Source of the DNA: an uncultured Lachnospiraceae bacterium
Lineage (GTDB): Bacteria > Bacillota > Clostridia > Lachnospirales > Lachnospiraceae
Reading direction: 5' to 3'
DNA: 64,000 bases
NCBI GenBank assembly: GCA_947564735.1
Contig: CANOEC010000001.1
Coordinates: forward strand, 246,813 to 310,812
The notes beneath the pieces are model-generated. The model saw only the letters and a list, made by a program, of their open reading frames with translations. It ran no database searches and was not told the DNA's origin. Position numbers and translations under genes: made by a program. Each line of letters starts with the position of its first letter. Within the stretch, counting starts at the first letter, position 1. Shown here in pieces: positions 1 to 64,000 of this stretch.

Positions 1-138
<138 letters not shown>

Positions 139-175
139 ATTTGTCTGATACAATTTTGAGAAGGAGGTGGAATTT

Positions 176-1060
176 TTGCATAAATTTATGCGAGCTATCG
201 GTTTTAGTCAATTAACTGACAGACAGGAACAGCAAAAATTGATCACGGATGTGATTCTGAATGCATCGCGCCGTTCTTATACATCTAATAGTAAAGAAAC
301 CATACTTGCAGAATTTTGTGAAGATTTTGCCAAGGATATGGGTATCGCCGTTTGTGGCGAGTTTGATGAAAACGATAAATTTACTTATGATTATTATTAT
401 CCTTATCTGCGTGGAACCGGAATCAGTTCGACTGAAGATGTTTCCGTGGAACGCCATGCAGACAAGGAATCTTATGCCGGAGTGTGCGATGATATCAAAG
501 TAGGTGTAAGTCTGATTTTTTATCTGCAAAATATGGTACCCTATGTCAAAGCACAGTATGAAAATACCCTGCCGATTAAAGGAACGACACTGACATTGTC
601 CGGTTTGTCGTTAAAGGGAAGTATCCTGCTGCCAATCAGTAAGAATGAAAAACAGAGGCAAAAGATACAAAAAGCGTCCATGAATAGAAACCAACTGATT
701 GACGCGGCAAGAAAAGGCGACGAGGACGCTATTGAGACACTAACGTTAGAAGACATGGACACATATACATCCATCTCTAAGAAAATTCTGACCGAAGATG
801 TATTTAGTCTGGTGGACACATACTTTATGCCGTATGGTGTAGAATGTGATCAGTATTCTATTATGGGAGAAATCATGGATATCTCTCTTCGTGTAAATAG
901 AATTACCGAAGAGGAGATTTACGTGATGCGGCTAAGTTGTAATGATCTGCAGTTTGACATATGCATCAATAAGCAGGATTTATACGGAGAACCGTTGGTG
1001 GGAAGAAGATTTAAAGGCGTTGTATGGATGCAGGGATATATTAATTATCCTTCGATATAA
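176..1060 (+). CDS. DUF3881 family protein
   Basis: A 294-residue cytoplasmic protein with no signal peptide or membrane segment. I recognise it from its start (MHKFMRAIGFS) and overall pattern as the DUF3881 family common in Lachnospiraceae; its function is unknown. I chose the TTG at 176 because AAGGAGG at 161-167 sits nine bases before it. The upstream in-frame GTG at 167 lies inside that ribosome site and cannot be the start. The gene follows serS by 37 bases and may be co-transcribed with it. The downstream 50 bases lead into a tRNA gene. The family call is from memory of sequence pattern. Confidence 0.8.
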   Translation: MHKFMRAIGFSQLTDRQEQQKLITDVILNASRRSYTSNSKETILAEFCEDFAKDMGIAVCGEFDENDKFTYDYYYPYLRGTGISSTEDVSVERHADKESYAGVCDDIKVGVSLIFYLQNMVPYVKAQYENTLPIKGTTLTLSGLSLKGSILLPISKNEKQRQKIQKASMNRNQLIDAARKGDEDAIETLTLEDMDTYTSISKKILTEDVFSLVDTYFMPYGVECDQYSIMGEIMDISLRVNRITEEEIYVMRLSCNDLQFDICINKQDLYGEPLVGRRFKGVVWMQGYINYPSI

Positions 1061-1111
1061 TGTTTTGACATTCAGCGCAAAGTTCTTTATAATAGGATAC
1101 AGGCAGTATCA

Positions 1112-1183
1112 GTTCCCTTAGTTAAATGGATATAACAGGAGCCTCCTAAGCCCCAGTTGTGAGTTCGATTCTCGCAGGGAACG
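1112..1183 (+). tRNA. tRNA-Arg (anticodon CCU)
   Basis: All four arms fold: acceptor GTTCCCT/AGGGAAC (1112-1118 with 1176-1182), D stem GTTA/TAAC, anticodon stem GGAGC/GCCCC with one A-C mismatch, loop CTCCTAA, and T arm GTGAG-TTCGATT-CTCGC with one G-U pair. The anticodon CCU reads AGG codons. The discriminator base is G at 1183. CCA is not encoded, so it must be added by the tRNA nucleotidyltransferase encoded at 29639. A terminator hairpin follows at once. Confidence 0.93.
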
Positions 1184-1185
1184 TT

Positions 1186-1233
1186 GAAAAAGGTTGTAAA
1201 TTCAAGGATTCTTGGACTTACAATCTTTTTTAT
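1186..1233 (+). terminator. intrinsic terminator after tRNA-Arg
   Basis: An AAAAAGGTTGTAAA arm pairs with TTACAATCTTTTTT across a 15-base loop that has its own small CAAG/CTTG stem. It ends in a T-run at 1225-1231. It directly follows the tRNA and separates it from the glycosidase locus. Confidence 0.8.
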
Positions 1234-1382
1234 TGTGGAAGATTCATAATTTGTAACTTATTTACGTCAGTCCGCAATTTTGGTCAATAGAGTGGCAAAT
1301 ACGATATAACATCTAAATCTTAATTCATATTCTCTTTCTTTAACTTATAAACCCATATTAATCATTAAAAAAAGAAAACTAT

Positions 1383-1438
1383 AAATTGTAATATTTTACA
1401 ATATATTGAAATACGTCTCATTCAGGGTATGGTAGCAT
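1383..1438 (+). promoter_or_regulatory. operator site A and promoter of the GH78 operon
   Basis: The 31-bp site 1383-1413 matches sites B (10917-10947) and C (14742-14772), with no gaps; A and C agree at 28 of 31 positions. It contains three tandem 10-bp units starting at 1386, 1396 and 1406 (TTGTAATATT, TTACAATATA, TTGAAATA..). A weak -10 box TAGCAT at 1433-1438 begins 27 bases after the third unit, the same distance as in B and C. The units are spaced one helical turn apart and abut the -35 region, as expected for an AraC-type activator. The rest of the gene-free stretch 1234-1550 is AT-rich and shows nothing else I can support. Confidence 0.7.
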
Positions 1439-1550
1439 TTAGATAAAATAGTAGATTTTTTAAAGAAAAAAAAGATAACTGCAATGACGGCGATGTAGTA
1501 AGAAAACTGCCAAAAAGGGACGGGTAACGAAGGAAAGGGAGGGCAACAAA

Positions 1551-4271
1551 ATGAAGCTATATGATTTTTGCATAGAATACAGAGAAAAGCCATTCGGGCT
1601 TTCCGTGAGAAAACCAAGATTTTCGTGGAAACTGGAAAGTGAAGGGCAAAATGTAGTCCAGACTGTATACCAATTACAAGTAATGTGTGAGGGAGAAACC
1701 GTCTGGGACAGCGGAAGGGTTGACAGTGACCAGTCAGTGCTGATTCCCTATGCAGGAAAAGCATTGGAAGAGGAAAAGGAATATCAGGTTTCGTTGTATG
1801 TGGAAGATAATCATCGACATCAGGCAGAAAGTGGTACATCGTTTTTTACAGGCATTTTTGATGGCACACATTTTCAGGCAAAAATGATTACGCATGATTT
1901 TGGTGAGGAAGAAAGGGCATGTCCCATTTTTTATACGGAATTTTCCATTGCAAAATCTATTAAAAGGGCATGTCTATATGTCACGGCACATGGCGTCTAC
2001 GAGGCGAGGATGAATGGCAGACGGATTGGAAATGATTATATGGCGCCCGGCTGGACAGAATACCACAAACGTCTGCAGTATCAGTCCTATGATGTCACAG
2101 AGAGCATAAATGCCGAAAATCTATTGGAAATAACAGTGGGGAATGGCTGGTATAAGGGGATATTAAGCTATGACTGCAAACCAAATCGTTATGGAGACAG
2201 GGTGGAGGTTTTTGCGGAGCTTCATATTTTGTATGAGGATGGCAGCAGGGAAGTAGTAGCTACCGGTTCCGATTGGAAGGTACGGACCGGAGAAATCCGT
2301 TACAGTGAGATTTACATGGGAGAGACCATTGACACAGATGCGCCGGAGCAGATGGAAGGAACCGTGTCAAAAACAGCATTTGACTGCGCAGTTCTTGTTC
2401 CGCAGGAGAGTGAACCGGTACGGGTGGTAGAGAGGATTCTGCCAAAGAGAATTTTTACAGACCCGAAAGGAAACAGGCTGGTGGATTTCGGGCAGAACCT
2501 TACAGGGCTTGTTGAGGTGAAGATTAAGGGGAAAAAAGGGCAGAAAATTTCCATAAGACATGCGGAAGTCTTGGATAGGGACGGTGTTTTTTATCCCGAT
2601 ACGCTCCGTACGGCAAAGTCTTTGGATACTTATATTTTGAATGGGGAAGAGCAGATATTAATGCCTCATTTTACATTCCATGGGTTCCGTTATATTGCGG
2701 TGGAGGGAATAGAAGATATAACGACGGGTATGTTTACGGCGTGTGCAATGCATACGGATATGAAAAAGACAGGAACATTCCACTGTTCCAATGAGGCGGT
2801 CAACAGGCTTCAGAGTAATATCGCGTGGAGTATCCGGGATAATTTTTTTGATATTCCTACAGACTGTCCTCAAAGGGATGAGCGGCTTGGCTGGATGGGA
2901 GATGCCCAAGTAATTTCATGGACGGCGGCATTTAACAATCAGGCTGCATTGTTTTTTACGAAATGGATGAGAGATGTGGCGGCAGCTTCATCTCTGGAAA
3001 AGGGTGTTCCCCATGTGGTTCCGGATATTCAAGGGTCTTACAGTTCTGCGGCGTGGAGTGATGCGGCTGTCATTATTCCATGGGTTGTTTATCAGACTTA
3101 CGGTGATGTGCGGATTCTGGAAGAAAACTGGCAGTGTATGCACGAATGGGTGGATTATATTCAAGATAAGGTAAATGAAAACGATTTGTGGAAAACCAAT
3201 TACCAGTTTGGTGACTGGCTGGCACTTGACAGGGAGCAGGGAGACAAAGTTGTCGGGGCTACGGACGTTTATTTCGTTGCAAATGCATGCTACTTATATG
3301 TGACGAAGCTGGTAGCGCAGACTGCGGAGATTCTTGGAAAAGAAAAAGAAGCAGAGCAGTATCATGCTTTATACGAAAAGACACTTGCCTCTTTCCGGGA
3401 AGAGTATTATACCCCAAGGGGAAGGATTGTAAGCGAGACACAGACAGGCTGTGTGCTCTCTCTTCATTTTGGATTGGCAAAGGAAAAGGACAAGGGTACA
3501 GTTCTAAAAGCGCTTCTTACCAATATTGAAGACCATCAAAATCATCTGACGACAGGATTTGTAGGTACGCCGTATTTGTGCCATGCTCTTTCTGACAGCG
3601 GTGCACATGAGATGGCGGCGCAGCTTTTTATGAGGGACGATTATCCGTCATGGCTCTATGCTGTAAAAATGGGGGCGACTACAATCTGGGAACGCTGGGA
3701 TGGTATCAGACCGGATGGTACGATGCCCCATCCGGGATTAAACTCATTCAATCACTATGCCAATGGTTCTATCGGGGATTGGATGTATCGGAAAATCGGC
3801 GGCATTAATCAATTAGAAGCGGGATATCACCGGTTTTATATAAAGCCCATGTTTGTAAGGGGGATTGAAGAAGCAAGGACAGAACTGGAAACGCCCTACG
3901 GTAAAATTACTTCGCTGTGGAGCTGCCGGGATAAAAAAATACATGTGGAAGTAAATGTGCCGGCAAACACAACCGCAGTCCTTTATCTGCCGGAAAAGGA
4001 TGAGGCTTTGGAAGTTGGTTCCGGCGTCTATGTGTATGAATATGATACGGAAACAAGCTTAAAGGAGCTTCGCTTTACCTTGGACAATACGCTTGGTGAA
4101 ATTATGGAGCAGCCTCTCGGTATGCAGATGCTTCAAGAAATGGTACCGGAACTGGTGGCAAGTCCGATGATTGAATATGCAAAGAAGATGACGCTGGCAG
4201 AAGGAATCAGTTCTGCGCCTGAAATTCGGGGTGCATATGAGGCGGTGCTTCATGCGCTGAATGGTGAATAG
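1551..4271 (+). CDS. GH78 alpha-L-rhamnosidase
   Basis: A 906-residue cytoplasmic enzyme that should release terminal alpha-L-rhamnose from rhamnosides such as plant flavonoid or saponin glycosides, or pectin fragments. It has the full bacterial rhamnosidase layout: N-terminal beta-sandwich domains, an (alpha/alpha)6 barrel with the hallmark D438-CPQRDERLGW segment carrying the acidic active-site residues, a second conserved stretch around WERWD (E714) followed by NHYANGSIGDW, and a C-terminal beta domain. Its length is typical for GH78. The ATG at 1551 follows GGGAGGG. There is no signal peptide, so the substrate must be imported. It is the first gene of a run of glycosidases behind operator A; the next gene starts 104 bases later. 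Confidence 0.93.
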   Translation: MKLYDFCIEYREKPFGLSVRKPRFSWKLESEGQNVVQTVYQLQVMCEGETVWDSGRVDSDQSVLIPYAGKALEEEKEYQVSLYVEDNHRHQAESGTSFFTGIFDGTHFQAKMITHDFGEEERACPIFYTEFSIAKSIKRACLYVTAHGVYEARMNGRRIGNDYMAPGWTEYHKRLQYQSYDVTESINAENLLEITVGNGWYKGILSYDCKPNRYGDRVEVFAELHILYEDGSREVVATGSDWKVRTGEIRYSEIYMGETIDTDAPEQMEGTVSKTAFDCAVLVPQESEPVRVVERILPKRIFTDPKGNRLVDFGQNLTGLVEVKIKGKKGQKISIRHAEVLDRDGVFYPDTLRTAKSLDTYILNGEEQILMPHFTFHGFRYIAVEGIEDITTGMFTACAMHTDMKKTGTFHCSNEAVNRLQSNIAWSIRDNFFDIPTDCPQRDERLGWMGDAQVISWTAAFNNQAALFFTKWMRDVAAASSLEKGVPHVVPDIQGSYSSAAWSDAAVIIPWVVYQTYGDVRILEENWQCMHEWVDYIQDKVNENDLWKTNYQFGDWLALDREQGDKVVGATDVYFVANACYLYVTKLVAQTAEILGKEKEAEQYHALYEKTLASFREEYYTPRGRIVSETQTGCVLSLHFGLAKEKDKGTVLKALLTNIEDHQNHLTTGFVGTPYLCHALSDSGAHEMAAQLFMRDDYPSWLYAVKMGATTIWERWDGIRPDGTMPHPGLNSFNHYANGSIGDWMYRKIGGINQLEAGYHRFYIKPMFVRGIEEARTELETPYGKITSLWSCRDKKIHVEVNVPANTTAVLYLPEKDEALEVGSGVYVYEYDTETSLKELRFTLDNTLGEIMEQPLGMQMLQEMVPELVASPMIEYAKKMTLAEGISSAPEIRGAYEAVLHALNGE

Positions 4272-4375
4272 TTAAAGTTTGGAGGGCAGTGAAGGAAGAG
4301 GTATTTGGCTCTTGCGGGCAGGGAGATTGTTGATTATGATATTATTAATAAAACAGACAGGAGCGATGGAGCGGT

Positions 4376-6847
4376 ATGGAGCAAAATTATATGGATACTA
4401 CCCTTACACCGTTAGAGAGGGCAGAAATTTTATTAAAACAATTGTCATTGGATGAAAAAATGGCTCAGGTGACGGGCGTATTTCCTTTTGATAAAGATGC
4501 GCAGGATTTTGAAGCAATCTGTTCGCGCACAAAATACGGGATTGGGACAGTTTCCACTTTGGAAGTGCGCCGGATAGAAACCTTGGAAGAAGCGGCGGCG
4601 TGGCAGAGACGTGTACAGCAGATTGTGATGGATAACAACCCTCATCATATTCCTGCAGCTTTCCATATGGAAGGGTTGTGTGGTGCGTTTATTCAGGATG
4701 CGGTCAGCTTTCCTGCGGGTATTGGTCGTGGAGCCGGCTTTGATCCGGAATTGGAAAAGGAAATTGCGAAGATTGTCAGCAGGCAGGAATTGGCATTTGG
4801 TGCGACGCAGATTCTGGCGCCGGTGCTGGATGTGGCATATGATCCCCGCATGGGAAGATTCGGGGAGAGTTATGGGGAAGATCCGACGCTTTGTGCAGCT
4901 ATGGGAACGGCTTATACAGAGGGGATTCAGCAGTCGGAACAAGCAGGGCGTAGAGCGGAGAGTATCGCCAAGCATTTTCTGGGATTTCATACCAGTGCGG
5001 GAGGTATTCACGGAACCTATGAGACGGTGACAGACCGTACTTTGCGGGAAGTATATGGAAAACCCTTTCAGGCGGCAATAAAAAAGGCGAAGCTGAAAGG
5101 CATTATGCCTTGCTATGATCCGATAAATGGAGAGTCGCCTTCGGCTTCCCGGACGATGCTGCAAGGTCTCCTTCGAGATGAGATGGGCTTTGAAGGCATC
5201 TGTTTTGGAGATTACGGTGCGGTGGGGCAGACCCACAGTACGCTCCATATGGAGGAGTCCATGGGAGATGCCGGGTATCGTTGTATGAAGGCAGGTATGG
5301 ATTTAGAAACGCCTGACCCGTGTGGTTTTAGTGATGAGCTTAAGGCTATGTTTTTAGACGGACGCGCTGATATTGCCATTCTCGACAGAGCGGTGCTGCG
5401 CATATTGGAATCAAAGTTCCGGCAGGGACTGTTTGAGCATCCCATGGCGCTTATGGGAGAAGAATTGCAGACATTTTTCCTGCAAAAGGAAGACCAGAAG
5501 GTTTCTTTGCAGGCTGCAAGGGAGTCCATGGTGCTTTTAAAAAATGACGGTGTTTTGCCAATCCGAAATAATGTGAGACGGATTGCGGTTATTGGTCCTC
5601 ATGCCGACCATCCGCGCAAAATGTTTGGCGGCTATACGCATCTTTGTATGATGGAATCTACTTTTGCGGTGGCAAATTCCATTGCCGGTGTAGCGGGCAG
5701 TGAGAATAGTTCCAAAGAAACGATAAAAACAGTGCCGGGGACAAATATCCAGTCGGATGAAACACCCGAACTGGATGCAATATTGGAACGCCAGAAACCT
5801 GATTGTATCAGTTTGGTAACGGCGCTTGAAAGGGCGCTTCCGGATGTGGAAATAACCTATGCCTATGGATATCCGGTGGCAGGCAGTGACGAGTCTGGAT
5901 TTGAGGAGGCGCTGGCAGTTGCGCAAGAGTCTGATTTAGTGATACTCACACTTGGAGGCAAGCATGGCACTTGTTCCTTAGCCACTATGGGGGAGGGCGT
6001 GGATGCAAGCAATATCAATCTGCCGCCCTGTCAGGACGCTTTTATCCGTAAGGTCAGTGCATTACAGAAACCGCTGGCAGGCGTCCATTTTGACGGACGA
6101 CCGATTTCTTCCGATGTGGCGGATGATTGTTTAAATGTTATTCTGGAAGCATGGAGTCCTGCGGAGATGGGTGCGCAGGCAGTCGTGGAAATTCTGACCG
6201 GAAAGGTCAATCCGAGTGGAAAGCTGCCGGTTACGGTTGCCCGGAATGCGGGTCAGCTGCCGGTGATTTATAATCATCCCAATGGCTCGTCATGGCATCA
6301 GAGCGGCAGCATTGGGTTTGCCAATTATGTAGATTTGCCCCACGCTCCACGTTATTATTTCGGGTATGGACTTAGCTATACGAGTTTTGAGTATAGCAAT
6401 CTCGTTATCAGGCATGCCGAATCCGCAGAAATAGACGGACTTGGACATAAAGACGTATCCGAGGAGGCGGGAGCTAAGATTGCGCCGACAGAAGCTGTAG
6501 AAGTCAGCTTCACGGTGAAAAATACAGGACAGGCGGACGGTTGCGAGATTGTGCAGATGTACCTGAAAGATGAATACGCCTCTATGGTTCGTCCGGTGAA
6601 AGAGCTGGCAGGATTTGTCCGTGTTAATCTATGTGCCGGTGAGAGCAGACGGGTGACATTTCGTGTGGAGGCTGGTCAGACGGCATTTCTTGACAAGGAT
6701 ATGCGTTGGAAGGTGGAGCATGGAAGAATATTGGTGGAGATTGGGGCATCGTCGGAGGATATCCGGTTGTCGGGTGAGTACCAAATCACAGGTGACGCTT
6801 ATATAGAAGGACGTGAACGTGCTTTTTGGAGCGAGGTGGAATTATAA
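4376..6847 (+). CDS. GH3 beta-glycosidase
   Basis: An 823-residue cytoplasmic GH3 enzyme with the usual order: TIM-barrel N domain, an alpha/beta sandwich C domain that begins near residue 385 (SMVLLKNDGVLP), and a C-terminal fibronectin III-like domain. The catalytic nucleophile is D279 in the GDYGAV segment, a slight variant of the common SDW. GFGYGLSYTSF-type residues mark the C-domain to FnIII transition. GH3 enzymes remove terminal beta-linked glucose, xylose or arabinose; sequence alone does not say which. It lies between GH78 and a second, permuted GH3, so it probably acts on the glycone left after rhamnose removal. The ATG at 4376 has AGGAG-type bases about ten bases upstream. Confidence 0.93.
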   Translation: MEQNYMDTTLTPLERAEILLKQLSLDEKMAQVTGVFPFDKDAQDFEAICSRTKYGIGTVSTLEVRRIETLEEAAAWQRRVQQIVMDNNPHHIPAAFHMEGLCGAFIQDAVSFPAGIGRGAGFDPELEKEIAKIVSRQELAFGATQILAPVLDVAYDPRMGRFGESYGEDPTLCAAMGTAYTEGIQQSEQAGRRAESIAKHFLGFHTSAGGIHGTYETVTDRTLREVYGKPFQAAIKKAKLKGIMPCYDPINGESPSASRTMLQGLLRDEMGFEGICFGDYGAVGQTHSTLHMEESMGDAGYRCMKAGMDLETPDPCGFSDELKAMFLDGRADIAILDRAVLRILESKFRQGLFEHPMALMGEELQTFFLQKEDQKVSLQAARESMVLLKNDGVLPIRNNVRRIAVIGPHADHPRKMFGGYTHLCMMESTFAVANSIAGVAGSENSSKETIKTVPGTNIQSDETPELDAILERQKPDCISLVTALERALPDVEITYAYGYPVAGSDESGFEEALAVAQESDLVILTLGGKHGTCSLATMGEGVDASNINLPPCQDAFIRKVSALQKPLAGVHFDGRPISSDVADDCLNVILEAWSPAEMGAQAVVEILTGKVNPSGKLPVTVARNAGQLPVIYNHPNGSSWHQSGSIGFANYVDLPHAPRYYFGYGLSYTSFEYSNLVIRHAESAEIDGLGHKDVSEEAGAKIAPTEAVEVSFTVKNTGQADGCEIVQMYLKDEYASMVRPVKELAGFVRVNLCAGESRRVTFRVEAGQTAFLDKDMRWKVEHGRILVEIGASSEDIRLSGEYQITGDAYIEGRERAFWSEVEL

Positions 6848-6892
6848 AAGTTGGTATGAAACGCCCATATCTTGGAAAGGAAGATTAGAACA

Positions 6893-9382
6893 ATGGACTG
6901 TTATAATTTAGCCCGTGAAATGGTAGAGAGCTCGATTGTGCTTTTAAAAAATGAGGGTAATCTGCTTCCCTTCAAGAAAAATCAGCGTGTGGCGATCTTT
7001 GGAAGGACACAGACGGAAACGATTTACAGCGGTAACGGAAGCGGGGCAGTCAGTACCGAGGGAGTGCCGAATATCCTTGAAGCGTGTACAAAAGCCGGTA
7101 TCATGCCTGTGGAGGAGCTTGCAGTATTTTATAGGAATCTGGAGAAGCCGGCGGAAGTGGATGCGCCCAACTGGGAAGATATGGCTGCCATGGCGAAGCT
7201 TGTGCACAGCGGTGCAATTTATGAATACTTTGGGAAGTACCGTCCTGTGCCGGAAGAGTCAGTAGTGCCGGATGAATTGATTATGCAGGCAGCAGGTCAG
7301 ACAGATGCGGCGGTTTATGTGCTGGGGCGTTGTGCAGGTGGTGAGGAATGTGACCGTCATCTGGAAAATGATTATTATCTTTCCGATGTGGAGAAAGCAT
7401 TCATCGAACAAATCTGCAAAGCATTTCCAAAGGTTGTGCTGGTGCTGAATATCAATGGATTAGTTGATTTAGGCTGGCTTTTAGATTATCCGGAAATCCG
7501 GAGCGTATTGTTTCTGGGCGTGCCCGGAGAGGCGGGGGCGGAGGCGCTTGCGCGTATTCTTGTCGGTGCGGTTTCACCGTCGGGAAAAATGGCAGTAACT
7601 GTTCCTTTTCAGTACAGTGATTTTCCCTGTGCAGAACATTTTTCGTGGGATAAAGACAATCTTTCCAGTATAAAGACTTATGCGGATTATGGTCTGGACG
7701 CACGAGAAAATGGCAGCAAAGGCTTTGAACTTAGTCCTGTGACCGTATATCATGAAGGGTTATACAACGGATACCGTTTTTTTGATACTTTTCAGATAAA
7801 AGCAATGTATCCGTTCGGATTTGGACTGTCTTATACGAGTTTTGCTTACGGTCAGACTGAAATTTGCAGTACAAAACAAGGCATGGAATTAAAAGTATCC
7901 GTTACGAATACAGGCGGATGCGCCGGACGTGAAGTAGTGCAGGTTTATATCGGCACTCGGCAGGTTTGCGGTGATGCGCCGGCACACACGCTACAGGGTT
8001 TTGCCAAGACCGGGACGCTTATGCCCGGCAGTACGGAAACGGCACATGTATTCATACCATGGCGCGGTTTTGCAAGGTATCGGGAGAAAGATGCGGCGTG
8101 GGTTATTCCTCAAGGGGATTATGAGATATGTCTTGGAGAAGATGCCACCCATTTGCATCAGATTGCAAAAGTCAGCGTCCCGGAAGAGATATTGGTGGAG
8201 CAGAACTGTAATTTGCTTGGGCTTCATCCGGCGAATCAAGGGAAACTGGATTTTCTGAGGTACGAAAATCTGCAGTATGGGGACGACGCCGGAGCAGATT
8301 ATGTGCGGTGCAAAGAGGACTTTGAAGCAGATTACATGCAGTGTAAGGAAAACGTTGGGACAGATTTTGTGCTGCAAAAGGAAGGTAATGCGTTCAGCTT
8401 CCGGCAGGACAAAGTTAAGGTACAAGAGAAGCGGCACACAATGGATTTATCAGATTTTTCTGTGGAAGAACTTGCTGCTTTGTGCGTCGGATATGGTCCG
8501 GGCACACCCTTTTCCGCCTTTGGAGATAAAGAGGAGCCTTGCACGATTTATGACAGGGATGGAAAGCCTCTTACCAAAAATGATCATCCGTCGGGAATGC
8601 ATGGCTATGTCTCGCCTGCAATGCCAAAGAAGGGGATTCATTCCGTCAGTTATAAGGATGGACCTGCGGGAATCGGCGATATTGCGTGGCCCTCTGAGAT
8701 GTTGATTGCCTGCTCATTTGATGAAGGATTGTGTGAACGATTTGGCGATGCGGTGGGTGGTGAATGTGAAGCGCAGGGCGTGGATATATGGCTTGCCCCG
8801 GCGGTCAATCTGCACAGACATCCTTTGTGTGGAAGAGCCTTTGAGTATTTCTCGGAAGATCCGGTTCTCACTGGTCGTCTCGCCTGTTCGATTGTGCGCG
8901 GTGTTCAGGAGAAGCACCATGTTTTGGTCTGTCCGAAACATTTTGTCGTAAATGAGCAGGAGACCTTCCGGCGTGGCAGTACGAGACTGCATGTGGATGC
9001 GGCGGATTCCGTCATTGAAGAACGCACCCTGCGGGAGCTGTATCTGCTTCCCTTTGAAATGTTAGTACGTGAGGGAAATGTTCATTGTATCATGACTTCT
9101 TTTAACAAGATAAATGGGGTATTTGCCGCTGGTAATGAGCAGTTGTGTACAAGCCTTCTTCGTGACGAATGGGGATTTGACGGTGCGGTGGTGACAGACT
9201 GGGGAGATATGGATACGGTGGTGGACGGTGCGGATGCCGTCGCTGCAGGAAATGATATTGTTATGCCGGGCGGTCCGCCTGTGATTAAGCAGATTCTGGC
9301 GGGATTTAAGGAAGGACGTTTAGACCGTGCGCAATTGGAAAAAGCGGTGGGACATCTGTTAGATATGTTAAGGAAGGATTAG
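6893..9382 (+). CDS. GH3 beta-glycosidase with swapped domain order
   Basis: An 829-residue GH3 enzyme in which the domains are circularly permuted. Residues about 1-300 match the GH3 C domain (SSIVLLKNEGNLLPF at the start), residues about 300-420 are the fibronectin III-like part, and the TIM barrel comes last, from about residue 520. The nucleophile is D769 in VVTDWGDMDT. This inverted order is known for some rumen clostridial beta-glucosidases, for example that of Butyrivibrio fibrisolvens. I start at the ATG at 6893 behind GGAAAGGAAG; the in-frame TTG at 6872 overlaps that ribosome site. A low-complexity linker rich in C, D, E and Y (about residues 460-510) joins the halves. It sits 45 bases after the first GH3 and 7 before the next gene, so the genes are surely one operon. 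Confidence 0.92.
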   Translation: MDCYNLAREMVESSIVLLKNEGNLLPFKKNQRVAIFGRTQTETIYSGNGSGAVSTEGVPNILEACTKAGIMPVEELAVFYRNLEKPAEVDAPNWEDMAAMAKLVHSGAIYEYFGKYRPVPEESVVPDELIMQAAGQTDAAVYVLGRCAGGEECDRHLENDYYLSDVEKAFIEQICKAFPKVVLVLNINGLVDLGWLLDYPEIRSVLFLGVPGEAGAEALARILVGAVSPSGKMAVTVPFQYSDFPCAEHFSWDKDNLSSIKTYADYGLDARENGSKGFELSPVTVYHEGLYNGYRFFDTFQIKAMYPFGFGLSYTSFAYGQTEICSTKQGMELKVSVTNTGGCAGREVVQVYIGTRQVCGDAPAHTLQGFAKTGTLMPGSTETAHVFIPWRGFARYREKDAAWVIPQGDYEICLGEDATHLHQIAKVSVPEEILVEQNCNLLGLHPANQGKLDFLRYENLQYGDDAGADYVRCKEDFEADYMQCKENVGTDFVLQKEGNAFSFRQDKVKVQEKRHTMDLSDFSVEELAALCVGYGPGTPFSAFGDKEEPCTIYDRDGKPLTKNDHPSGMHGYVSPAMPKKGIHSVSYKDGPAGIGDIAWPSEMLIACSFDEGLCERFGDAVGGECEAQGVDIWLAPAVNLHRHPLCGRAFEYFSEDPVLTGRLACSIVRGVQEKHHVLVCPKHFVVNEQETFRRGSTRLHVDAADSVIEERTLRELYLLPFEMLVREGNVHCIMTSFNKINGVFAAGNEQLCTSLLRDEWGFDGAVVTDWGDMDTVVDGADAVAAGNDIVMPGGPPVIKQILAGFKEGRLDRAQLEKAVGHLLDMLRKD

Positions 9383-9389
9383 GAATAAA

Positions 9390-10910
9390 ATGAAAAAATA
9401 TTCGGAATTTATAATAAAAGACAAAAAAGGCACTCTGATGCTGGATGGTAAACCATATCTTATTTTAGGCGGCGAGGCGTGTAATTCCAGCCCGTCGAGT
9501 CTTGCTTATATGGAAGAAAATGTTTTGCCACATATCCGGCATCTGCATTTAAATACGCTGCTTGTCCCGGTTTCGTGGGAACTATTGGAGCCGGAACCGG
9601 ATACTTTTGATTTTACGCTGCCCGATGGACTAATCCAACAGGCGGAAACAGAGGGCATTAAGCTGATATTTCTATGGTTTGGATTATGGAAGAATGGTGA
9701 GAGCACTTATGTGCCCCATTGGGTCAAGGAGAATCCGGAAACATATTTTTATATGCAGACCAGATACGGAAAACATGTGAATGCTGTTTCTCCTCTATGT
9801 GATGCTGCAGTCAGAAGGGATGCGGCAGCTTTTACGGCATTGATGGAGCATTTACGGGAATTTGACCAGAATCGAACGGTGATTATGATTCAAGTGGAAA
9901 ATGAGATGGGGCTGTTGGAGGATAGCCGGGATTATAGTCCTTTGGCAGAAAAATGCTACGCTTCTGAGATTCCCGCCGGGATAGCAGAGCTTTACCATAC
10001 AAGCGGAACATGGAAGCAGGCTTTTGGGGAAGAGGCAGCAGAACTGTTTATGACATATTGGTATGCAAAAGCGACGGAATCTATTGCGTCGGCAGGAAAG
10101 GCGGTTTATCCGCTTTCTATGTATGCCAATGCATGGCTGGAACAATATCCGGTCGGTTATCCGAGCGGAGGACCTACCGCAAGGCGCTTGGATATCTGGA
10201 AAGCATTTGCTCCCTCGCTGGCTTTTCTTTCCCCGGATATCTATCTGCCGGATTTTGAGGCAGTCTGCAGAGAGTATACAGACTGTGGCAATCAGCTTTT
10301 TATACCGGAGGCAAGACCCTCTATGGATTCTGCATCGAATGTATTTGCAGCCTTCGGACAATACGGAGCCTTGGGATTTTCGCCATTTGCGATTGAGGAA
10401 GTGGGCAAAGAAGGGACTCCGCCAGATAAGGAAGCTTTGGCAAAACTTAGTATCATGGAGGATGCTTTCAACCATTATAGGGCGGGAGAATATTTGGCAA
10501 AAAGCTATAAGCTGCTTAGCGGCATGACGGGCATAGTAGAGAAATACCGCTGTACGGAGCATATGAAGGGATTTACACAGTTTGCAAATGAAGGAACGAT
10601 TGTGCGGTTTCGCCAGTATGATTTTAAAGTATTTTATGAGGATGGCGGTGTAGAATCACCGAAAGGCGGAGGACTCATGATTGAACTTGGCAATGATGAA
10701 TTTCTGGTGTGCGGGCTGAATATCCGTATAGAACCTTGCCCGAAAAGCGACGACAGAAGCTATGTAAAGATTGCTTCTATCACGGAAGGGCATTATGAGA
10801 ACGATATCTGGCATCCCGGAAGACGATTGAATGGAGATGAATTTTCTATTCGGATTAAGAAAGAGCCGACAGCGCTTTTGTGTAAATTAATAAGAATAGC
10901 GGCAGGATAA
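9390..10910 (+). CDS. GH35-like (DUF5597-type) beta-galactosidase family protein
   Basis: A 506-residue cytoplasmic clan GH-A enzyme. Conserved acids are visible in the right places: E172 in QVENEMG as acid/base and E307 in FIPEARP as nucleophile. The beta-strand 1 region has LGGEACNSS and the LLVPVSWELLEP pattern typical of GH35/GH42-like barrels. The C-terminal 150 residues form a smaller beta domain, as in DUF5597 proteins. Family members are annotated as beta-galactosidases, but few have been tested, and the specificity here is open. It is the last gene of the GH78 operon, 7 bases behind the permuted GH3. Operator B begins only 7 bases after its stop codon, and I see no terminator between. 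Confidence 0.8.
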   Translation: MKKYSEFIIKDKKGTLMLDGKPYLILGGEACNSSPSSLAYMEENVLPHIRHLHLNTLLVPVSWELLEPEPDTFDFTLPDGLIQQAETEGIKLIFLWFGLWKNGESTYVPHWVKENPETYFYMQTRYGKHVNAVSPLCDAAVRRDAAAFTALMEHLREFDQNRTVIMIQVENEMGLLEDSRDYSPLAEKCYASEIPAGIAELYHTSGTWKQAFGEEAAELFMTYWYAKATESIASAGKAVYPLSMYANAWLEQYPVGYPSGGPTARRLDIWKAFAPSLAFLSPDIYLPDFEAVCREYTDCGNQLFIPEARPSMDSASNVFAAFGQYGALGFSPFAIEEVGKEGTPPDKEALAKLSIMEDAFNHYRAGEYLAKSYKLLSGMTGIVEKYRCTEHMKGFTQFANEGTIVRFRQYDFKVFYEDGGVESPKGGGLMIELGNDEFLVCGLNIRIEPCPKSDDRSYVKIASITEGHYENDIWHPGRRLNGDEFSIRIKKEPTALLCKLIRIAAG

Positions 10911-10916
10911 AACCAT

Positions 10917-10972
10917 AATTTATAATATTATACAATATTTTGCAATACGGCATGGAAGAGTCTTGATATAAT
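10917..10972 (+). promoter_or_regulatory. operator site B and promoter of the phosphorylase gene
   Basis: Site 10917-10947 matches site C at 27 of 31 positions, ungapped. Its three 10-bp units start at 10920, 10930 and 10940 and end in TTGCAATA. A perfect -10 box TATAAT at 10967-10972 lies 27 bases after the start of the third unit, exactly as at sites A and C. The extra flank CCATAA before the site is also shared with C. Confidence 0.78.
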
Positions 10973-11087
10973 TTAGTAACAGTTCAATCGGGCAGAAAGG
11001 ACTGTTACTAAATTTTTGCACAATTTTAGGAAGCAACAGCAAACAAACAGATGCTAAAAAGAGTCATTGTTGAGAAAGGGTGCCGAT

Positions 11088-13394
11088 ATGTCAAAGAAAA
11101 TCCATGAATTTATAAATGATGGAAACTCCTGTGTGATTAAAGATTCCAAGCCGCCAAGATACTGGTATAACTATCTTTGGAATGAGAACGGTTTTCTAGC
11201 GCAGGTTTCCCAGATTGGGCACGGAAGAAGCTACTATCTGAACGAGAAAGCGGATATGTGCATGATCAATAACAATGATGCAAGATATCTTTATTTTCGT
11301 GATGAAGAAGATATGTCCTGCTGGAATATTGGCGAGGGACCTTTGAATGAATCAGTGGAAAATTACAGATGCGAGCACAGCATTGCTTATTCCGAGTTAA
11401 GCTCGGACAGGGCGGGAATCCATGCATCTTTAAAACTTTTTGTTCCTCAGGACGGATATAATGAAGTGTGGAAGCTGACAATTAGGAACGATAGTGACAG
11501 AGAAAGGCGACTGAGTATATTTTCGGCGGTTACTTTTGAGCTGGAAGGATTCCAATATCCCCGGTATTATGAAATGTACCGCTGCCTTGAGACATTTTAT
11601 GATGAAAAGCTGAATGGAATTTACTGTCAGTCTTCCCATCCGTTTGCGCCGCATAAGAGGTATAACGGTTATCTGGCATGTTCGGAAAAGGTGTATGCTT
11701 ACGATGGGGATATGGCGAAATTCTGTGGAGCGGCTAGTGCTATTACGCGATTGGACGCCAGCGCCTTTGCCCTGTTCCAGAGACCGGATGTGGTTGTGAA
11801 AGGAATGGATTGCACGAACTCTCTGTCCGCACTTTTGATTGTTGGAGGGGCATTGCAGAACAAAATCGTTCTAGCGCCGGGTGAAGAGAAAGTAATCAGT
11901 TATGTTTTTGGCGTGAGCGAGTCCTTAGAGGAGGCAAGAGAAGTCTCCGCAAAGTATGCGGATGCGAAAACGCTGGAGAAGGAGTTTAAGCGGACGGTAG
12001 AGTATAACCACGACAAATACAGTTCCTTAAGCGTTCATACGCCGGATGAAAAAATAAACAATGTCATGAATAACTGGGTCAGAAAGCAGATTGACTGTTG
12101 TATTGTTGGGAAAAAAGGTGTGCGGGATAACTTACAGATTGCCGTTGCGCTGTTAAATTACAGGCAGCAGAAGGCAAAGGAGGAGATTATCGAATGTCTG
12201 CGCCATCAGTTTTGCGACGGGCATACGGTACTCACATGGTATCCCTACGATGATACCAGATATTCTGACCAGCCCTTCTGGATTATCTGGGCAGTCTGTG
12301 AACTGATTAAGGAGACAGGGGATTATACGTTGCTTGAGCAGGTAATCGAATATCAGGACGGCGGGGAAGACACAATGCTTGCACATGTGAAGGCGGCTGT
12401 GAACAGGCTGATTGCTGATAAAGGGAAAAACGGACTGGTAAAAATCTATTTTGCAGACTGGAACGATGCCTTGAACATTACCACAGACCCGGAGGCAGAG
12501 TCTGTCATGCTCTCCCATCAATTCTGCCTTGCCTTAAGAGAATTGAGTGTGTTAATGAGAAAAATTGGAGATGAGGATTACGCCGCTTTTCTTGACAGGG
12601 AATATGAAACGTTAAGGGAAAGCATCAACGATAAGGCGTGGGATGGCGAATGGTATATGCGCGCGTTAAGTGATGTCGAGAATATCGGCTCCAAAGACAG
12701 CACTGGCAGTAAAATATACTTAAATGCACAGACATGGGCAGTTCTTGCCGGAGTGCCTGATGAAGAAAAACTTCCAAAGGTAATTGAGGCGATTGACTCC
12801 ATGGAACATGACTTCGGCTATCCTTTGAATATGCCGCCCTATACGGAATATTCGCCCAATGTGGGACGTATGGCGGGGATGCTTCCGGGATTATTTGAAA
12901 ACGGCGGTGTCTACTGCCATGCCACAAGTTTTAAGATTTTGATGGACTGTGAGATTGGCAGAGGGGATGAGGCTGTCAGGACACTTAAAAAAATCATGCC
13001 GGACAGTGATTTAAATCCGTCCACTAATTCCGGGGCGGAACCCTATGTGTTTACAAATTGTTATTCGGCACATCCGAAATATTACGGCAAATCTTACCAG
13101 TCGTGGACGACCGGTACATCCGCGTGGGCGATGCGGGGATTATGTGAAGGGATGCTTGGAGTAAAGAGAGATTACGACGGATTAAAGATTGCGCCCTGTT
13201 TTCCGTCACATTGGGATAAAGCGGAAATGACGAGAGAGTTTCGGGGAGCAAAATATCATATTACCATAGAAAATCCGCAGTATCTGGCAAATGCGGCAGC
13301 AGTCATTTGGGTTGACGGCAGAAAACTGGATGGAAATGTTGTTCCGGCTTTTGGGGACGGGAATATGCATGAGATAGGGGTTCTGTTAGTTTAA
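11088..13394 (+). CDS. GH94-like glycoside phosphorylase
   Basis: A 768-residue cytoplasmic protein of the cellobiose phosphorylase group. These enzymes cleave beta-glucosidic disaccharides with phosphate to give a sugar 1-phosphate, which saves ATP. The N-terminal third is the beta-sandwich domain, followed by an (alpha/alpha)6 barrel with the signature FADWNDALN; D457 and D460 are the acidic pair and D460 is the likely general acid. Further family marks are NGGVYCHATSFKI and SWTTGTSAWAMRG, then a C-terminal KIAPCFPSHW segment. Substrate class (cellobiose, laminaribiose, chitobiose or other) cannot be read from this. The ATG at 11088 follows GAGAAAGGG; the in-frame TTG at 11067 is less likely. 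It has its own operator/promoter B and lies tail to tail with the AraC remnant. Confidence 0.85.
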   Translation: MSKKIHEFINDGNSCVIKDSKPPRYWYNYLWNENGFLAQVSQIGHGRSYYLNEKADMCMINNNDARYLYFRDEEDMSCWNIGEGPLNESVENYRCEHSIAYSELSSDRAGIHASLKLFVPQDGYNEVWKLTIRNDSDRERRLSIFSAVTFELEGFQYPRYYEMYRCLETFYDEKLNGIYCQSSHPFAPHKRYNGYLACSEKVYAYDGDMAKFCGAASAITRLDASAFALFQRPDVVVKGMDCTNSLSALLIVGGALQNKIVLAPGEEKVISYVFGVSESLEEAREVSAKYADAKTLEKEFKRTVEYNHDKYSSLSVHTPDEKINNVMNNWVRKQIDCCIVGKKGVRDNLQIAVALLNYRQQKAKEEIIECLRHQFCDGHTVLTWYPYDDTRYSDQPFWIIWAVCELIKETGDYTLLEQVIEYQDGGEDTMLAHVKAAVNRLIADKGKNGLVKIYFADWNDALNITTDPEAESVMLSHQFCLALRELSVLMRKIGDEDYAAFLDREYETLRESINDKAWDGEWYMRALSDVENIGSKDSTGSKIYLNAQTWAVLAGVPDEEKLPKVIEAIDSMEHDFGYPLNMPPYTEYSPNVGRMAGMLPGLFENGGVYCHATSFKILMDCEIGRGDEAVRTLKKIMPDSDLNPSTNSGAEPYVFTNCYSAHPKYYGKSYQSWTTGTSAWAMRGLCEGMLGVKRDYDGLKIAPCFPSHWDKAEMTREFRGAKYHITIENPQYLANAAAVIWVDGRKLDGNVVPAFGDGNMHEIGVLLV

Positions 13395-13436
13395 GACTTC
13401 ACTGAATAGCATGAACAGCAGCATTCTTTACGAATG

Positions 13437-14636
13437 CTACTGATTCTGTTTTCTGTATTGCAAAGGAGTAATATGATATTGCTTTTTGAACACTTGCTGG
13501 AAATAGGACTGATTGCTAAAACAGAGATAATTGCTGATTTCCGCCAGACTTTTATCGGTATAGGTCAAAAGGCTCTTTGCTTCTTCCAGCTTACAGCGCA
13601 TGATAAAGGCGCCCATATTGATACCTAATTCGTTTTTAAAATGCCGCAGAGTATAGAAAAAACTTACCAGCTGATTGATTTATATATTCAGGAATGCGAA
13701 CAGCTTCAGACAATCGAAGCCGTGAAGGAACTACAGTATTCCATGCTGATTGATTTCTGTGGAAACACCTTCCGGGATATGGGTCTCGGCTGTCCGTCCA
13801 CAGAAATCAATCAGCATGGAATACTGTAGTTCCTTCACGGCTTCGATTGTCTGAAGCTGTTCGCATTCCTGAATATATAAATCAATCAGCTGGTAAGTTT
13901 TTTCTACATCAACGCCGCCGGGGATGGCGCCCAGCATACCGGTTTTCACGACTGTTATGATAAATAGGTTTTTCGCCTGTCTGAGCGGCGTATTTGCCAA
14001 TTTTCCCTCTGTAAGAGTCGAAGAGGAGGCAGCGAGAAAATCCTCTAGGTTTTTAATGTTTCCGCTCTGGATATGACTCCAGAGCTGCTTTTCAAAATGG
14101 TAGGTATTATGGAGAAGATTGTTTTCCATATTAGCTGCTATTTTTTGTGCCTGTTGTTTCTTCAATTCCTGTACATCTTGTTCCGGGTGCTTGAACAACG
14201 CGGAAGTATCCATTACTTTACCGTTCAGACTCATATGGAGCAGGGCAAGATGATTTGAAAATTGCTGATGGCTTAAAATGGGAATGGAGCAGAGGAGTTC
14301 TGCAACTGCTTCCCGATATTCTGCAGGAATAGCGTTTTCCCGTATATATTCATGTATAAGGGCATCCGATACAGGAACGCTGAAAGACGGACCAATAATT
14401 ACATAGTAATCCGTTCCTTCTATATGGACACATCCGTATTCAAGGTCCGGTGAATAACGGCAGAAGCAGGGATTTTGTTCCGTCGGGGAAAGAGTCCAGA
14501 AGACCTGATAGGTTTTTTCCGGCTGATAGGTAAGAAGAGTGCTGATTGTGGAATAGACCGGTTTGTTGTTTTCCATCAGGTCGATTGGCATATTGGTAAC
14601 GGCAAAATAATTTTTACAGAAATTAATATAGTCCAT
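13437..14636 (-). pseudogene. AraC-family transcriptional regulator, interrupted by a foldback duplication
   Basis: On the minus strand an intact frame (14636 to 13731, 301 residues) encodes an N-terminal sensor domain and linker, but it stops before the DNA-binding domain. The end of that domain is still present at 13650-13437 in the same orientation: TLRHFKNELGINMGAF, then EISNYLCFSNQSYF and TPLQYRKQNQ before a TAG at 13439-13437. Between them the expected first helix-turn-helix (about 40 residues) is replaced by an inverted copy of the preceding 110 bases, which brings a stop after nine foreign residues (TEINQHGIL). So the gene as read cannot make a complete AraC protein. It is divergent from the GH-A gene at 14930 and sits amid the three 31-bp operators, so it is the obvious candidate for their regulator. 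Confidence 0.85.
13654..13906. repeat. perfect 110-bp inverted repeat with 33-bp spacer
   Basis: Bases 13654-13763 are the exact reverse complement of 13797-13906; the spacer is 13764-13796. The right arm is the native coding sequence of the AraC gene (residues EKTYQLIDLYIQEC through LIDFCG on the minus strand) and the spacer is its natural continuation (RTAETHIPEGV). The left arm is therefore the copied one. The absence of any mismatch means a very recent event or an assembly foldback. Confidence 0.95.
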
Positions 14637-14741
14637 GGATTTATCGTTCCTTTCCGGAGAAGAGAGTCACAGAATTGCGAATGTATTGCTTATGATTATA
14701 AGAAATAGTGTATTCGGAAAATATAGAAAAAGCAAGACCAT

Positions 14742-14797
14742 AATTTATAATATTTTGCAATATATTGAAATAAATATAAATTTTTTCATGCTATACT
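14742..14797 (+). promoter_or_regulatory. operator site C and promoter of the GH-A/GPH operon
   Basis: Site 14742-14772 holds three 10-bp units starting at 14745, 14755 and 14765 (TTATAATATT, TTGCAATATA, TTGAAATA). The -10 box TATACT at 14792-14797 lies 27 bases after the start of the third unit. The site lies in the 293-bp gap between the divergent AraC remnant and the GH-A gene, so it could also serve autoregulation. Nothing else is evident in the gap 14637-14929 apart from the ribosome site GGAGAAAGG before 14930. Confidence 0.78.
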
Positions 14798-14929
14798 TCA
14801 ACCAACACATTGATAAATGCGAAACAAAGGGCAAGGCTGAATAGATTCCGTGTTAGGCAGTCATTTAACAAGCGGAGTAAGTTTTGCTGAAATATATGAT
14901 GATTTGAAAAGGAAAAAAGGAGAAAGGTT

Positions 14930-17368
14930 ATGAAACAAAGGATTCGGATTCACAAAGCTGAGGCAAATAAGGGCGTTCTTGATTTTTCCTATCTGTTGGA
15001 TGCACCTGCCGGGAAACATGGTTTTGTCAGGGCGTCTAAGGGGCACTTCTATTTTGAAGACGGTGTACGTGCACGTTTTCTGGGCTTTAATGTGGCGGCG
15101 CGTTCCAATACGCCCGACCATGAAACTGCGGAAAAAATAGCGGAGAGGTTTGCGAGCTTGGGAGTCAATGTTATTCGGCTTCATGCCGCTGATGCGCCAA
15201 TCCGGGATAAACCGCGCACATGGGCAAGCTGCAGGGAGACGCCCCTGTTAGATTATGAAAGCGGCAGTTCGCGTCACTTTACCAAAGAGGGATTAGACTG
15301 CTTTGACTATTTTTTTGCCAAATTGAAAGAGAAAGGGATTTATATACATATAGATTTGTTGGTAGCACGTGCGTTTCAGGACGGAGATAATCCGGATTAT
15401 CCCGGTGAAATTCCGGTGGGCGCCAAGTGTTATCCTACAATGAATGAGAGACTCATTGAACTGGAGCAGGAGTATGCGCGGAATCTTCTTTGCCATGTGA
15501 ATCCGTATACCGGTCTGGCAATCATTGACGACCCTGCAGTTATGACGATTCAGCTGACTAATGAGGAGTCTTTTATCAAAGGTACCGGCGATACCAATGA
15601 TATTCCACATCTTCAGCCGTACCGCGATGAGAGGCAGGCGCGTTTCAATTATTTTCTGCTGACGAAATACCACACCAGAGAGCGCCTGAAGGAAGCATGG
15701 ACGTATGAGGGCGTCTGTGCATTGGGAGACGAGGAAGATCCGGCGACAAATACGGTGGCGGTGGTACAAGGTGATTTTGTACAGCCGGTAAATGACCCGA
15801 TGGGTGCGTGGGATGGTCCGGTCAGCCCTGCCCGGTATGCCGATTACATGGAGTTTGGCATTCAGATGAATCGGAAGTATTATCAGCGGATGAAGGATTT
15901 TGTCCATTCACTGGGATGTAAGGTTCCCATCGTATGTTCCAACCTTTTGGGCGGGGCTGCAGACGTCTACGGACATTCGGACGGCGACTTGATGGAGAAC
16001 AACAGCTACTTCAATCATCCGGTTCCGCCTTTTCAGGACGAACATGTATTTACTGCAGCGGGACCAAGTGAATACGTATCTACCAATCCTCTGACCCTTC
16101 AGAGAGGGCTGGGTTCTCTTGCCACGAATATGCAGACGCTGGGCGGGACTGCCGTCATACAGGGAAAACCCTATATGTTCAGCGAATGGAATGATTATGG
16201 TCTGCATCCCTTCCGTTCCACCACATTCGTTCACACAGTAGCCTATGCCTGCTTAAATGACTGGGATGGACTGATTCTCTATAACCACCATACTTCTGAG
16301 AAGCTTGATGACCAGCCAGCGGATGAAATCTTAAATGTATTTGACTGTTACAACGACCCGGCAGTGATTTGCCAGTGGGGATTTATGGCTTCGGTATTTT
16401 ACAAGGGATTGGTGAAGGTTTCTTCCCATAGGGCGGATATTGTCTTTACCCAGAATGATTTGCGGACTCTGTCGAAATGGCATGCGATGCCGAACTGTTT
16501 TCTGCCGTATGTCATGAACATGCGTAATGTTTTCTTAGATGGCGGCGACAACTATCAGTCAGACGCGGATGTGGCTGTGAATGCCGGATTCTTAAATGGC
16601 GCGGATTTGCGGGATGCAAATCATAGCGTGTATTATGCTTGGTCGCCTTATCGGGACGCCTATAGACGTGCGAAGGATGAAATAAGACTTATCGAAGCAG
16701 CAAAGAATACCGACGAAAAGGAGCCGGGGATCCACCTTGGAAAACAGTCATTGGTCTTTGACGATATCAATGCAGTTTCGGGTACCGGTGATTATCAGAA
16801 GTTTGCCGCTGTCATGGATGCAGCACTAAAGGAGTGGGGTATTCTGCCGAAGGATACCGGATATGTGGATGGCAAGCTGATTTCGGACACAGGAGAGCTT
16901 GTTTTTGATCCGGATCACGCGAGATTTACGATTAAATCTGCCGGATGTGGTTATTTCAGCGGCGCGCCGGAGGATAGGATTGTCTTATCCGACACTATCA
17001 GCGCAGTATCAAAAAATGAACGGATATCCATTTCCCTGCTGCCGGTGGGACAGGATAGTCTGGAGGGTGCAAAGGAATATGTGATTACCGCAATGGGCAG
17101 TACCGGTATGGATGAAACAACCTACGAGCCGGGTCCGGAGCTATTTCCGGGGTTTTCTTTAAAAGTCATGACTTTGAAAGGCAAGCTCTATGCGGACACA
17201 CTGGAAGGAAGCTTGTCCGTAAAAGCCGGGGCGGCTAAGCTGGAACTGCTAAGTCCCGTGGGAGAGGTTCTTGCAACGCTTGAAGGTGTAAAGACGGCGG
17301 ACGGTGTGAGATTTGATTTGGACGGAGGCATTCCCAGTGTGCAGTATAGGCTGGTGATTCAGGGGTGA
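14930..17368 (+). CDS. clan GH-A glycoside hydrolase, family not assigned
   Basis: An 812-residue cytoplasmic protein with a (beta/alpha)8 barrel of clan GH-A. The opening ARFLGFNVAARSNTP and LGVNVIRLHAAD patterns resemble GH5-like barrels. E212 follows N211 in LTNEES, the usual acid/base position, and E419 in FSEWND is the likely nucleophile. The C-terminal 250 residues are beta-rich and probably an ancillary domain. I do not recognise a characterised subfamily. The barrel-plus-beta-domain layout is found in many uncharacterised gut Firmicutes proteins. The ATG at 14930 follows GGAGAAAGG. With the GPH symporter 127 bases downstream it forms the third unit of the operator-defined regulon. Confidence 0.75.
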   Translation: MKQRIRIHKAEANKGVLDFSYLLDAPAGKHGFVRASKGHFYFEDGVRARFLGFNVAARSNTPDHETAEKIAERFASLGVNVIRLHAADAPIRDKPRTWASCRETPLLDYESGSSRHFTKEGLDCFDYFFAKLKEKGIYIHIDLLVARAFQDGDNPDYPGEIPVGAKCYPTMNERLIELEQEYARNLLCHVNPYTGLAIIDDPAVMTIQLTNEESFIKGTGDTNDIPHLQPYRDERQARFNYFLLTKYHTRERLKEAWTYEGVCALGDEEDPATNTVAVVQGDFVQPVNDPMGAWDGPVSPARYADYMEFGIQMNRKYYQRMKDFVHSLGCKVPIVCSNLLGGAADVYGHSDGDLMENNSYFNHPVPPFQDEHVFTAAGPSEYVSTNPLTLQRGLGSLATNMQTLGGTAVIQGKPYMFSEWNDYGLHPFRSTTFVHTVAYACLNDWDGLILYNHHTSEKLDDQPADEILNVFDCYNDPAVICQWGFMASVFYKGLVKVSSHRADIVFTQNDLRTLSKWHAMPNCFLPYVMNMRNVFLDGGDNYQSDADVAVNAGFLNGADLRDANHSVYYAWSPYRDAYRRAKDEIRLIEAAKNTDEKEPGIHLGKQSLVFDDINAVSGTGDYQKFAAVMDAALKEWGILPKDTGYVDGKLISDTGELVFDPDHARFTIKSAGCGYFSGAPEDRIVLSDTISAVSKNERISISLLPVGQDSLEGAKEYVITAMGSTGMDETTYEPGPELFPGFSLKVMTLKGKLYADTLEGSLSVKAGAAKLELLSPVGEVLATLEGVKTADGVRFDLDGGIPSVQYRLVIQG

Positions 17369-17495
17369 AATAATCTACAGTGAATGTATACACGCCTTTA
17401 CAAAAAGAAGAATTGCTGTTGTGAATGATAACCGTTTTGGATTAATAGAAGGAAACGGTTATGATATAAATGAAGAAGGTAGGAGGAATAAGTTT

Positions 17496-18911
17496 ATGTC
17501 AGAAAAGAAACCATTAGGGAAAGATGCGGACGGTTTTCAGAAAATGATGCGAAAAGGAGACTACGCCGCAGATTTTTCTGGACAGCTTGGGCTTGGCATC
17601 ATGGGAAATATTGTAGGTCAGATGACCTATTTCTACACCGATAAGGTGGGTTTGGCTGTGGGCGCGGTAGGCGTCATGATGGCAATTGCAAAGGTGATTG
17701 ATGCACTGACGGATATCTGGATGGGCAATATTGTCGATCACTCCAAGGGTGGCAACCAGAAGTACTTCAAGTGGATGATTCGTATGACAATTCCTGCGGC
17801 ATTAATTGTATTTTTGATGTTCACGGTACCAAGTACGGGCACTTTGGGACTTGCCTATGTTCTGGTTACCAACGTATTGCTTACCGCAGTAGTTGGCACA
17901 TTAATTGGAACGCCCTTTTCTGCCGTCATGGTTGTCAGAACCAACAGCCAGTCTGAACGAAGTTCTATGGGTGTGTTACGTGCGGCAGCTAATTACGGGG
18001 CTGGTATGGTAGTTGCCATCATTACGATTCCTGTGACCAATATGCTGGGCGGAACCCAGAGCGCTTGGATTAAGTATGGCGCAATTATGGCGCTCATTAT
18101 TCTGCTCTGCCTGTTAATCTGCTGGAATAACGGACGGAAAGCGAAGTTCGCTGCTGATATTGAGAGAAGTGCCGCAGGTGAAGTTGTTGAAGAGGAAGAA
18201 GCAGTTCCGCTTATGGATGCCGTGTCCATGTTGTTCCATAATAAATATTGGGTTATCGTTCTGTTATTTAACTTGATTACAAGCGTTACCAATGCGATAG
18301 CCGGTGCTGCGGGCACCTATTATTGCAAATGGATTTTTGGAAATGATAATCTGGTGGGTATCATCGGCGCACTTGGTATGGTGGCAACGCTAGTAGGCTT
18401 TATCGTATCGAAACCGATTATTGCCAAGCTGGGTGTGAAGAGAACCGTGTATTTTGGTGTTCTAGGAGCGGCAATTGTTGCAGGGATACGCTGTATTGCT
18501 CCCACCAATCTGAAGTTATATTTTGTAATGGGACTGCTAGGCAGTTTTGTGCAAATTCCGCTCATGTGTCTCTATGGCGTGCTGCTTGCCATGGCAGTTG
18601 ACTATAACGAGTGGAAGTATGATAAGAAGCTGGTTGCGGTATCTTCCGGGGCAATCGGTTTTGGAAATAAAGTTGGTTCGGGTCTGGGCAGTGTGATTTT
18701 ATCCGCATTCTTGGTGCTGGGTCATTACGATCCGACACTGACGGAGGCAACCACTTCCATGCGCTGGGCGATTTACGGATTTGGCAATTATCTGCCGTTA
18801 GTAATTAACGTTATCATGTTCTTGGTATTTACAAAGTTTGATATTGAAGAGAAGCTTCCTGCCATGCGCGAAGAAGTTGCAAGGCGCCGCGAGGAGAGAG
18901 CGAAGAAATGA
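17496..18911 (+). CDS. GPH-family sugar:cation symporter
   Basis: A 471-residue integral membrane protein of the glycoside-pentoside-hexuronide:cation symporter family (MelB/XynP type, MFS fold), with about twelve hydrophobic segments. The KVIDALTDIWMGNIVD segment carries the acidic residues typical of the cation site. It should import the glycoside or oligosaccharide that the neighbouring cytoplasmic enzymes degrade. I start at ATG 17496 behind TAGGAGG at 17480-17486; the longer in-frame GTG at 17421 has no ribosome site and would add a non-family tail. It is the only transporter in the locus, which fits enzymes that lack export signals. Confidence 0.9.
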   Translation: MSEKKPLGKDADGFQKMMRKGDYAADFSGQLGLGIMGNIVGQMTYFYTDKVGLAVGAVGVMMAIAKVIDALTDIWMGNIVDHSKGGNQKYFKWMIRMTIPAALIVFLMFTVPSTGTLGLAYVLVTNVLLTAVVGTLIGTPFSAVMVVRTNSQSERSSMGVLRAAANYGAGMVVAIITIPVTNMLGGTQSAWIKYGAIMALIILLCLLICWNNGRKAKFAADIERSAAGEVVEEEEAVPLMDAVSMLFHNKYWVIVLLFNLITSVTNAIAGAAGTYYCKWIFGNDNLVGIIGALGMVATLVGFIVSKPIIAKLGVKRTVYFGVLGAAIVAGIRCIAPTNLKLYFVMGLLGSFVQIPLMCLYGVLLAMAVDYNEWKYDKKLVAVSSGAIGFGNKVGSGLGSVILSAFLVLGHYDPTLTEATTSMRWAIYGFGNYLPLVINVIMFLVFTKFDIEEKLPAMREEVARRREERAKK

Positions 18912-19030
18912 TTTTCACAAGGAAAGGATTTGTATCTTGTGGGTAAATAATAGGCGGTATTGGCGCCCTAAAGGATGTGTTAGCTTGGTGGCTTGTAGCA
19001 GGATGTGATTTGTGCTATGATGAAACAATC

Positions 19031-19996
19031 ATGAACTATATTGTTTTAGATTTAGAATGGAATCAGAGCAGCACAGGTCTGGAAGGGGCAGTCAAGATAC
19101 TCCCCTTTGAGATTGTGGAGATTGGCGCCATCAAACTGAATAATGAGCGGAATATGGTCAGTGAATTTAGTGAACTTGTGAAACCGCAGGTATATCATGA
19201 AATGCACCGCATCACCAGAAGGTTGATTCATTTACAGATGGAACAGCTTGAGAAAGGTCGTCTTTTTCCAGAAGTAATGGAGCAGTTTAGAAAGTGGTGC
19301 GGTGATGATTATATTTTCTGTACATGGGGACCCTTGGATTTGACAGAGCTGCAGAGAAATATCAGATATTATGGATTGGAGCCGCTCGGAGACGGACCGA
19401 TGAAATTTCTGGATGTGCAGAAGCTGTTCAGTATCGCGTATGAAGACAGGAAGTCCAGAAGGGCATTGGAGTATGCCATAGATTATCTGTCCATTGAGAA
19501 AGATATACCGTTTCACCGCGCCTTCAGTGATGCCTATTATACGGCGAAAATACTTGCCTGCATGGAGATCAAAGTACTTGGGAATTATTCCTTTGACGTA
19601 TTTCACCTTCCGCAGAATAAAGAGTCGGAAATCCATGTCATTTTTGATAATTATGCCAAATATATTTCACGTGCCTTTGATGACAAGGTACAGGCGATGG
19701 AAGATAAGACCGTAATCGGAACGAAATGTTATTTATGTAACAAGAATCTCCGCAAAAAAATCCGTTGGTTTACGACCAACGGAAAGCACTACTATAATGT
19801 ATCCTACTGTGATAAGCATGGGTATATGAAATCCAAGATTCGTATCCGCAAGACGGAAGACGGCAGGGTATATGTGGTAAAAACAGAAAAGTTTATTACG
19901 GAGACGGAAGTGGAAGGTATCCGTAATAAACAGGAAAAAAGCAAGAAGCAGAAGAAAGAAAAACATGCTTCTAAAAATCGAAATCATCAAAGCTAG
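19031..19996 (+). CDS. DnaQ/RNase T-like 3'-5' exonuclease domain protein
   Basis: A 321-residue cytoplasmic protein. Residues 1-190 form a DEDD exonuclease domain: D7 and E9 in VLDLEWNQ (ExoI), the region CTWGPLDLTEL (ExoII) and HRAFSDAYYTAKI (ExoIII). The remaining 130 residues are basic; the segment CYLCNKNLRKK with nearby H and C residues may bind zinc, and the last 30 residues are almost all K and E. The role (RNA or DNA trimming) is unknown. I start at ATG 19031, which gives the standard family beginning, although the ribosome site is weak. Its 3' end overlaps the convergent carboxypeptidase gene by 26 bases. Confidence 0.82.
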   Translation: MNYIVLDLEWNQSSTGLEGAVKILPFEIVEIGAIKLNNERNMVSEFSELVKPQVYHEMHRITRRLIHLQMEQLEKGRLFPEVMEQFRKWCGDDYIFCTWGPLDLTELQRNIRYYGLEPLGDGPMKFLDVQKLFSIAYEDRKSRRALEYAIDYLSIEKDIPFHRAFSDAYYTAKILACMEIKVLGNYSFDVFHLPQNKESEIHVIFDNYAKYISRAFDDKVQAMEDKTVIGTKCYLCNKNLRKKIRWFTTNGKHYYNVSYCDKHGYMKSKIRIRKTEDGRVYVVKTEKFITETEVEGIRNKQEKSKKQKKEKHASKNRNHQS

Positions 19997-21464
19997 AGCG
20001 TATGCGTTCCCGTCTCTTTTGTTTACGCTTTACCCGGTTTTTTCTGCGTTGTGCGTTGTGATTGTTCATAATAAGCGCCCGGATGACAAACAGTAAAATA
20101 GCCGTAACTGCAAATATAAGAATACCAATCAGAACCTTTTTCACGTTGATAAAAATTGTATTATCGTGGGAAGGTTCTGTTTCTATTTTTTCGACACTCA
20201 CATCGGTAGTTTCCATATTCGTGTCAAAATCATAAGTTGATGTATTGTCTGTTGCCAGCTTAAGATATGCGCTCCCGACATAGGTATCATGGTAGGTGTA
20301 CTCAATTTTGGCAATACAATTATCATTGGACACATTATAATCAATCGTAGAATCCATGTCTTCAAAGTCGATGGTATTTGGTATTATGACATAACTGTCA
20401 GAATCAATGGAAAGAATCGGCTTTGAGTTTCCGAAAATATCATTGCCTGTCTGAAGAAAACCGGAGACTTCCATCTGGTATTTGTCCTCATTTTCGGAAA
20501 TGTTCATTACTTGGAAATTGTGAAACCCATAGTCAAACAATTCGATTGTATCAGTAAATTGATTGGGCGACTCTTCCTTGAACACGACGCAGACTAATCT
20601 CATTCCGTTTTGTTCCGCACAGGTTACCAGAGTCTGCCTCGCTTGGTCAGTATAACCGGTTTTGCCGCCAAGGACGCCTTCATAGGGAATTTCTCCATTG
20701 ATAATCCGATGCTTATTGTTTTTGATAAAATCATCGGGCTGTGTGGCAGTCGGCTCAAAGTGATAACGTGCGGTGTTGCCGATTTTACAGAGCATTTCAT
20801 TCTGAAAAAATTTACAGGAAATCAATGCAAGGTCATAGGCGGAAGTATAGTGCTCTTCATCGTGCAGACCGTTTGTATTCATAAAATGACTGTCTGTGCA
20901 GCCAAGCTGTGTTGCGCGTTCATTCATATCAGCTACAAAATTTTCAATGGAACCGGAGATGTGTTCTCCGACTGCGTTTGCCACCTCGTTTGCAGAACCA
21001 ACCATAACGCCATAGAGGGCTTCTTCCAATGTGATTGCCTCTCCCTCGTCCATGCCCATATTGGAGCCGTCTCCGGGAACGGTAAAAACCGCCTCGTGTG
21101 AAAAGGTAACCATATCGTCAAGATTACCCCGTTCCATTGCCAGCAGGCAGGTAAGGAGTTTGGTAGTACTTGCGGGGTATAATTTTTCATGGATGTTTTT
21201 GGCATACAAAATAATGCCGGTGTTGACGTCCATCAGAATAGCGGATTCCGCGCTGACAGCCGGACCGACGGGCCAGTTATCGATATCATTTGTCTGAATT
21301 GGAAGGGCTCTTCTTGCTTCGGCTTCCGCCTCCAGTTCTTCCAAAGTGGCATGAACAGTCATAGGACAGCCAAAAAGAACGCCTAAAAAGACAGAGAGTG
21401 CGAGAAGCGCACAAACTGCCGTATATCTTTCGGGTTTCCGAGTTCGTATATTAGAAAACAACAT
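19971..21464 (-). CDS. D-alanyl-D-alanine carboxypeptidase (serine-type, DacF-like)
   Basis: A 497-residue membrane-linked penicillin-binding protein that trims the terminal D-Ala from peptidoglycan stem peptides. An N-terminal signal segment ends near A39. The active-site motifs are S99-TTK, SAN in the GSANEVANA stretch, and KTG in GGKTGYTD. A C-terminal domain follows, and unlike the amphipathic tail of many family members there is a clear membrane span near residues 450-470 (LIGILIFAVTAILLFVI) plus a very basic tail. The gene lies on the opposite strand to its neighbours; its 3' end overlaps the exonuclease gene. The ribosome site AAAGG lies about ten bases before ATG 21464. Confidence 0.93.
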   Translation of the reverse strand: MLFSNIRTRKPERYTAVCALLALSVFLGVLFGCPMTVHATLEELEAEAEARRALPIQTNDIDNWPVGPAVSAESAILMDVNTGIILYAKNIHEKLYPASTTKLLTCLLAMERGNLDDMVTFSHEAVFTVPGDGSNMGMDEGEAITLEEALYGVMVGSANEVANAVGEHISGSIENFVADMNERATQLGCTDSHFMNTNGLHDEEHYTSAYDLALISCKFFQNEMLCKIGNTARYHFEPTATQPDDFIKNNKHRIINGEIPYEGVLGGKTGYTDQARQTLVTCAEQNGMRLVCVVFKEESPNQFTDTIELFDYGFHNFQVMNISENEDKYQMEVSGFLQTGNDIFGNSKPILSIDSDSYVIIPNTIDFEDMDSTIDYNVSNDNCIAKIEYTYHDTYVGSAYLKLATDNTSTYDFDTNMETTDVSVEKIETEPSHDNTIFINVKKVLIGILIFAVTAILLFVIRALIMNNHNAQRRKNRVKRKQKRRERIRSSFDDFDF

Positions 21465-21565
21465 AATTGTTTAACCTTTCCATGATAGAGAAGTATATGT
21501 CAAAAAGCCGTATTTTATGTGATTAGAAAATTCCGCCAAAGAGTGGAAGAACAGAAGGTTCTTCC

Positions 21566-21592
21566 CAAGATAATCGCGAAGCGATTTTCTTG
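21566..21592. other. hairpin in the dacF/DUF3990 intergenic region
   Basis: CAAGATAATCGC pairs with GCGATTTTCTTG around a GAA loop, with one mismatch. A smaller AAGAAC/GTTCTT hairpin lies just before it at about 21547-21563. They sit in the 324-base gap between the divergent carboxypeptidase and DUF3990 genes (21465-21788). No T-run follows on the plus strand, so this is not a clear terminator. Apart from AT-rich promoter-like sequence I see nothing else in the gap. Confidence 0.55.
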
Positions 21593-21788
21593 TTGTATTG
21601 TTATCATTTACCATCATACACTATTTTGTCAAAAAACTGTAGTAATTTCACAAAAAATACAAAATATAGGTTTTATGTGGTAAGATGAGAAGGATGAAAG
21701 GCGTATTTTTCAATCTATCCGGAAACAAAAAAGCGTGGTACAATAGGGACAGTCTAGGAAGAGAGAGGAAAACTTGAGGTAAGCATAT

Positions 21789-22109
21789 ATGATTTTATAT
21801 CATGTAAGTAAAGAAATTGTTCAATTTCCGGAAATCAGAAAAGCTAAGTATACCAAAGATTTTTCATGGGGATTTTATTGTACAAATAATTTCGATCAGG
21901 CAGTGCGTTGGGCGAACCGTGGGGAAGGCGAACCAATCATTAACTATTTTTCTTATGAGCAAAATAATGCATTAGCAATTCAGAGCTTTGGTTCTATGAC
22001 AGATGAATGGCTTGATTTTATCGCAGAATGCAGAAGTAAAATCAGCTTTCATACCTTGTCAGCATTGGATTGTCTGACTTATGAGAGGAGTGAAATCGTT
22101 TATGACTGA
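21789..22109 (+). CDS. DUF3990 family protein, internally shortened
   Basis: A 106-residue cytoplasmic protein. The first 80 residues (KDFSWGFYCTNNFDQAVRWANR, then MTDEWLDFIAECRS) match the DUF3990 family as I remember it; that family has been linked to ADP-ribosyltransferase-like folds. The last 22 residues match its usual C terminus (ISFHTLSALDCLT). About 45-50 residues that normally lie between these blocks appear to be missing, in frame. The ATG at 21789 follows a GAGG-type site. The stop overlaps the start of the next gene by 8 bases (ATGACTGA), so the two are translationally coupled. They look like a toxin/partner pair, but that role is not proven and the deletion may have inactivated this member. 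Confidence 0.65.
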   Translation: MILYHVSKEIVQFPEIRKAKYTKDFSWGFYCTNNFDQAVRWANRGEGEPIINYFSYEQNNALAIQSFGSMTDEWLDFIAECRSKISFHTLSALDCLTYERSEIVYD

Positions 22110-22545
22110 AAAACAAAAGAATGATTTCTTTTATGTCTGTTCATTGATTGAGTATATTGCACGGCAGACAAAAAATAAGCGGGGGACAGTTGTAAGGGCA
22201 TTAGGTGAGAGAGGAATAGAAAAGCAATTACATGATGCGGAAGTAAACCACTGCCTTTCTTTCGAGCAGGTTAGTGATGAGGTAATAGAGCATTATAATA
22301 TTCCGGAAGGAAATTTTGATACCATTACTAATTGCAAATATTCGATACCAAGCTATATGGATATTGGAAAATTATATTGCATTATGATTGAGGATTGTGC
22401 AGAGCCGGGAAAAGAAATCAGTGAGCTGATTAACATTTTTATGTCTTTTATCAGTGATAGGATATCTGATTTTAAGTCAGACGTCTATTATCAGAACCCA
22501 AGCTATTTAGAGTGTTCGTATAAAGAAGGATATTTGTTGGATTAA
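22102..22545 (+). CDS. conserved hypothetical partner of the DUF3990 gene
   Basis: A 147-residue soluble protein, mostly helical and acidic (starting MTEKQKNDFFYVCSLIEY). I know it only as a frequent partner of DUF3990 genes in Lachnospiraceae, not by function. The N-terminal part (about 75 residues: NHCLSFEQVSDEVIEHYNI) resembles the short DUF3791 partner type. The ATG at 22102 has AGGAG twelve bases upstream and is inside the end of the DUF3990 frame; the longer frame from 22081 lacks a ribosome site. If the pair is a toxin-antitoxin system this would be the neutralising member. Confidence 0.6.
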   Translation: MTEKQKNDFFYVCSLIEYIARQTKNKRGTVVRALGERGIEKQLHDAEVNHCLSFEQVSDEVIEHYNIPEGNFDTITNCKYSIPSYMDIGKLYCIMIEDCAEPGKEISELINIFMSFISDRISDFKSDVYYQNPSYLECSYKEGYLLD

Positions 22546-22597
22546 GAAAGACTAAATAATGCTGGAAATTCACGATAATTGAAAGGACATGATTCAG

Positions 22598-23236
22598 ATG
22601 AGACTGCGAAACATAACCGGTTCCAGAGAAGTGATTGCCGCAAGCGATTATGTAGTGCATGAACCGAATGACTATAAAGGAAAATGGAATGAACTTTTTG
22701 GAAATAATCATCCTATCCGTATAGAGATTGGCATGGGTAAGGGTAGATTTATCATGGATTTGGCAAGAATGCATCCGGATATTAATTATGTAGGGATTGA
22801 AAAGTATTCCAGCGTATTGCTTCGAGGGCTTCAGAAGATGGAGCAGGAGCCTTTGCCGAATCTGTATTTTATTCGTATGGACGCCGAAGAAATCACGCAG
22901 GTGTTTGGACATGCGGAGGTGGACAGGATTTATTTAAATTTTTCCGATCCATGGCCGAAGGACAGACATGCGAAAAGAAGATTGCCGTCCCGCGAATTTT
23001 TGCACCGCTATGATGAGATACTAGCAAAAGACGGTGTGATAGAATTTAAAACGGATAACCATGATTTATTTCAATTTGCACTGGAAGAATTGGATCCTGC
23101 CGGATGGCACTTAGACCAGATGACAGAGGATTTGCATCACAATGAGGAGATGATGCAGGATAATGTGATGACGGAATATGAGGAGAGATTTTCTTCAATA
23201 GGCAATCCGATTTATAAATATATCATTTCAAGGTAG
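22598..23236 (+). CDS. trmB: tRNA (guanine-N7-)-methyltransferase
   Basis: A 212-residue cytoplasmic SAM-dependent methyltransferase that makes m7G46 in tRNA. The SAM-binding motif is EIGMGKG near residue 42, with the acidic YVGIEKY strand after it. The catalytic segment NFSDPWPKDRHAKRRL is fully conserved, and the C-terminal TEYEERF sequence is also a TrmB mark. I start at ATG 22598 because AAAGGA lies ten bases before it; the in-frame ATG at 22589 is only about four bases from that site, too close. It is followed by trxA after 28 bases, so the two may be co-transcribed. Confidence 0.94.
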   Translation: MRLRNITGSREVIAASDYVVHEPNDYKGKWNELFGNNHPIRIEIGMGKGRFIMDLARMHPDINYVGIEKYSSVLLRGLQKMEQEPLPNLYFIRMDAEEITQVFGHAEVDRIYLNFSDPWPKDRHAKRRLPSREFLHRYDEILAKDGVIEFKTDNHDLFQFALEELDPAGWHLDQMTEDLHHNEEMMQDNVMTEYEERFSSIGNPIYKYIISR

Positions 23237-23264
23237 TGTACAAGCGACACGGAAAGGAGACATT

Positions 23265-23582
23265 ATGGAACACAAATTTACAACTGCAAATTTTGACAAG
23301 GAGGTTCTTGAAGCACAGACGCCGGTGCTCGTAGATTTCTATGCGGACTGGTGCGGACCCTGTAAGATGATGGCGCCTATTATAGCGCAGCTTGCCGAGG
23401 AGTATGACGGCAGAGTCAAAGTAGGAAAATGCAATATTGACGAGGAAGACGGGCTTGCCAGAATGTACCGGGTAATGTCGATTCCTACAATGAAAATCTT
23501 TGTGAAGGGTGAGGTAGCGGCAACGATTGTGGGTGCAGTAGCGAAGGAAGAGTTGGAAGCGGAACTGAAGAAGGTATTATAA
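23265..23582 (+). CDS. trxA: thioredoxin
   Basis: A 105-residue thioredoxin, the cytoplasmic dithiol reductant. The redox motif is C30-GP-C33 in ADWCGPCKM, the cis-proline motif is SIPTMKIF, and length and fold are standard. The ATG at 23265 follows GGAAAGGAG. The gene ends at a hairpin terminator shared with the convergent tRNA-Pro. Confidence 0.96.
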   Translation: MEHKFTTANFDKEVLEAQTPVLVDFYADWCGPCKMMAPIIAQLAEEYDGRVKVGKCNIDEEDGLARMYRVMSIPTMKIFVKGEVAATIVGAVAKEELEAELKKVL

Positions 23583-23613
23583 AAAAACGGAGACATTATC
23601 TTGTCTCCGTTTA
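23581..23613. terminator. bidirectional terminator between trxA and tRNA-Pro
   Basis: AAACGGAGACA pairs with TGTCTCCGTTT around a short loop. On the minus strand a run of seven T follows the stem, so it ends tRNA-Pro strongly; on the plus strand the T-run is short and termination of trxA would be weaker. Confidence 0.85.
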
Positions 23614-23619
23614 TCTTAG

Positions 23620-23693
23620 TCGAAGCGACAGGATTTGAACCTGCGACCTCTGCGTCCCGAACGCAGCGCTCTACCAAACTGAGCCACGCTTCG
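23620..23693 (-). tRNA. tRNA-Pro (anticodon CGG)
   Basis: The minus strand folds into a complete cloverleaf: acceptor CGAAGCG/CGCTTCG, D arm with GGTAGAGC, anticodon stem CTGCG/CGCAG with loop TTCGGGA, and T loop TTCAAAT between GCAGG and CCTGT. The anticodon CGG reads CCG codons. The discriminator base is A. CCA is not encoded. Confidence 0.95.
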
Positions 23694-23811
23694 ATTTCAT
23701 AAGTACCTACAAGATAATACAACATTTTAGGGACAGTTGTCAATGATTCTGATGCGAAAAGTTTTAATAAATTTGATATACGGGGAGAAAAGCCCAGAAA
23801 TGGAGTGAACA

Positions 23812-24669
23812 ATGGACAAACACTTAGTCAGAATGCCTTGCAATGTTATGCCTTTCATCTGCGAGGCGGATTACAGCATTACATTAGGATCGATGGTTCA
23901 TGCGGACAGGGTTGCGCCCTTTCATGTGGCAATCTATTTATTACAGGGTTCTATGGAGATTATAGAGGATGATATTGTCTATAGGATTATGCCCCATCAG
24001 CTATTTTTCTTAAAAAGCGGCGTCCACCATTGGGGTGTGAAGCCATTTGAACAGGGTTCTGCATGGTACTATGTCCATTATTACTGCGAAGAGCCGGGAG
24101 AGCAGATGACGGAGCTTCCGAGAAACATTTATTATGATACGAGGGTTTGTCTTGATTGGTCCGCCAGTGAGAAATATGTTACGGTTCCGAAGCTGACGGA
24201 CTGTACTGAGACAGACCGTGTCAGACGCTTTTTTGAAAAGCTGGTAGAAGCGCATACGCACGGGAATATTCCGTTAGCGTCAGTCATGCTTTGGCAGATT
24301 TGTATGGAAAGCGCGTGGAATATACAGACGGATGCCGTAGAAAGCATTTATGTGCGGCAGATACAAGAATATATTAAAAGCCATTATATTGCGGGATTTA
24401 CGTCACAGGAGATAGAAAAAATATGCGGATTGTCATATAAGTATGCCGGAACGCTGTTTAAGAGCGCGACCGGACAGACTATAAGGGAATATCAGTGTAT
24501 GCTGCGCTTGAGAAAAGCGGAGCAGCTCCTTGAAGAGACGGATAAGTCGATTACGGAGATTGCCGGATTGTCGGGATTTGCGGATGTTTTTTATTTCAGT
24601 AAGATATTTCACCGGGAGAAAGGCTGTACACCGAGGGAGTATCGTAAAGAGTATATTCCAAGAATATAA
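23812..24669 (+). CDS. AraC-family transcriptional regulator of the GH127 locus
   Basis: A 285-residue protein with an N-terminal cupin-like sensor domain (residues about 20-170) and a C-terminal double helix-turn-helix (about 190-285). The second helix region has the family signature ITEIAGLSGFADVFYFSK and ends GCTPREYRKEY. It should sense a sugar and activate nearby genes. The ATG at 23812 follows TGGAGTG. It is complete, unlike the AraC gene at 13437. It is transcribed in the same direction as the GH127 and GH3 genes that follow, and a promoter with TATAAT at 24730 lies between it and GH127. Confidence 0.9.
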   Translation: MDKHLVRMPCNVMPFICEADYSITLGSMVHADRVAPFHVAIYLLQGSMEIIEDDIVYRIMPHQLFFLKSGVHHWGVKPFEQGSAWYYVHYYCEEPGEQMTELPRNIYYDTRVCLDWSASEKYVTVPKLTDCTETDRVRRFFEKLVEAHTHGNIPLASVMLWQICMESAWNIQTDAVESIYVRQIQEYIKSHYIAGFTSQEIEKICGLSYKYAGTLFKSATGQTIREYQCMLRLRKAEQLLEETDKSITEIAGLSGFADVFYFSKIFHREKGCTPREYRKEYIPRI

Positions 24670-24710
24670 ATCAGAAAATAATACAAAAAATACAGAATAA
24701 TATCCATTTT

Positions 24711-24735
24711 ATATGATATATGATAGGATTATAAT
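24711..24735 (+). promoter_or_regulatory. promoter region of the GH127 gene
   Basis: A -10 box TATAAT lies at 24730-24735, preceded by a short tandem ATATGATATATGATA at 24711-24725. A related TATATCATGATA lies at 26761-26772 before the GH3 gene, next to TATACT at 26781-26786. The shared ATGATA words could be half-sites of the adjacent AraC protein, but the sequence is AT-rich and the spacing to the -10 differs by four bases. Confidence 0.4.
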
Positions 24736-24789
24736 ACATATTACAAGGCAAACTTACAATTGCGTAAGCAAAAATGGAGGGAGAGCAAA

Positions 24790-26721
24790 ATGGGTGATTT
24801 AAAATTAGTAAAAAAATTTGATGTGACGGACGGGTTTTGGGGCAGATACGAGAAGCTGGTCAAGGAAGTTGTGCTTCCTTATCAGGAAAATGCATTAAAC
24901 GACCGGATTGAGGGCGCGGAAAAGAGCCATTGTATCGAGAATTTCCGTATGGCAGCAGAAAAACTGCGCACGGGCAAATGTGACGGTGAGTTCTACGGCA
25001 TGGTCTTTCAGGACAGTGATGTGGCAAAATGGCTGGAAGGTGCGGCATATTCCTTAGCGCAGCATCCGGATGCGGAGCTTGAGAAAAGATGTGATGAAAT
25101 TATCGAGTTAATCGGGGAGGCACAGCACGAGGACGGGTATCTGAACACCTATTTTACGGTGAAAGAGCCCTATAAAAGATGGACAAATCTTCGGGAGGCG
25201 CATGAGTTGTACTGCGCGGGGCACATGATTGAAGCGGCGGTTGCTTATGCGGAATGTGTCGGTAAATCAAGACTTCTGGAAATTATGTGCGGTATGGCTG
25301 ACCATATTTATAAACATTTTATCGAGGAGGGTGCAGAAGGATATCCGGGACATCCGGAGATAGAATTAGCGCTTATGAGGCTCTTCCGCTGTACGAAAGA
25401 GGAGAAGTACAAAGAACTTGCGCTTCACTTTATTAATGTACGGGGCGTTGACAGCGATTATTTTATGAAAGAAAAAGAGCGCAGCAATTGGTCGGTATGG
25501 GAAAACAGTCCTGTTGACAAGGAATACGCGCAGAACATAGCGCCGGTAAGAATGCAGAATAAAGCGGTGGGACATGCAGTGCGCGCCGTATATTTATATA
25601 CCGGAATGGCGGATGCGGCAATGGAAACCGGAGATGTGACTCTGACGGAGGCTTGTAAGACGCTTTGGGGTAATATTACGCAGAGCAGGATGTATGTGAC
25701 GGGAGCAATCGGCTCCGCATATGAGGGCGAAGCTTTTACGAAAGATTATCATCTGCCGAATGATACGGCATACGCGGAGACATGCGCGGCAATCGGGTTG
25801 ATTTTCTTTGCCAACAAGATGCTTTATCTGGACAGAGACGGGAAATATGCGGATGTGATGGAACGCGCTTTATATAATTGTGTGCTGGCAGGAATGCAGC
25901 TTGACGGTACGAAGTTCTTCTATGTCAATCCGTTGGAAGCGCTTCCGGGGATATCCGGCGAAGCACAGACGCACAAACATGCGCTGCCTGTCAGACCGAA
26001 ATGGTTTGCCTGCGCCTGCTGTCCTCCCAATGTGGCGAGACTATTGTCATCCTTGGCGGAGTATGCATGGCATGTGATTCCGGGCAAGTTGTTCTCTAAC
26101 TTATTTATAGGAGGAACCCTTGATTTAAGTGATACATTCGGCGGCAAAATTACGTTGGAGACAGCATATCCCTATGACAACAGGATTGAGTATCATTTTC
26201 TTCCTAATGACGGGACAATGACGGTGCCGCTGGTAATCCGTATTCCGGCATGGAGCGGGAAGACGATCATCAGTATCAACGGAAAGCCGGCTGAGTACGA
26301 ATTGAAAGAAGGATATGCGCATATCCATAAAGATTTCAGGGCAGGGGATGTACTGACGGTAGAATTTGACATGCCGGTTCGGAAGATTTATACAAGCAAC
26401 AAAGTTTCCGCGAATACCGGAAAAGCGGCTGTTGAGCGTGGTCCATTAGTGTACTGTGCAGAGGGAGCTGATAATGAGAACGATGTTCTCTCGCTTTCTT
26501 TGAAAAAGGGCGGCAAAATGACTGTCAGCGAATATCTTCCGGATAAGTTATACGGCATACAGGAGATATACGCGGAAGGATACAGGGAGATAGTAAACGA
26601 GGAGCTATATAGCTATGAAGCGCCCGGAGAAGAAGAATGCACGATTACGCTGGTACCCTATTATACTTGGGGAAACCGTGGGTTAAACCAGATGCGGGTA
26701 TGGATTCCGGAGAAGAGATAA
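24790..26721 (+). CDS. GH127 beta-L-arabinofuranosidase
   Basis: A 643-residue cytoplasmic enzyme expected to release beta-L-arabinofuranose, as from hydroxyproline-linked arabinooligosaccharides of plant cell-wall glycoproteins. The barrel motifs are typical (KWLEGAAYSL, REAHELYCAGHMIEA). The zinc-thiolate site of the family is complete: E330 and C332 in YAETCAAIG, and C410 and C411 in FACACCPPN; by comparison with the Bifidobacterium enzyme HypBA1, C410 corresponds to the nucleophile. The start at ATG 24790 follows GGAGGGAG; the upstream in-frame TTG at 24760 is not needed. It lies 120 bases after its AraC regulator. Confidence 0.93.
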   Translation: MGDLKLVKKFDVTDGFWGRYEKLVKEVVLPYQENALNDRIEGAEKSHCIENFRMAAEKLRTGKCDGEFYGMVFQDSDVAKWLEGAAYSLAQHPDAELEKRCDEIIELIGEAQHEDGYLNTYFTVKEPYKRWTNLREAHELYCAGHMIEAAVAYAECVGKSRLLEIMCGMADHIYKHFIEEGAEGYPGHPEIELALMRLFRCTKEEKYKELALHFINVRGVDSDYFMKEKERSNWSVWENSPVDKEYAQNIAPVRMQNKAVGHAVRAVYLYTGMADAAMETGDVTLTEACKTLWGNITQSRMYVTGAIGSAYEGEAFTKDYHLPNDTAYAETCAAIGLIFFANKMLYLDRDGKYADVMERALYNCVLAGMQLDGTKFFYVNPLEALPGISGEAQTHKHALPVRPKWFACACCPPNVARLLSSLAEYAWHVIPGKLFSNLFIGGTLDLSDTFGGKITLETAYPYDNRIEYHFLPNDGTMTVPLVIRIPAWSGKTIISINGKPAEYELKEGYAHIHKDFRAGDVLTVEFDMPVRKIYTSNKVSANTGKAAVERGPLVYCAEGADNENDVLSLSLKKGGKMTVSEYLPDKLYGIQEIYAEGYREIVNEELYSYEAPGEEECTITLVPYYTWGNRGLNQMRVWIPEKR

Positions 26722-26889
26722 AGAGGAGAGATTTTTAGTATTTACTTGAAAAATTGATTGTATATCATGATAATTCCCGATATACTGTAAGTATTCAAAA
26801 TGTTTGTTTAGGGAAGCGTAAAACAGCAGGAAAGAGCCTGTTTTTGCTTCCCTAAAATGGAATCAGAATATCGGAAAGGAATTGTGTTT

Positions 26890-29124
26890 ATGAAGGCGGA
26901 TGCAAAAAAGAATGGCAAGAAAGTAGAGAAAGATATCGAGAAGCTTTTAAGTAAAATGACGCTGGATGAAAAGATTTCCATGCTTCATGGAGCATCGCTT
27001 TTTCAATCCGGCGGGGTGGAACGTCTGGGGATTCCGGGTGTGATGACTTCCGACGGACCGATGGGCGTGAGAGCCGAGTTTATGCGTGACAGATGGATTC
27101 CGGCGGGAAACAACGATGACAATGTATCATATCTGCCAAGCAATAGTGCGCTGGCATCCACATGGAACCCTTACAGAGCCTATGAGATGGGACATGTTCT
27201 GGGCGCTGAGGCAAGGGGGCGCGGCAAGGATGTGATATTGGCGCCGGGCATTAATATCAAGAGAAGCCCTCTGTGTGGCAGGAATTTTGAATATATGAGC
27301 GAGGATCCGAAGCTTACGTCGGCGCTTGTAGTGCCGTTTGTCAAGGGCGTTCAGGAAAATGACGTGGCGGCGTGTGTGAAACATTTTGCGGCGAATGTTC
27401 AAGAGACAGACCGTTTAATGGTCGATGAAGAAATTGATGTCAGGACATTATATGAAATTTATTTCCCGGCATTTAAGGCGGCAGTGCAGGAGGGAAATGC
27501 GTACTCTGTCATGGGAGCGTACAACAAAATTAACGGGTACCATTGTTGTGAAAACAAGAACCTGTTAGATTTGGTACTGCGTGGTGAGTGGGGATTTGAC
27601 GGAACCGTAATCAGTGACTGGGGCGGCGTGCATAAAACGAAGGAAGCGGCAGAATGTTCACTGGATATCGAAATGTCGGTCTTCCCGGATTTTGATGAAT
27701 ATAAGCTGGCAAATCCGTTAAAAGAAGCCATCGAGAAGGGTGAGATATCAGAAGAGACGGTAAATGCCAAGGTGCGCAATATCCTACGGATGATGTTTAG
27801 GCTTAAGATGATTGGCAAGCAGAAAGAGGAGCGCAAGAAAGGTTCCTACAATACACCGGACCATAGGGAAATGGCTCTGCGCACCGCAGAAGAGTCTATG
27901 ATTCTGCTGAAGAATGAAAATCACATACTGCCGCTTGACGCAGGAAAGATTAAGAAGCTTGTAGTAATCGGTCAGAATGCAGCGAAAATTCATTCGGATG
28001 GAGGCGGCAGCGCAGAAATCAAAGCGCTGTATGAAATCTGTCCGTTGATGGGGCTTAAGATGTATCTGGGCGGCAATGCGGAAGTTCAATATCTGAAGGG
28101 ATATTATGTGCCGGAGAAACCAAAGACCTTTGACCATAACTGGCAGGCGGACAGTCTGGATGATCTGAAGGATACAGATATTGGAATGGCGGTCAGGGAT
28201 GAGGCAAACGAAAACGAGATGCACCGCAAGGGAGAAGAGGAGCGGCTGGCGCAGCTAGAGAAAGAAAAAGAAGAAATCCATGAGAAGAATAAGGCGCTTT
28301 TTGCGCAGGCAGTCGGGGCGGCAAGAGATGCCGATGCAGTTATTTTTGTGGGCGGTCTGAACCATGATATCGACAGTGAAGGATTTGACCGGGCTGATAT
28401 GAAGCTGCCTTATGAACAGGATCAGCTTATCGACGCGCTTTTGGATGTGAGAAAAGACTTGATTGTTACGTTGGTCGGCGGTTCACCGGTGGAGATGCCT
28501 TGGAGAAACAAAGTATCAACGATATTGTGGAGCTATTATGCAGGGATGGAGACAGGGAATGCCTTTGCGAAAGTTATTTTCGGAGAGGTCAATCCTTCCG
28601 GAAAACTTGCGGAGACATTTCCCGCCAAATATGAGGACTGCGTTACTGCTAAGAACGAACAGTTCGGTGTATGGGGCAGGATTAAGTTAGAAGAAGGAAT
28701 GTACGTCGGCTATCGTTATTTTGACAGACAGCATATTGCGCCGGCATTCTGCTTCGGACACGGATTGTCTTATACGGAATTCTCTTATAGCGGTCTGACG
28801 CTGAAGACAGAGAAGGGCAGGGATGTCAAGCTGACCTTTACAGTTAAGAATACGGGGAAGAAGATGGGTTCGGAGATTGTACAGATTTATGTGGCGCCTA
28901 TTGCATCGAAGGTTGACCGACCGGACAAGGAATTGAAAGCATTCGCCAAGGTTGAGCTGGCGTCGGGCAAATCGAGAAAGGTAGATTTCATTTTAAAACA
29001 ATCCGATTTTGCCTATTTTGATGAGCATTTACACGAGTTTATTGCTGATCCGGGAGATTATGAGATTCTGGTTGGCGCATCCTGCGAAGATATCCGCCTG
29101 CGGGGCATTGTAACGCTCGTATAA
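26890..29124 (+). CDS. GH3 beta-glycosidase
   Basis: A 744-residue cytoplasmic GH3 enzyme with normal domain order: barrel domain, C domain beginning near residue 335 (SMILLKNENHILPL), and FnIII-like domain. The nucleophile is D243 in VISDWGGVH. A charged, coiled-coil-like insert (KEKEEIHEKNKALF) lies near residue 460. The ATG at 26890 is preceded by AAGGAA at nine bases; the in-frame ATG at 26857 lacks a ribosome site. Specificity is not clear. With GH127 next door, an alpha- or beta-linked arabinose- or glucose-containing side chain is a reasonable guess. It has its own putative promoter (TATACT at 26781). Confidence 0.92.
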   Translation: MKADAKKNGKKVEKDIEKLLSKMTLDEKISMLHGASLFQSGGVERLGIPGVMTSDGPMGVRAEFMRDRWIPAGNNDDNVSYLPSNSALASTWNPYRAYEMGHVLGAEARGRGKDVILAPGINIKRSPLCGRNFEYMSEDPKLTSALVVPFVKGVQENDVAACVKHFAANVQETDRLMVDEEIDVRTLYEIYFPAFKAAVQEGNAYSVMGAYNKINGYHCCENKNLLDLVLRGEWGFDGTVISDWGGVHKTKEAAECSLDIEMSVFPDFDEYKLANPLKEAIEKGEISEETVNAKVRNILRMMFRLKMIGKQKEERKKGSYNTPDHREMALRTAEESMILLKNENHILPLDAGKIKKLVVIGQNAAKIHSDGGGSAEIKALYEICPLMGLKMYLGGNAEVQYLKGYYVPEKPKTFDHNWQADSLDDLKDTDIGMAVRDEANENEMHRKGEEERLAQLEKEKEEIHEKNKALFAQAVGAARDADAVIFVGGLNHDIDSEGFDRADMKLPYEQDQLIDALLDVRKDLIVTLVGGSPVEMPWRNKVSTILWSYYAGMETGNAFAKVIFGEVNPSGKLAETFPAKYEDCVTAKNEQFGVWGRIKLEEGMYVGYRYFDRQHIAPAFCFGHGLSYTEFSYSGLTLKTEKGRDVKLTFTVKNTGKKMGSEIVQIYVAPIASKVDRPDKELKAFAKVELASGKSRKVDFILKQSDFAYFDEHLHEFIADPGDYEILVGASCEDIRLRGIVTLV

Positions 29125-29209
29125 GATATTATGTATATTTCCCGGATGTCCTGTACATGCTAAAAAAGAAACATAGTAAACGGGCAGGTATAGGAAGGAT
29201 GGGAACAAA

Positions 29210-29449
29210 ATGGATTATAATGATTTACCCTTGAGTTTAGGGCTGGCAATCACAACGAACCGTGAGGCGATGGATCGTTTCGTAGATATGACGGATGCTG
29301 AGAAGGAACAGTTTATTGAGCGAAGCCAGAGTGTGATGTCAAAGAGTGAGATGGAGAAGCTGGTAAACTCATTGACAATAGATGAAGAGAAGCCGGATGT
29401 ACATCTGGAAGATGTAAATAATATCTTTAAAGGACCCAGTATCGGATAG
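29210..29449 (+). CDS. small conserved hypothetical protein
   Basis: A 79-residue acidic, soluble, mainly helical protein (MDYNDLPLSLGLAIT...). I have seen this type in Lachnospiraceae genomes, next to unrelated genes, without a function. The helix-rich middle contains MTDAEKEQFIER, which resembles small regulatory or spore-related proteins, but I cannot name a family. The ATG at 29210 has AAGGA nine bases before it. Two hairpins follow the stop. Confidence 0.65.
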   Translation: MDYNDLPLSLGLAITTNREAMDRFVDMTDAEKEQFIERSQSVMSKSEMEKLVNSLTIDEEKPDVHLEDVNNIFKGPSIG

Positions 29450-29451
29450 GA

Positions 29452-29506
29452 AAGCGGACAGGTCCGCTTACGTGATTGCACTAAGCTGCTACATTGCTTA
29501 GTGCAA
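29452..29506. other. two tandem perfect hairpins
   Basis: First AAGCGGAC-AG-GTCCGCTT (29452-29469), then TTGCACTAAGC paired with GCTTAGTGCAA (29476-29486 and 29496-29506) around a nine-base loop. A TTTTTT run follows only 15 bases later at 29520-29525. They may terminate the small gene or structure the long leader of the cca gene, which starts at 29639. Confidence 0.6.
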
Positions 29507-29638
29507 CTTCTGTCTTATCCTTTTTTCGCGGTGCGATATATGAAAGCGGTTTCAAAGCGAAAGCAACATGCGGCGGAAGCAAATTTGAGATTTGTGTCGG
29601 AGCCGGGGATGTGCCCTAGCACAGAAATGAGGATTAAT

Positions 29639-30982
29639 ATGCAGATACAGTTGCCGAATAAAGTAAGTGAGATTATTGACAAACTAACGGTGGCAGGGTA
29701 TGAAGCCTATGCGGTAGGAGGCTGCGTCAGGGATTCCATATTGGGGAGAGCGCCCAATGACTGGGATATTACCACGTCAGCAAAGCCGGCAGAAGTAAAA
29801 CAACTTTTTCCAAGGACGATTGATACCGGAATCAAGCACGGTACAGTGACGGTCATGCTGGATAAAGAAGGTTTCGAGGTTACTACATATCGAATAGACG
29901 GTGACTATGAGGATGGAAGACATCCCAAAGAGGTTACGTTTACAGCCTGTCTGGAAGAAGATTTAAAACGCAGGGATTTTACCATCAATGCAATGGCATA
30001 TAACAATAAGGCAGGTCTGGTTGACATTTTTGGCGGCATGGAAGATATCCGACGAAACGTTGTGAAATGTGTGGGTGATGCACAGGAACGTTTTACGGAA
30101 GATGCGCTGCGTATGCTCCGTGCGGTGCGATTTTCGGCACAGCTTGGCTATCGGATTGAGGAGGGCACGAAAGCGGCAATCCGTATGATGGCGTCGAATC
30201 TGAAATTAATCAGTGCAGAACGGATTCAGGCGGAATTAATTAAGCTTGTGACTTCACCGCATCCCGATTATCTGCGTGTGGCATATGAGACAAATATTAC
30301 AAGGCAGATATTGCCGGAGTTTGACCTTTGTATGGAGACGGCGCAGAATAATCCCCATCATTGTTACAGCGTTGGTGAACATATTCTGCATTCCATGCAG
30401 GAGATAGAAGCACAGAAGGTTTTGCGGCTGGGAATGCTGTTCCATGATATCGGCAAACCGCAGACGCTGACAATAGACGAAGAAGGAATTACGCATAATA
30501 AAGGACACGCCGATGTGGGAGAGAGAATGACAAGGGACATTCTGCATCGTTTGAAATTTGACAACGATACTTTGGAGAAAGTCGCAAAGATTGTGCGTTA
30601 TCATGACCAAGAGATCGGACTGACCGAAAGCGGTGTCAGACGCGCCATGAACCGTATCGGCGAAGAGACATTTCCGATGCTTTTTGCCGTGAGGCGCGCG
30701 GATATACAGGCGCAGAGCGATTACATGAGGGAAGAAAAACAAAATAAGCTGGCACGGCTAAAAGAATTGTATGACGAGATTTGTAGGCGGCAGGAATGCG
30801 TCAGCTTGAAAAATCTGGCAGTGTCCGGCAGTGATTTGATTGCGCTTGGTATGGATCCCGGCAGAGAGATTGGAATACTTCTTCATGAACTGCTTGATAT
30901 GGTATTAGAGAATCCGGAGCGGAATACCCGGGAGGAGTTGCTGCGAATTTCTACAGAAAAGATAAAGGACTGTAAATTATAG
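29639..30982 (+). CDS. cca: CCA tRNA nucleotidyltransferase
   Basis: A 447-residue cytoplasmic enzyme that adds or repairs the CCA end of tRNAs. The head domain has GYEAYAVGGCVRDSILG and the metal-binding NDWDITT aspartates of the class II nucleotidyltransferase fold; the flexible loop KHGTVTVML and the template segment RRDFTINAMAYN follow. An HD domain is present (LGMLFHDIGKP, residues near 265). I start at ATG 29639 behind GAGG; the frame is open to 29501, but that extension (140 bases) has no family similarity. Both tRNA genes in this window lack encoded CCA and depend on it. Upstream are the two hairpins at 29452-29506. Confidence 0.94.
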   Translation: MQIQLPNKVSEIIDKLTVAGYEAYAVGGCVRDSILGRAPNDWDITTSAKPAEVKQLFPRTIDTGIKHGTVTVMLDKEGFEVTTYRIDGDYEDGRHPKEVTFTACLEEDLKRRDFTINAMAYNNKAGLVDIFGGMEDIRRNVVKCVGDAQERFTEDALRMLRAVRFSAQLGYRIEEGTKAAIRMMASNLKLISAERIQAELIKLVTSPHPDYLRVAYETNITRQILPEFDLCMETAQNNPHHCYSVGEHILHSMQEIEAQKVLRLGMLFHDIGKPQTLTIDEEGITHNKGHADVGERMTRDILHRLKFDNDTLEKVAKIVRYHDQEIGLTESGVRRAMNRIGEETFPMLFAVRRADIQAQSDYMREEKQNKLARLKELYDEICRRQECVSLKNLAVSGSDLIALGMDPGREIGILLHELLDMVLENPERNTREELLRISTEKIKDCKL

Positions 30983-31001
30983 AAGACGTGATGTTTTTTT
31001 C

Positions 31002-31028
31002 ATACTTTTCAACCGCTTCTCATAAGAT
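31002..31028 (+). promoter_or_regulatory. candidate mother-cell sigma promoter (sigma-E or sigma-K type)
   Basis: ATA at 31002-31004 and CATAAGAT at 31021-31028 are separated by 16 bases, as in the sigma-E pattern; CATAAGATA also fits the sigma-K -10 pattern CATANNNTA. It lies about 30 bases before a CotS-like gene, which would be a sensible member of the mother-cell regulon. Confidence 0.5.
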
Positions 31029-31058
31029 AGGATAGACGACAAAGCGGGGGGTATTTGT

Positions 31059-32036
31059 GTGAATGACAGAGCAGTCAGCTTATTAGAGCAATATGAGATA
31101 GAGGTAAACCGGACATGGAAAGGAAGAGGAGCCATTTTGTGCGACTCGAACAGGGGGCTGTTTATCTTAAAGGAGTATTGCGGACCTGCCGACAAAGTAG
31201 AATTTCAGGATTTTTTGTTAAAGCATATCAGCGAGAGCGGTGTTGTACGGGCGGAATCTATCCTGCGGACGAAAGAGGATGAACTTATCGTATACGATCA
31301 GGACAGAGTTGCCTATATTGTTAAGACGTACTTTGACGGCAGGGAGTGTAATCATAGAGACGAAGAAGAATGTTGCGAGGCGGTGTCCACGCTTGCAAAG
31401 CTTCATAATGTCTGTGACTTATCGGGCTGTGAGATACTGCAGCAGCAGCCGGTTTACCGGGTTGATAAGGAATATGAAAAGCATAATCGGGAGTTGAAGA
31501 AGGTCAGAAAGTTTCTGCTTGAAAAGAGCCAGAAAACGGATTTTGAAATATATTTAATGAAACATTATGATTATTTCATGAATAATGCCTTGCAAATTAC
31601 TGATGAATTGCGTTATTATGCCTATGGGGAAGATTCTTATGAATTTTCTGTTGTATGTCACGGTGATTATCAGTATCATAATATTATGCGGACCGATGCA
31701 GGGAGCGTTTTGCTCAATTTTGAGAAATGCGTGAGAGATTATCCGGTGAGGGATTTATATTTATTCCTGCGCAAGCTTCTGGAAAAAAATAACTGGTCGC
31801 AAACTCTTGGTGATATGCTGTTGGAGAGTTATAATAAAGAGAGGATTCTGACGGAGAGGGATTATAAGCAGTTGTATTATCGATTGGCGTATCCGGAGAA
31901 GTTCTGGAAGATTGTGAACTTTTATTATAACAGCGGTAAAGCATGGATACCCGGAAGAAATATGGAGAAAATAGAAAAACTGTTTGCTCAGGAAAGGGAG
32001 AAACAGCTCTTTTTGGAAAGTATATTTAAGCTGTAA
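31059..32036 (+). CDS. CotS-like spore coat kinase-fold protein
   Basis: A 325-residue protein of the aminoglycoside phosphotransferase/CotS fold. The catalytic loop is H201-GDYQYHN208, with D203 as base. The residue that should bind metal (D of the DFG-like strand) is N220 in LLNFEKC, so the kinase may be inactive or altered. Lysine-containing N-lobe strands are present (FILKEYCG, VAYIVKTYF). Bacillus homologues (CotS, CotI, YtaA) belong to the spore coat. The GTG start at 31059 has a GGGGGG run upstream. It lies between cca and a lipoprotein gene; a mother-cell type promoter precedes it. Confidence 0.8.
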   Translation: MNDRAVSLLEQYEIEVNRTWKGRGAILCDSNRGLFILKEYCGPADKVEFQDFLLKHISESGVVRAESILRTKEDELIVYDQDRVAYIVKTYFDGRECNHRDEEECCEAVSTLAKLHNVCDLSGCEILQQQPVYRVDKEYEKHNRELKKVRKFLLEKSQKTDFEIYLMKHYDYFMNNALQITDELRYYAYGEDSYEFSVVCHGDYQYHNIMRTDAGSVLLNFEKCVRDYPVRDLYLFLRKLLEKNNWSQTLGDMLLESYNKERILTERDYKQLYYRLAYPEKFWKIVNFYYNSGKAWIPGRNMEKIEKLFAQEREKQLFLESIFKL

Positions 32037-32114
32037 ACAGGCGGAAACGGTTGAAGCTTTAGACATTGGCGCAATGAGCAGGTTTATGGTGATGAAGAAA
32101 GGATACGATTCAGG

Positions 32115-34031
32115 ATGCACAGAAGAATTTCACAGGCAGCGGCAGTGATTGTTATGTTTGCATTATTGATTACCGGCTGTACGTCACAGGCGAGCAATAT
32201 CGGCATGGCGAAAGACAGAGAAGGCGGAGCGGCGGATACCGGTTTTACGGCTGCCGCGGTGGGCAGCTATGATTCGGCGGATACGGCGGTAGTGATGTTT
32301 TCGGATCAGCAGAATAAAAGTGTGACCTTCATGAATATGGATACCGGGAAGCAGTATACCTTATATTATGACGGAACAACTTATATTAAAGATAAATACG
32401 GCAGTCCAATGACGATTTCGCAGATTCGGCAAGGTGACGTGGTGGATGTAAACTTTCTGAAGGGGAGAAGGCAGATTGCCAGTATGCAGTTGTCACCTGC
32501 GGCGTGGGTTTATGATAATGTAGAAAATTATGACTTGGGAGGCGTCAATAAGACGGCGAGCATTGGTTCGACGACTTATTCCCTGCCGGATGATGTCGTA
32601 GTGCTTTCAGAGGGCGAACGTGTGGAAGTGATGGATATTGTCATGCAGGACGTCGTATCGATTCAGGGGATTGACCATGAAATATACAGCATTAATGTTG
32701 AGAGAGGGCATGGGTATCTGCGGCTTAAGAATGACCAGCCGTTAATTGGCGGCTGGATAGAAGTAGGAAACTCGGTCATTCGGGAAATTACGGAGGACAT
32801 GCTTTTGGTAGTGCCTGAGGGAGAGTATCAGGTTCTTCTTTCAAATAATGGTGCAAGCTGTACAAAAAGCGTGATAATAGAGCGCGATAAGGAAATCGTG
32901 CTTGACGTCGGGGATCTTGAAATTCCGGAGAATAAGACAGGCAGAATCCTGTTCTCTGTTACCCCCTCGGAGGCAAAAGTAACGATAGACCATGAAGAGG
33001 TCGATATCAGCAGAGCGGTTGAGCTGCCGTATGGAATCCATCAGGTGCATCTGGAAGCGACAGGATATGACTCTTTGACGAAATATATTCAGGTTGGTTC
33101 GGAGTATGCGAAGATATCCTTCGAGTTGGAGAAGCAGAAAGAGGAGGACAGCAAATATCCGACCATCAGCCAGAATGATGTAGAAGAAGAACCGGATGTA
33201 CTGACGGAGGAAGACAAACCGAAAGCGAATGAACGTGACAGTGTTTCTTCCAACAGTGTATCATCTGTCAGCCAGAACACAGTAAGCGCTTCCAACGGCA
33301 ATAAAGTGTATATCGACTCGCCAAAGGGTGTGGAAGTATATCTGGACAGCGTTTATATGGGAGTCTCACCGGTCAGATTCAAGAAAGAAGCCGGCAGACA
33401 TACGATTACTTTGCGAAAGAGCGGCTACAAGACGAAGAGTTACACGATTTATCTGTACAATGACAAAGAAGATATCACCTACTCCTTCACTGATTTGGAG
33501 AAGGAGCAGGGAACGTCTGTAAGTGATAACACGACGAATGGTAAGTGTAATCATCAATATAGAGAAGAAATTAAGGATCCAACCTGTACAGAGCTGGGTG
33601 AGAAGACATATACTTGTGTGCTTTGCAAAGAGACTTACTCAATAGGAATGAATACCATTCCGCATGAGTATGGTGATGATGGTAAGTGTACGATGTGTGG
33701 GAAGATAGCCCCGGAACATGAGCATAGCTATGAGAACGGCGTTTGTACAATATGTGGGGAAGCGCATCAGGAACATGACTATGATGAAGGAACCGTTAGC
33801 ACTGAGCCTACCTGCACACAGCCGGGTGAAAAAACATATACTTGTAAAACCTGTGGATACAAAAACTCAGAGGAAATTGAACCGGATCCAAATCGGCATA
33901 ATTATGATGAAAATAGTAAGTGTACGGTATGTGGGGAAATAAATCCTGTCCATAGTCATAATTATGAAAATGGTAAATGTACGATATGCGGAGAAGAACA
34001 ACAGCAAACTAGCGGGAACACCATTGAGTAG
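32115..34031 (+). CDS. PEGA-domain lipoprotein with C-terminal CxxC repeats
   Basis: A 638-residue surface lipoprotein. The signal peptide ends in the lipobox LITGC (C near residue 23). Two PEGA-like beta domains are visible around residues 275-340 and 390-455 (LPYGIHQVHLEATGYDS and FKKEAGRHTITLRKSGYK), separated by an S/N/E-rich linker. The last 165 residues contain four copies of a short zinc-ribbon-like unit, H-x-Y-...-K/V-C-T-x-C-G-E/K, mixed with longer CxxC units. Such repeats occur in clostridial surface proteins; metal binding is plausible but unproven. The ATG at 32115 has AAAGGA about ten bases upstream. mazG starts 18 bases after the stop. Confidence 0.8.
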   Translation: MHRRISQAAAVIVMFALLITGCTSQASNIGMAKDREGGAADTGFTAAAVGSYDSADTAVVMFSDQQNKSVTFMNMDTGKQYTLYYDGTTYIKDKYGSPMTISQIRQGDVVDVNFLKGRRQIASMQLSPAAWVYDNVENYDLGGVNKTASIGSTTYSLPDDVVVLSEGERVEVMDIVMQDVVSIQGIDHEIYSINVERGHGYLRLKNDQPLIGGWIEVGNSVIREITEDMLLVVPEGEYQVLLSNNGASCTKSVIIERDKEIVLDVGDLEIPENKTGRILFSVTPSEAKVTIDHEEVDISRAVELPYGIHQVHLEATGYDSLTKYIQVGSEYAKISFELEKQKEEDSKYPTISQNDVEEEPDVLTEEDKPKANERDSVSSNSVSSVSQNTVSASNGNKVYIDSPKGVEVYLDSVYMGVSPVRFKKEAGRHTITLRKSGYKTKSYTIYLYNDKEDITYSFTDLEKEQGTSVSDNTTNGKCNHQYREEIKDPTCTELGEKTYTCVLCKETYSIGMNTIPHEYGDDGKCTMCGKIAPEHEHSYENGVCTICGEAHQEHDYDEGTVSTEPTCTQPGEKTYTCKTCGYKNSEEIEPDPNRHNYDENSKCTVCGEINPVHSHNYENGKCTICGEEQQQTSGNTIE

Positions 34032-34049
34032 CAGCAAAACGGAGAATCA

Positions 34050-34772
34050 ATGAATAACACAGACAAAAAATATACATACGAAGAACTACTGGAAATCATT
34101 AAAACGCTTAGGGGTGAGAACGGCTGCCCGTGGGATAAAGTACAGACCCACGAAAGCCTTAAGCCCTGTATGATGGAGGAGGCGGCAGAACTGCTTGCCT
34201 CCATCCGTATTTTTGACCAGACTGGCAATGCCGAGAATATGCGTGAAGAGCTGGGGGATGTGCTTTTGCAGGTTGTGATGCATGCCCAGATTGCCTCGGA
34301 AGAGGGACTTTTTACGATGGCGGATGTAGTGGATGGGGTCAGCCGTAAGATGGTGCGCAGGCATCCCCACGTGTTCGGCGCGGGCAGCGCGGATACACCG
34401 GAAGAGGTGCTGACAAATTGGGAGGAAATTAAGAAAGAAGAAAAGAAAGACAAAGAGTGGATAGTTTCTCCTTTGCTTGAAATACCGAGAGAACTGCCGT
34501 CGCTCACAAGAGCTGCCAAGGTGTTAAAGAAGGCGGACAAGTATTATGAGAAAGGAAATACGTATGAGCAGGATGTTGATGCGCTCGGGAAGGCGGTAGA
34601 TGCACTGCGTACCTGCAGGACAGAGACGTATGGTAAAGAATTGGAGGAGATCATAGGGGATATGCTCATGCGGATTTCGGATATTGCCAGATTATATAAA
34701 CTTTCACCAGAGCAGATTCTCACAGACAGAATTGAGGATTTTATCGAAAAATACGAAGTGGTGTCATCATAA
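34050..34772 (+). CDS. mazG: nucleoside triphosphate pyrophosphohydrolase MazG
   Basis: A 240-residue cytoplasmic enzyme that hydrolyses NTPs and dNTPs to monophosphates, a housecleaning role. The N-terminal MazG domain has NGCPWDKVQTHESL and the metal-binding EEAAEL plus EELGDVLLQVVMH motif; a second, weaker MazG-like half follows near residues 140-230 (EEIIGDMLMRISDIARL). The size is typical of the tandem-domain form. The ATG at 34050 follows ACGGAG. mazG begins the block that in Firmicutes runs through hup, rqcP, yabP, yabQ, divIC, spoIIE, tilS, hpt and ftsH. Confidence 0.93.
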   Translation: MNNTDKKYTYEELLEIIKTLRGENGCPWDKVQTHESLKPCMMEEAAELLASIRIFDQTGNAENMREELGDVLLQVVMHAQIASEEGLFTMADVVDGVSRKMVRRHPHVFGAGSADTPEEVLTNWEEIKKEEKKDKEWIVSPLLEIPRELPSLTRAAKVLKKADKYYEKGNTYEQDVDALGKAVDALRTCRTETYGKELEEIIGDMLMRISDIARLYKLSPEQILTDRIEDFIEKYEVVSS

Positions 34773-34880
34773 TGACAGATATATAACTATATATACAGTC
34801 CAATACAATTTACATAACACGGCGTTACAGAACGAATTATTAAAATACCGAAAAATGCCGTAAAAATGCCATTTTTTTGC

Positions 34881-34909
34881 TTGACAACAGAGGGGAAAGC
34901 GTTTATAAA
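34881..34909 (+). promoter_or_regulatory. strong sigma-A promoter of hup
   Basis: TTGACA at 34881-34886 and TATAAA at 34904-34909 are 17 bases apart, about 70 bases before the HU start codon. This suits a highly expressed nucleoid protein. Confidence 0.8.
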
Positions 34910-34981
34910 TGTATGTAGGCGTTTCAAAAGAGAAACATCTGGTAAATAATTAGAAGGCTCATTTAAGAGGAGGAGTTTAAG

Positions 34982-35257
34982 ATGAACAAAACAGAGTTAG
35001 TTGCAGCCATGGCTGATCAGGCGGGATTATCCAAAAAAGATGCAGAGAAGGCTTTAAAAGCATTTACAGACGTTGTTGCTGAAGAGCTGAAGAAGGACGG
35101 CAAAGTACAGTTGGTTGGTTTTGGTACTTTTGAAGTATCCAAGAGAGCTGCAAGAGAGGGCAGAAATCCTCAGAGCGGCGCTGTTATGAAGATTGCTGCT
35201 TCCAAGGCACCTAAGTTCAAAGCTGGCAAAGCGCTGAAGGACATGCTTAACGCATAA
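34982..35257 (+). CDS. hup: HU family DNA-binding protein
   Basis: A 91-residue nucleoid protein that binds and bends DNA as a dimer. The family signature is complete: MNKTELVAAMADQAG, GFGTFEVSKRAAREGRNP, and a KAGKALKDMLN tail. The ATG at 34982 follows AGGAGGAG. It has its own promoter and a terminator just after the stop, so it is a single-gene unit within the mazG-ftsH block. Confidence 0.97.
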   Translation: MNKTELVAAMADQAGLSKKDAEKALKAFTDVVAEELKKDGKVQLVGFGTFEVSKRAAREGRNPQSGAVMKIAASKAPKFKAGKALKDMLNA

Positions 35258-35276
35258 TAGAATGACATGAAGTGGT

Positions 35277-35313
35277 AAGAGCCTGTATGCATAGCATATG
35301 GGCTTTTATTTTG
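35277..35313 (+). terminator. intrinsic terminator after hup
   Basis: A 14-bp stem with some G-U pairs (AAGAGCCTGTATGC with GCATATGGGCTTTT) encloses a short loop and is followed by TTTATTTTG. Confidence 0.8.
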
Positions 35314-35339
35314 TATCTCATAATTACAAATGCAGCTGC

Positions 35340-35433
35340 GAAGCGAGAGCGCTTCCATAAGGAGGGAAGGTTGAAAGAATTACATTCTTTCAACCGCGAG
35401 TTTGTGCTGACGCCGTTGGCATCAGTCCCAAAC
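35340..35433. ncRNA. three consecutive hairpins before rqcP (possible structured leader)
   Basis: Three hairpins lie in the hup-rqcP gap: GAAGCG/CGCTTC (35340-35355), a perfect 12-bp GGTTGAAAGAAT/ATTCTTTCAACC with a TAC loop (35369-35395), and a bulged stem joining GTTTG, CTGA, GCC with GGC, TCAG, CAAAC (35400-35433). The last ends 14 bases before the ribosome site of rqcP. No known RNA family is recognised. It could be a leader RNA, a small RNA or a repeated extragenic element. Confidence 0.5.
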
Positions 35434-35466
35434 ATCGCAGGCTGAGAAAGGAGCATGGTTATAAAG

Positions 35467-35712
35467 ATGAGACTAGACAAGTATTTAAAGGTATCCCGCT
35501 TGATTAAGCGCCGCACGGTGGCAAACGAGGCGTGCGACGCCGGCAGGGTATTGATTAATGATAAGCCGGCAAAGGCGTCCGCGAACGTCAAAGTCGGGGA
35601 CGTGATTACCATTCAGTTTGGTAATAAAGAGGTTAAGGTAGAAGTTTTGGACGTGCAGGAGACGGTGCGCAAGGAGGAAGCCAAAGAATTATTCCGATAT
35701 CTGACATCATAA
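35467..35712 (+). CDS. rqcP: S4-domain RNA-binding protein RqcP
   Basis: An 81-residue protein made almost wholly of an S4 domain: MRLDKYLKVSRLIKRRTVAN, then AGRVLINDKPAKAS and VGDVITI. The Bacillus homologue (YabO, renamed RqcP) acts in ribosome quality control, stabilising the peptidyl-tRNA during alanine tailing by RqcH. I start at ATG 35467, the standard family start, with AAAGGAG 13 bases upstream; the in-frame ATG at 35455 is one to two bases from that site and unlikely. It follows a structured intergenic element and precedes yabP. Confidence 0.9.
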   Translation: MRLDKYLKVSRLIKRRTVANEACDAGRVLINDKPAKASANVKVGDVITIQFGNKEVKVEVLDVQETVRKEEAKELFRYLTS

Positions 35713-35724
35713 CAACAAACAGTC

Positions 35725-35751
35725 ATATTTGAGGAAAATCCGGCATACATT
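35725..35751 (+). promoter_or_regulatory. sigma-E promoter of yabP-yabQ
   Basis: ATA at 35725-35727 and CATACATT at 35744-35751 are separated by 16 bases, matching the sigma-E consensus (ATA, 16-18 bases, CATACANT) exactly. It lies 56 bases before yabP. The Bacillus yabP-yabQ genes are known to belong to the mother-cell sigma-E regulon. Confidence 0.8.
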
Positions 35752-35807
35752 TAACAAGTAGCAAAACTGACAGGCACATTATGTCTTACGGTTTTGGGGA
35801 GGTATGT

Positions 35808-36098
35808 ATGGAAGATTTGAATCATGGAAATAAAAGACCCCACAAACTGATGCTTACCGATAGAAGGACATGTACCATGAATGGCGTCAATGATGTACTG
35901 TCGTTTGACGTCAATGAGATTCTGTTGGAGACGGAACAAGGGATGCTGATGATCAAGGGCAGCGAGCTGCATGTCAGCCGGTTGTCGCTTGATAAAGGCG
36001 AAGTGGACATAGACGGACGGATTGACAGTTTTACTTATTCGGAAGGTGCAGGGTACGGTGCGAAAGGCGAATCGCTGATAGCAAGATTGTTCAAGTAA
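35808..36098 (+). CDS. yabP: sporulation protein YabP
   Basis: A 96-residue protein with the compact YabP/YqfC beta fold; key segments are LMLTDRRTCTMNGVNDVLSF and ILLETEQGMLMIKGSELHV. In Bacillus it is made in the mother cell and needed for efficient spore cortex formation. The start at ATG 35808 follows GGGGAGG at seven bases; the ORF is open nine codons further up but has no ribosome site there. A sigma-E promoter lies just upstream and yabQ starts 22 bases after the stop. Confidence 0.93.
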   Translation: MEDLNHGNKRPHKLMLTDRRTCTMNGVNDVLSFDVNEILLETEQGMLMIKGSELHVSRLSLDKGEVDIDGRIDSFTYSEGAGYGAKGESLIARLFK

Positions 36099-36120
36099 CG
36101 CTTGGGGGAAGTAGCAGAAT

Positions 36121-36609
36121 ATGAGTCAAGGCATTGTGCAGGAAGTTACTTTTTTTCTTCATTCTATTTTTATGGGAGTTATCATTACGTTTGCCTATGA
36201 CTGGATACTGATATTCAGGAAGCTGTTCAGACATGGGAAGTTCCTGACGTCTTTGGAAGATTTTGTTTATTGGTTTGTATGTGGGATTAGTGTATTTTAT
36301 ATGTTGTACAGGGAGAATAATGGCGTTTTGAGATGGTTTGCCGTTGTGGGTGCCACGGTAGGAATGCTGATGTACAAATTAATCATCAAAAATCGGTTTA
36401 TAAGTATTATGTCAACGTATATACACAAGATAATGTGGTTTGTTTTTCGCGTCATACAAGTTGTATTAAAACCGCTAAAATGCCTATTTTATGCCGCTCG
36501 AAGGTGTGTTCGATTCCTTGATAAAAAATTTAAAAAAGTAAAAGAATTTATTAAAAAGCGGTTGACGGTTTTCATAAAAACACTTAGAATGGTTTTATGT
36601 AAACAGTAA
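36121..36609 (+). CDS. yabQ: spore cortex biosynthesis protein YabQ
   Basis: A 162-residue membrane protein. The first 85 residues carry three hydrophobic spans (starting with EVTFFLHSIFMGVIITFAYDW), the YabQ signature; the tail from residue 95 is very basic and includes a long K/R-rich amphipathic stretch. In Bacillus YabQ is needed for cortex peptidoglycan and sits in the forespore outer membrane. It is co-transcribed with yabP behind the sigma-E promoter. The ATG at 36121 has GGGGGAAG about ten bases upstream. Confidence 0.9.
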   Translation: MSQGIVQEVTFFLHSIFMGVIITFAYDWILIFRKLFRHGKFLTSLEDFVYWFVCGISVFYMLYRENNGVLRWFAVVGATVGMLMYKLIIKNRFISIMSTYIHKIMWFVFRVIQVVLKPLKCLFYAARRCVRFLDKKFKKVKEFIKKRLTVFIKTLRMVLCKQ

Positions 36610-36642
36610 GAACTGGGGTGAAAGAGGGGTATCATTAACAAC

Positions 36643-36948
36643 ATGGCGAGAAAAGCAGCATATCGTAAGAGGCGCCACAACAAGATGGGCATGCTTTTAG
36701 TTACCACAGTTGTTTTGATGATGCTGATTGTGGTCACAGTCAAAAGTGTAGAACTTCAAGAGAAACGCGCGGCTTATGCGGTGAGAGAAGAAGCTCTGAT
36801 GCAGGAGATAGAAGCGGAGCAGGCAAGAGCGGAAGAAATTGCGGAATATGAGAAATATACACAGACCAAGAAGTACGTGGAAGAGATTGCAAAGGAGAAG
36901 CTTGGGCTTGTGTATGAAGGAGAGATTATTTTTAAAGATGGAAATTAA
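36643..36948 (+). CDS. divIC: septum formation initiator DivIC/FtsL-like
   Basis: A 101-residue single-pass membrane protein: basic cytoplasmic head (ARKAAYRKRRHNK), one membrane span (LLVTTVVLMMLIVVTV), a coiled coil (residues about 45-80, rich in E, A and R), and the C-terminal EEIAKEKLGLVYEGEI motif of the DivIC/FtsB family. It acts in the divisome outside the membrane. Gene position between yabQ and spoIIE is the standard one. A terminator overlaps its end, which separates it from spoIIE. Confidence 0.92.
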   Translation: MARKAAYRKRRHNKMGMLLVTTVVLMMLIVVTVKSVELQEKRAAYAVREEALMQEIEAEQARAEEIAEYEKYTQTKKYVEEIAKEKLGLVYEGEIIFKDGN

Positions 36949-36985
36949 GCAGGTTTTGGATGATGTTCCGGAATCTGCTTTTTAT
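36947..36985 (+). terminator. intrinsic terminator after divIC
   Basis: AAGCAGGTT at 36947-36955 pairs with AATCTGCTT at 36972-36980 with one G-U pair, and a TTTTTAT run follows. It isolates spoIIE from the upstream genes. Confidence 0.75.
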
Positions 36986-37100
36986 GTAATAGAAAAATAT
37001 TGAATAATTCGGACAACCTCCTCATATATTGAGTATTGACTAAAAATAATTGTTCGGCAAAGATGGGCTGGATAATGATTGAAAATGAGGGAGGCATGTC

Positions 37101-38339
37101 ATGAAGAAACAGGCAGAGGTCAAAGACGACAATAGAATCACGATCATACCGGAGTACGGAAGACAGAGACTGTTAGGTTATGCGGAGTCGTTCAGGGATT
37201 TAGCGGATTTGTTTGAGTGCGGCGAGGAGTATCCGGACGGGCGGGAAGCGTGTGAGACTGATGACCGCCTCGATTATTTGTGGCAGCGTAAATTTCAGGA
37301 GAATCAGGAGCTTCTGGCGGAACATTTAAAAGAGATGGCGCATATTATGGCGGAGGTTGCAAAGGAAACATGCCGCTATCATCCCATGGGGGAGCGTAGA
37401 TACCGACAGATGTCCAAGCTGTTGAAGGAGTCGGGTATCCAGCTTAGGAATTTTTTTGAGCTGGAGCATGAAGACGGACATATGGAAATCAGCTTGACGA
37501 TGCGGACTGCGTCCGATAAGAAAATCAGGCTGGGGGAAAGAGAACATATTTCCGTAGAAGATGTGGCGGATTATATTTCCGGCGCCATGGGAAATAAGCT
37601 GTGTGCAGCGAAAAATGGTCCCATGTACCTTACCCCGGAATGGAGCACCTATTATTTTCTGGAAGAGCCGGCGTATCATCTGCTGACGGGAGTAGCGAAG
37701 GCGGTGAAGGAGACTGAAAAGATTTCCGGGGATAATTATTCGTTCTATGAGACGGATGATGGCAAAATGACGGTTATTCTTTCGGACGGGATGGGTTCCG
37801 GTGAAAAGGCATGCAGCGATTCCGCGCGCGTGATTGAAATGATGGAGCGGCTGTTGGAATCGGGATTTCGCAAGGAGCCGGCAATCCAGATGATTAACGG
37901 TGCTTTGACAGCATCGGGAAAAGAAGATAATATGTCTACGTTGGACATGTGTGAGATGAATCTGTATACGGGGGAATGTGAGTTTATCAAAGTGGGCGCC
38001 GCGTGTACTTACATTAAGCGTGGAAGGCTGGTGGACAGGCTTTCGACACAGAATTTTCCGCTGGGTGTTTTCAGACAGGTTGATTTGGAAGTGCTGTATC
38101 GGACACTGCAGAGCGGCGATTATATCATCATGCTTTCTGACGGCGTGCTGGATGCGTTGTCCCAAGGGATTGGCGAGGAAGTGCTGCCAGAGATTATCGG
38201 CAAGATGGAGTACAGCAATCCGAATGAGATTGCGAATCAGATATTAACCTACTGTCTCAAACAGAGCAACGGACAAATCAGGGATGATATGACTGTACTG
38301 GTAACGGGGGTCTGGAATCAGGCAGACCATTGCGATTGA
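37101..38339 (+). CDS. spoIIE: SpoIIE-type PP2C phosphatase without membrane domain
   Basis: A 412-residue protein whose C-terminal half is a PP2C serine phosphatase with intact metal-binding acids: D229 in SDGMGSG, D347 in MLSDGVLDA, and D395/D396 in RDDMTVLV. Residues about 60-210 match the regulatory region that precedes the phosphatase in SpoIIE. The ten membrane spans that make up the N-terminal half of Bacillus SpoIIE (over 800 residues) are absent, and no hydrophobic span is visible anywhere. SpoIIE dephosphorylates SpoIIAA to release sigma-F in the forespore. The gene lies exactly where spoIIE belongs, between divIC and tilS. A 0A-box-like TTCGGCAAA lies at 37053 with TTGTTC/GATAAT promoter-like bases around it. 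The ATG at 37101 follows GAGGGAGG. Confidence 0.85.
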   Translation: MKKQAEVKDDNRITIIPEYGRQRLLGYAESFRDLADLFECGEEYPDGREACETDDRLDYLWQRKFQENQELLAEHLKEMAHIMAEVAKETCRYHPMGERRYRQMSKLLKESGIQLRNFFELEHEDGHMEISLTMRTASDKKIRLGEREHISVEDVADYISGAMGNKLCAAKNGPMYLTPEWSTYYFLEEPAYHLLTGVAKAVKETEKISGDNYSFYETDDGKMTVILSDGMGSGEKACSDSARVIEMMERLLESGFRKEPAIQMINGALTASGKEDNMSTLDMCEMNLYTGECEFIKVGAACTYIKRGRLVDRLSTQNFPLGVFRQVDLEVLYRTLQSGDYIIMLSDGVLDALSQGIGEEVLPEIIGKMEYSNPNEIANQILTYCLKQSNGQIRDDMTVLVTGVWNQADHCD

Positions 38340-38402
38340 TGTAAGGCGGCGAAAGAGAAAGGTTCCGGACACATAATTGTGATGATGAAACCGGAGATTG
38401 TC

Positions 38403-39956
38403 ATGAAAGATACTATTTATAAAAAAGTTAAAAAATTTATAGAAGAGCATCACATGATAGAGACGGGAGATTTGGTGGTCGTCGGAGTTTCCGGCGGGGC
38501 GGATTCGGTCTGTCTGCTGCATCTTCTGCATAGATTCTCGAAAGAGACTTCCTATAGTCTGGTGGCGGTGCACGTCAACCACGGCGTCCGTGCAGAGGCG
38601 TCGGCGGATGCGGCGTACACCAGAGAGTTATGTGAGCGTCTGGGAGTGCCCTTTGTGCTCTATGAGGTAGATATGATTGGATATGCAGCCGCCCATAAGC
38701 TTTCTTCTGAGGAGGCGGGGCGACAGCTCCGCTACCGGGCTTTTGAAGAGGTGATGGAGCGGCAGTGGCGAGCACAGCAGGAACTGCAAGGTCAGCAAAA
38801 ACAGCTGACCGGCAAGATTGCAGTTGCGCATAATGCAGAGGACAGGGCGGAAACGATGCTTTTTCATCTTTTTAGGGGAACCGGGATGAAAGGGCTTGCT
38901 TCCATCAAGCCGGTAAGGGATCATATCATCCGCCCGGTGTTGTGTCTGGAGAGGGCGGAGATTGAGGCATACCTTGCCGCACAGGGGCTGGAGTATTGTC
39001 TGGATGCCACAAATGAGACAGATGCGTATACCCGCAATAAAATACGTCATCATATCATAGCTTATGCAAGGCAGGAGATATGCGTGGGCGCAGTGGCGCA
39101 TATGAGCGAACTGGCGGATATGCTTTCCGAGACGGAGCGGTATCTGAGCGCACAAGCAGGGAGACTGTATGAGACATATGTAGAGGAAGTGGCGTCGGAA
39201 GAAGCTGGTTTTGACAAGCAGGACTGTGCGAAAAGTTTTTTGGAGGAAATCAAATGCGGGCAGCAGCCAGAACGCCTGCGGGTACAAGGAACGGAACTGT
39301 TAAAGCAGGACGCCGTTATGTATCAGAGAGTCCTGCTCATGTGTATGGAAAGGCTTACGCCCCACAGAAAGGACATCACAGGGCAGCATATAGCGGATAT
39401 CGTGAAATTCATGGCAGGGGGCGGCAGCAAGGAATTATCACTGCCCTATGGCATCAAGGCATATAAAGAGTATGGCATGCTCATATTGGACAGAAATAGC
39501 GGACGAAATGACAATCATACCCTTTCGGGCGGAGCGGCGTCCAAAGTGTATACAATTGAGCCGCCGACAGAGATTATAGTGCCCGGCGGAGGAATTTTTA
39601 AGTTTACATTGCTGGAAAATAATGCGCAAAACAGCGAAGAATGGCAAAATATTCGGGAAAATAGATATACGAAACGGTTTGATTATGATAAAATATCTAC
39701 GGTTGTGTTGCGTACAAGACAGCCGGGAGATTATCTTACGATTGACAGCGCGCTCCATACAAAGTCTGTCAAGCAATACATGATTAATGAAAAAATTCCA
39801 AAATTTGAGCGTGACAGTATTTATCTGCTGGCTGACGGGTCACATGTTCTGTGGATTCCCGGATATCGCATCAGCGAGCGCTGCAAGGTGGAGGAAAGTA
39901 CAAAGCGTATCTTACAGGTACGGCTAAGAGGAGGACGTCATGGCAGAACGAATTGA
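38403..39956 (+). CDS. tilS: tRNA(Ile)-lysidine synthase
   Basis: A 517-residue cytoplasmic enzyme that converts C34 of tRNA-Ile(CAU) to lysidine, so that it reads AUA. The PP-loop motif is S30-GGADS. The catalytic region has HNAEDRAETMLFHLFRG and the family NKIRHHI segment; C-terminal TilS domains follow (TRQPGDYLTI, then DSIYLLADGSHVLWIPGYR). I start at ATG 38403 behind CCGGAG at six bases; upstream GTG and ATG codons at 38379-38385 are possible. The stop overlaps hpt by 17 bases. Confidence 0.93.
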   Translation: MKDTIYKKVKKFIEEHHMIETGDLVVVGVSGGADSVCLLHLLHRFSKETSYSLVAVHVNHGVRAEASADAAYTRELCERLGVPFVLYEVDMIGYAAAHKLSSEEAGRQLRYRAFEEVMERQWRAQQELQGQQKQLTGKIAVAHNAEDRAETMLFHLFRGTGMKGLASIKPVRDHIIRPVLCLERAEIEAYLAAQGLEYCLDATNETDAYTRNKIRHHIIAYARQEICVGAVAHMSELADMLSETERYLSAQAGRLYETYVEEVASEEAGFDKQDCAKSFLEEIKCGQQPERLRVQGTELLKQDAVMYQRVLLMCMERLTPHRKDITGQHIADIVKFMAGGGSKELSLPYGIKAYKEYGMLILDRNSGRNDNHTLSGGAASKVYTIEPPTEIIVPGGGIFKFTLLENNAQNSEEWQNIRENRYTKRFDYDKISTVVLRTRQPGDYLTIDSALHTKSVKQYMINEKIPKFERDSIYLLADGSHVLWIPGYRISERCKVEESTKRILQVRLRGGRHGRTN

Positions 39957-40464
39957 AGTGTTATTGTCTGAGGAAGAAGTGGACAAGAGAATTCAGGAAA
40001 TCGGCGATCAGATTTCAAAAGATTACGCCGGCAAACAGGTACATCTGGTCTGTGTACTCAAAGGCGGCAGTTTCTTTATGTGCGAACTGGCAAAGAGAAT
40101 CACTGTGCCGGTATCTTTGGATTTCATGTCTGTATCAAGCTACGGCGGAGATACGAAATCCAGCGGTGTTGTCAGAATTGTAAAGGATTTGGATGAATCC
40201 ATAGGCGGTAAGCATGTGCTGGTGGTAGAGGACATCGTAGACTCAGGAAGAACATTGAGCTATCTTCTGGAAATGTTAAAAGACAGGGGACCGGTGGATG
40301 TGAAGCTTTGTACACTGCTTGATAAACCGGATAGAAGAGTGGTGGATGTCAATGTGGATTATACAGGTTTTCAGATTCCGGATGAGTTTGTTGTGGGTTA
40401 CGGACTGGATTATGACCAGAAGTACCGCAATCTGCCTTATATCGGCGTAGTAAAATTTGATTGA
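39940..40464 (+). CDS. hpt: hypoxanthine phosphoribosyltransferase
   Basis: A 174-residue cytoplasmic purine-salvage enzyme that joins hypoxanthine or guanine to PRPP. The PRPP-binding motif is VLVVEDIVDSGRTL (E97, D98), with the family LKGGSFFMCEL loop and the C-terminal purine-contact segment IPDEFVVGYGLDYD. The ATG at 39940 lies inside the end of tilS, behind AGGAGG, so translation is coupled. The tilS-hpt-ftsH order is standard in Firmicutes. Confidence 0.95.
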   Translation: MAERIEVLLSEEEVDKRIQEIGDQISKDYAGKQVHLVCVLKGGSFFMCELAKRITVPVSLDFMSVSSYGGDTKSSGVVRIVKDLDESIGGKHVLVVEDIVDSGRTLSYLLEMLKDRGPVDVKLCTLLDKPDRRVVDVNVDYTGFQIPDEFVVGYGLDYDQKYRNLPYIGVVKFD

Positions 40465-40479
40465 TGAAAGAGGTTTGCT

Positions 40480-42333
40480 TTGAGTAGGAATAGCAGAAGT
40501 TTTTACGTATATTTTATTATTATTATTGGTTTGTTATTGTTTACCGTATGGATTGGTACGTTAAAAGTGCCGAACAACAGTTATACGAAAGGTGAGTTTG
40601 TAAACCAGCTTGAGAATAACGAGGTTGCAATTGTCAATATCTGTCCGAATAAGGATACGCCGACAGGCTCGCTGGAAGTCACTTTAAAGAGCGGGCAGGA
40701 ATGTATTCTATATGTGACCGACGTAACGGAGATGGAGACGTTAGTCAGAAGCTACGGACTTGACCCCACAGTGGAGAATGTACCGGAGGAAAGCTGGTTT
40801 TTAAACAGTGTATTCCCGATTCTGATTGTCGTGGTTGTATGCGTTTTCTTCTTTGTGATGATGAATGCGCAGAATGCCAACGCCGGCGGTGGCGGCAAGA
40901 TGATGAATTTCGGCAGAAGCCGCGCGAAGCTGACAATGGGCGGAGAGAATAAGATTAAGTTAGACGGTGTAGCCGGACTGAAGGAAGAGAAAGAGGAACT
41001 GCAGGAGATTGTGGAGTTCCTAAAAGACCCCGGCAAGTTTACGAAGGTGGGCGCACGGATTCCAAAAGGCGTGCTGTTGGAGGGTGCGCCGGGTACGGGT
41101 AAGACACTGCTTGCCAAGGCGATTGCCGGGGAAGCGAATGTACCTTTCTTTAGTATATCGGGTTCCGATTTTGTTGAGATGTTTGTTGGTGTGGGTGCAT
41201 CCCGTGTACGTGATATGTTTGCAGAGGCGAAAAGACATGCGCCGTGTATCATCTTTATTGATGAGATTGACGCTGTGGCAAGACGCCGTGGAACCGGTAT
41301 GGGCGGCGGTCACGACGAGCGTGAACAGACGCTGAACCAGCTCCTTGTTGAGATGGACGGCTTCGGCGTGAATGAAGGAATTATTGTGATGGCGGCAACG
41401 AACCGTGTGGACATATTGGATCCTGCCATTTTGAGACCGGGTCGTTTTGACCGTAAGATTACGGTGGCGCCGCCTGATGTAAGGGGCAGGGAAGATATCC
41501 TAAGGGTACACGCCCAGAACAAACCGCTGGGCGATGACGTAGATTTGTCACAGATTGCGCAGACAACGGCAGGATTTACCGGAGCGGATTTGGAGAATCT
41601 TCTGAATGAGGCGGCAATCAATGCGGCGATGGATAAGCGGGTTTTTGTAAAGCAGGATGATATTAAGAGAGCCTTTGTCAAGGTTGGTATCGGTACGGAG
41701 AAGAAGAGCCGGCTGATTTCCGATAAGGAAAAGAAGATTACGGCGTATCACGAGGCGGGGCACGCCATCCTGTTCCATGTGCTTCCGGATGTGGGACCGG
41801 TATATACCGTGTCCATTATTCCTACGGGACTTGGGGCAGCAGGATATACGATGCCGCTTCCGGAGAAGGACGAGATGTTCCTGACCAAAGGCAAGATGAT
41901 AGAGGATATCATGGTTTCCCTTGGCGGGCGTATTGCGGAGGAGATTATTTTTGACGACATCACGACGGGGGCGTCAAGCGATATCAAGAAGGCGACGAAG
42001 GTTGCCCGCAGGATGGTCATGCGTTACGGAATGTCAGAGAATATCGGGGTCATTAATTACGACGATGATGATGACGAGGTATTTATCGGAAGAGACCTTG
42101 CGCACGCAAAGGGTCACAGCGAGGCAGTTTCCGGTGAGATTGACAAAGAAGTGAAGGCGATTATTGACGACTGCTATCAGAAAGCAAAAGAAATTATTAT
42201 GAAGCATGAGGATGTGCTGCATAAGTGTGCTAATCTTTTGTTGGAAAAAGAGAAGATTAACCGCACGGAATTTGAGGAGCTGTTTGATGTGAAATATCCT
42301 CAGCCGGAGGATGCAACAATGACAATGCAATAG
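40480..42333 (+). CDS. ftsH: ATP-dependent zinc metalloprotease FtsH
   Basis: A 617-residue membrane-bound AAA protease that degrades misfolded membrane proteins and regulators. Two N-terminal membrane spans (residues about 6-25 and 105-127) bracket an extracytoplasmic domain. The AAA domain has Walker A GAPGTGKT (K208), Walker B FIDEIDAV and the second region of homology [22 protein letters not shown]. The M41 protease has the zinc motif H424-EAGH428. The TTG start at 40480 is supported by AAAGAGG upstream and by the basic residues before the first span. The tail is short and acidic. It ends the mazG-ftsH block. Confidence 0.96.
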
Positions 42334-42406
42334 GATTGTAAAAAGTGCACAAAAACAGATATAAGAAATTGTAATATTTGTGAATCCTTGGTATTGTAGA
42401 CAGATA

Positions 42407-42468
42407 GGGGGTATGCTATTATACTACTTGTAACCCCCAATACATTATATAGTTTTTTGCTATACCCC
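42407..42468 (+). other. alternative hairpins downstream of ftsH
   Basis: The segment GGGGGTAT at 42407-42414 can pair with ACCCCC at 42433-42438 or with ATACCCC at 42462-42468, but not both. A strong terminator follows at 42491. This resembles an attenuator arrangement, but the next gene has its own promoter after the terminator. No riboswitch class is recognised. Confidence 0.35.
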
Positions 42469-42490
42469 ATAAGAAAGAAATACCTTCTCT

Positions 42491-42522
42491 AAAAAAGACA
42501 GTTTGTAAAAGCTGTCTTTTTT
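42491..42522 (+). terminator. intrinsic terminator between ftsH and the GH13 gene
   Basis: AAAAAAGACAG and CTGTCTTTTTT form a perfect 11-bp stem around a ten-base loop, with a T-run on either strand. Confidence 0.85.
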
Positions 42523-42550
42523 ACTTTTGGCTGGAAGTTGCCTAAAATCC

Positions 42551-42579
42551 TTGAATATCCACAATATATAGTATAAAAT
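42551..42579 (+). promoter_or_regulatory. candidate sigma-A promoter of the GH13 gene
   Basis: TTGAAT at 42551-42556 and TAAAAT at 42574-42579 are 17 bases apart and lie 38 bases before the start codon. Confidence 0.55.
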
Positions 42580-42616
42580 AGCATATAAGCAGTTTTTTAG
42601 AGAAAGGCGAAGCAAC

Positions 42617-44746
42617 ATGGACTTGAGTCAATTTCAGAAGGCAGAGAAGAATCAGCAGTATTTTGCATCCATGCGCCCGGTATTTAACAGGAAAGCTTTA
42701 TTTTCCGATATGACGGAAGATTATGTATATCCACCGGAACCAAGTGCGTATGGTGAAGTAAACATTCATTTTCGTTCTGCGATGAACAATATCGACCGTG
42801 TATTTTTAGTCTGCAAGAATGAGAAGCATCTTATGCTCAAAACAGAATCAGATGATAATTTTGATTATTATTCTCATTCCATACAATTAGAGAACGAAAC
42901 GCTGATTTATTATTTTGAGGTGCAGGTCGGAAAGATTACCTGTTACTATGATACAAGAGGCGTCAGCAAGGATATTAACGAATATTATCATTTTCGTCTG
43001 ATTCCGGGTTTTAAGACACCGGAATGGGCGAAGGGTGCGGTATTTTATCAGATATATGTGGATCGTTTTTATAATGGTGATCCGACCAATGATGTGTTGA
43101 CAAATGAGTACCAATATATTGGTGACAAGACGGTTAAAGTAGATGACTGGAATAAATATCCGGCGACGATGGGCGTCAGAGAGTTTTACGGCGGGGATTT
43201 ACAAGGCGTTCTGGATAAAATGGATTATTTACAGGAATTGGGCGTGGATGTCATTTATTTTAATCCGCTGTTTGTGTCTCCGTCCAACCATAAATATGAT
43301 ATTCAGGACTATGATTATATTGACCCGCATTTCGGCAGAATCGTCCATGATGAGGGTGAGCTGCTCCGGCCAGACCAGCATGAGAACCGTTTTGCAACAA
43401 GATATATTGACCGTATTTCTAATAAGGATAATCTGGAAGCAAGCAACGCTCTATTTGCCGAGGTAGTTAAGGAAGCTCATTTAAGAGGCATGAAGGTTAT
43501 TCTGGATGGAGTGTTCAATCATTGCGGATCATTCAATAAATGGATGGATAGAGAGCGTATTTATGAAAATGCGCCGGGATATGAGAAAGGCGCCTATATT
43601 GCGCGGGACAGTGTGTACCATGACTATTTTCAATTTCGCGATGACCATAAATGGCCTTACAATGATTCCTATGACGGCTGGTGGGGGCATGATACGCTTC
43701 CGAAACTCAATTTTGAGAATTCCAGACATTTGACGGACTATGTTTTATATATTGCGAGGAAATGGCTTTCCCCGCCATATAATGTGGACGGCTGGAGGCT
43801 GGACGTGGCGGCGGATTTAGGACATTCGCCGGAGTTTAACCATAACTTCTGGAAAGAATTCCGCAAGACTGTCAAGATGGTGAATCCGGATGCGATTATA
43901 CTGGCGGAGCACTATGGCAGCCCCAAGGACTGGCTGCAGGGAGACGAGTGGGATACTGTCATGAACTATGATGCCTTTATGGAGCCGGTGACATGGTTTT
44001 TAACAGGCATGCAGAAGCACAGCGATGATTACAGAGAGGATTTAAGGGGAAATGCCGACAGCTTCTGGGGCGCCATGATGCATCACGGAGCCAGTTTCAC
44101 GACGCCGTCCTTGCAGGTGGCAATGAATGAGTTGTCAAACCATGATCATTCCCGTTTTCTGACAAGAACAAACAGGAGGGTTGGCAGAACGAGTACACTC
44201 GGCCCTGAGGCGGCGAATACAGGGATTAATAAAGCGGTATTGCGTGAGGCGGTAGTTATCCAAATGACTTGGCCCGGAGCGCCGACGATTTATTACGGCG
44301 ACGAGGCGGGTGTGTGCGGGTTTACTGACCCGGATAACAGACGTACTTATCCGTGGGGACACGAAGATACGCAGCTGATTGATTTCCATAAAGCGATTAT
44401 TAAGATTCACAAGGAACATAAGGAGTTTCTGACGGGCTCGCTGAAATATATCGAAAGCGATTACAATGTAATCGGATATGGCAGATTTACGAGACAGGGT
44501 CAATCGGTAATTTTAGTCAATAACAACGACCATGAGATTACCAAGGAGATGTCTGTGTGGTATCTGGGAGTCCCGAAAGAGTGTACGATGAAGCAGCTTA
44601 TGCTCACTACGGCGGAAGGCTATACGACGGAAGAGAAAGAATATCCGGTGGTGGCGGGTAAAGTATCGGTGACGCTTCCGGCAACCTCGGCAATCATCCT
44701 GCGTTATGAAGACCATATGATGAAAAATTTCTTACAATTCATGTAG
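42617..44746 (+). CDS. GH13 neopullulanase/cyclomaltodextrinase-type alpha-glucosidase
   Basis: A 709-residue cytoplasmic enzyme. Residues 1-130 look like the CBM34-type N domain of the neopullulanase group (GH13_20 or related). The barrel has all GH13 motifs: DGVFNHCG, GWRLDVAAD with nucleophile D396, ILAEHYG with acid/base E431, and SNHDHSRF with D510 as the third acid. It should split alpha-1,4 (and perhaps alpha-1,6) bonds in short malto-oligosaccharides, cyclodextrins or pullulan. The absence of a signal peptide suggests intracellular use on imported oligosaccharides or glycogen. The ATG at 42617 follows GAGAAAGG. It is a single-gene unit, with terminators at 42491 and 44773. Confidence 0.93.
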   Translation: MDLSQFQKAEKNQQYFASMRPVFNRKALFSDMTEDYVYPPEPSAYGEVNIHFRSAMNNIDRVFLVCKNEKHLMLKTESDDNFDYYSHSIQLENETLIYYFEVQVGKITCYYDTRGVSKDINEYYHFRLIPGFKTPEWAKGAVFYQIYVDRFYNGDPTNDVLTNEYQYIGDKTVKVDDWNKYPATMGVREFYGGDLQGVLDKMDYLQELGVDVIYFNPLFVSPSNHKYDIQDYDYIDPHFGRIVHDEGELLRPDQHENRFATRYIDRISNKDNLEASNALFAEVVKEAHLRGMKVILDGVFNHCGSFNKWMDRERIYENAPGYEKGAYIARDSVYHDYFQFRDDHKWPYNDSYDGWWGHDTLPKLNFENSRHLTDYVLYIARKWLSPPYNVDGWRLDVAADLGHSPEFNHNFWKEFRKTVKMVNPDAIILAEHYGSPKDWLQGDEWDTVMNYDAFMEPVTWFLTGMQKHSDDYREDLRGNADSFWGAMMHHGASFTTPSLQVAMNELSNHDHSRFLTRTNRRVGRTSTLGPEAANTGINKAVLREAVVIQMTWPGAPTIYYGDEAGVCGFTDPDNRRTYPWGHEDTQLIDFHKAIIKIHKEHKEFLTGSLKYIESDYNVIGYGRFTRQGQSVILVNNNDHEITKEMSVWYLGVPKECTMKQLMLTTAEGYTTEEKEYPVVAGKVSVTLPATSAIILRYEDHMMKNFLQFM

Positions 44747-44772
44747 TAATAGAACAAAATTTCTTAAACTAT

Positions 44773-44816
44773 AAAAAAGGGAATATACCCTAAACCGGGT
44801 CTATTCCCTTTTTTAT
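44773..44816. terminator. bidirectional terminator between GH13 and ABC permease genes
   Basis: AAAAAAGGGAATA and TATTCCCTTTTTT pair around an inner loop that can itself form a short CCC/GGG stem. T-runs occur on both strands, fitting the two convergent genes. Confidence 0.85.
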
Positions 44817-44850
44817 TATGCTTGGGGATGCGATGCAGCGCAGAATAAAC

Positions 44851-45636
44851 TTATTGGATGTCTTTACGGGTATATTTCCAATATGCCAAGGCAATTCCGA
44901 TGATGCTGAAAATGATACCGGGCAGAAGCTTTCCCATATCCAGACTGGTATTTACAAGGATATCCGCGCCCTCGGCGTAACCGAAGGGCGTAATATATTT
45001 TAAAAACTCTGCGTGTTCCGAAATATTGGCGACAATGTTCAGGAAATACATGACAATAGCAATTCCAAGACCGATACCCATCCCACTGTGTCTAAGAAAT
45101 GCGGAGATTCCGTAGCAGAGGGAGGCAAGTTCAATCTGCACAAAAAAATAGGATAAATGCAGCAGACATAATTCATGCAGTGGGATCTCTTCTTTGATGG
45201 CGGCGATGGATGAGACGGACAACAGGAAAATAAAGATGTCCATCATGTGAATCTGAAGTATCACGGCAGCCAGTTTTCCCGTGATAATCCGCACTCTGCT
45301 TACCGGGTGGGTCAGCAGAAATTCCGCAGTGCGTTCCTGTTCCTCTTTGGCAAGAGCGCTGATTCCGAGAAGGGCGGCAAAGAAGGCTCCGCCGATGCCT
45401 AAAATATTGCCGCATTCTATGGCATAGAAGCCGATTAAGGTTCCGAAATTGAGACGGTCCATTCCGAAGGCTGTGGTAAAAGAGCCCATGGAAGAGAACA
45501 TATCATTTACCCCATCCATTTGATTTTCCATTTCCGGATACATAAATACACAGATTGCCATGAAAAATCCGATAGAGACTGTCCAGATTATAAGGGATTT
45601 CCATCCCTGTCTTAATTCATGTTTTAGCAGAGTCAT
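44851..45636 (-). CDS. ABC-2 type transporter permease
   Basis: A 261-residue membrane protein with six hydrophobic segments and the ABC-2 exporter layout (LLTHPVSRVRIITGKLAA is the usual cytoplasmic coupling loop). Its start overlaps the end of the ATPase gene by four bases (ATGA), so the two are translated together. It is the third gene of a TetR-ATPase-permease operon on the minus strand. The cargo cannot be told; drug or antimicrobial export is the common case for this gene set. Confidence 0.87.
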   Translation of the reverse strand: MTLLKHELRQGWKSLIIWTVSIGFFMAICVFMYPEMENQMDGVNDMFSSMGSFTTAFGMDRLNFGTLIGFYAIECGNILGIGGAFFAALLGISALAKEEQERTAEFLLTHPVSRVRIITGKLAAVILQIHMMDIFIFLLSVSSIAAIKEEIPLHELCLLHLSYFFVQIELASLCYGISAFLRHSGMGIGLGIAIVMYFLNIVANISEHAEFLKYITPFGYAEGADILVNTSLDMGKLLPGIIFSIIGIALAYWKYTRKDIQ

Positions 45637-46523
45637 AATTGCGGTACGCTCCTTTTTTGATTTTCATAATAGTGCATAAAGATTTCTTCTAAGTCGGGCT
45701 CCGAAATGGATAGGTCGGTGATATTCTGTTCGCTGAGCATTTTGAGCAGCAGTCTGATATCTCCGTTATAGAGGAAACTTACCGTATCGTCTGATTTTTT
45801 CAGATTACGAATGGAATCTCCTTCTTGTAAATGTACACTACCGCGAACATTGACCCGCTTTGCATTTGCTTTCGATAATGCGTCCACGCTGTCGCAGGCA
45901 ATGATACGTCCTTCCCGTATGATGGCGGCACGCGTGCAGTTGTGCTGAATTTCTGAGAGAATGTGGCTTGAGAGAAATACGGTTGTTCCTGCGCTATTTC
46001 TTTCTTTCAGAATGGAGAAAAATTCCCGCTGCATCAGCGGGTCAAGTCCGCTGGTAGGCTCGTCCAGAATCAACAGTTCCGGACTATGCTGCAGGGCGCA
46101 GACGATTGCCACTTTCTTGCGGTTGCCAAAGGAAAGTTCAGATACCTTGCGGGTTAAACTAAGCTGCAGCCTGTCACATAATAAAGCGGCATCTTCACGA
46201 CAGTCTTTCTTGTGTAAATCAGCGGATAGTTTCAGGATATCGCGGACTTTCGTGCCGGAATAAAAGATTGCCTCCGAGGGGAGATAACCTGTCCGTGATA
46301 AGATATTTTCCCGGTCCGTGCGGATATCCATTCCAAGAACCTGTGCCGAGCCGGAACTGGGTGCAATGAGTCCCAACAGTGTACGGATGGTCGTCGATTT
46401 GCCCGCGCCGTTTGGACCGATAAAGCCGAAAAATTCACCCTTTTCCACGGACAGGTTAAGGTCAATGATTCCTCTTGATTTTTTATAATTTTTGGTTAAG
46501 TTTACAGTTTGAATTGCATTCAT
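45633..46523 (-). CDS. ABC transporter ATP-binding protein
   Basis: A 296-residue cytoplasmic ATPase. Walker A is GPNGAGKSTT, the signature is LSFGNRKKVA, Walker B is LLILDEPTSGLDPL, and the switch histidine lies in FLSSHILSE. The C-terminal 70 residues are the usual accessory domain of exporter ATPases. It partners the permease at 44851, with which it overlaps by four bases, and follows a TetR gene by one base. Confidence 0.95.
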   Translation of the reverse strand: MNAIQTVNLTKNYKKSRGIIDLNLSVEKGEFFGFIGPNGAGKSTTIRTLLGLIAPSSGSAQVLGMDIRTDRENILSRTGYLPSEAIFYSGTKVRDILKLSADLHKKDCREDAALLCDRLQLSLTRKVSELSFGNRKKVAIVCALQHSPELLILDEPTSGLDPLMQREFFSILKERNSAGTTVFLSSHILSEIQHNCTRAAIIREGRIIACDSVDALSKANAKRVNVRGSVHLQEGDSIRNLKKSDDTVSFLYNGDIRLLLKMLSEQNITDLSISEPDLEEIFMHYYENQKRSVPQL

Positions 46524-46524
46524 G

Positions 46525-47139
46525 TTAATCCTTTCGTCTTGTATAAGTTTTTTTCCAGAAGTCGATGATTTTCATAAAGTCCTCTTCCATTTCGTCGGCG
46601 CTTAAGCTGCCTATTTGAACCTTTTCCCACAGATAGCCTTCGCTTGCCCAGTACATTGTCTGATACATCATCTGCAGGTCGAGTCCCGGAATAAATTGTT
46701 CGGGGTCTAACGAGGCAAGAATAGGGCTTGCCTTAAAATCAGTATATTTTATAATTAATTTCTGGATGTCTTCGCAGACTTCAGGATCCTTCTCATAGTA
46801 GGAATTGACAACGAAGGCGCCTAAGTCGGGATATTGACGCATAATATCCGCTTTTACCTTTAATCCTTCAAACATCATCTCAAACAAATCGTCTGGGACA
46901 AAGGAAAGGTTTTTCTCAAGGGACTTGGAAGTAATTTCCATACATCTGTCCCAGAGGAAAAGATAGAATTCCCGTTTGTTATGAAAATAGTGGAAGAGTA
47001 AAGACTTACTGATTCCTGCTGCGTCCGCAATTTCACCCATAGGGCTCTTTTTGTAAGAATTTTGCGAAAAAACATGGAAACCGGCGTTGATAATGGCTTC
47101 CTGTCTGGACTTTGGCAAGGCAAAAAATTTATCGTTCAT
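46525..47139 (-). CDS. TetR-family transcriptional repressor
   Basis: A 204-residue regulator. The N-terminal helix-turn-helix is typical (RQEAIINAGFHVFSQNSY, then MGEIADAAGISKSLLFHYFHNK). The remaining 150 residues form the helical ligand domain. I start at ATG 47139 behind AAGGAG; the ORF extends five codons further, but that ATG precedes the ribosome site. Being first in the operon, it probably represses its own transcription together with the ABC genes and releases DNA when it binds an exported compound. Confidence 0.9.
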   Translation of the reverse strand: MNDKFFALPKSRQEAIINAGFHVFSQNSYKKSPMGEIADAAGISKSLLFHYFHNKREFYLFLWDRCMEITSKSLEKNLSFVPDDLFEMMFEGLKVKADIMRQYPDLGAFVVNSYYEKDPEVCEDIQKLIIKYTDFKASPILASLDPEQFIPGLDLQMMYQTMYWASEGYLWEKVQIGSLSADEMEEDFMKIIDFWKKTYTRRKD

Positions 47140-47244
47140 AGGACTCCTTTGCATGAAATGTTAGGGTTAATTTTATGATAATCCCGTTGACCGTTTTTGA
47201 GAAGGGTGGTTTTGAAGGGATTTTGAAGGTATGGGTCGTGTGTC

Positions 47245-47272
47245 TTGTTATTTTAAGCAAATCTGATAGAAT
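47245..47272 (+). promoter_or_regulatory. candidate promoter of the MBOAT gene
   Basis: TTGTTA at 47245-47250 and TAGAAT at 47267-47272 with a 16-base spacer, about 30 bases before the start. The region is shared with the divergent TetR gene. Confidence 0.45.
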
Positions 47273-47302
47273 ATAGATAAAAAAATAAATTGGAGATTGT
47301 GT

Positions 47303-48772
47303 ATGCCGTTTCATTCTTTTCAATATCTTTTGTTTTTCCCGATTGTTTATATCATATATATTGTGTTACCGAAAAGAATGCGGTATATGTGGCTGCTGCT
47401 TGCAAGCTATTTCTTTTATTACAGTGTGGACGCACGCAATGTCTGGCTGCTGCCTGCATTAACGCTGTTGTCATGGGCGAGCGGCGTCGGGATGGAATGG
47501 GCGCGATGCCGCAGAAAAGCCGGATGGACGAAGGCGGTGCTGATAGGTACGGTTGTTCTTGATTTAAGTACGCTCTGTTATTTCAAATATACAGGTTTTC
47601 TTTTGAATAATTTAGGTCAGATTGCGGGAGTGTTCCGCGCGGATACGCTTGCGGCAGCCCGGAATATTCTACAGCCGCTGGGGATTTCGTTCATTCTTTT
47701 TCAGGCGGTCAGCTATGTGGCAGACGTATACAGGCAGACGATTCCTGCGGAAAAAAATCTATTAAAGGTTGCTTTCTATCTGGCTTTTTTCCCAAAGCTT
47801 GTATCCGGACCTATTGAACGCGCCGGAACAATCTTAAAGCAGTTAAAGACACCGGCGCAGGTGCGGTTGTCTGATTTAAAGGAAGGGCTTAGTCTGATTC
47901 TTATGGGGCTGTTCTTGAAGCTGGTGCTCTCGGATCGGATTGCGAATGTAATCAATCCTGTTTTTGCAGCGTGGCAGGACTACTCCGGGCTGCAGATTGC
48001 ACTTGCCGTTATTTTGTTTGCTTTTCAGATTTATGGAGATTTTGGCGGCTATTCTTATATAGCCATCGGGAGTGCAAGGATATTGGGTTTCCGGCTGAGT
48101 GACAATTTTACAGCGCCCTATCATGCAAAAAGCGTGTCTGAATTTTGGACAAGATGGCATATGACGCTGAATACATGGCTGAGGGATTATTTGTATATCC
48201 CGCTTGGCGGTAACCGCAAAGGCACACTGCGCAAGTATGGTAATCTGATGATTGTTTTTCTTCTCAGCGGATTGTGGCATGGTGCAGACTGGTCTTTTGT
48301 GGTTTGGGGCGGTCTGAACGGAATGTATGTGGTCGTGGAATCTTTTTTCAAAAACAAGGGGAGAAGTGAGTCTGGCGAAAACCGCTTCAGTACGCGTCTG
48401 CGCCGCAGGCTGATTACCTTTGTCTGTGTTGATTTTGCATGGCTGTTTTTCTGTATGCCGGATTTGCGCTCCGCCTTCGGCATGATTTATCATGCTCTTA
48501 CACAGCCCGGTATCCGGGAGATATTTAATCTTGGTTTTCTCAATATCTTTCCGGATATCGGAACGTTTGCGGTCATCGCATTCGCGCTACTGTTTCTGTT
48601 CGGGATAGATACCGTCATTTATCAGAAAAAACAGTCTTTTACAGATTTGTTTTTTCAGCAGAGCTCGGCTTTCCGCTGGCTGATTAGTATAGCGCTATTG
48701 CTTATCATTGTTTTCTACGGAGCCTATGGAGATACCTATGAACAGACACAATTTATTTATTTTCAATTCTAA
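47303..48772 (+). CDS. MBOAT-family membrane O-acyltransferase
   Basis: A 489-residue polytopic protein of the AlgI/DltB/PatA group, which moves acyl groups across the membrane to extracellular polysaccharide or peptidoglycan. Typical motifs are LLASYFFYYSVDARNVW at the start, QAVSYVADVYR, WTRWHMTLNTWLRDYLYIPL and SGLWHGADW with the conserved H326. The start at ATG 47303 follows TGGAG at seven bases. The stop overlaps the next gene, an SGNH protein, by 35 bases; MBOAT-SGNH pairs form two-component O-acetylation systems. The target polymer is not known here. Confidence 0.92.
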   Translation: MPFHSFQYLLFFPIVYIIYIVLPKRMRYMWLLLASYFFYYSVDARNVWLLPALTLLSWASGVGMEWARCRRKAGWTKAVLIGTVVLDLSTLCYFKYTGFLLNNLGQIAGVFRADTLAAARNILQPLGISFILFQAVSYVADVYRQTIPAEKNLLKVAFYLAFFPKLVSGPIERAGTILKQLKTPAQVRLSDLKEGLSLILMGLFLKLVLSDRIANVINPVFAAWQDYSGLQIALAVILFAFQIYGDFGGYSYIAIGSARILGFRLSDNFTAPYHAKSVSEFWTRWHMTLNTWLRDYLYIPLGGNRKGTLRKYGNLMIVFLLSGLWHGADWSFVVWGGLNGMYVVVESFFKNKGRSESGENRFSTRLRRRLITFVCVDFAWLFFCMPDLRSAFGMIYHALTQPGIREIFNLGFLNIFPDIGTFAVIAFALLFLFGIDTVIYQKKQSFTDLFFQQSSAFRWLISIALLLIIVFYGAYGDTYEQTQFIYFQF

Positions 48773-49706
48773 AAAGTCCCGTAGACGGGAGGCGGCTGTC
48801 TTTGTCATGAAATTGGTTGGCGTTGCGATGATGCTGATTGTTTTTATGGCTGTGATTGTTATGCCGCAATACAGTTACGTTTATACCGCATCCTTGTGCG
48901 ATAAGATGGAGCGGCTTGTATCGATTGAGGATGCGAAGATCGTATTGATTGGAGATTCCAATCTTGCCTTTGGGATAAATTCAAAGATGCTGGAGGAAGC
49001 ATTTCATATGCCGGTGGTCAATATGGGACTGCACGGCAGCATGGGAAACGTCTTTCATGAAGAGATGGCAAAGGTCAATGTGCGTGAGGGAGATATTATC
49101 GTGGTGGCGCATACGGAGTATGCGGATGAGGATGAAATCAGGGATCCGGTCACGACATGGCTGGCGGTGGAAAATCATCCGCAGCTGTGGCGTCTTATTC
49201 GCCTAAAAGACATTCCGGATATGTATTTTGCATTTCCGACTTATGCAAAGCGTGCGCTTACACTTTGGGCGTCTAAGGAAGGAAATGAACAGGATATGGG
49301 GACGGTTTACAGCCGGTTTGCATTTAATGAATATGGCGATGTAAGCTTTGAACGGCAGTCGAGCAGATATACTTTTACGGAAAACTCGGTTTTCGTGCCA
49401 AGGGTAAATGAAATATGCACTGAACGTCTCAATGAGCTGAACAGATACGTGACAGATCATGGCGCATCCTTGGTGATTGCCGCATATCCGATTGCCGATG
49501 GGGAGTTCACGCCGCCGGAAGAAGAATATGTGCGGTTTCAGACGCAGCTGCAGGAAGCAGTGGACTGTCCGGTCATTTCTGATTATCGGGATTATTTTTT
49601 TGCCTATGATTATTTCTATGATACGGAATATCATCTTACCAATGCGGGAGCTGATTTACGCACGAAGCAGTTGATATGTGATCTGGAAAATTGGATGGCA
49701 CAGTAG
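48738..49706 (+). CDS. SGNH-like extracytoplasmic acyl transferase/esterase
   Basis: A 322-residue protein with one N-terminal membrane span (VMKLVGVAMMLIVFMAVIVM) and an extracytoplasmic SGNH-type domain. Block I is VLIGDSN with S74. The C-terminal segment DTEYHLTNAGADLRT carries the Asp and His that would complete the triad. It resembles AlgX/PatB/DltD-type partners. I start at ATG 48738 behind GGAG. The overlap of 35 bases with the MBOAT gene argues for one complex that O-acylates a surface polymer. Confidence 0.82.
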   Translation: MNRHNLFIFNSKKSRRREAAVFVMKLVGVAMMLIVFMAVIVMPQYSYVYTASLCDKMERLVSIEDAKIVLIGDSNLAFGINSKMLEEAFHMPVVNMGLHGSMGNVFHEEMAKVNVREGDIIVVAHTEYADEDEIRDPVTTWLAVENHPQLWRLIRLKDIPDMYFAFPTYAKRALTLWASKEGNEQDMGTVYSRFAFNEYGDVSFERQSSRYTFTENSVFVPRVNEICTERLNELNRYVTDHGASLVIAAYPIADGEFTPPEEEYVRFQTQLQEAVDCPVISDYRDYFFAYDYFYDTEYHLTNAGADLRTKQLICDLENWMAQ

Positions 49707-49810
49707 TATTTGACTCCAACATCCTTTGAAGACTTTTCTTAATCCATTTCGTTATAGTAGATATGATATGAAAAAGAATGCTGAAAATAACGGGAAGGGA
49801 TGGGAGAGGA

Positions 49811-50668
49811 ATGAAAAGGATTGTTTTTTTACTGATTACCATATGTATGATTTTGACAGGCTGCCATGTAGTGACGGTTACAAAGGCACGTGAAGAGACG
49901 GAGAAGGAGTGGTCAATAGGGATTTCCAATGACCATGCAAGCTATTTTAATCGGTACAGCATGGAGAGGGATGAAACGACTTGTGAAGTGAAAGGAAAGC
50001 TGTATCAGGCAGCAGGCGATGATAGGACTGTCATTACCGGAATAACAGTGCCGGAAGGAGGCGGTCGCATCAACATCACGGGCAGTATGGACTGTTCGGG
50101 AGGCAGCCTGCAGCTTATATATACGGCGCCGGACGGTACGCAGACTCTGCTTGCGGAAGATACTGATAAAAAGATTGATATACAGTTAGATGTGGCGGAA
50201 GGTGAGGGAAGCATTGCGTTTGCCGGAAACGGAGAAAGCGCCGAGTGTGTGTTCCGGATTGCAGTGGAAGCCGAAGCGGGTGTGACATTTACCGGTATCA
50301 TGGAAAGCGGCAGCGTGGAAGGCATAGAGGATACCGGATTTATGTTAAAGGAGATAACAAATAACTGGTCTGAAAATGAAAGCATCCTATATCATGGTGA
50401 TGGCGTTTATGCGAATCCTATGAGCACGGAATTTCAAGTGGATGAACCAATCACATTGTCGGTTTCTTGTACAACGCAAGAAGGAGAACTTAAGTTAAAA
50501 ATTGTCAGAAAAAATATATCGGGAGACTTGGGGGAGAGTGTGTATTTTGATGAGACAAACCCTGAAGGTGTATATACAGTTGAGCTTGATAAAGAGGGAA
50601 TGTATACGGTGAGCTTTTATGTTAAGGCGCATGTGGGAAGCGTTGAGATTGTAAGGAACGATGATTAA
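49811..50668 (+). CDS. hypothetical lipoprotein
   Basis: A 285-residue surface lipoprotein: signal peptide MKRIVFLLITICMILTGC with the lipobox cysteine at 18, followed by a beta-rich, acidic extracellular part with no recognised domain. The C-terminal 80 residues (ITLSVSCTTQEGELKLKIVRK, then YTVSFYVKAHVGSVEI) look like a small beta sandwich. The start at ATG 49811 follows GGGAGAGG. It may be transcribed with the CPBP gene 22 bases downstream. Confidence 0.7.
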   Translation: MKRIVFLLITICMILTGCHVVTVTKAREETEKEWSIGISNDHASYFNRYSMERDETTCEVKGKLYQAAGDDRTVITGITVPEGGGRINITGSMDCSGGSLQLIYTAPDGTQTLLAEDTDKKIDIQLDVAEGEGSIAFAGNGESAECVFRIAVEAEAGVTFTGIMESGSVEGIEDTGFMLKEITNNWSENESILYHGDGVYANPMSTEFQVDEPITLSVSCTTQEGELKLKIVRKNISGDLGESVYFDETNPEGVYTVELDKEGMYTVSFYVKAHVGSVEIVRNDD

Positions 50669-50690
50669 TTTATTGATATAGATTGAGGCG

Positions 50691-51320
50691 GTGGCGAAGA
50701 TAGAAGAAAAGATGGAAAGTATGGTAAGCCAAAAAGGAGGCATAGGTTTAGGGATGAAACAAATCAAGGGTGGGAAAGCAGCGCTGGGGAGAATGGAGGC
50801 GGCGTCGGTTATTTGTGCAGGAATATTTTTTACGGGAATTGCGGCTGGTATTGTGGAAGAAATGGTTTTTCGGGGGTTTATCATGAGTCTGCTTGATTCT
50901 AAAATTGGAAGAACGGCAGCAGTGCTTGTTCCCTCGCTTCTTTTTGGATTGTTACATATTATCGGGATGGATTTCAGCCCCTTAAGTTGTCTGCAAGTGC
51001 TATTAGCCGGTACATTTGTCGGAGTTATGTTTTCACTTATTACATTGGAGCAGCACTCTGTCTGGAACAGTGCGGTGGTGCATGGAATGTGGAATATCAT
51101 CATATTGGGAGGGGTACTTTCTATAGGTGTAGAAATGAATGAACATTCTGCCTTTTCTTATATATTAAAAACAAAATCTTTTGTGGTTACAGGCGGGGAG
51201 TTTGGAATTGAGTCGTCTGTGATTGCGATAGCAGGATACATGGTGGTAGCTTTGACTGCGTATATGTGGATGCGTAAAAGCGCTGGAGGCGCGGGTAAAG
51301 CCAAACCGGAGCATGCGTAA
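50691..51320 (+). CDS. CPBP-family intramembrane metalloprotease, short form
   Basis: A 209-residue membrane protein with the Abi/CPBP signature: E56-E57-MVFR61 in motif 1, FGLLH in motif 2 and HGMWN in motif 4. The usual three or four membrane spans before motif 1 are missing; only about 35 soluble residues precede the first visible span. The GTG at 50691 with GAGGCG upstream is the best start, but an ATG at 50712 is also possible. It may be a naturally short form or a 5'-truncated gene fused to new upstream sequence. CPBP proteins process peptides or take part in bacteriocin immunity. Confidence 0.65.
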   Translation: MAKIEEKMESMVSQKGGIGLGMKQIKGGKAALGRMEAASVICAGIFFTGIAAGIVEEMVFRGFIMSLLDSKIGRTAAVLVPSLLFGLLHIIGMDFSPLSCLQVLLAGTFVGVMFSLITLEQHSVWNSAVVHGMWNIIILGGVLSIGVEMNEHSAFSYILKTKSFVVTGGEFGIESSVIAIAGYMVVALTAYMWMRKSAGGAGKAKPEHA

Positions 51321-51388
51321 AGTAGAAAGTGTGATGGGAAAACGTATAAATTAGAAAACATAGATATATTGACGGTAGCAAATCACTT

Positions 51389-51427
51389 AGGATAAAATAA
51401 AATATATTTATTTTATCCTTATTTTTT
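51389..51427 (+). terminator. intrinsic terminator after the CPBP gene
   Basis: AGGATAAAATAAA and TTTATTTTATCCT form a perfect 13-bp stem with an ATATA loop, followed by TATTTTTTA. Confidence 0.85.
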
Positions 51428-51466
51428 ACACTATTCTAAATTTATGGAAAAAAGGGAGCTTGGAGT

Positions 51467-51918
51467 ATGGCAAGAACGGTAGGTATTGGCAATCAGGATT
51501 TCGAGACCGTCAGACGTGAAGGGTATTTCTATATTGATAAAACGGATTTTATACGCCAATGGTGGGAGAGCGGTGATGGTGTAACGCTGATTACCAGACC
51601 GAGGCGTTTTGGAAAAACGTTGAATATGAGCATGTTAGAGAAGTTTTTTTCTGTGGCGTATAAAGACAGAGGAGATTTATTTCAAGGACTTAAAATCTGG
51701 GAAGATGGAAAATATAGGGAACCTATGTTAATGGATTTTGGTCAGATATTGTTGCTTTTACCAAAAGCTTGTTTAATACTACATTTAAAACTAACCCTTA
51801 TCTGGAATGTGCAATTATGACGGGAATTACAGGAGTCAGCAAGGAATCTATTTTTTCTGATTTAAATGATCTTAAGGTAAAGATTGAAAATGTTCGTCAA
51901 TTTTTTGGTAGAAAATGA
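51467..51918 (+). pseudogene. AAA-ATPase-like/PD-(D/E)XK family gene, broken
   Basis: The first 90 residues match the start of the clostridial AAA-ATPase-like family (IGNQDFETVRREGYFYIDKT, then ITRPRRFGKTLNMSML as the Walker A-like part). Intact members exceed 500 residues. Here the frame breaks near 51735 and the match resumes in another frame (SDIVAFTKSLFNTTF, then NPYLECAIMTGIT and SKESIFSDLNDL) before a stop at 51916. About 100 or more residues between the two blocks are missing. So the gene has both a deletion and a frameshift and cannot be functional. Confidence 0.82.
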
Positions 51919-52133
51919 ATTATCCATAGATAATGCTTGTAAAACAGTGCAAGAAATAATCAACCGAGATAAAAAGAGAAATCAATGGAAAAAGTAAAGA
52001 AATTACTGTTAAATATTATATTGTACAGTATGATTTGCAGGGAAATTATGTTAGTCGATTTACAAATATCGGTAGTGCGGTAGAAAAGGTTGGCATTAGT
52101 AGTATGAGTATATCCAAGGTTGAAAAGAAGTAG
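51893..52133 (+). pseudogene. remnant coding sequence with a NUMOD1-like segment
   Basis: One frame encodes FVNFLVENELSIDNACK and continues, after a one-base shift near 51985, into VKYYIVQYDLQGNYVSRF and NIGSAVEKVGISSMSISK before a TAG at 52131. The second part resembles the NUMOD1 DNA-binding repeat found beside homing endonucleases (QYDLDGN...GIS). The fragment is too short to name with confidence. The gene-free stretch 52134-52455 holds only short remnants, direct repeat R1 and a palindrome. Confidence 0.4.
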
Positions 52134-52304
52134 GAAAGCTTACTTCAATTTTGGACGCGATGTGATTAACAAGAATTTCAGTGCATCATATTCAAAATAA
52201 ACTGCTGAAAATAAATACGAATGAATGGGGGTATTTATGACCATAGATTAGAATGTTTTAAAGAAAAAATATAAACTATTTGATTTAGCTGCTAAAAATT
52301 TTTG

Positions 52305-52405
52305 AACAAAAAATCAGTAAGCAAAAATAATAATAAGTGTAATAGAGATAGAAATAGAGCGGTTTATATAAAATATAAATATTTAAGAGCAGACATGGAC
52401 ATGTG
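52305..52405. repeat. direct repeat R1, left of the DUF1016 module
   Basis: Starts AACAAAAAATCAGTAAGC and continues with GTGTAATAGAGATA and AAATATTTAAGA. The same words in the same order occur in R2 at 53889-53988, with small gaps between. The similarity is imperfect, so the duplication is old. Confidence 0.65.
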
Positions 52406-52422
52406 AATATAAATCGGACATA

Positions 52423-52441
52423 CTCGCACCACTGGTGCGAG
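52423..52441. repeat. 19-bp palindrome, upstream copy
   Basis: CTCGCACCACTGGTGCGAG is a perfect palindrome with 9-bp arms. It lies 14 bases before the DUF1016 start codon, next to the ribosome site, and occurs again inside that gene at 52747-52765. The shared identity extends to 22 bases. Confidence 0.9.
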
Positions 52442-52455
52442 AAGTGAGGTGATAA

Positions 52456-53481
52456 ATGACGGATGTGGAAATTATTGGTTATGAGCCTTTTGTTAATGAT
52501 GTAAAGGATTTGATACATAAAAAACAGTATCAAGTTTTAAAAGTTATGAATGCTGAAACAATCAATCTCTATTGGGAGATTGGTGAAGAAATTTATAATC
52601 AGCAGACGGAAAAGGGTTGGGGAAAATCTATTGTTCAAGTACTATCAAAAGAATTGCAGAAAGAGTTTCCGGGAGCAAAGGGGTATTCTGCTGCTAATTT
52701 GTGGAGAATGCGTAATTTTTATTTGAATTATCGGGATTCTGAAAAACTCGCACCACTGGTGCGAGAAATTAGCTGGAGCAATAATGTCGTTATTATGGAA
52801 AAGTGCAAAGATGATTTGCAAAAAGAATTTTATTTGCAGATGGCAATAAGATATGGATGGACAAAACGTATTCTTACAAATTTTATCGAGGCACAAACCT
52901 ATGAAAAATATTTGCTGAATCAAACAAATTTTGACATGACGCTACCGGAGGAACGCCGGTCACAAGCTAAATTAGCAGTAAAAGATGAATATTCTTTTGA
53001 TTTCGCGGAATTATCGCCAGAGTATTCAGAGCATGAGCTGGAAATGCAGCTTGTTAATAATGTGAGAGCTTTTTTGATTGAAATGGGCGGTGATTTTGCC
53101 TTTATGGGAAATCAGTATCATTTACTTGTGGGTACAAAGGATTTATATATTGATCTGTTGCTTTTCCATAGGCGATTACGGTGTCTGATTGCAATGGAAT
53201 TAAAGATTGGTGAATTTGAAGCAGAATATGCAGGGAAAATGCAACTATACTTGGCTGCTTTAGATGAACAAGTGAAACTTCCAGAAGAAAATCCGTCTAT
53301 CGGAATTATTGTTTGTAAGAGTAAAGATAAGACGGTAGTTGAATATGCCTTAAAACAGTCCAATGCGCCAATAGGAGTTGCAACATATCGTTTGAGTAGT
53401 GATTTGCCAGAAAACATGAGGGATTTGTTGCCCAATCCGAAGGAAATAGCAAAACGATTGAAAATATTTGATGAGGGCTAA
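52456..53481 (+). CDS. DUF1016 (YhcG) family PD-(D/E)XK nuclease
   Basis: A 341-residue cytoplasmic protein. Residues 1-160 are the N-terminal DUF1016 helical domain (NLYWEIGEEIYNQQ, AANLWRMRNFYLNY, LAPLVREISWS). Residues 190-330 are the nuclease-fold domain: YIDLLLFHRRLRCLIAMELK supplies the D and E-x-K residues of the PD-(D/E)XK active site, followed by EYAGKMQLYLAAL. The family often travels with restriction-modification and mobile DNA, and its role is not settled. The ATG at 52456 follows GTGAGGTG. The codons for LAPLVRE coincide with the 19-bp palindrome that also lies upstream of the start. Confidence 0.88.
   Translation: MTDVEIIGYEPFVNDVKDLIHKKQYQVLKVMNAETINLYWEIGEEIYNQQTEKGWGKSIVQVLSKELQKEFPGAKGYSAANLWRMRNFYLNYRDSEKLAPLVREISWSNNVVIMEKCKDDLQKEFYLQMAIRYGWTKRILTNFIEAQTYEKYLLNQTNFDMTLPEERRSQAKLAVKDEYSFDFAELSPEYSEHELEMQLVNNVRAFLIEMGGDFAFMGNQYHLLVGTKDLYIDLLLFHRRLRCLIAMELKIGEFEAEYAGKMQLYLAALDEQVKLPEENPSIGIIVCKSKDKTVVEYALKQSNAPIGVATYRLSSDLPENMRDLLPNPKEIAKRLKIFDEG
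52747..52765. repeat. 19-bp palindrome, intragenic copy
   Basis: Identical to 52423-52441 and in the same context (22 bases identical). Here it encodes the conserved LAPLVRE of the DUF1016 domain. Confidence 0.9.
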
Positions 53482-53499
53482 TTCTGAAGGAGATGTTTA

Positions 53500-53842
53500 T
53501 GTATCAAAATAACTTGAAGAATTTGATAATGCGCATAGTTTGAAAAAATATAAAGTGATGCTAAGTAAATACGAATATTATATTGAAAATTTATCAGTAC
53601 AAGGTGTTTCACATGACTTTTATCAGCAAGCCAATCAGTTTGCAATAGACGCATATAATGAATTGGAAAGAGATGATTTGCTCATTGTATGGTGTAATAC
53701 GTCTTCAACACCACGAAATATAGATGCACTTTCAAACTTAAGAATTAATTTGAACGCGATTCATAGAATGTTAGAGGAGCTGATGACAAAGGAATCCAAA
53801 ACACTCGTACAAGATATGAAAGAAGATATTGCTAAAAATTAA
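53500..53842 (+). CDS. small uncharacterised protein, probably frameshifted at its start
   Basis: A well-placed AAGGAG and an ATG at 53500 open a frame that stops after 14 codons. The neighbouring frame, open from 53513, continues LEEFDNAHSLKKYKV and encodes about 100 more residues, helical and acidic, to 53842. A single extra base near 53508-53512 would explain this; alternatively the TTG at 53540 is the start (100 residues), but it lacks a ribosome site. I do not recognise the family. It follows the DUF1016 gene by 18 bases within the repeat-flanked module. Confidence 0.5.
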
Positions 53843-53888
53843 GGTTTTATTTTTGTGAAAATTATCAAACTATTGGTAGCACTTTGGC

Positions 53889-53988
53889 AACAAAAAATCA
53901 GTAAGCCAGAATAATATGTGTGATAGAGATAAAAACAAGGTATTTTCACATGAAACCTAAACAAAAATATTTAAGAATAACTGTGAAT
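53889..53988. repeat. direct repeat R2, right of the DUF1016 module
   Basis: Partner of R1 (52305-52405): the same AACAAAAAATCAGTAAGC start, GTGTGATAGAGATA and AAATATTTAAGA words, then GTGAAT. Together they flank the DUF1016 gene and the small gene after it. Confidence 0.65.
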
Positions 53989-54096
53989 TTGCCGAGTACC
54001 GGGAATTGACGGGCGAATAAGAATGTATTGGAAGGCGGGCAGTATGCCGACTGAGAGAAAGGCATGGAAATTAGATCGAAGCTGGGGAGGATTAAG

Positions 54097-54639
54097 ATGA
54101 CAGAACAGCACAGTAAATTATATTACACCGATGATGAAATCACCGTCCGGGACATGCGGCAGGAGGATGCGGCGATTATCACACAGGAGGAGCTTGCACA
54201 GGGGTGGGATGCAAGTATTGATAAATACGAGATGCGTCTGCGGGACAGGCAGGAGAAGAGCGCTGTCGTTATGGTGGCGGAGTATCAAGAGCATGTGGCA
54301 GGATATATTAATGTGTATCCAGAATCTAAGTGGGGCGCATATGCGGATAAAGGATACCCGGAAATTGTGGATTTTGGTGTTTTAGAGAAGTATCGCCGTC
54401 ACGGCATTGGCAGCAAATTAATGGATGTGGCGGAGCAGGTTGCCGGAAAATACAGCGACAAGGTATATCTGGGTGTTGGATTACACAGCGGTTATGGCAG
54501 CGCCCAGAGAATGTATGTGAAGCGTGGGTATGTTCCCGATGGCAGCGGCGTGTGGTATTGCGATAAGGTTTGCAAGCCCTATGCGGCATGTTGTAATGAT
54601 GATGATTTGGTATTGTATTTGTTGAAGGAGTTGCGATAG
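54097..54639 (+). CDS. GNAT family N-acetyltransferase
   Basis: A 180-residue cytoplasmic acetyltransferase. The acetyl-CoA loop is YRRHGIGSKLMD (near residue 105), preceded by VDFGVLEKY on strand 4 and followed by VYLGVGLHSGYGSAQRMYVKRGY on strand 5-helix 4. The end DLVLYLLKEL is typical of small clostridial GNATs. The substrate is unknown. I start at ATG 54097 with GGGGAGGA upstream; the longer in-frame ATG at 54064 has a weaker site. Confidence 0.88.
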   Translation: MTEQHSKLYYTDDEITVRDMRQEDAAIITQEELAQGWDASIDKYEMRLRDRQEKSAVVMVAEYQEHVAGYINVYPESKWGAYADKGYPEIVDFGVLEKYRRHGIGSKLMDVAEQVAGKYSDKVYLGVGLHSGYGSAQRMYVKRGYVPDGSGVWYCDKVCKPYAACCNDDDLVLYLLKELR

Positions 54640-54649
54640 GAGAGGCAGC

Positions 54650-55693
54650 ATGCGGACTGCAAAGGACACGAAGCATAGGATAAAAAGAAGCCGGAAGAGG
54701 TGTCATATAAGATACAAAAGACGGGTGCTTATTGCCGTAATTGTGTTATTGGCGGTAGTATTATCTGGTGCTGGTATTATATATTTTATTAACCGTAGGC
54801 AGTCTGTTGTGACACAGTATGTAGAAAGACGTCCAGCGTCCCATGAGAAAGACGGAGTCATCTATTATCAAGAGAACTATCCGGAAATCTATTCGGAAGA
54901 GCTTCGGATTATTTTTGGAGAGGATTGTAAAATCGGAGAGAAAGAAACCATTTATGTAGAAGGCGAAGAATGTGAATGCGGTTATTGCGCAGCAGGGTAT
55001 CAATATGATACATGGACGGTTACCTATCACGACAGAGATGGAGTGACTTTTACGCAGACGATAGATAACAGTAATAGTCTGGAGTCTTTACAGCTCTCGT
55101 GGTTGAAAAACCATATGGGACGTTATTATGAGAAAAAGTATTTATTGGATTATTTTGAAGAAGGGACTTTTATGGGACTGACGGAGACGGGTACGGCAAA
55201 GCTGACGCATTGTACGGTCACCGTGGGCATTGGCGGCTACAGTTACACAATGAACCAGAAGGAGGAATTTGACAGGATTGCGGCAGGCGGTCAAAAATAT
55301 CAAGAACAACTGTTGACGGCATATCAGAATAAGGATACGATGCTTCGCCTTTCAGAGTTAAATTACGAAGAGGTGTATTTGCAGTTTCCAATGAAAGCGA
55401 CATTTTTTTTAAGCATTGACGATAAAGGACTGTCCGGAGAGGAGAAGGCAGTCCATGAAAAGGCAGTACAGAGCAGAGTGTCTGAAATGATGCAAGAGAT
55501 ACTGAAGGATACGGAATATACCTGTAATCTGCAGGTAAATGTAAATTCTGCGAATGGTTATGAAGATATGTACGATGGCGCCCGCGATTGGCGATACTAT
55601 ATATTGCAGGGAAAACAGATTGAACCGGATGGCGAGCCGACGATTGGTTATAGCTGGGCGCACGCGTATGCCTATGAGGGTATTTTTTGGTAG
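54650..55693 (+). CDS. membrane-anchored hypothetical protein
   Basis: A 347-residue protein with a very basic N-terminal head (HRIKRSRKRCHIRYKRR), one membrane span (VLIAVIVLLAVVLSGAGIIYFI, residues about 26-47) and a large extracytoplasmic domain without recognised family. Two close cysteines occur in ECECGYC near residue 103. It starts 10 bases after the GNAT gene on the same strand and is probably co-transcribed; the function is unknown. The ATG at 54650 follows AGGAGAGG. Confidence 0.65.
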   Translation: MRTAKDTKHRIKRSRKRCHIRYKRRVLIAVIVLLAVVLSGAGIIYFINRRQSVVTQYVERRPASHEKDGVIYYQENYPEIYSEELRIIFGEDCKIGEKETIYVEGEECECGYCAAGYQYDTWTVTYHDRDGVTFTQTIDNSNSLESLQLSWLKNHMGRYYEKKYLLDYFEEGTFMGLTETGTAKLTHCTVTVGIGGYSYTMNQKEEFDRIAAGGQKYQEQLLTAYQNKDTMLRLSELNYEEVYLQFPMKATFFLSIDDKGLSGEEKAVHEKAVQSRVSEMMQEILKDTEYTCNLQVNVNSANGYEDMYDGARDWRYYILQGKQIEPDGEPTIGYSWAHAYAYEGIFW

Positions 55694-55708
55694 TTTTCGT
55701 TCCCAACT

Positions 55709-56143
55709 TTAATTTAAATATAGTTTTATATATGACAGCATTTCAGCAATCCGCATATTTTCCCCCACATGCTCCAAATTATTATCTGCCATGATGACAT
55801 CATCTACAATAATACGATACTGCATATCTTTTAATTCTACATTATCCTTAAAGCGGATTTTTGGAAATTCCACAATATCGTGATATTTCCTTACTTGTTG
55901 AATCAAATTATCCGGTTTTGTCACATCAATGTATGGGAGAATACCAACGCCAAGTTCAAAAACAAAATGGTCTATATCCTGCGCCTTTATGATGGAGTCA
56001 ATCGTAACATGAAAAATAATGGAGATTTGTTCTAATATTTCTATATCGGGAACGGCTTCTCCGCATTCCCATTTTTTGCACATCCATAGCAATGTCCCTT
56101 TTCTTATTTGATAAAAACATGATACCATCTGTTTTGGATGCAT
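55709..56143 (-). pseudogene. XRE-family regulator, N-terminally truncated
   Basis: The 144-residue frame begins in the middle of an XRE helix-turn-helix: QMVSCFYQIRKGTLLWMCKKW, then ECGEAVPDIEILEQIS. The first helices of the domain are missing, and the sequence upstream (56144-56230) shows no good continuation or ribosome site. The rest is a small acidic domain of unknown type. It is probably a decayed regulator; a shortened functional protein cannot be excluded. Confidence 0.55.
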
Positions 56144-56242
56144 ACTATCAAATGGTACTTGATTTACACAACCATTCGTTGATTGTTACTTTGACAAAAA
56201 CGTTCAGTTTCCTTATAAATGATAATTTGTAATATTAACAAA

Positions 56243-57106
56243 CTATGATGTTAGCAATTCTGCAATTGCTTTTTCCCAATATTTTGAAGGAATATTATAC
56301 CAATTGCTTGCCCCAATTTCTTCCTCACATAACTTCATTGCCCTTGCCAAAACGGTTCCATGTGATACCTCACCCGTAAGCATCAGGTGCTTTGTTATTT
56401 GTATCCAATAAGGTGCCATCGCTTCTAATCCTGAATTCTGCATTTCCTTTATAATTTTTTCTTTATCATAATCTATGTGAATAAATTTGTACGTCCATTC
56501 CCGTATATTTTGCTGAAGAATCATAAATTGTGCTTTTCCGCCGCTGTGCAAAGACACACCTACAGCACCGGGGTTTAGTACTACTTTATTGCCATGATTT
56601 ATGACCCCCTGTATGTGCGTATGACCGCAGAGAATGTACTTGCTCGCACATTCATTAATAATTTGATTTGTTTTATCATTTGCAGGAAGCATTTTTTCGT
56701 TGTTCCTATTTGGCGAACCGTGACAAGCCATTATTGTAGAAGCACCTTCAAATTTTATCTCTTGAGAAATCGGAAGGCTTTGAAAAAAATGAATATCTTT
56801 CTCAGTCAGATTATTATAGCAATACTTCATGGATCCAACGGTCAGATTTCCGTTTTTCCATTCACAATGATTATTATTTCTTCGATTTATCCAATAATCT
56901 TCCTTATTTCCTCGAATAAAGTAACAAGTGTACTTTTCCTTTAAGCGGTATATCATTTCCATTGTCTTTTGTGGATATGGAAATTCCCCTAAATAATCAC
57001 CCAAAAAAATAAACATATTAACATTGTACGATAACGCATATTCAACACATTGTTCAAATGCTGCATGGTTGCCATGTATATCAGAAAAAACTGCGATTTG
57101 CATCAT
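56243..57106 (-). CDS. YfcE-type metallophosphoesterase
   Basis: A 287-residue cytoplasmic protein of the calcineurin-like phosphoesterase fold. All metal-binding motifs are present: SDIHGN (D and H), GDYLG (D), GNKED (N), CHGSP (H) and CGHTHIQ (H-x-H). It is longer than the 160-180 residues of YfcE; an extra C-terminal domain of about 90 helical residues follows the core. The substrate is unknown. The start at ATG 57106 is behind GGAG; the in-frame TTG at 57118 precedes it. The divergent response-regulator gene begins 295 bases away; that gap shows only a possible -10 (TACAAT at 57285). Confidence 0.87.
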   Translation of the reverse strand: MMQIAVFSDIHGNHAAFEQCVEYALSYNVNMFIFLGDYLGEFPYPQKTMEMIYRLKEKYTCYFIRGNKEDYWINRRNNNHCEWKNGNLTVGSMKYCYNNLTEKDIHFFQSLPISQEIKFEGASTIMACHGSPNRNNEKMLPANDKTNQIINECASKYILCGHTHIQGVINHGNKVVLNPGAVGVSLHSGGKAQFMILQQNIREWTYKFIHIDYDKEKIIKEMQNSGLEAMAPYWIQITKHLMLTGEVSHGTVLARAMKLCEEEIGASNWYNIPSKYWEKAIAELLTS

Positions 57107-57401
57107 AACTATCTCCAACTTATTTTCTGCTAATCTCTTTTTGAGTCTATTATAGCATGATTTTTTTGAGCAACAACATTCAGATAGAAGCGTGTCAATC
57201 TACATGACCAAAAGTATAGGCGGCAACATCGATCATATCTTCGCAAAAGCACATTATCTTCATACGAAATTCATACCACTATGCTACAATAGACAATGTA
57301 AAGAATACGACGCGCGTATGGAATCCGTGGGAATGGCGGATTCTTTCTATAGAACTTTACAAAAAAGGGAACAGCAATCAGACGGGAGCAGAAAAAGAGA
57401 C

Positions 57402-58055
57402 ATGAACATTTTATTTCTGGAAGATGAGCCGACGATACGGGAGGTTTTGACTGAGTATATGAAGATGCAGAATTACAATGTCACTTGTGCCGAGGACGGC
57501 GAACAGGCACTGGAGCTTCTCAAGCAGCGGCAGTTTGATATGGCGGTGCTGGATATCATGGTGCCGAAGGTGAGCGGCTTGGAAGTGCTGCGAAATATTA
57601 AGGAGCATTATCCGGACATGGCGACGATTATGCTCACAGCGCTGGGTGACGAGAAGACACAGGTACAGGCATTTAACCTATATGCCGACGATTACGTGAT
57701 AAAGCCAGTATCTCCTATTATTTTATTAAAAAGAATGGAGACAATCCTGCGCCGTGTAAAGAGGACTACGTCGCAGCAGGAACAGGGGCTTGTCATTCAC
57801 GATGACGCCTATCAGGCATTTTATGATGGAAAGTCTTTGGAGCTGACGCTGAGTGAGTTTTTGCTGTTACAGGTTTTAGTGCGGGAGCCAAAGCGGGCTT
57901 TCACAAGAGAACAGTTGATTCTAAGAATTTTTAATGAGGATTATGTGGGGAATGACAGAATTATTGATGCGCATGTCAAAAATCTGCGCAAAAAACTACC
58001 GGTAGACTGTATTAAGACAGTTATCGGCGTGGGATATCAATTTCAGGAGGAGTGA
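57402..58055 (+). CDS. OmpR-family response regulator
   Basis: A 217-residue two-component regulator. The receiver domain has the acidic pocket (E7, D8), the phospho-acceptor D51 in VLDIMVP and K in DYVIKPVSP. A winged-helix DNA-binding domain follows (ELTLSEFLLLQVL, then FTREQLILRIF and VDAHVKNLRKKL-type residues). I start at ATG 57402; the frame is open 70 codons further, but that extension is unlike any receiver domain. Its stop overlaps the region just before the sensor kinase gene. An ABC transporter operon follows. Confidence 0.93.
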   Translation: MNILFLEDEPTIREVLTEYMKMQNYNVTCAEDGEQALELLKQRQFDMAVLDIMVPKVSGLEVLRNIKEHYPDMATIMLTALGDEKTQVQAFNLYADDYVIKPVSPIILLKRMETILRRVKRTTSQQEQGLVIHDDAYQAFYDGKSLELTLSEFLLLQVLVREPKRAFTREQLILRIFNEDYVGNDRIIDAHVKNLRKKLPVDCIKTVIGVGYQFQEE

Positions 58056-58057
58056 GC

Positions 58058-59611
58058 ATGGGACTTAGAAAAAAGACTTTTCTATACAGCATGATACTGG
58101 CAGTGGTTATGATTGTCTTTATCATTGGGTATTTCGTGTTAATGCTGCCGTCTCTGTATGTGGATTACGTAATGGAAAGCAATCTGAAATCCGTTATGGA
58201 GATTCAGCAGGGCTACATGGAGGAGAGAAGCTACGATAATCTGACGGTCAAGAATCCGTCTGCAGTTTTCACGGTGGAGATTCCGGATACGGGAAGCGAC
58301 ATTTATTTGGCAGGAAAGTTTTTTAGGGTAAAAGCCGTGATTTGTGACGAAGAATTGCAGGCGCTTTTAGACGGCTTCAGACAGGAAAATTTTATGGAAT
58401 ATGCCAGCCGTCTACAGGAACAGTTCAAAGATATTTTTGCAGAGAAGCCTTTGTTTGCGGAGGATGCACCGATTAAAGTCGAGTTGGAACAAAAAGGGCA
58501 GAGTGAGGGGCAGATTTATCGGGATGAATATTATAAACTGCATACCGGAACAGGCGACAGCGTTGTGTATGAAGGAGGCGTGACGGACGGCAACTACAGC
58601 TATACCACATATGTTGCCATGGGACGGACACAGGACGCGCTTATCATCACGGTTTTGCCAGCCATGACACCGCAGATGGAAGAAATTACGCCGATTGTTA
58701 TGAGCAGCCTGCCGATGATTATTGCCGTGATTTTTTTGGTAGTGTTGATTTCTTCCGGATTCTTTTCGGGAAAAATTGTAAATCCGATTATCCGGCTTGC
58801 CAGCCATGCGGAGAGTGCGGGAATGGCGGAGCATTTTGAACCGGATGCCTCTGCTTTTTTGTCGGACAGCAAGGATGAGATTGGCGCCTTGGGACGCAAT
58901 CTATATGAGCTGTATAGTAAGCTGCGTGAAAATTATGAGGAGCTGGAGCATAAGAATGACTTGCTGAAGGAGGAAAACGAGAGGCAGGAGGTATTCCTGC
59001 GCGCCTCATCCCATCAGTTAAAAACACCCATTGCGGCAGCGCTTCTTCTGGTGGAAGGGATGATGAATGAGGTCGGGAAGTATAAGGACACGAAAGCGTA
59101 TCTTCCAGAGGTAAAAAAGCAGCTTTTATCCATAAGAAAAATCGTGGAGGATATTCTGTACTTAAATTATCATGCGGAGAATTTGAGACAGGAGGAAGTG
59201 GCGGTCGAAATGCTGGTTCGGGAGCTTGCGGGTAATTATGCGGTGCAGACGGAGAGTAAGGCGCTGCAGGTAACGGTTGCGGGAAGCGGGATTATTTCCA
59301 CAGACAGGGAGATTTTAAAAAAAATTATTGACAATCTGTTGTCTAACGCAGTCGCTTATACGCCGCCGCATCAATGTGTCACGGTGGAGATTGATTCCGC
59401 AAGGTTATGCATTACAAACTACGGCGTGATAATAGAGGAAAAGCTGCTTCCAAATGTGCTGGAACCTTTTGTCAGCAGTGATGGCGGTGGAAAGGGAAAA
59501 GGTCTTGGGCTGTATGTGGCGGCTTATTACAGCAGGCTCATGGGGTATGCGTTGAAGGTTGATAATATTGAAAACGGTGTGCAGGCAGTTTTGTCTTTTA
59601 AAAAAGAATAA
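58058..59611 (+). CDS. sensor histidine kinase
   Basis: A 518-residue membrane kinase. TM1 is near residues 9-30 and TM2 near 210-235, with a 180-residue extracytoplasmic sensor domain of unknown type between. A HAMP linker (IVNPIIRLASHAES) leads to the HisKA helix with H319 in SSHQLKTP and the ATPase domain (N box DNLLSNAVAYT, G boxes GGGKGKGLGLYVA). I start at ATG 58058 behind AGGAGG; the GTG at 58052 is too close. It phosphorylates the adjacent regulator at D51. The pair precedes an ABC exporter that it may control. Confidence 0.93.
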   Translation: MGLRKKTFLYSMILAVVMIVFIIGYFVLMLPSLYVDYVMESNLKSVMEIQQGYMEERSYDNLTVKNPSAVFTVEIPDTGSDIYLAGKFFRVKAVICDEELQALLDGFRQENFMEYASRLQEQFKDIFAEKPLFAEDAPIKVELEQKGQSEGQIYRDEYYKLHTGTGDSVVYEGGVTDGNYSYTTYVAMGRTQDALIITVLPAMTPQMEEITPIVMSSLPMIIAVIFLVVLISSGFFSGKIVNPIIRLASHAESAGMAEHFEPDASAFLSDSKDEIGALGRNLYELYSKLRENYEELEHKNDLLKEENERQEVFLRASSHQLKTPIAAALLLVEGMMNEVGKYKDTKAYLPEVKKQLLSIRKIVEDILYLNYHAENLRQEEVAVEMLVRELAGNYAVQTESKALQVTVAGSGIISTDREILKKIIDNLLSNAVAYTPPHQCVTVEIDSARLCITNYGVIIEEKLLPNVLEPFVSSDGGGKGKGLGLYVAAYYSRLMGYALKVDNIENGVQAVLSFKKE

Positions 59612-59665
59612 AAAGCAGATGGTGATTTAATCGGAAAAGGTAAAATGGAAAAAGTGGAGGAGAGT

Positions 59666-60550
59666 ATGTTGCTTACAATCAAACAATTACAGGTAAAATA
59701 TGGGAAACAGACCGCCCTGCAGATTGATAGTCCAATTAGTTTTGAGAAAGGGGAGCGCATCGGAGTCATCGGCTCTAACGGCGCAGGGAAAACAACATTT
59801 GTCAAAGCGATATTAGGACTGACGGCCTATGAGGGCAGAATCGTAACCGATTTACAGCCGGAGCAGATGGCAGCGCATATGCAGAGCAATGCGTATGTGA
59901 CGACCATGCCGGTAAAGCGGATTATGGAGATGATTCTGGATACGAAGATAAAAGAGAACAAAGAGCTGCAGGAGCTGATTGCCTTTTTTGAATTTGAGGG
60001 GTGCCTGTCTAAAAGATACAATGCGCTTTCGGGCGGGCAGAAACAGAAGTTTACCATTATTATGATTATGATGCAGAAGGCGGAGCTGACTTTCTATGAT
60101 GAAGTGACATCGGGACTGGATTTTGAAACAAGACAGAAGCTGATGGAAAAGATGGTAGAGTGGTATCGGGACAAAGAAGATTCGTTGATTATCGTGTCCC
60201 ATTATTATGAGGAATTAGAGCAGCTTGCGGATAAGATATTGTTGCTAGACCAAGGAAAGGTCGTTGCTTTTGGCAGAACCGGGGAATTGTTTAAGACGTA
60301 TTGTGGGGATGCAATTTTTGTACTGGATAATAATCAGATAAACAGTAATCTGACGAAAGGCTTTCGTGCCTTGAAATCGCCGAATCATCTGATTGCATTG
60401 TCCTGCCGTGACAAGGAAGAGGAGAAAAGGCTGTTAGCAATTCTAATGGATAATAACGTGAACTTCAAGAGGAGCAATTCGGATATTGAGATAATGTCTA
60501 TCAACGCCAGAGAGCGATTCTATGCAGGGGCGCAGTGTAGGAAAGACTGA
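59666..60550 (+). CDS. ABC transporter ATP-binding protein
   Basis: A 294-residue ATPase. Walker A is GSNGAGKTTF, the signature is LSGGQKQKF, Walker B is ELTFYDEVTSGLDF (Y-D-E variant) and the switch is VSHYYEELE. It starts at ATG 59666 behind GGAGGAG. It lies 54 bases after the kinase gene, with the permease next, so it is probably one operon with the two-component system. Confidence 0.93.
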   Translation: MLLTIKQLQVKYGKQTALQIDSPISFEKGERIGVIGSNGAGKTTFVKAILGLTAYEGRIVTDLQPEQMAAHMQSNAYVTTMPVKRIMEMILDTKIKENKELQELIAFFEFEGCLSKRYNALSGGQKQKFTIIMIMMQKAELTFYDEVTSGLDFETRQKLMEKMVEWYRDKEDSLIIVSHYYEELEQLADKILLLDQGKVVAFGRTGELFKTYCGDAIFVLDNNQINSNLTKGFRALKSPNHLIALSCRDKEEEKRLLAILMDNNVNFKRSNSDIEIMSINARERFYAGAQCRKD

Positions 60551-60574
60551 ATTAATTTGGAATGGAGGAAAAAG

Positions 60575-61345
60575 ATGAAACAGAAAAAATGCAATATGAA
60601 TATGGTGTTATATGAACTTCGCAATATCAACGGGAATTTTATGACACATTTCTTCGGTATCGTGTTTCCCAATATGATGACCATGATTTTTTCAAGGACA
60701 ATAGGCAGTCAGGTGCCCGAAGCAGCGAGGGATAAGGTAATTGTTTCCATTATGCTCAGTATGTCGCTGGTAATTCCGATGTCCATTATGTTTATTGGAT
60801 ATGGTGCATTGTATTCGCAGGAGGTAGAACGTGAAGTGCCGCTCAGAATGCGTTTGTTTGGTTTCCATGAGAGGAGTCTTTTGACGGCGAAAATTATTGC
60901 ACATATGATTTTTATGACAGTTGCATTTGTGATTTATGCAGTGTTCCAAGTACTTACAATGGATATGCCAAAGCCGGCGGTATCCTCTGTTATTTACCTG
61001 CTGGTATCGTTGTATCTGATAGGGATCATATTGTTAGTGATTGCCCACTCGCTTGCAAATATTTTTCGGAAGTTCGGCATTACATTTGGGATTACGATGG
61101 CGGTCTATTTTACGCTGATGATACTGACAGGCATGATGGGGATTTCTACGGAGCAGCTTCCGCAGGCATTACAGAGGGTGGCGGCAACGTTGCCAATGAC
61201 TTATATCAGCAATGATTTTGCGGATTTCTGGACAGGAGGACCATATAATTTCATGCCTTTTATCCAGTCCTTTATCTTCTTTGGCGCGATAGCGGGGATT
61301 TTGTTGATTTATGCGCAGTACCGGGACAGACGTGTAATTAAGTAG
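60575..61345 (+). CDS. ABC-2 type transporter permease
   Basis: A 256-residue membrane protein with six hydrophobic segments in the ABC-2 layout: SLVIPMSIMFIGYG, then the cytoplasmic EVPLRMRLFGFHERS and four further spans. It partners the ATPase 24 bases upstream. The start at ATG 60575 follows GGAGG. The cargo is unknown; regulator-kinase-ABC sets of this kind often export antimicrobial peptides or lipids. A strong terminator follows at 61406. Confidence 0.87.
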   Translation: MKQKKCNMNMVLYELRNINGNFMTHFFGIVFPNMMTMIFSRTIGSQVPEAARDKVIVSIMLSMSLVIPMSIMFIGYGALYSQEVEREVPLRMRLFGFHERSLLTAKIIAHMIFMTVAFVIYAVFQVLTMDMPKPAVSSVIYLLVSLYLIGIILLVIAHSLANIFRKFGITFGITMAVYFTLMILTGMMGISTEQLPQALQRVAATLPMTYISNDFADFWTGGPYNFMPFIQSFIFFGAIAGILLIYAQYRDRRVIK

Positions 61346-61405
61346 CGAAGAAGAGTCCGTAAACGGATGTTGTACTTTTTTATGACGTGTATATTTTATA
61401 ACGCA

Positions 61406-61450
61406 ACCCTGCGAAAACAGCATGTCTATAACTGTTTTCGCAGGGTTTTT
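61406..61450 (+). terminator. strong intrinsic terminator after the two-component/ABC operon
   Basis: AACCCTGCGAAAACAG and CTGTTTTCGCAGGGTT form a perfect 16-bp stem around an 11-base loop, followed by TTTTAT. Confidence 0.92.
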
Positions 61451-61556
61451 ATATTATAGGAAATTGGATGAAACTTTTTCATAATCTGATTCGTATTATT
61501 GATGAAGAGAGCTGAAATTTTTAAAATGTATATTTGGTAACAGGAGGAATTGAAAG

Positions 61557-62177
61557 ATGGGAGTAAACGGAATAGGGATAAATCAGATGGCATGGTATAA
61601 CACAGGGAAGGCAGCAAGTGACGCATTAGGAAGCAGGACGAAAAAGACAAGCGAAAATACAACCCAGCCGAGTTTTGCCGATAGCGTTCGTCAGTCAGAA
61701 CAGGCAGCAGGCGCATCACAGCCGCTTGTACTGCATGGCAAAAATGATGCTGACGAGGGGGAGACGATAGTGGGTTCATCGGTAAATGCCCTGACGGGGG
61801 CAAGTATGGCAGTTTATAAACCGCAGGATTTTGACGCGGCAAATCCGGTTTACCATGTAAAAACATGGGATGCAGACGGTAATATGACGGAACGGATGGT
61901 AGATATTTCAAAGATTAACTTGAGAAATTGTGACGAGATAGATATGTCGGCATACACTTGGCATTTGAGCAACAGCGGACAGTGTCCGAATGCTTTTCTG
62001 AAATTTGCTGCTGTGCGTGGGCACAATCAGACTGCACAGCAGAAGTATCATGCTGACAGTGCGCTTGAAAAAGTTGACTGGGTAGAGATTATCAGAGATT
62101 TTATGCAGATGCAGTATGATGCGCATAACATGAAAGGGTATCTGGATTGTAAGAAGCTGCTAGGATTTATGGAATAA
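61557..62177 (+). CDS. uncharacterised protein sharing a domain with the DUF6033 protein
   Basis: A 206-residue protein without signal peptide or membrane span. The N-terminal 50 residues are S/T/N/Q-rich and probably disordered (GVNGIGINQMAWYNT). Residues about 95-200 contain a module also present in the protein at 62793: NPVYHVKTWDADG, then VDISKINLRNC and FL, ending in a helical region. I do not know a function. The ATG at 61557 follows ACAGGAGG. It is the first gene of a three-gene cluster. Confidence 0.65.
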   Translation: MGVNGIGINQMAWYNTGKAASDALGSRTKKTSENTTQPSFADSVRQSEQAAGASQPLVLHGKNDADEGETIVGSSVNALTGASMAVYKPQDFDAANPVYHVKTWDADGNMTERMVDISKINLRNCDEIDMSAYTWHLSNSGQCPNAFLKFAAVRGHNQTAQQKYHADSALEKVDWVEIIRDFMQMQYDAHNMKGYLDCKKLLGFME

Positions 62178-62225
62178 AAAACCGGTCATAAAATTGACAA
62201 TGAGAGAATAGAGAGGAGAATGTTT

Positions 62226-62759
62226 ATGGGATTAGGAGCGTTATCGCAGGAACAATGGGATAATTGGAATTACAAAGAAAAGCCTAAAGAATATGAACGC
62301 AAGGATAGAGATGTGCAAGAAACGTTTGCAGATGCAGTTTCCAAGGCAGGAGACTTAGGACCGGGGTTTGGTATAGGGGCGGATGGCAGTACGAAGAAAA
62401 CGGCGAGAGAGTACCGCGAGCAGGTTTTGGACCAGATTGCGCCCAATGCGCCGCAGAAGGTAAGGCAGGCGTGGTTAGATGCGGCGGATGTAGCAGGGAT
62501 GGACGGTATGGGTATTTCCGGGTCGGGGAAGCTCAGTCACATTTCCCAGCTTATGGTGCGACGGCTGGAGAAGGGATATCGCAATGGAGGAGTATGCGAT
62601 TTGTTAGGAAATTCCGTGCAGTCAGCAATACGGGCGGCAGAGGAGGCGCTATATGCGCTGGAACATCCTTTAGATGCAGGTCGTGGCAGGACGGCGGAGC
62701 AGATTGAGAACCAGATGAAGGAGAAGTTGTTTTATCAGGAATTTCTAAGACGTCTTTAA
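62226..62759 (+). CDS. uncharacterised protein of the DUF6033 cluster
   Basis: A 177-residue soluble protein with no signal peptide. A charged N-terminal part (QEQWDNWNYKEKPKEYERKD) leads to a compact helical domain (APNAPQKVRQAWLDAADVAG, then SHISQLMVRRLEKGYRN). The family is a frequent companion of the flanking genes in Lachnospiraceae as far as I recall; its function is unknown. I start at ATG 62226, seven bases after AGGAG; the ATG at 62220 is too close to that site. Confidence 0.65.
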   Translation: MGLGALSQEQWDNWNYKEKPKEYERKDRDVQETFADAVSKAGDLGPGFGIGADGSTKKTAREYREQVLDQIAPNAPQKVRQAWLDAADVAGMDGMGISGSGKLSHISQLMVRRLEKGYRNGGVCDLLGNSVQSAIRAAEEALYALEHPLDAGRGRTAEQIENQMKEKLFYQEFLRRL

Positions 62760-62792
62760 CAGGATAGAATAGGAAGCGAGGAGAATCTGAAA

Positions 62793-63989
62793 ATGGAAAT
62801 CAATGGAATTACATATAGTTATTCTCAACATAACGGGCGGGTGTCTGGTAAATGTATGAATGATAATAGTAGAGCGAATTTTAGCAGAACAGTGGAGCAG
62901 GTATCTTCGGGAACCGGACATCTGGTATCGATTGACCCGGATGCTCTTTTTTCCATTTATCATGCAGCTACGGGAGAAAGTGCGAATGTGTATCGCGCGG
63001 AAGGATATTCGGAGGAAAGACCGCTATATCTTGTGAAAGGCATTGATGAAAACGGAAAGGAATATGAGCAGACCGTAGATGTGAGCAGAGTAAATCCCAA
63101 TCACTGTTCGTATCGTGAATTACTGGCGTTAAATGCACATACTGGTAATAAATCTGACAGTAATTTTCTGACGATGTCCGTGTTGAAGGATAAAGCTAAA
63201 AATGCATCCTATGAAACAAAAAAGGATTATCTGTCAATGACATATGATTTAATGAAAGACATGAAGACGATGGGCTGCTGGGACAGATATATGCAGTATG
63301 ATAAGTGGGTGGGTGATATATTAGGCGTAAGTCAAAATAAAATGACCACATGGTACAAGGGCAATATCCGGAATACAGCAGGTATATCTGGGACGACAGG
63401 TGTGGATGCTTATCGGAAATATCTGGAATCAAAATACGGCAAGGTGATAATTAAGGATGTGCCGAAAGACCAGAAAACCCTCGATAAACTGGGAAAGAGC
63501 ATGAGTGGGAATGATGTCGTGATTGCGCCAAATATTTTGGAAGAGATGGCGAGTAATCCGGAGAAGGCGGCTTACTATGAGCAAAAGATAGATTACTTCT
63601 TTGACACCATTATTCCGCGTGAGACAGCCCGCTGTGCGGCGATGGGGCTGGTCTTTGAACCGGCTGGGGTGGTAGTTCACAAAGACGGAACGGTGACTTA
63701 CATATGCGGATGCAGTGATTCACCGGAACGGGTTGCACAGGTGAATGCCATTAATAAAGCAAAGCGGGAAAAACAGGCTGCACGGCGCGAAGCTTCATTT
63801 GAATACAGCCACGCGGCGGCAGACAGGCTGCGACAGGAGATTGAGCTGAGCAATCGCAGGCGCAATATGGCGGAAACTTTGAGCAAATATAACGCCGATG
63901 TGTGGGAAACGGTAAATGCGGATATATTTTATATGAGTCTGCCGGGGTCAGCTTTGAAAGGAAAAAATAATTCGCACAAATCATGCTGA
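62793..63989 (+). CDS. DUF6033 family protein
   Basis: A 398-residue soluble protein. The N-terminal part (EINGITYSYSQHNGRVSG) is probably disordered. Residues 75-175 repeat the module of the first cluster protein (RPLYLVKGIDENG, VDVSRVNPNHC, then YLSMTYDLMKDM). Residues about 200-315 hold the DUF6033 core: YRKYLESKYGKVIIKDVPKD, GNDVVIAPNILEEMA, FEPAGVVVHKDGTVTYI. A basic helical tail (NAINKAKREKQAARREASFE) follows. It has no recognisable catalytic motif. The ATG at 62793 follows GCGAGGAG. It ends 11 bases before the window edge, and the cluster may continue. Confidence 0.72.
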   Translation: MEINGITYSYSQHNGRVSGKCMNDNSRANFSRTVEQVSSGTGHLVSIDPDALFSIYHAATGESANVYRAEGYSEERPLYLVKGIDENGKEYEQTVDVSRVNPNHCSYRELLALNAHTGNKSDSNFLTMSVLKDKAKNASYETKKDYLSMTYDLMKDMKTMGCWDRYMQYDKWVGDILGVSQNKMTTWYKGNIRNTAGISGTTGVDAYRKYLESKYGKVIIKDVPKDQKTLDKLGKSMSGNDVVIAPNILEEMASNPEKAAYYEQKIDYFFDTIIPRETARCAAMGLVFEPAGVVVHKDGTVTYICGCSDSPERVAQVNAINKAKREKQAARREASFEYSHAAADRLRQEIELSNRRRNMAETLSKYNADVWETVNADIFYMSLPGSALKGKNNSHKSC

Positions 63990-64000
63990 AAACCAGCCCC

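Follow-up and report, generated by a model that had tools for sequence, protein, structure and literature searches.

Predicted operators of an AraC-family activator before glycoside catabolism genes of an uncultured Lachnospiraceae bacterium and its relatives

In the araI arrangement of E. coli the promoter-proximal half of the operator lies at −35, which is also the layout proposed here for a set of sites in a 64,000-nucleotide stretch of DNA (the window) from an uncultured Lachnospiraceae bacterium. E. coli AraC at araI1-I2 and MarA and Rob at their boxes likewise use two helix-turn-helix motifs (HTH1 and HTH2), on an A-box and a B-box (PMC8279559). The window and its relatives differ from these systems in their AWWTTRCAAT boxes, a TIGR04094-like sensor domain and an extended −10 element. 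The rhamnose-related AraC regulators of Bacillales, Bacteroides and Enterococcus also have direct-repeat operators and are encoded with sugar genes; PMC3870299 gives them a 21-bp periodicity and group-specific motifs, whereas a 20-bp pitch, AWWTTRCAAT units and another gene set are found here, a comparison of architecture rather than of motif letters. Tandem repeats upstream of promoters have likewise been described for AraC carbohydrate regulators of Caldicellulosiruptor bescii, predicted activators whose repeats have large spacers, and the cellobiose phosphorylase operon of that organism carries a direct repeat for a factor not identified (PMC8579813). Clade and gene content of these regulators differ from those of the window, again with the motif letters left aside. 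Among open-licence papers, a search with the string TTTTGCAATA plus AraC yielded nothing related among the titles listed, and no earlier description of the AraC subfamily or its operator was found. Judged from sequence, the kind of system appears to be known, the regulon to be new and one addition, a middle repeat, to be limited to this lineage.

An earlier note on this DNA had described three 31-bp sites as operators of a sugar regulon. Their positions and letters are exact, and all three read on the forward strand: site 1 (1383..1413; decamers 1383-1392, 1393-1402 and 1403-1412 plus an A) lies before a GH78 gene, site 2 (10917..10947) before a GH94 phosphorylase gene and site 3 (14742..14772) between an AraC gene and the gene for an 812-aa enzyme. 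The ungapped identities given for sites 1 and 3 (28/31) and sites 2 and 3 (27/31) hold, and sites 1 and 2, a pair absent from that note, agree at 26/31. So does the fixed promoter distance, TAGCAT, TATAAT or TATACT beginning 19 nt past position 31, or 27 bases counted from where the third unit starts, in all three cases. The note had not mentioned that TGN immediately precedes each of these hexamers, which makes them extended −10 elements (TGG-TAGCAT, 1430..1438; TGA-TATAAT, 10964..10972; TGC-TATACT, 14789..14797; all on the forward strand). Since the flanks are dissimilar (7, 9 and 12 of 40 positions identical upstream; 7, 13 and 15 of 40 past the −10), recent duplication of one site into another is not evident.

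The genes that the note had placed behind these promoters were all recovered, each on the forward strand. Site 1 is followed by a GH78 α-L-rhamnosidase-like gene (1551..4271; PF17389, 1.4e-115), two GH3 genes (4376..6847, and 6872..9382 with the C-terminal domain first) and a GH35-family gene (9390..10910) that scores above the cut-off of PF01301 and, with 493.9 bits, just below the cut-off of 500 of NF051902. The GH94 disaccharide phosphorylase behind site 2 (11067..13394; PF17167, 2.9e-78) has cellobiose phosphorylases as its best matches among solved structures. Behind site 3 lie the 812-aa enzyme (14930..17368) and a GPH-type sugar symporter (17421..18911; PF13347, 4.6e-54). The former has no Pfam match at E ≤10; its AF2 model (pLDDT 84.2, pTM 0.89) has a clan GH-A-like fold and matches GH42, GH35 and GH5 enzymes in Foldseek at about 10% identity.

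The three sites are genuine and not explained by chance. When the window is scored with a weight matrix that was trained on relatives without any window sequence and seeded with a typed two-unit consensus at 20-bp pitch, sites 2, 3 and 1 come out on top (32.5, 29.5 and 28.6), with the next window site at 8.7 and the best over 60 simulated windows at 16.0; some circularity resides in the fact that the relatives' sites were first spotted with a matrix built from the three window sites. In its own genome, a 22-bp core pattern with ≤3 mismatches has 49 matches versus 33 with the reversed control; at 1 mismatch it matches nowhere else than at the three sites. A 28-bp pattern taken from the three sites (≤2 mismatches) matches three times in the same genome, never in the control, and once across the 396 further family genomes that were scanned. 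That lone extra match (L163 of G280) precedes, by eye, a PHP-type hydrolase gene and adjoins an AraC gene of another type; it was set aside. Less favourably, R1, a sequence-only model trained on 40 of the relatives' 52 sites, puts site 2 at the head of the whole genome (E 1e-4), site 3 in fifth place (E 0.55) and site 1 nowhere among its 23 matches at E ≤10, with 150 of 3377 candidates scored; the weakness of R1 for sites 1 and 3 is probably due to deviating bases and the prefilter. The hundreds of matches at random AT-rich positions that would have spoken against a regulon do not occur, near matches being few in both pattern and matrix scans. Nor are the sites missing before orthologous operons: they precede orthologous genes in relatives and, together with the lead of the window sites in the relatives-only matrix, this bears out the proposed regulon.

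Dozens of related bacteria have the same switch in front of related genes. The relatives-only scan gave 85 sites, 71 of them distinct; 13 sites are the AraC-strand reading of intergenic DNA already in the set, and some loci of the sample are the same contigs (e.g. L011 and L093). The relatives' operator consists of two decamers, AWWTTRYAAT and AWWTTRCAATA, set 20 bp from each other; a weaker box precedes each of them by one turn, an arrangement that reads as two AraC-type half-sites. In 58 distinct promoter contexts, counted without AraC-strand rows and scores <25, TANNNT begins 19 nt past the operator 57 times and TGN precedes it 40 times; position relative to the −10, covering −35, is thus as fixed as in the three window promoters and as expected of AraC/XylS-type operators. 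Half-sites in direct orientation, spaced by about two helical turns, the other hallmark of such operators, are found as well: self-similarity over lags 5 to 25 is positive at lag 20 alone and negative at lag 10, and 20 is the best unit spacing in 54/58 regions. Neither test is independent of the matrix, because the pitch between decamers 1 and 3 (D1 and D3) sat in its seed, and the unit matrix of the spacing test came from sites selected at this pitch. Independent of the seed are the −10 offset and the likeness of the weak boxes D0 and D2, equalled in a fraction of 0.0003 of 20000 column permutations. In the window, the decamers one turn upstream occupy 1373..1382, 10907..10916 and 14732..14741 on the forward strand, with A-box scores of 0.7, 3.3 and 2.2 as against −4.3 to 8.1 for the relatives' D0; that of site 1 aligns with the relatives' ACAAGA-type decamer, and that of site 3 reads GCAAGACCAT versus ACAAGATAGA in several relatives.

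The candidate regulator is encoded beside site 3, divergently from the 812-aa enzyme, on the reverse strand (13446..14636), by an AraC-family gene that is broken in the assembly. Its open N-terminal reading frame covers 13731-14636 (reverse strand); in a three-frame view the HTH1 region is replaced and a remnant of HTH2 persists at the 3' end. The place of HTH1 is taken by the left arm (13654..13763) of a perfect 110-bp inverted repeat, whose second copy is the right arm (13797..13906). An intact two-HTH domain was not found in this copy, in which the HTH1 region is replaced and internal stops occur. Over residues 1-394 it is 55% identical to the intact protein of locus L055, with one TAG and one TAA inside; in this genome the runner-up by E-value shows 30% identity. 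The C-terminal domain with two HTHs is present in relatives (PF12833 and PF00165 in L055 and L034), and the DNA-binding domain of the L055 model (pLDDT 81.6, pTM 0.39) matches AraT, XylR and MarA. No solved relative of the N-terminal reading frame was found (best E 0.12). TIGR04094, a YSIRK-targeted surface antigen transcriptional regulator, is the best-scoring NCBIfam model over sensor and HTH in three relatives (148.3 to 161.8 bits); membership was rejected, as even 161.8 bits, and 83.9 for the window's N-terminal frame, stay below the cut-off of 200. The AraC gene here adjoins glycosidase genes.

Loci with the AraC gene carry the operator with its −10 in 48/49 cases by leave-one-out scoring, those without it in 12/31 (Fisher 2e-9, a value that is too strong because the loci are related). 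Locus L071, with no detected AraC, has a 37.3-bit operator that lacks TANNNT at +19. Across 99 genomes (the own and 98 others) a motif at E ≤5e-4 and an AraC match at E ≤2e-79 pick out the same ten, by cut-offs chosen after the lists were seen and with R1 trained partly on sites from these genomes. Genome G074, without AraC, falls just outside at E 5.3e-4, and some R1 match at E ≤0.1 occurs in 59/99 genomes. G051 possesses the 812-aa enzyme; it has neither an AraC match at E ≤1e-40 nor a site on the forward strand within 1.5 kb before that gene. Operator and protein also covary. When 2856 residue-base pairs are ranked by normalised mutual information, the first two places go to HTH2 residue N378 (numbered as in L055), paired with operator position 4 and with position 27. 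In 46 pairs plus window site 3 (TANNNT at +19 required, identical operator/HTH2 pairs merged), N goes with C at base 27 in 41/42 pairs, Q, S or T in 0/5, and the covariation occurs at three places on the sensor-domain tree. Less in keeping with this, base 27 is A in window sites 1 and 3 but C in site 2, and position 4, the base that covaries most strongly, is unchanged in the window sites. N378 presumably aligns with Arg90 of MarA. Arg90 is a key B-box residue of MarA (PMC8279559). Co-occurrence and covariation point to the neighbouring AraC as the likely activator, in line with the earlier note; these features, like the predicted operator, its 20-bp pitch and its fixed −10, are properties of the sequences themselves.

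The sites are thus very probably operators of a local AraC-family activator whose gene lies next to site 3 in divergent orientation; once its sensor domain encountered a ligand, this regulator would turn on the breakdown of glycosides. Two direct 20-bp half-sites (A-box plus B-box, twice) would make up the working operator, with decamers 1 and 3 of each site as the B-boxes. Each subunit would place its second HTH on a B-box and its first on the weaker box one turn upstream, with the promoter-proximal B-box overlying the −35 region, so that the bound dimer could offset a poor −35, together with the extended −10 fixed 19 nt away, by class II activation. Binding, activation, dimerisation and ligand of AraC are what we infer.

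The earlier note had defined the operator by three repeats in helical phase, and this part does not carry over: relatives repeat units 1 and 3 only, the middle decamer being unit-like in 3/3 window sites (unit scores 15.1, 12.0 and 14.5) versus 0/52 relatives' sites left after removal of near-duplicates. A three-unit 10-bp operator was rejected as a general rule on this count, and it is further disfavoured because a double-HTH AraC dimer would use four decamers (A-box, B-box, A-box, B-box). That the three units are nevertheless the true operator of a regulator reading consecutive turns, such as a PhoB/OmpR-like winged helix or a DeoR-type protein, is very improbable. All three window middle decamers are unit-like, and PMC3870299 describes direct repeats of 10-11 bp periodicity for RhaR of the DeoR family; against this stand the 0/52 relatives in spite of conserved outer units and −10 distance, the negative self-similarity at lag 10, and the absence of DeoR and response-regulator families from the ten ORFs scanned (167-19996). 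Hardly any weight falls on overlapping TTGCAATATATTG-like palindromes for a LacI, GntR or TetR-type repressor. Adjacent units do make short inverted repeats, as TTGCAA is self-complementary, but what is conserved is a pair of direct repeats at 20-bp distance, the place just upstream of and over −35 fits an activator and AraC HTH2 covaries with the site; a LacI-type palindromic operator was accordingly rejected on the repeat structure. The middle repeat itself is an addition, found so far in this genome alone, outside the conserved operator. It could be functionless, neutral drift having let a weakly constrained A-box wander in AT-rich DNA, and the window middle decamers score −0.6 to 3.9 as A-boxes, within the relatives' −4.4 to 6.4. 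We regard drift as possible though unlikely: a random AT-rich decamer reaches a unit score of 9 with a probability of about 0.002 in a single-base model, and all three score about 12 or more amid unrelated flanks. Rather doubtful, too, is that a third B-box was gained exactly midway in all three promoters and lets AraC dock in a second register, incompatible with the first, so as to tune or block activation; in it HTH2 would sit on the middle box and HTH1 on box 1.

A different objection to control by the local AraC concerns the state of its gene. If it is truly destroyed, the operators are orphaned here, either relics or adopted by another regulator. The internal stops and the HTH1 region swapped for an inverted copy favour such a loss; on the other hand, perfect 110-bp arms imply that the event is very recent or the assembly faulty, and what is left of HTH2 is still well preserved, as are all three sites. 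We give orphaned sites a minor share of the probability and retain the local AraC-family protein as the predicted activator.

Its putative operator provides a testable sequence for a widespread Firmicutes AraC subfamily that adjoins glycoside-degrading enzymes, and one recognition-helix residue can be named that seems to determine a single base of the operator. This would permit regulon prediction in many uncultured species, and inducibility would offer a way to identify the glycoside substrate of these enzymes. If the middle repeat does act as a further docking site, the window would hold a three-docking-site AraC operator, unseen in the relatives examined.

The three 31-bp sites reported in an earlier note (window positions 1383-1413, 10917-10947 and 14742-14772; sites 1 to 3) lie where they had been placed and are as similar as claimed, with pairwise identities of 26, 27 and 28 of 31 positions. 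The fixed distance to the promoter is likewise real: TAGCAT, TATAAT or TATACT lies 19 nt past the last base of each site, and TGN directly precedes this -10 hexamer in all three cases. The genes behind the sites are those named previously, that is GH78-GH3-GH3-GH35, GH94, and an 812-aa enzyme (14930-17368, + strand) with a GPH symporter. At one mismatch to the core pattern the three sites are the only matches in the organism's own genome; a genome scan at up to three mismatches returned 49 matches versus 33 in a reversed control. As their flanks are unrelated to one another, a single copied operator is no easy explanation. The GH3 protein encoded at 6872-9382 has its C-terminal domain encoded ahead of the N-terminal domain.

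For comparison, 80 loci around GH94 homologues and the loci of the 812-aa enzyme were collected. Between the enzyme gene and a divergent AraC gene, as present in the window (13446-14636, - strand, with site 3 in between), 43 intergenic regions were read out; a few represent the same contig twice, and one, with 1483 bp between the two genes (L052), is probably a false pairing. The relatives' sites were first sighted with a matrix built from the window sites, and a relatives-only matrix was trained on their upstream regions from a typed two-unit seed. This matrix ranks the three sites top in the window (32.5, 29.5 and 28.6). Nothing else there exceeds 8.7, including 23812-29124, and 60 simulated 64-kb windows gave a maximum of 16.0 (mean 7.1). 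In that last region a second AraC-type gene precedes a GH127 gene and what looks by eye like a GH3 gene.

The matrix contains two strong decamers, AWWTTRYAAT and AWWTTRCAATA, at a pitch of 20 bp, each preceded by a weaker decamer. The two weak decamers are alike to a degree reached in a fraction of 0.0003 of 20000 column permutations. Self-similarity is positive at lag 20 only (lags 5 to 25 tested), the pitch of the strong pair being already contained in the seed; with spacing left free, the best unit pair stood at 20 bp in 54 of 58 AraC upstream regions and once each at 15, 19, 26 and 31. From this pattern we read the operator as a pair of 20-bp half-sites for an AraC-type dimer. The code seems to extend past the orthologues: three AraC paralogues of 37-38% identity (L126, L159, L162) are accompanied by a divergent operator of this type, -10 included.

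The three-unit repeat put forward as the defining operator is not supported by the relatives. Scored against the unit matrix, all three window sites have a unit-like middle decamer (at least 5; 15.1, 12.0 and 14.5), as against none of the 52 sites from relatives (best -3.5). The register relative to the -10 marks units 1 and 3 as the ancestral boxes and the middle unit as new. The window decamers upstream of unit 1 do not resemble the unit, and their scores fall inside the range of the relatives' weaker decamers (A-boxes), so that a changed first helix-turn-helix (HTH1) is not needed; the middle decamers also score inside that range.

Promoter geometry is shared. TANNNT starts exactly 19 nt past the operator in 57 of 58 downstream contexts of relatives, which are distinct yet phylogenetically non-independent, and TGN stands ahead of it in 40 of the 58; the -10 lies outside the matrix used to find the operators. 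All three window promoters have this geometry. Since the promoter-nearest unit covers the -35 region, class II activation with an extended -10 would be the natural reading.

When the 80 GH94 loci were scored with leave-one-out matrices (operator called at a score of at least 18 with the -10 in place), an operator was present at 48 of 49 loci with the AraC gene versus 12 of 31 without it (Fisher 2e-9). The lone AraC-bearing exception, L066, has a degenerate unit pair at 20 bp; one locus without AraC (L071) scores 37.3, yet lacks TANNNT at +19. No operator with -10 was found at GH94 loci without this AraC in Paenibacillus, Clostridium bowmanii, Clostridium lacusfryxellense, Planctomycetota and Omnitrophota. 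In a set of 99 genomes, a motif match at E <=5e-4 and an AraC match at E <=2e-79 pick out the same ten, an agreement that is partly circular because part of the training sites was taken from these genomes. A genome without AraC (G074) falls just past the cut (5.3e-4), and at E <=0.1 some motif match occurs in 59 of the 99. G051, which has the 812-aa enzyme and no AraC match at E <=1e-40, lacks a forward-strand site in the 1.5 kb upstream of the enzyme gene.

Covariation was examined in 46 distinct pairs of an AraC with its own divergent operator, the window being excluded from the ranking. When 2856 residue-base associations were ranked by normalised mutual information, which ignores phylogeny, the top two were N378 (numbering of L055, a relative with an intact AraC) with operator position 4 and with position 27; a ranking by raw mutual information places other pairs above them. 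With the window added, C27 is found in 41 of 42 cases with N378 and in 0 of 5 with Q, S or T (Fisher 4e-6). Residue 378 lies within the second recognition helix of the structure model (373-384), and none of the 59 relatives' HTH2 sequences examined has Q there. On the sensor-domain tree non-N proteins occur at three places: the window lineage, whose sister L055 (support 0.91) retains N and C; L033/L041, which group with L057 (N and C) without resolved order inside the group; and L025/L026. The covariation thus appears to tie the AraC protein to the sites, would place HTH2 at both unit 1 and unit 3, and could account for TGAAAT in sites 1 and 3. Site 2 retains TGCAAT, and the window sites show no change at position 4; both argue against a strict residue-base rule.

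The window AraC gene itself is broken in this assembly, with two stops inside the match to a relative's protein; the next best match in the genome by E-value is 30% identical. A perfect inverted repeat with 110-bp arms (13654-13763 and 13797-13906; loop 33 nt), the sole one detected in the window at a length of at least 30 bp and within 1 kb, has one arm in place of the relatives' HTH1. Adjacent sequence, copied in reverse, thus stands in for HTH1, the product of a template-switch mutation or an assembly fault. Perfect arms and preserved sites suggest either a recent event or an assembly fault. Folded as DNA, 13640-13920 reaches -142.8 kcal/mol versus -28.9 for shuffles.

The 812-aa enzyme matches no Pfam or NCBIfam family and is 60-71% identical across 27 aligned relatives. 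Its AF2 model, a GH-A-like barrel with beta domains, resembles clan GH-A enzymes (GH42, GH35, GH5) at about 10% identity, and the protein may possibly represent an unnamed glycoside hydrolase family.

No published description of this regulon was found in the open-licence PMC literature searched. Two publications describe AraC-family sugar activators whose operators are direct repeats at 21-bp periodicity, or tandem repeats with large spacers (PMC3870299, PMC8579813). The regulon appears to be new, AraC-type sugar activators with repeat operators are already known, and the middle repeat is an odd, lineage-limited feature.
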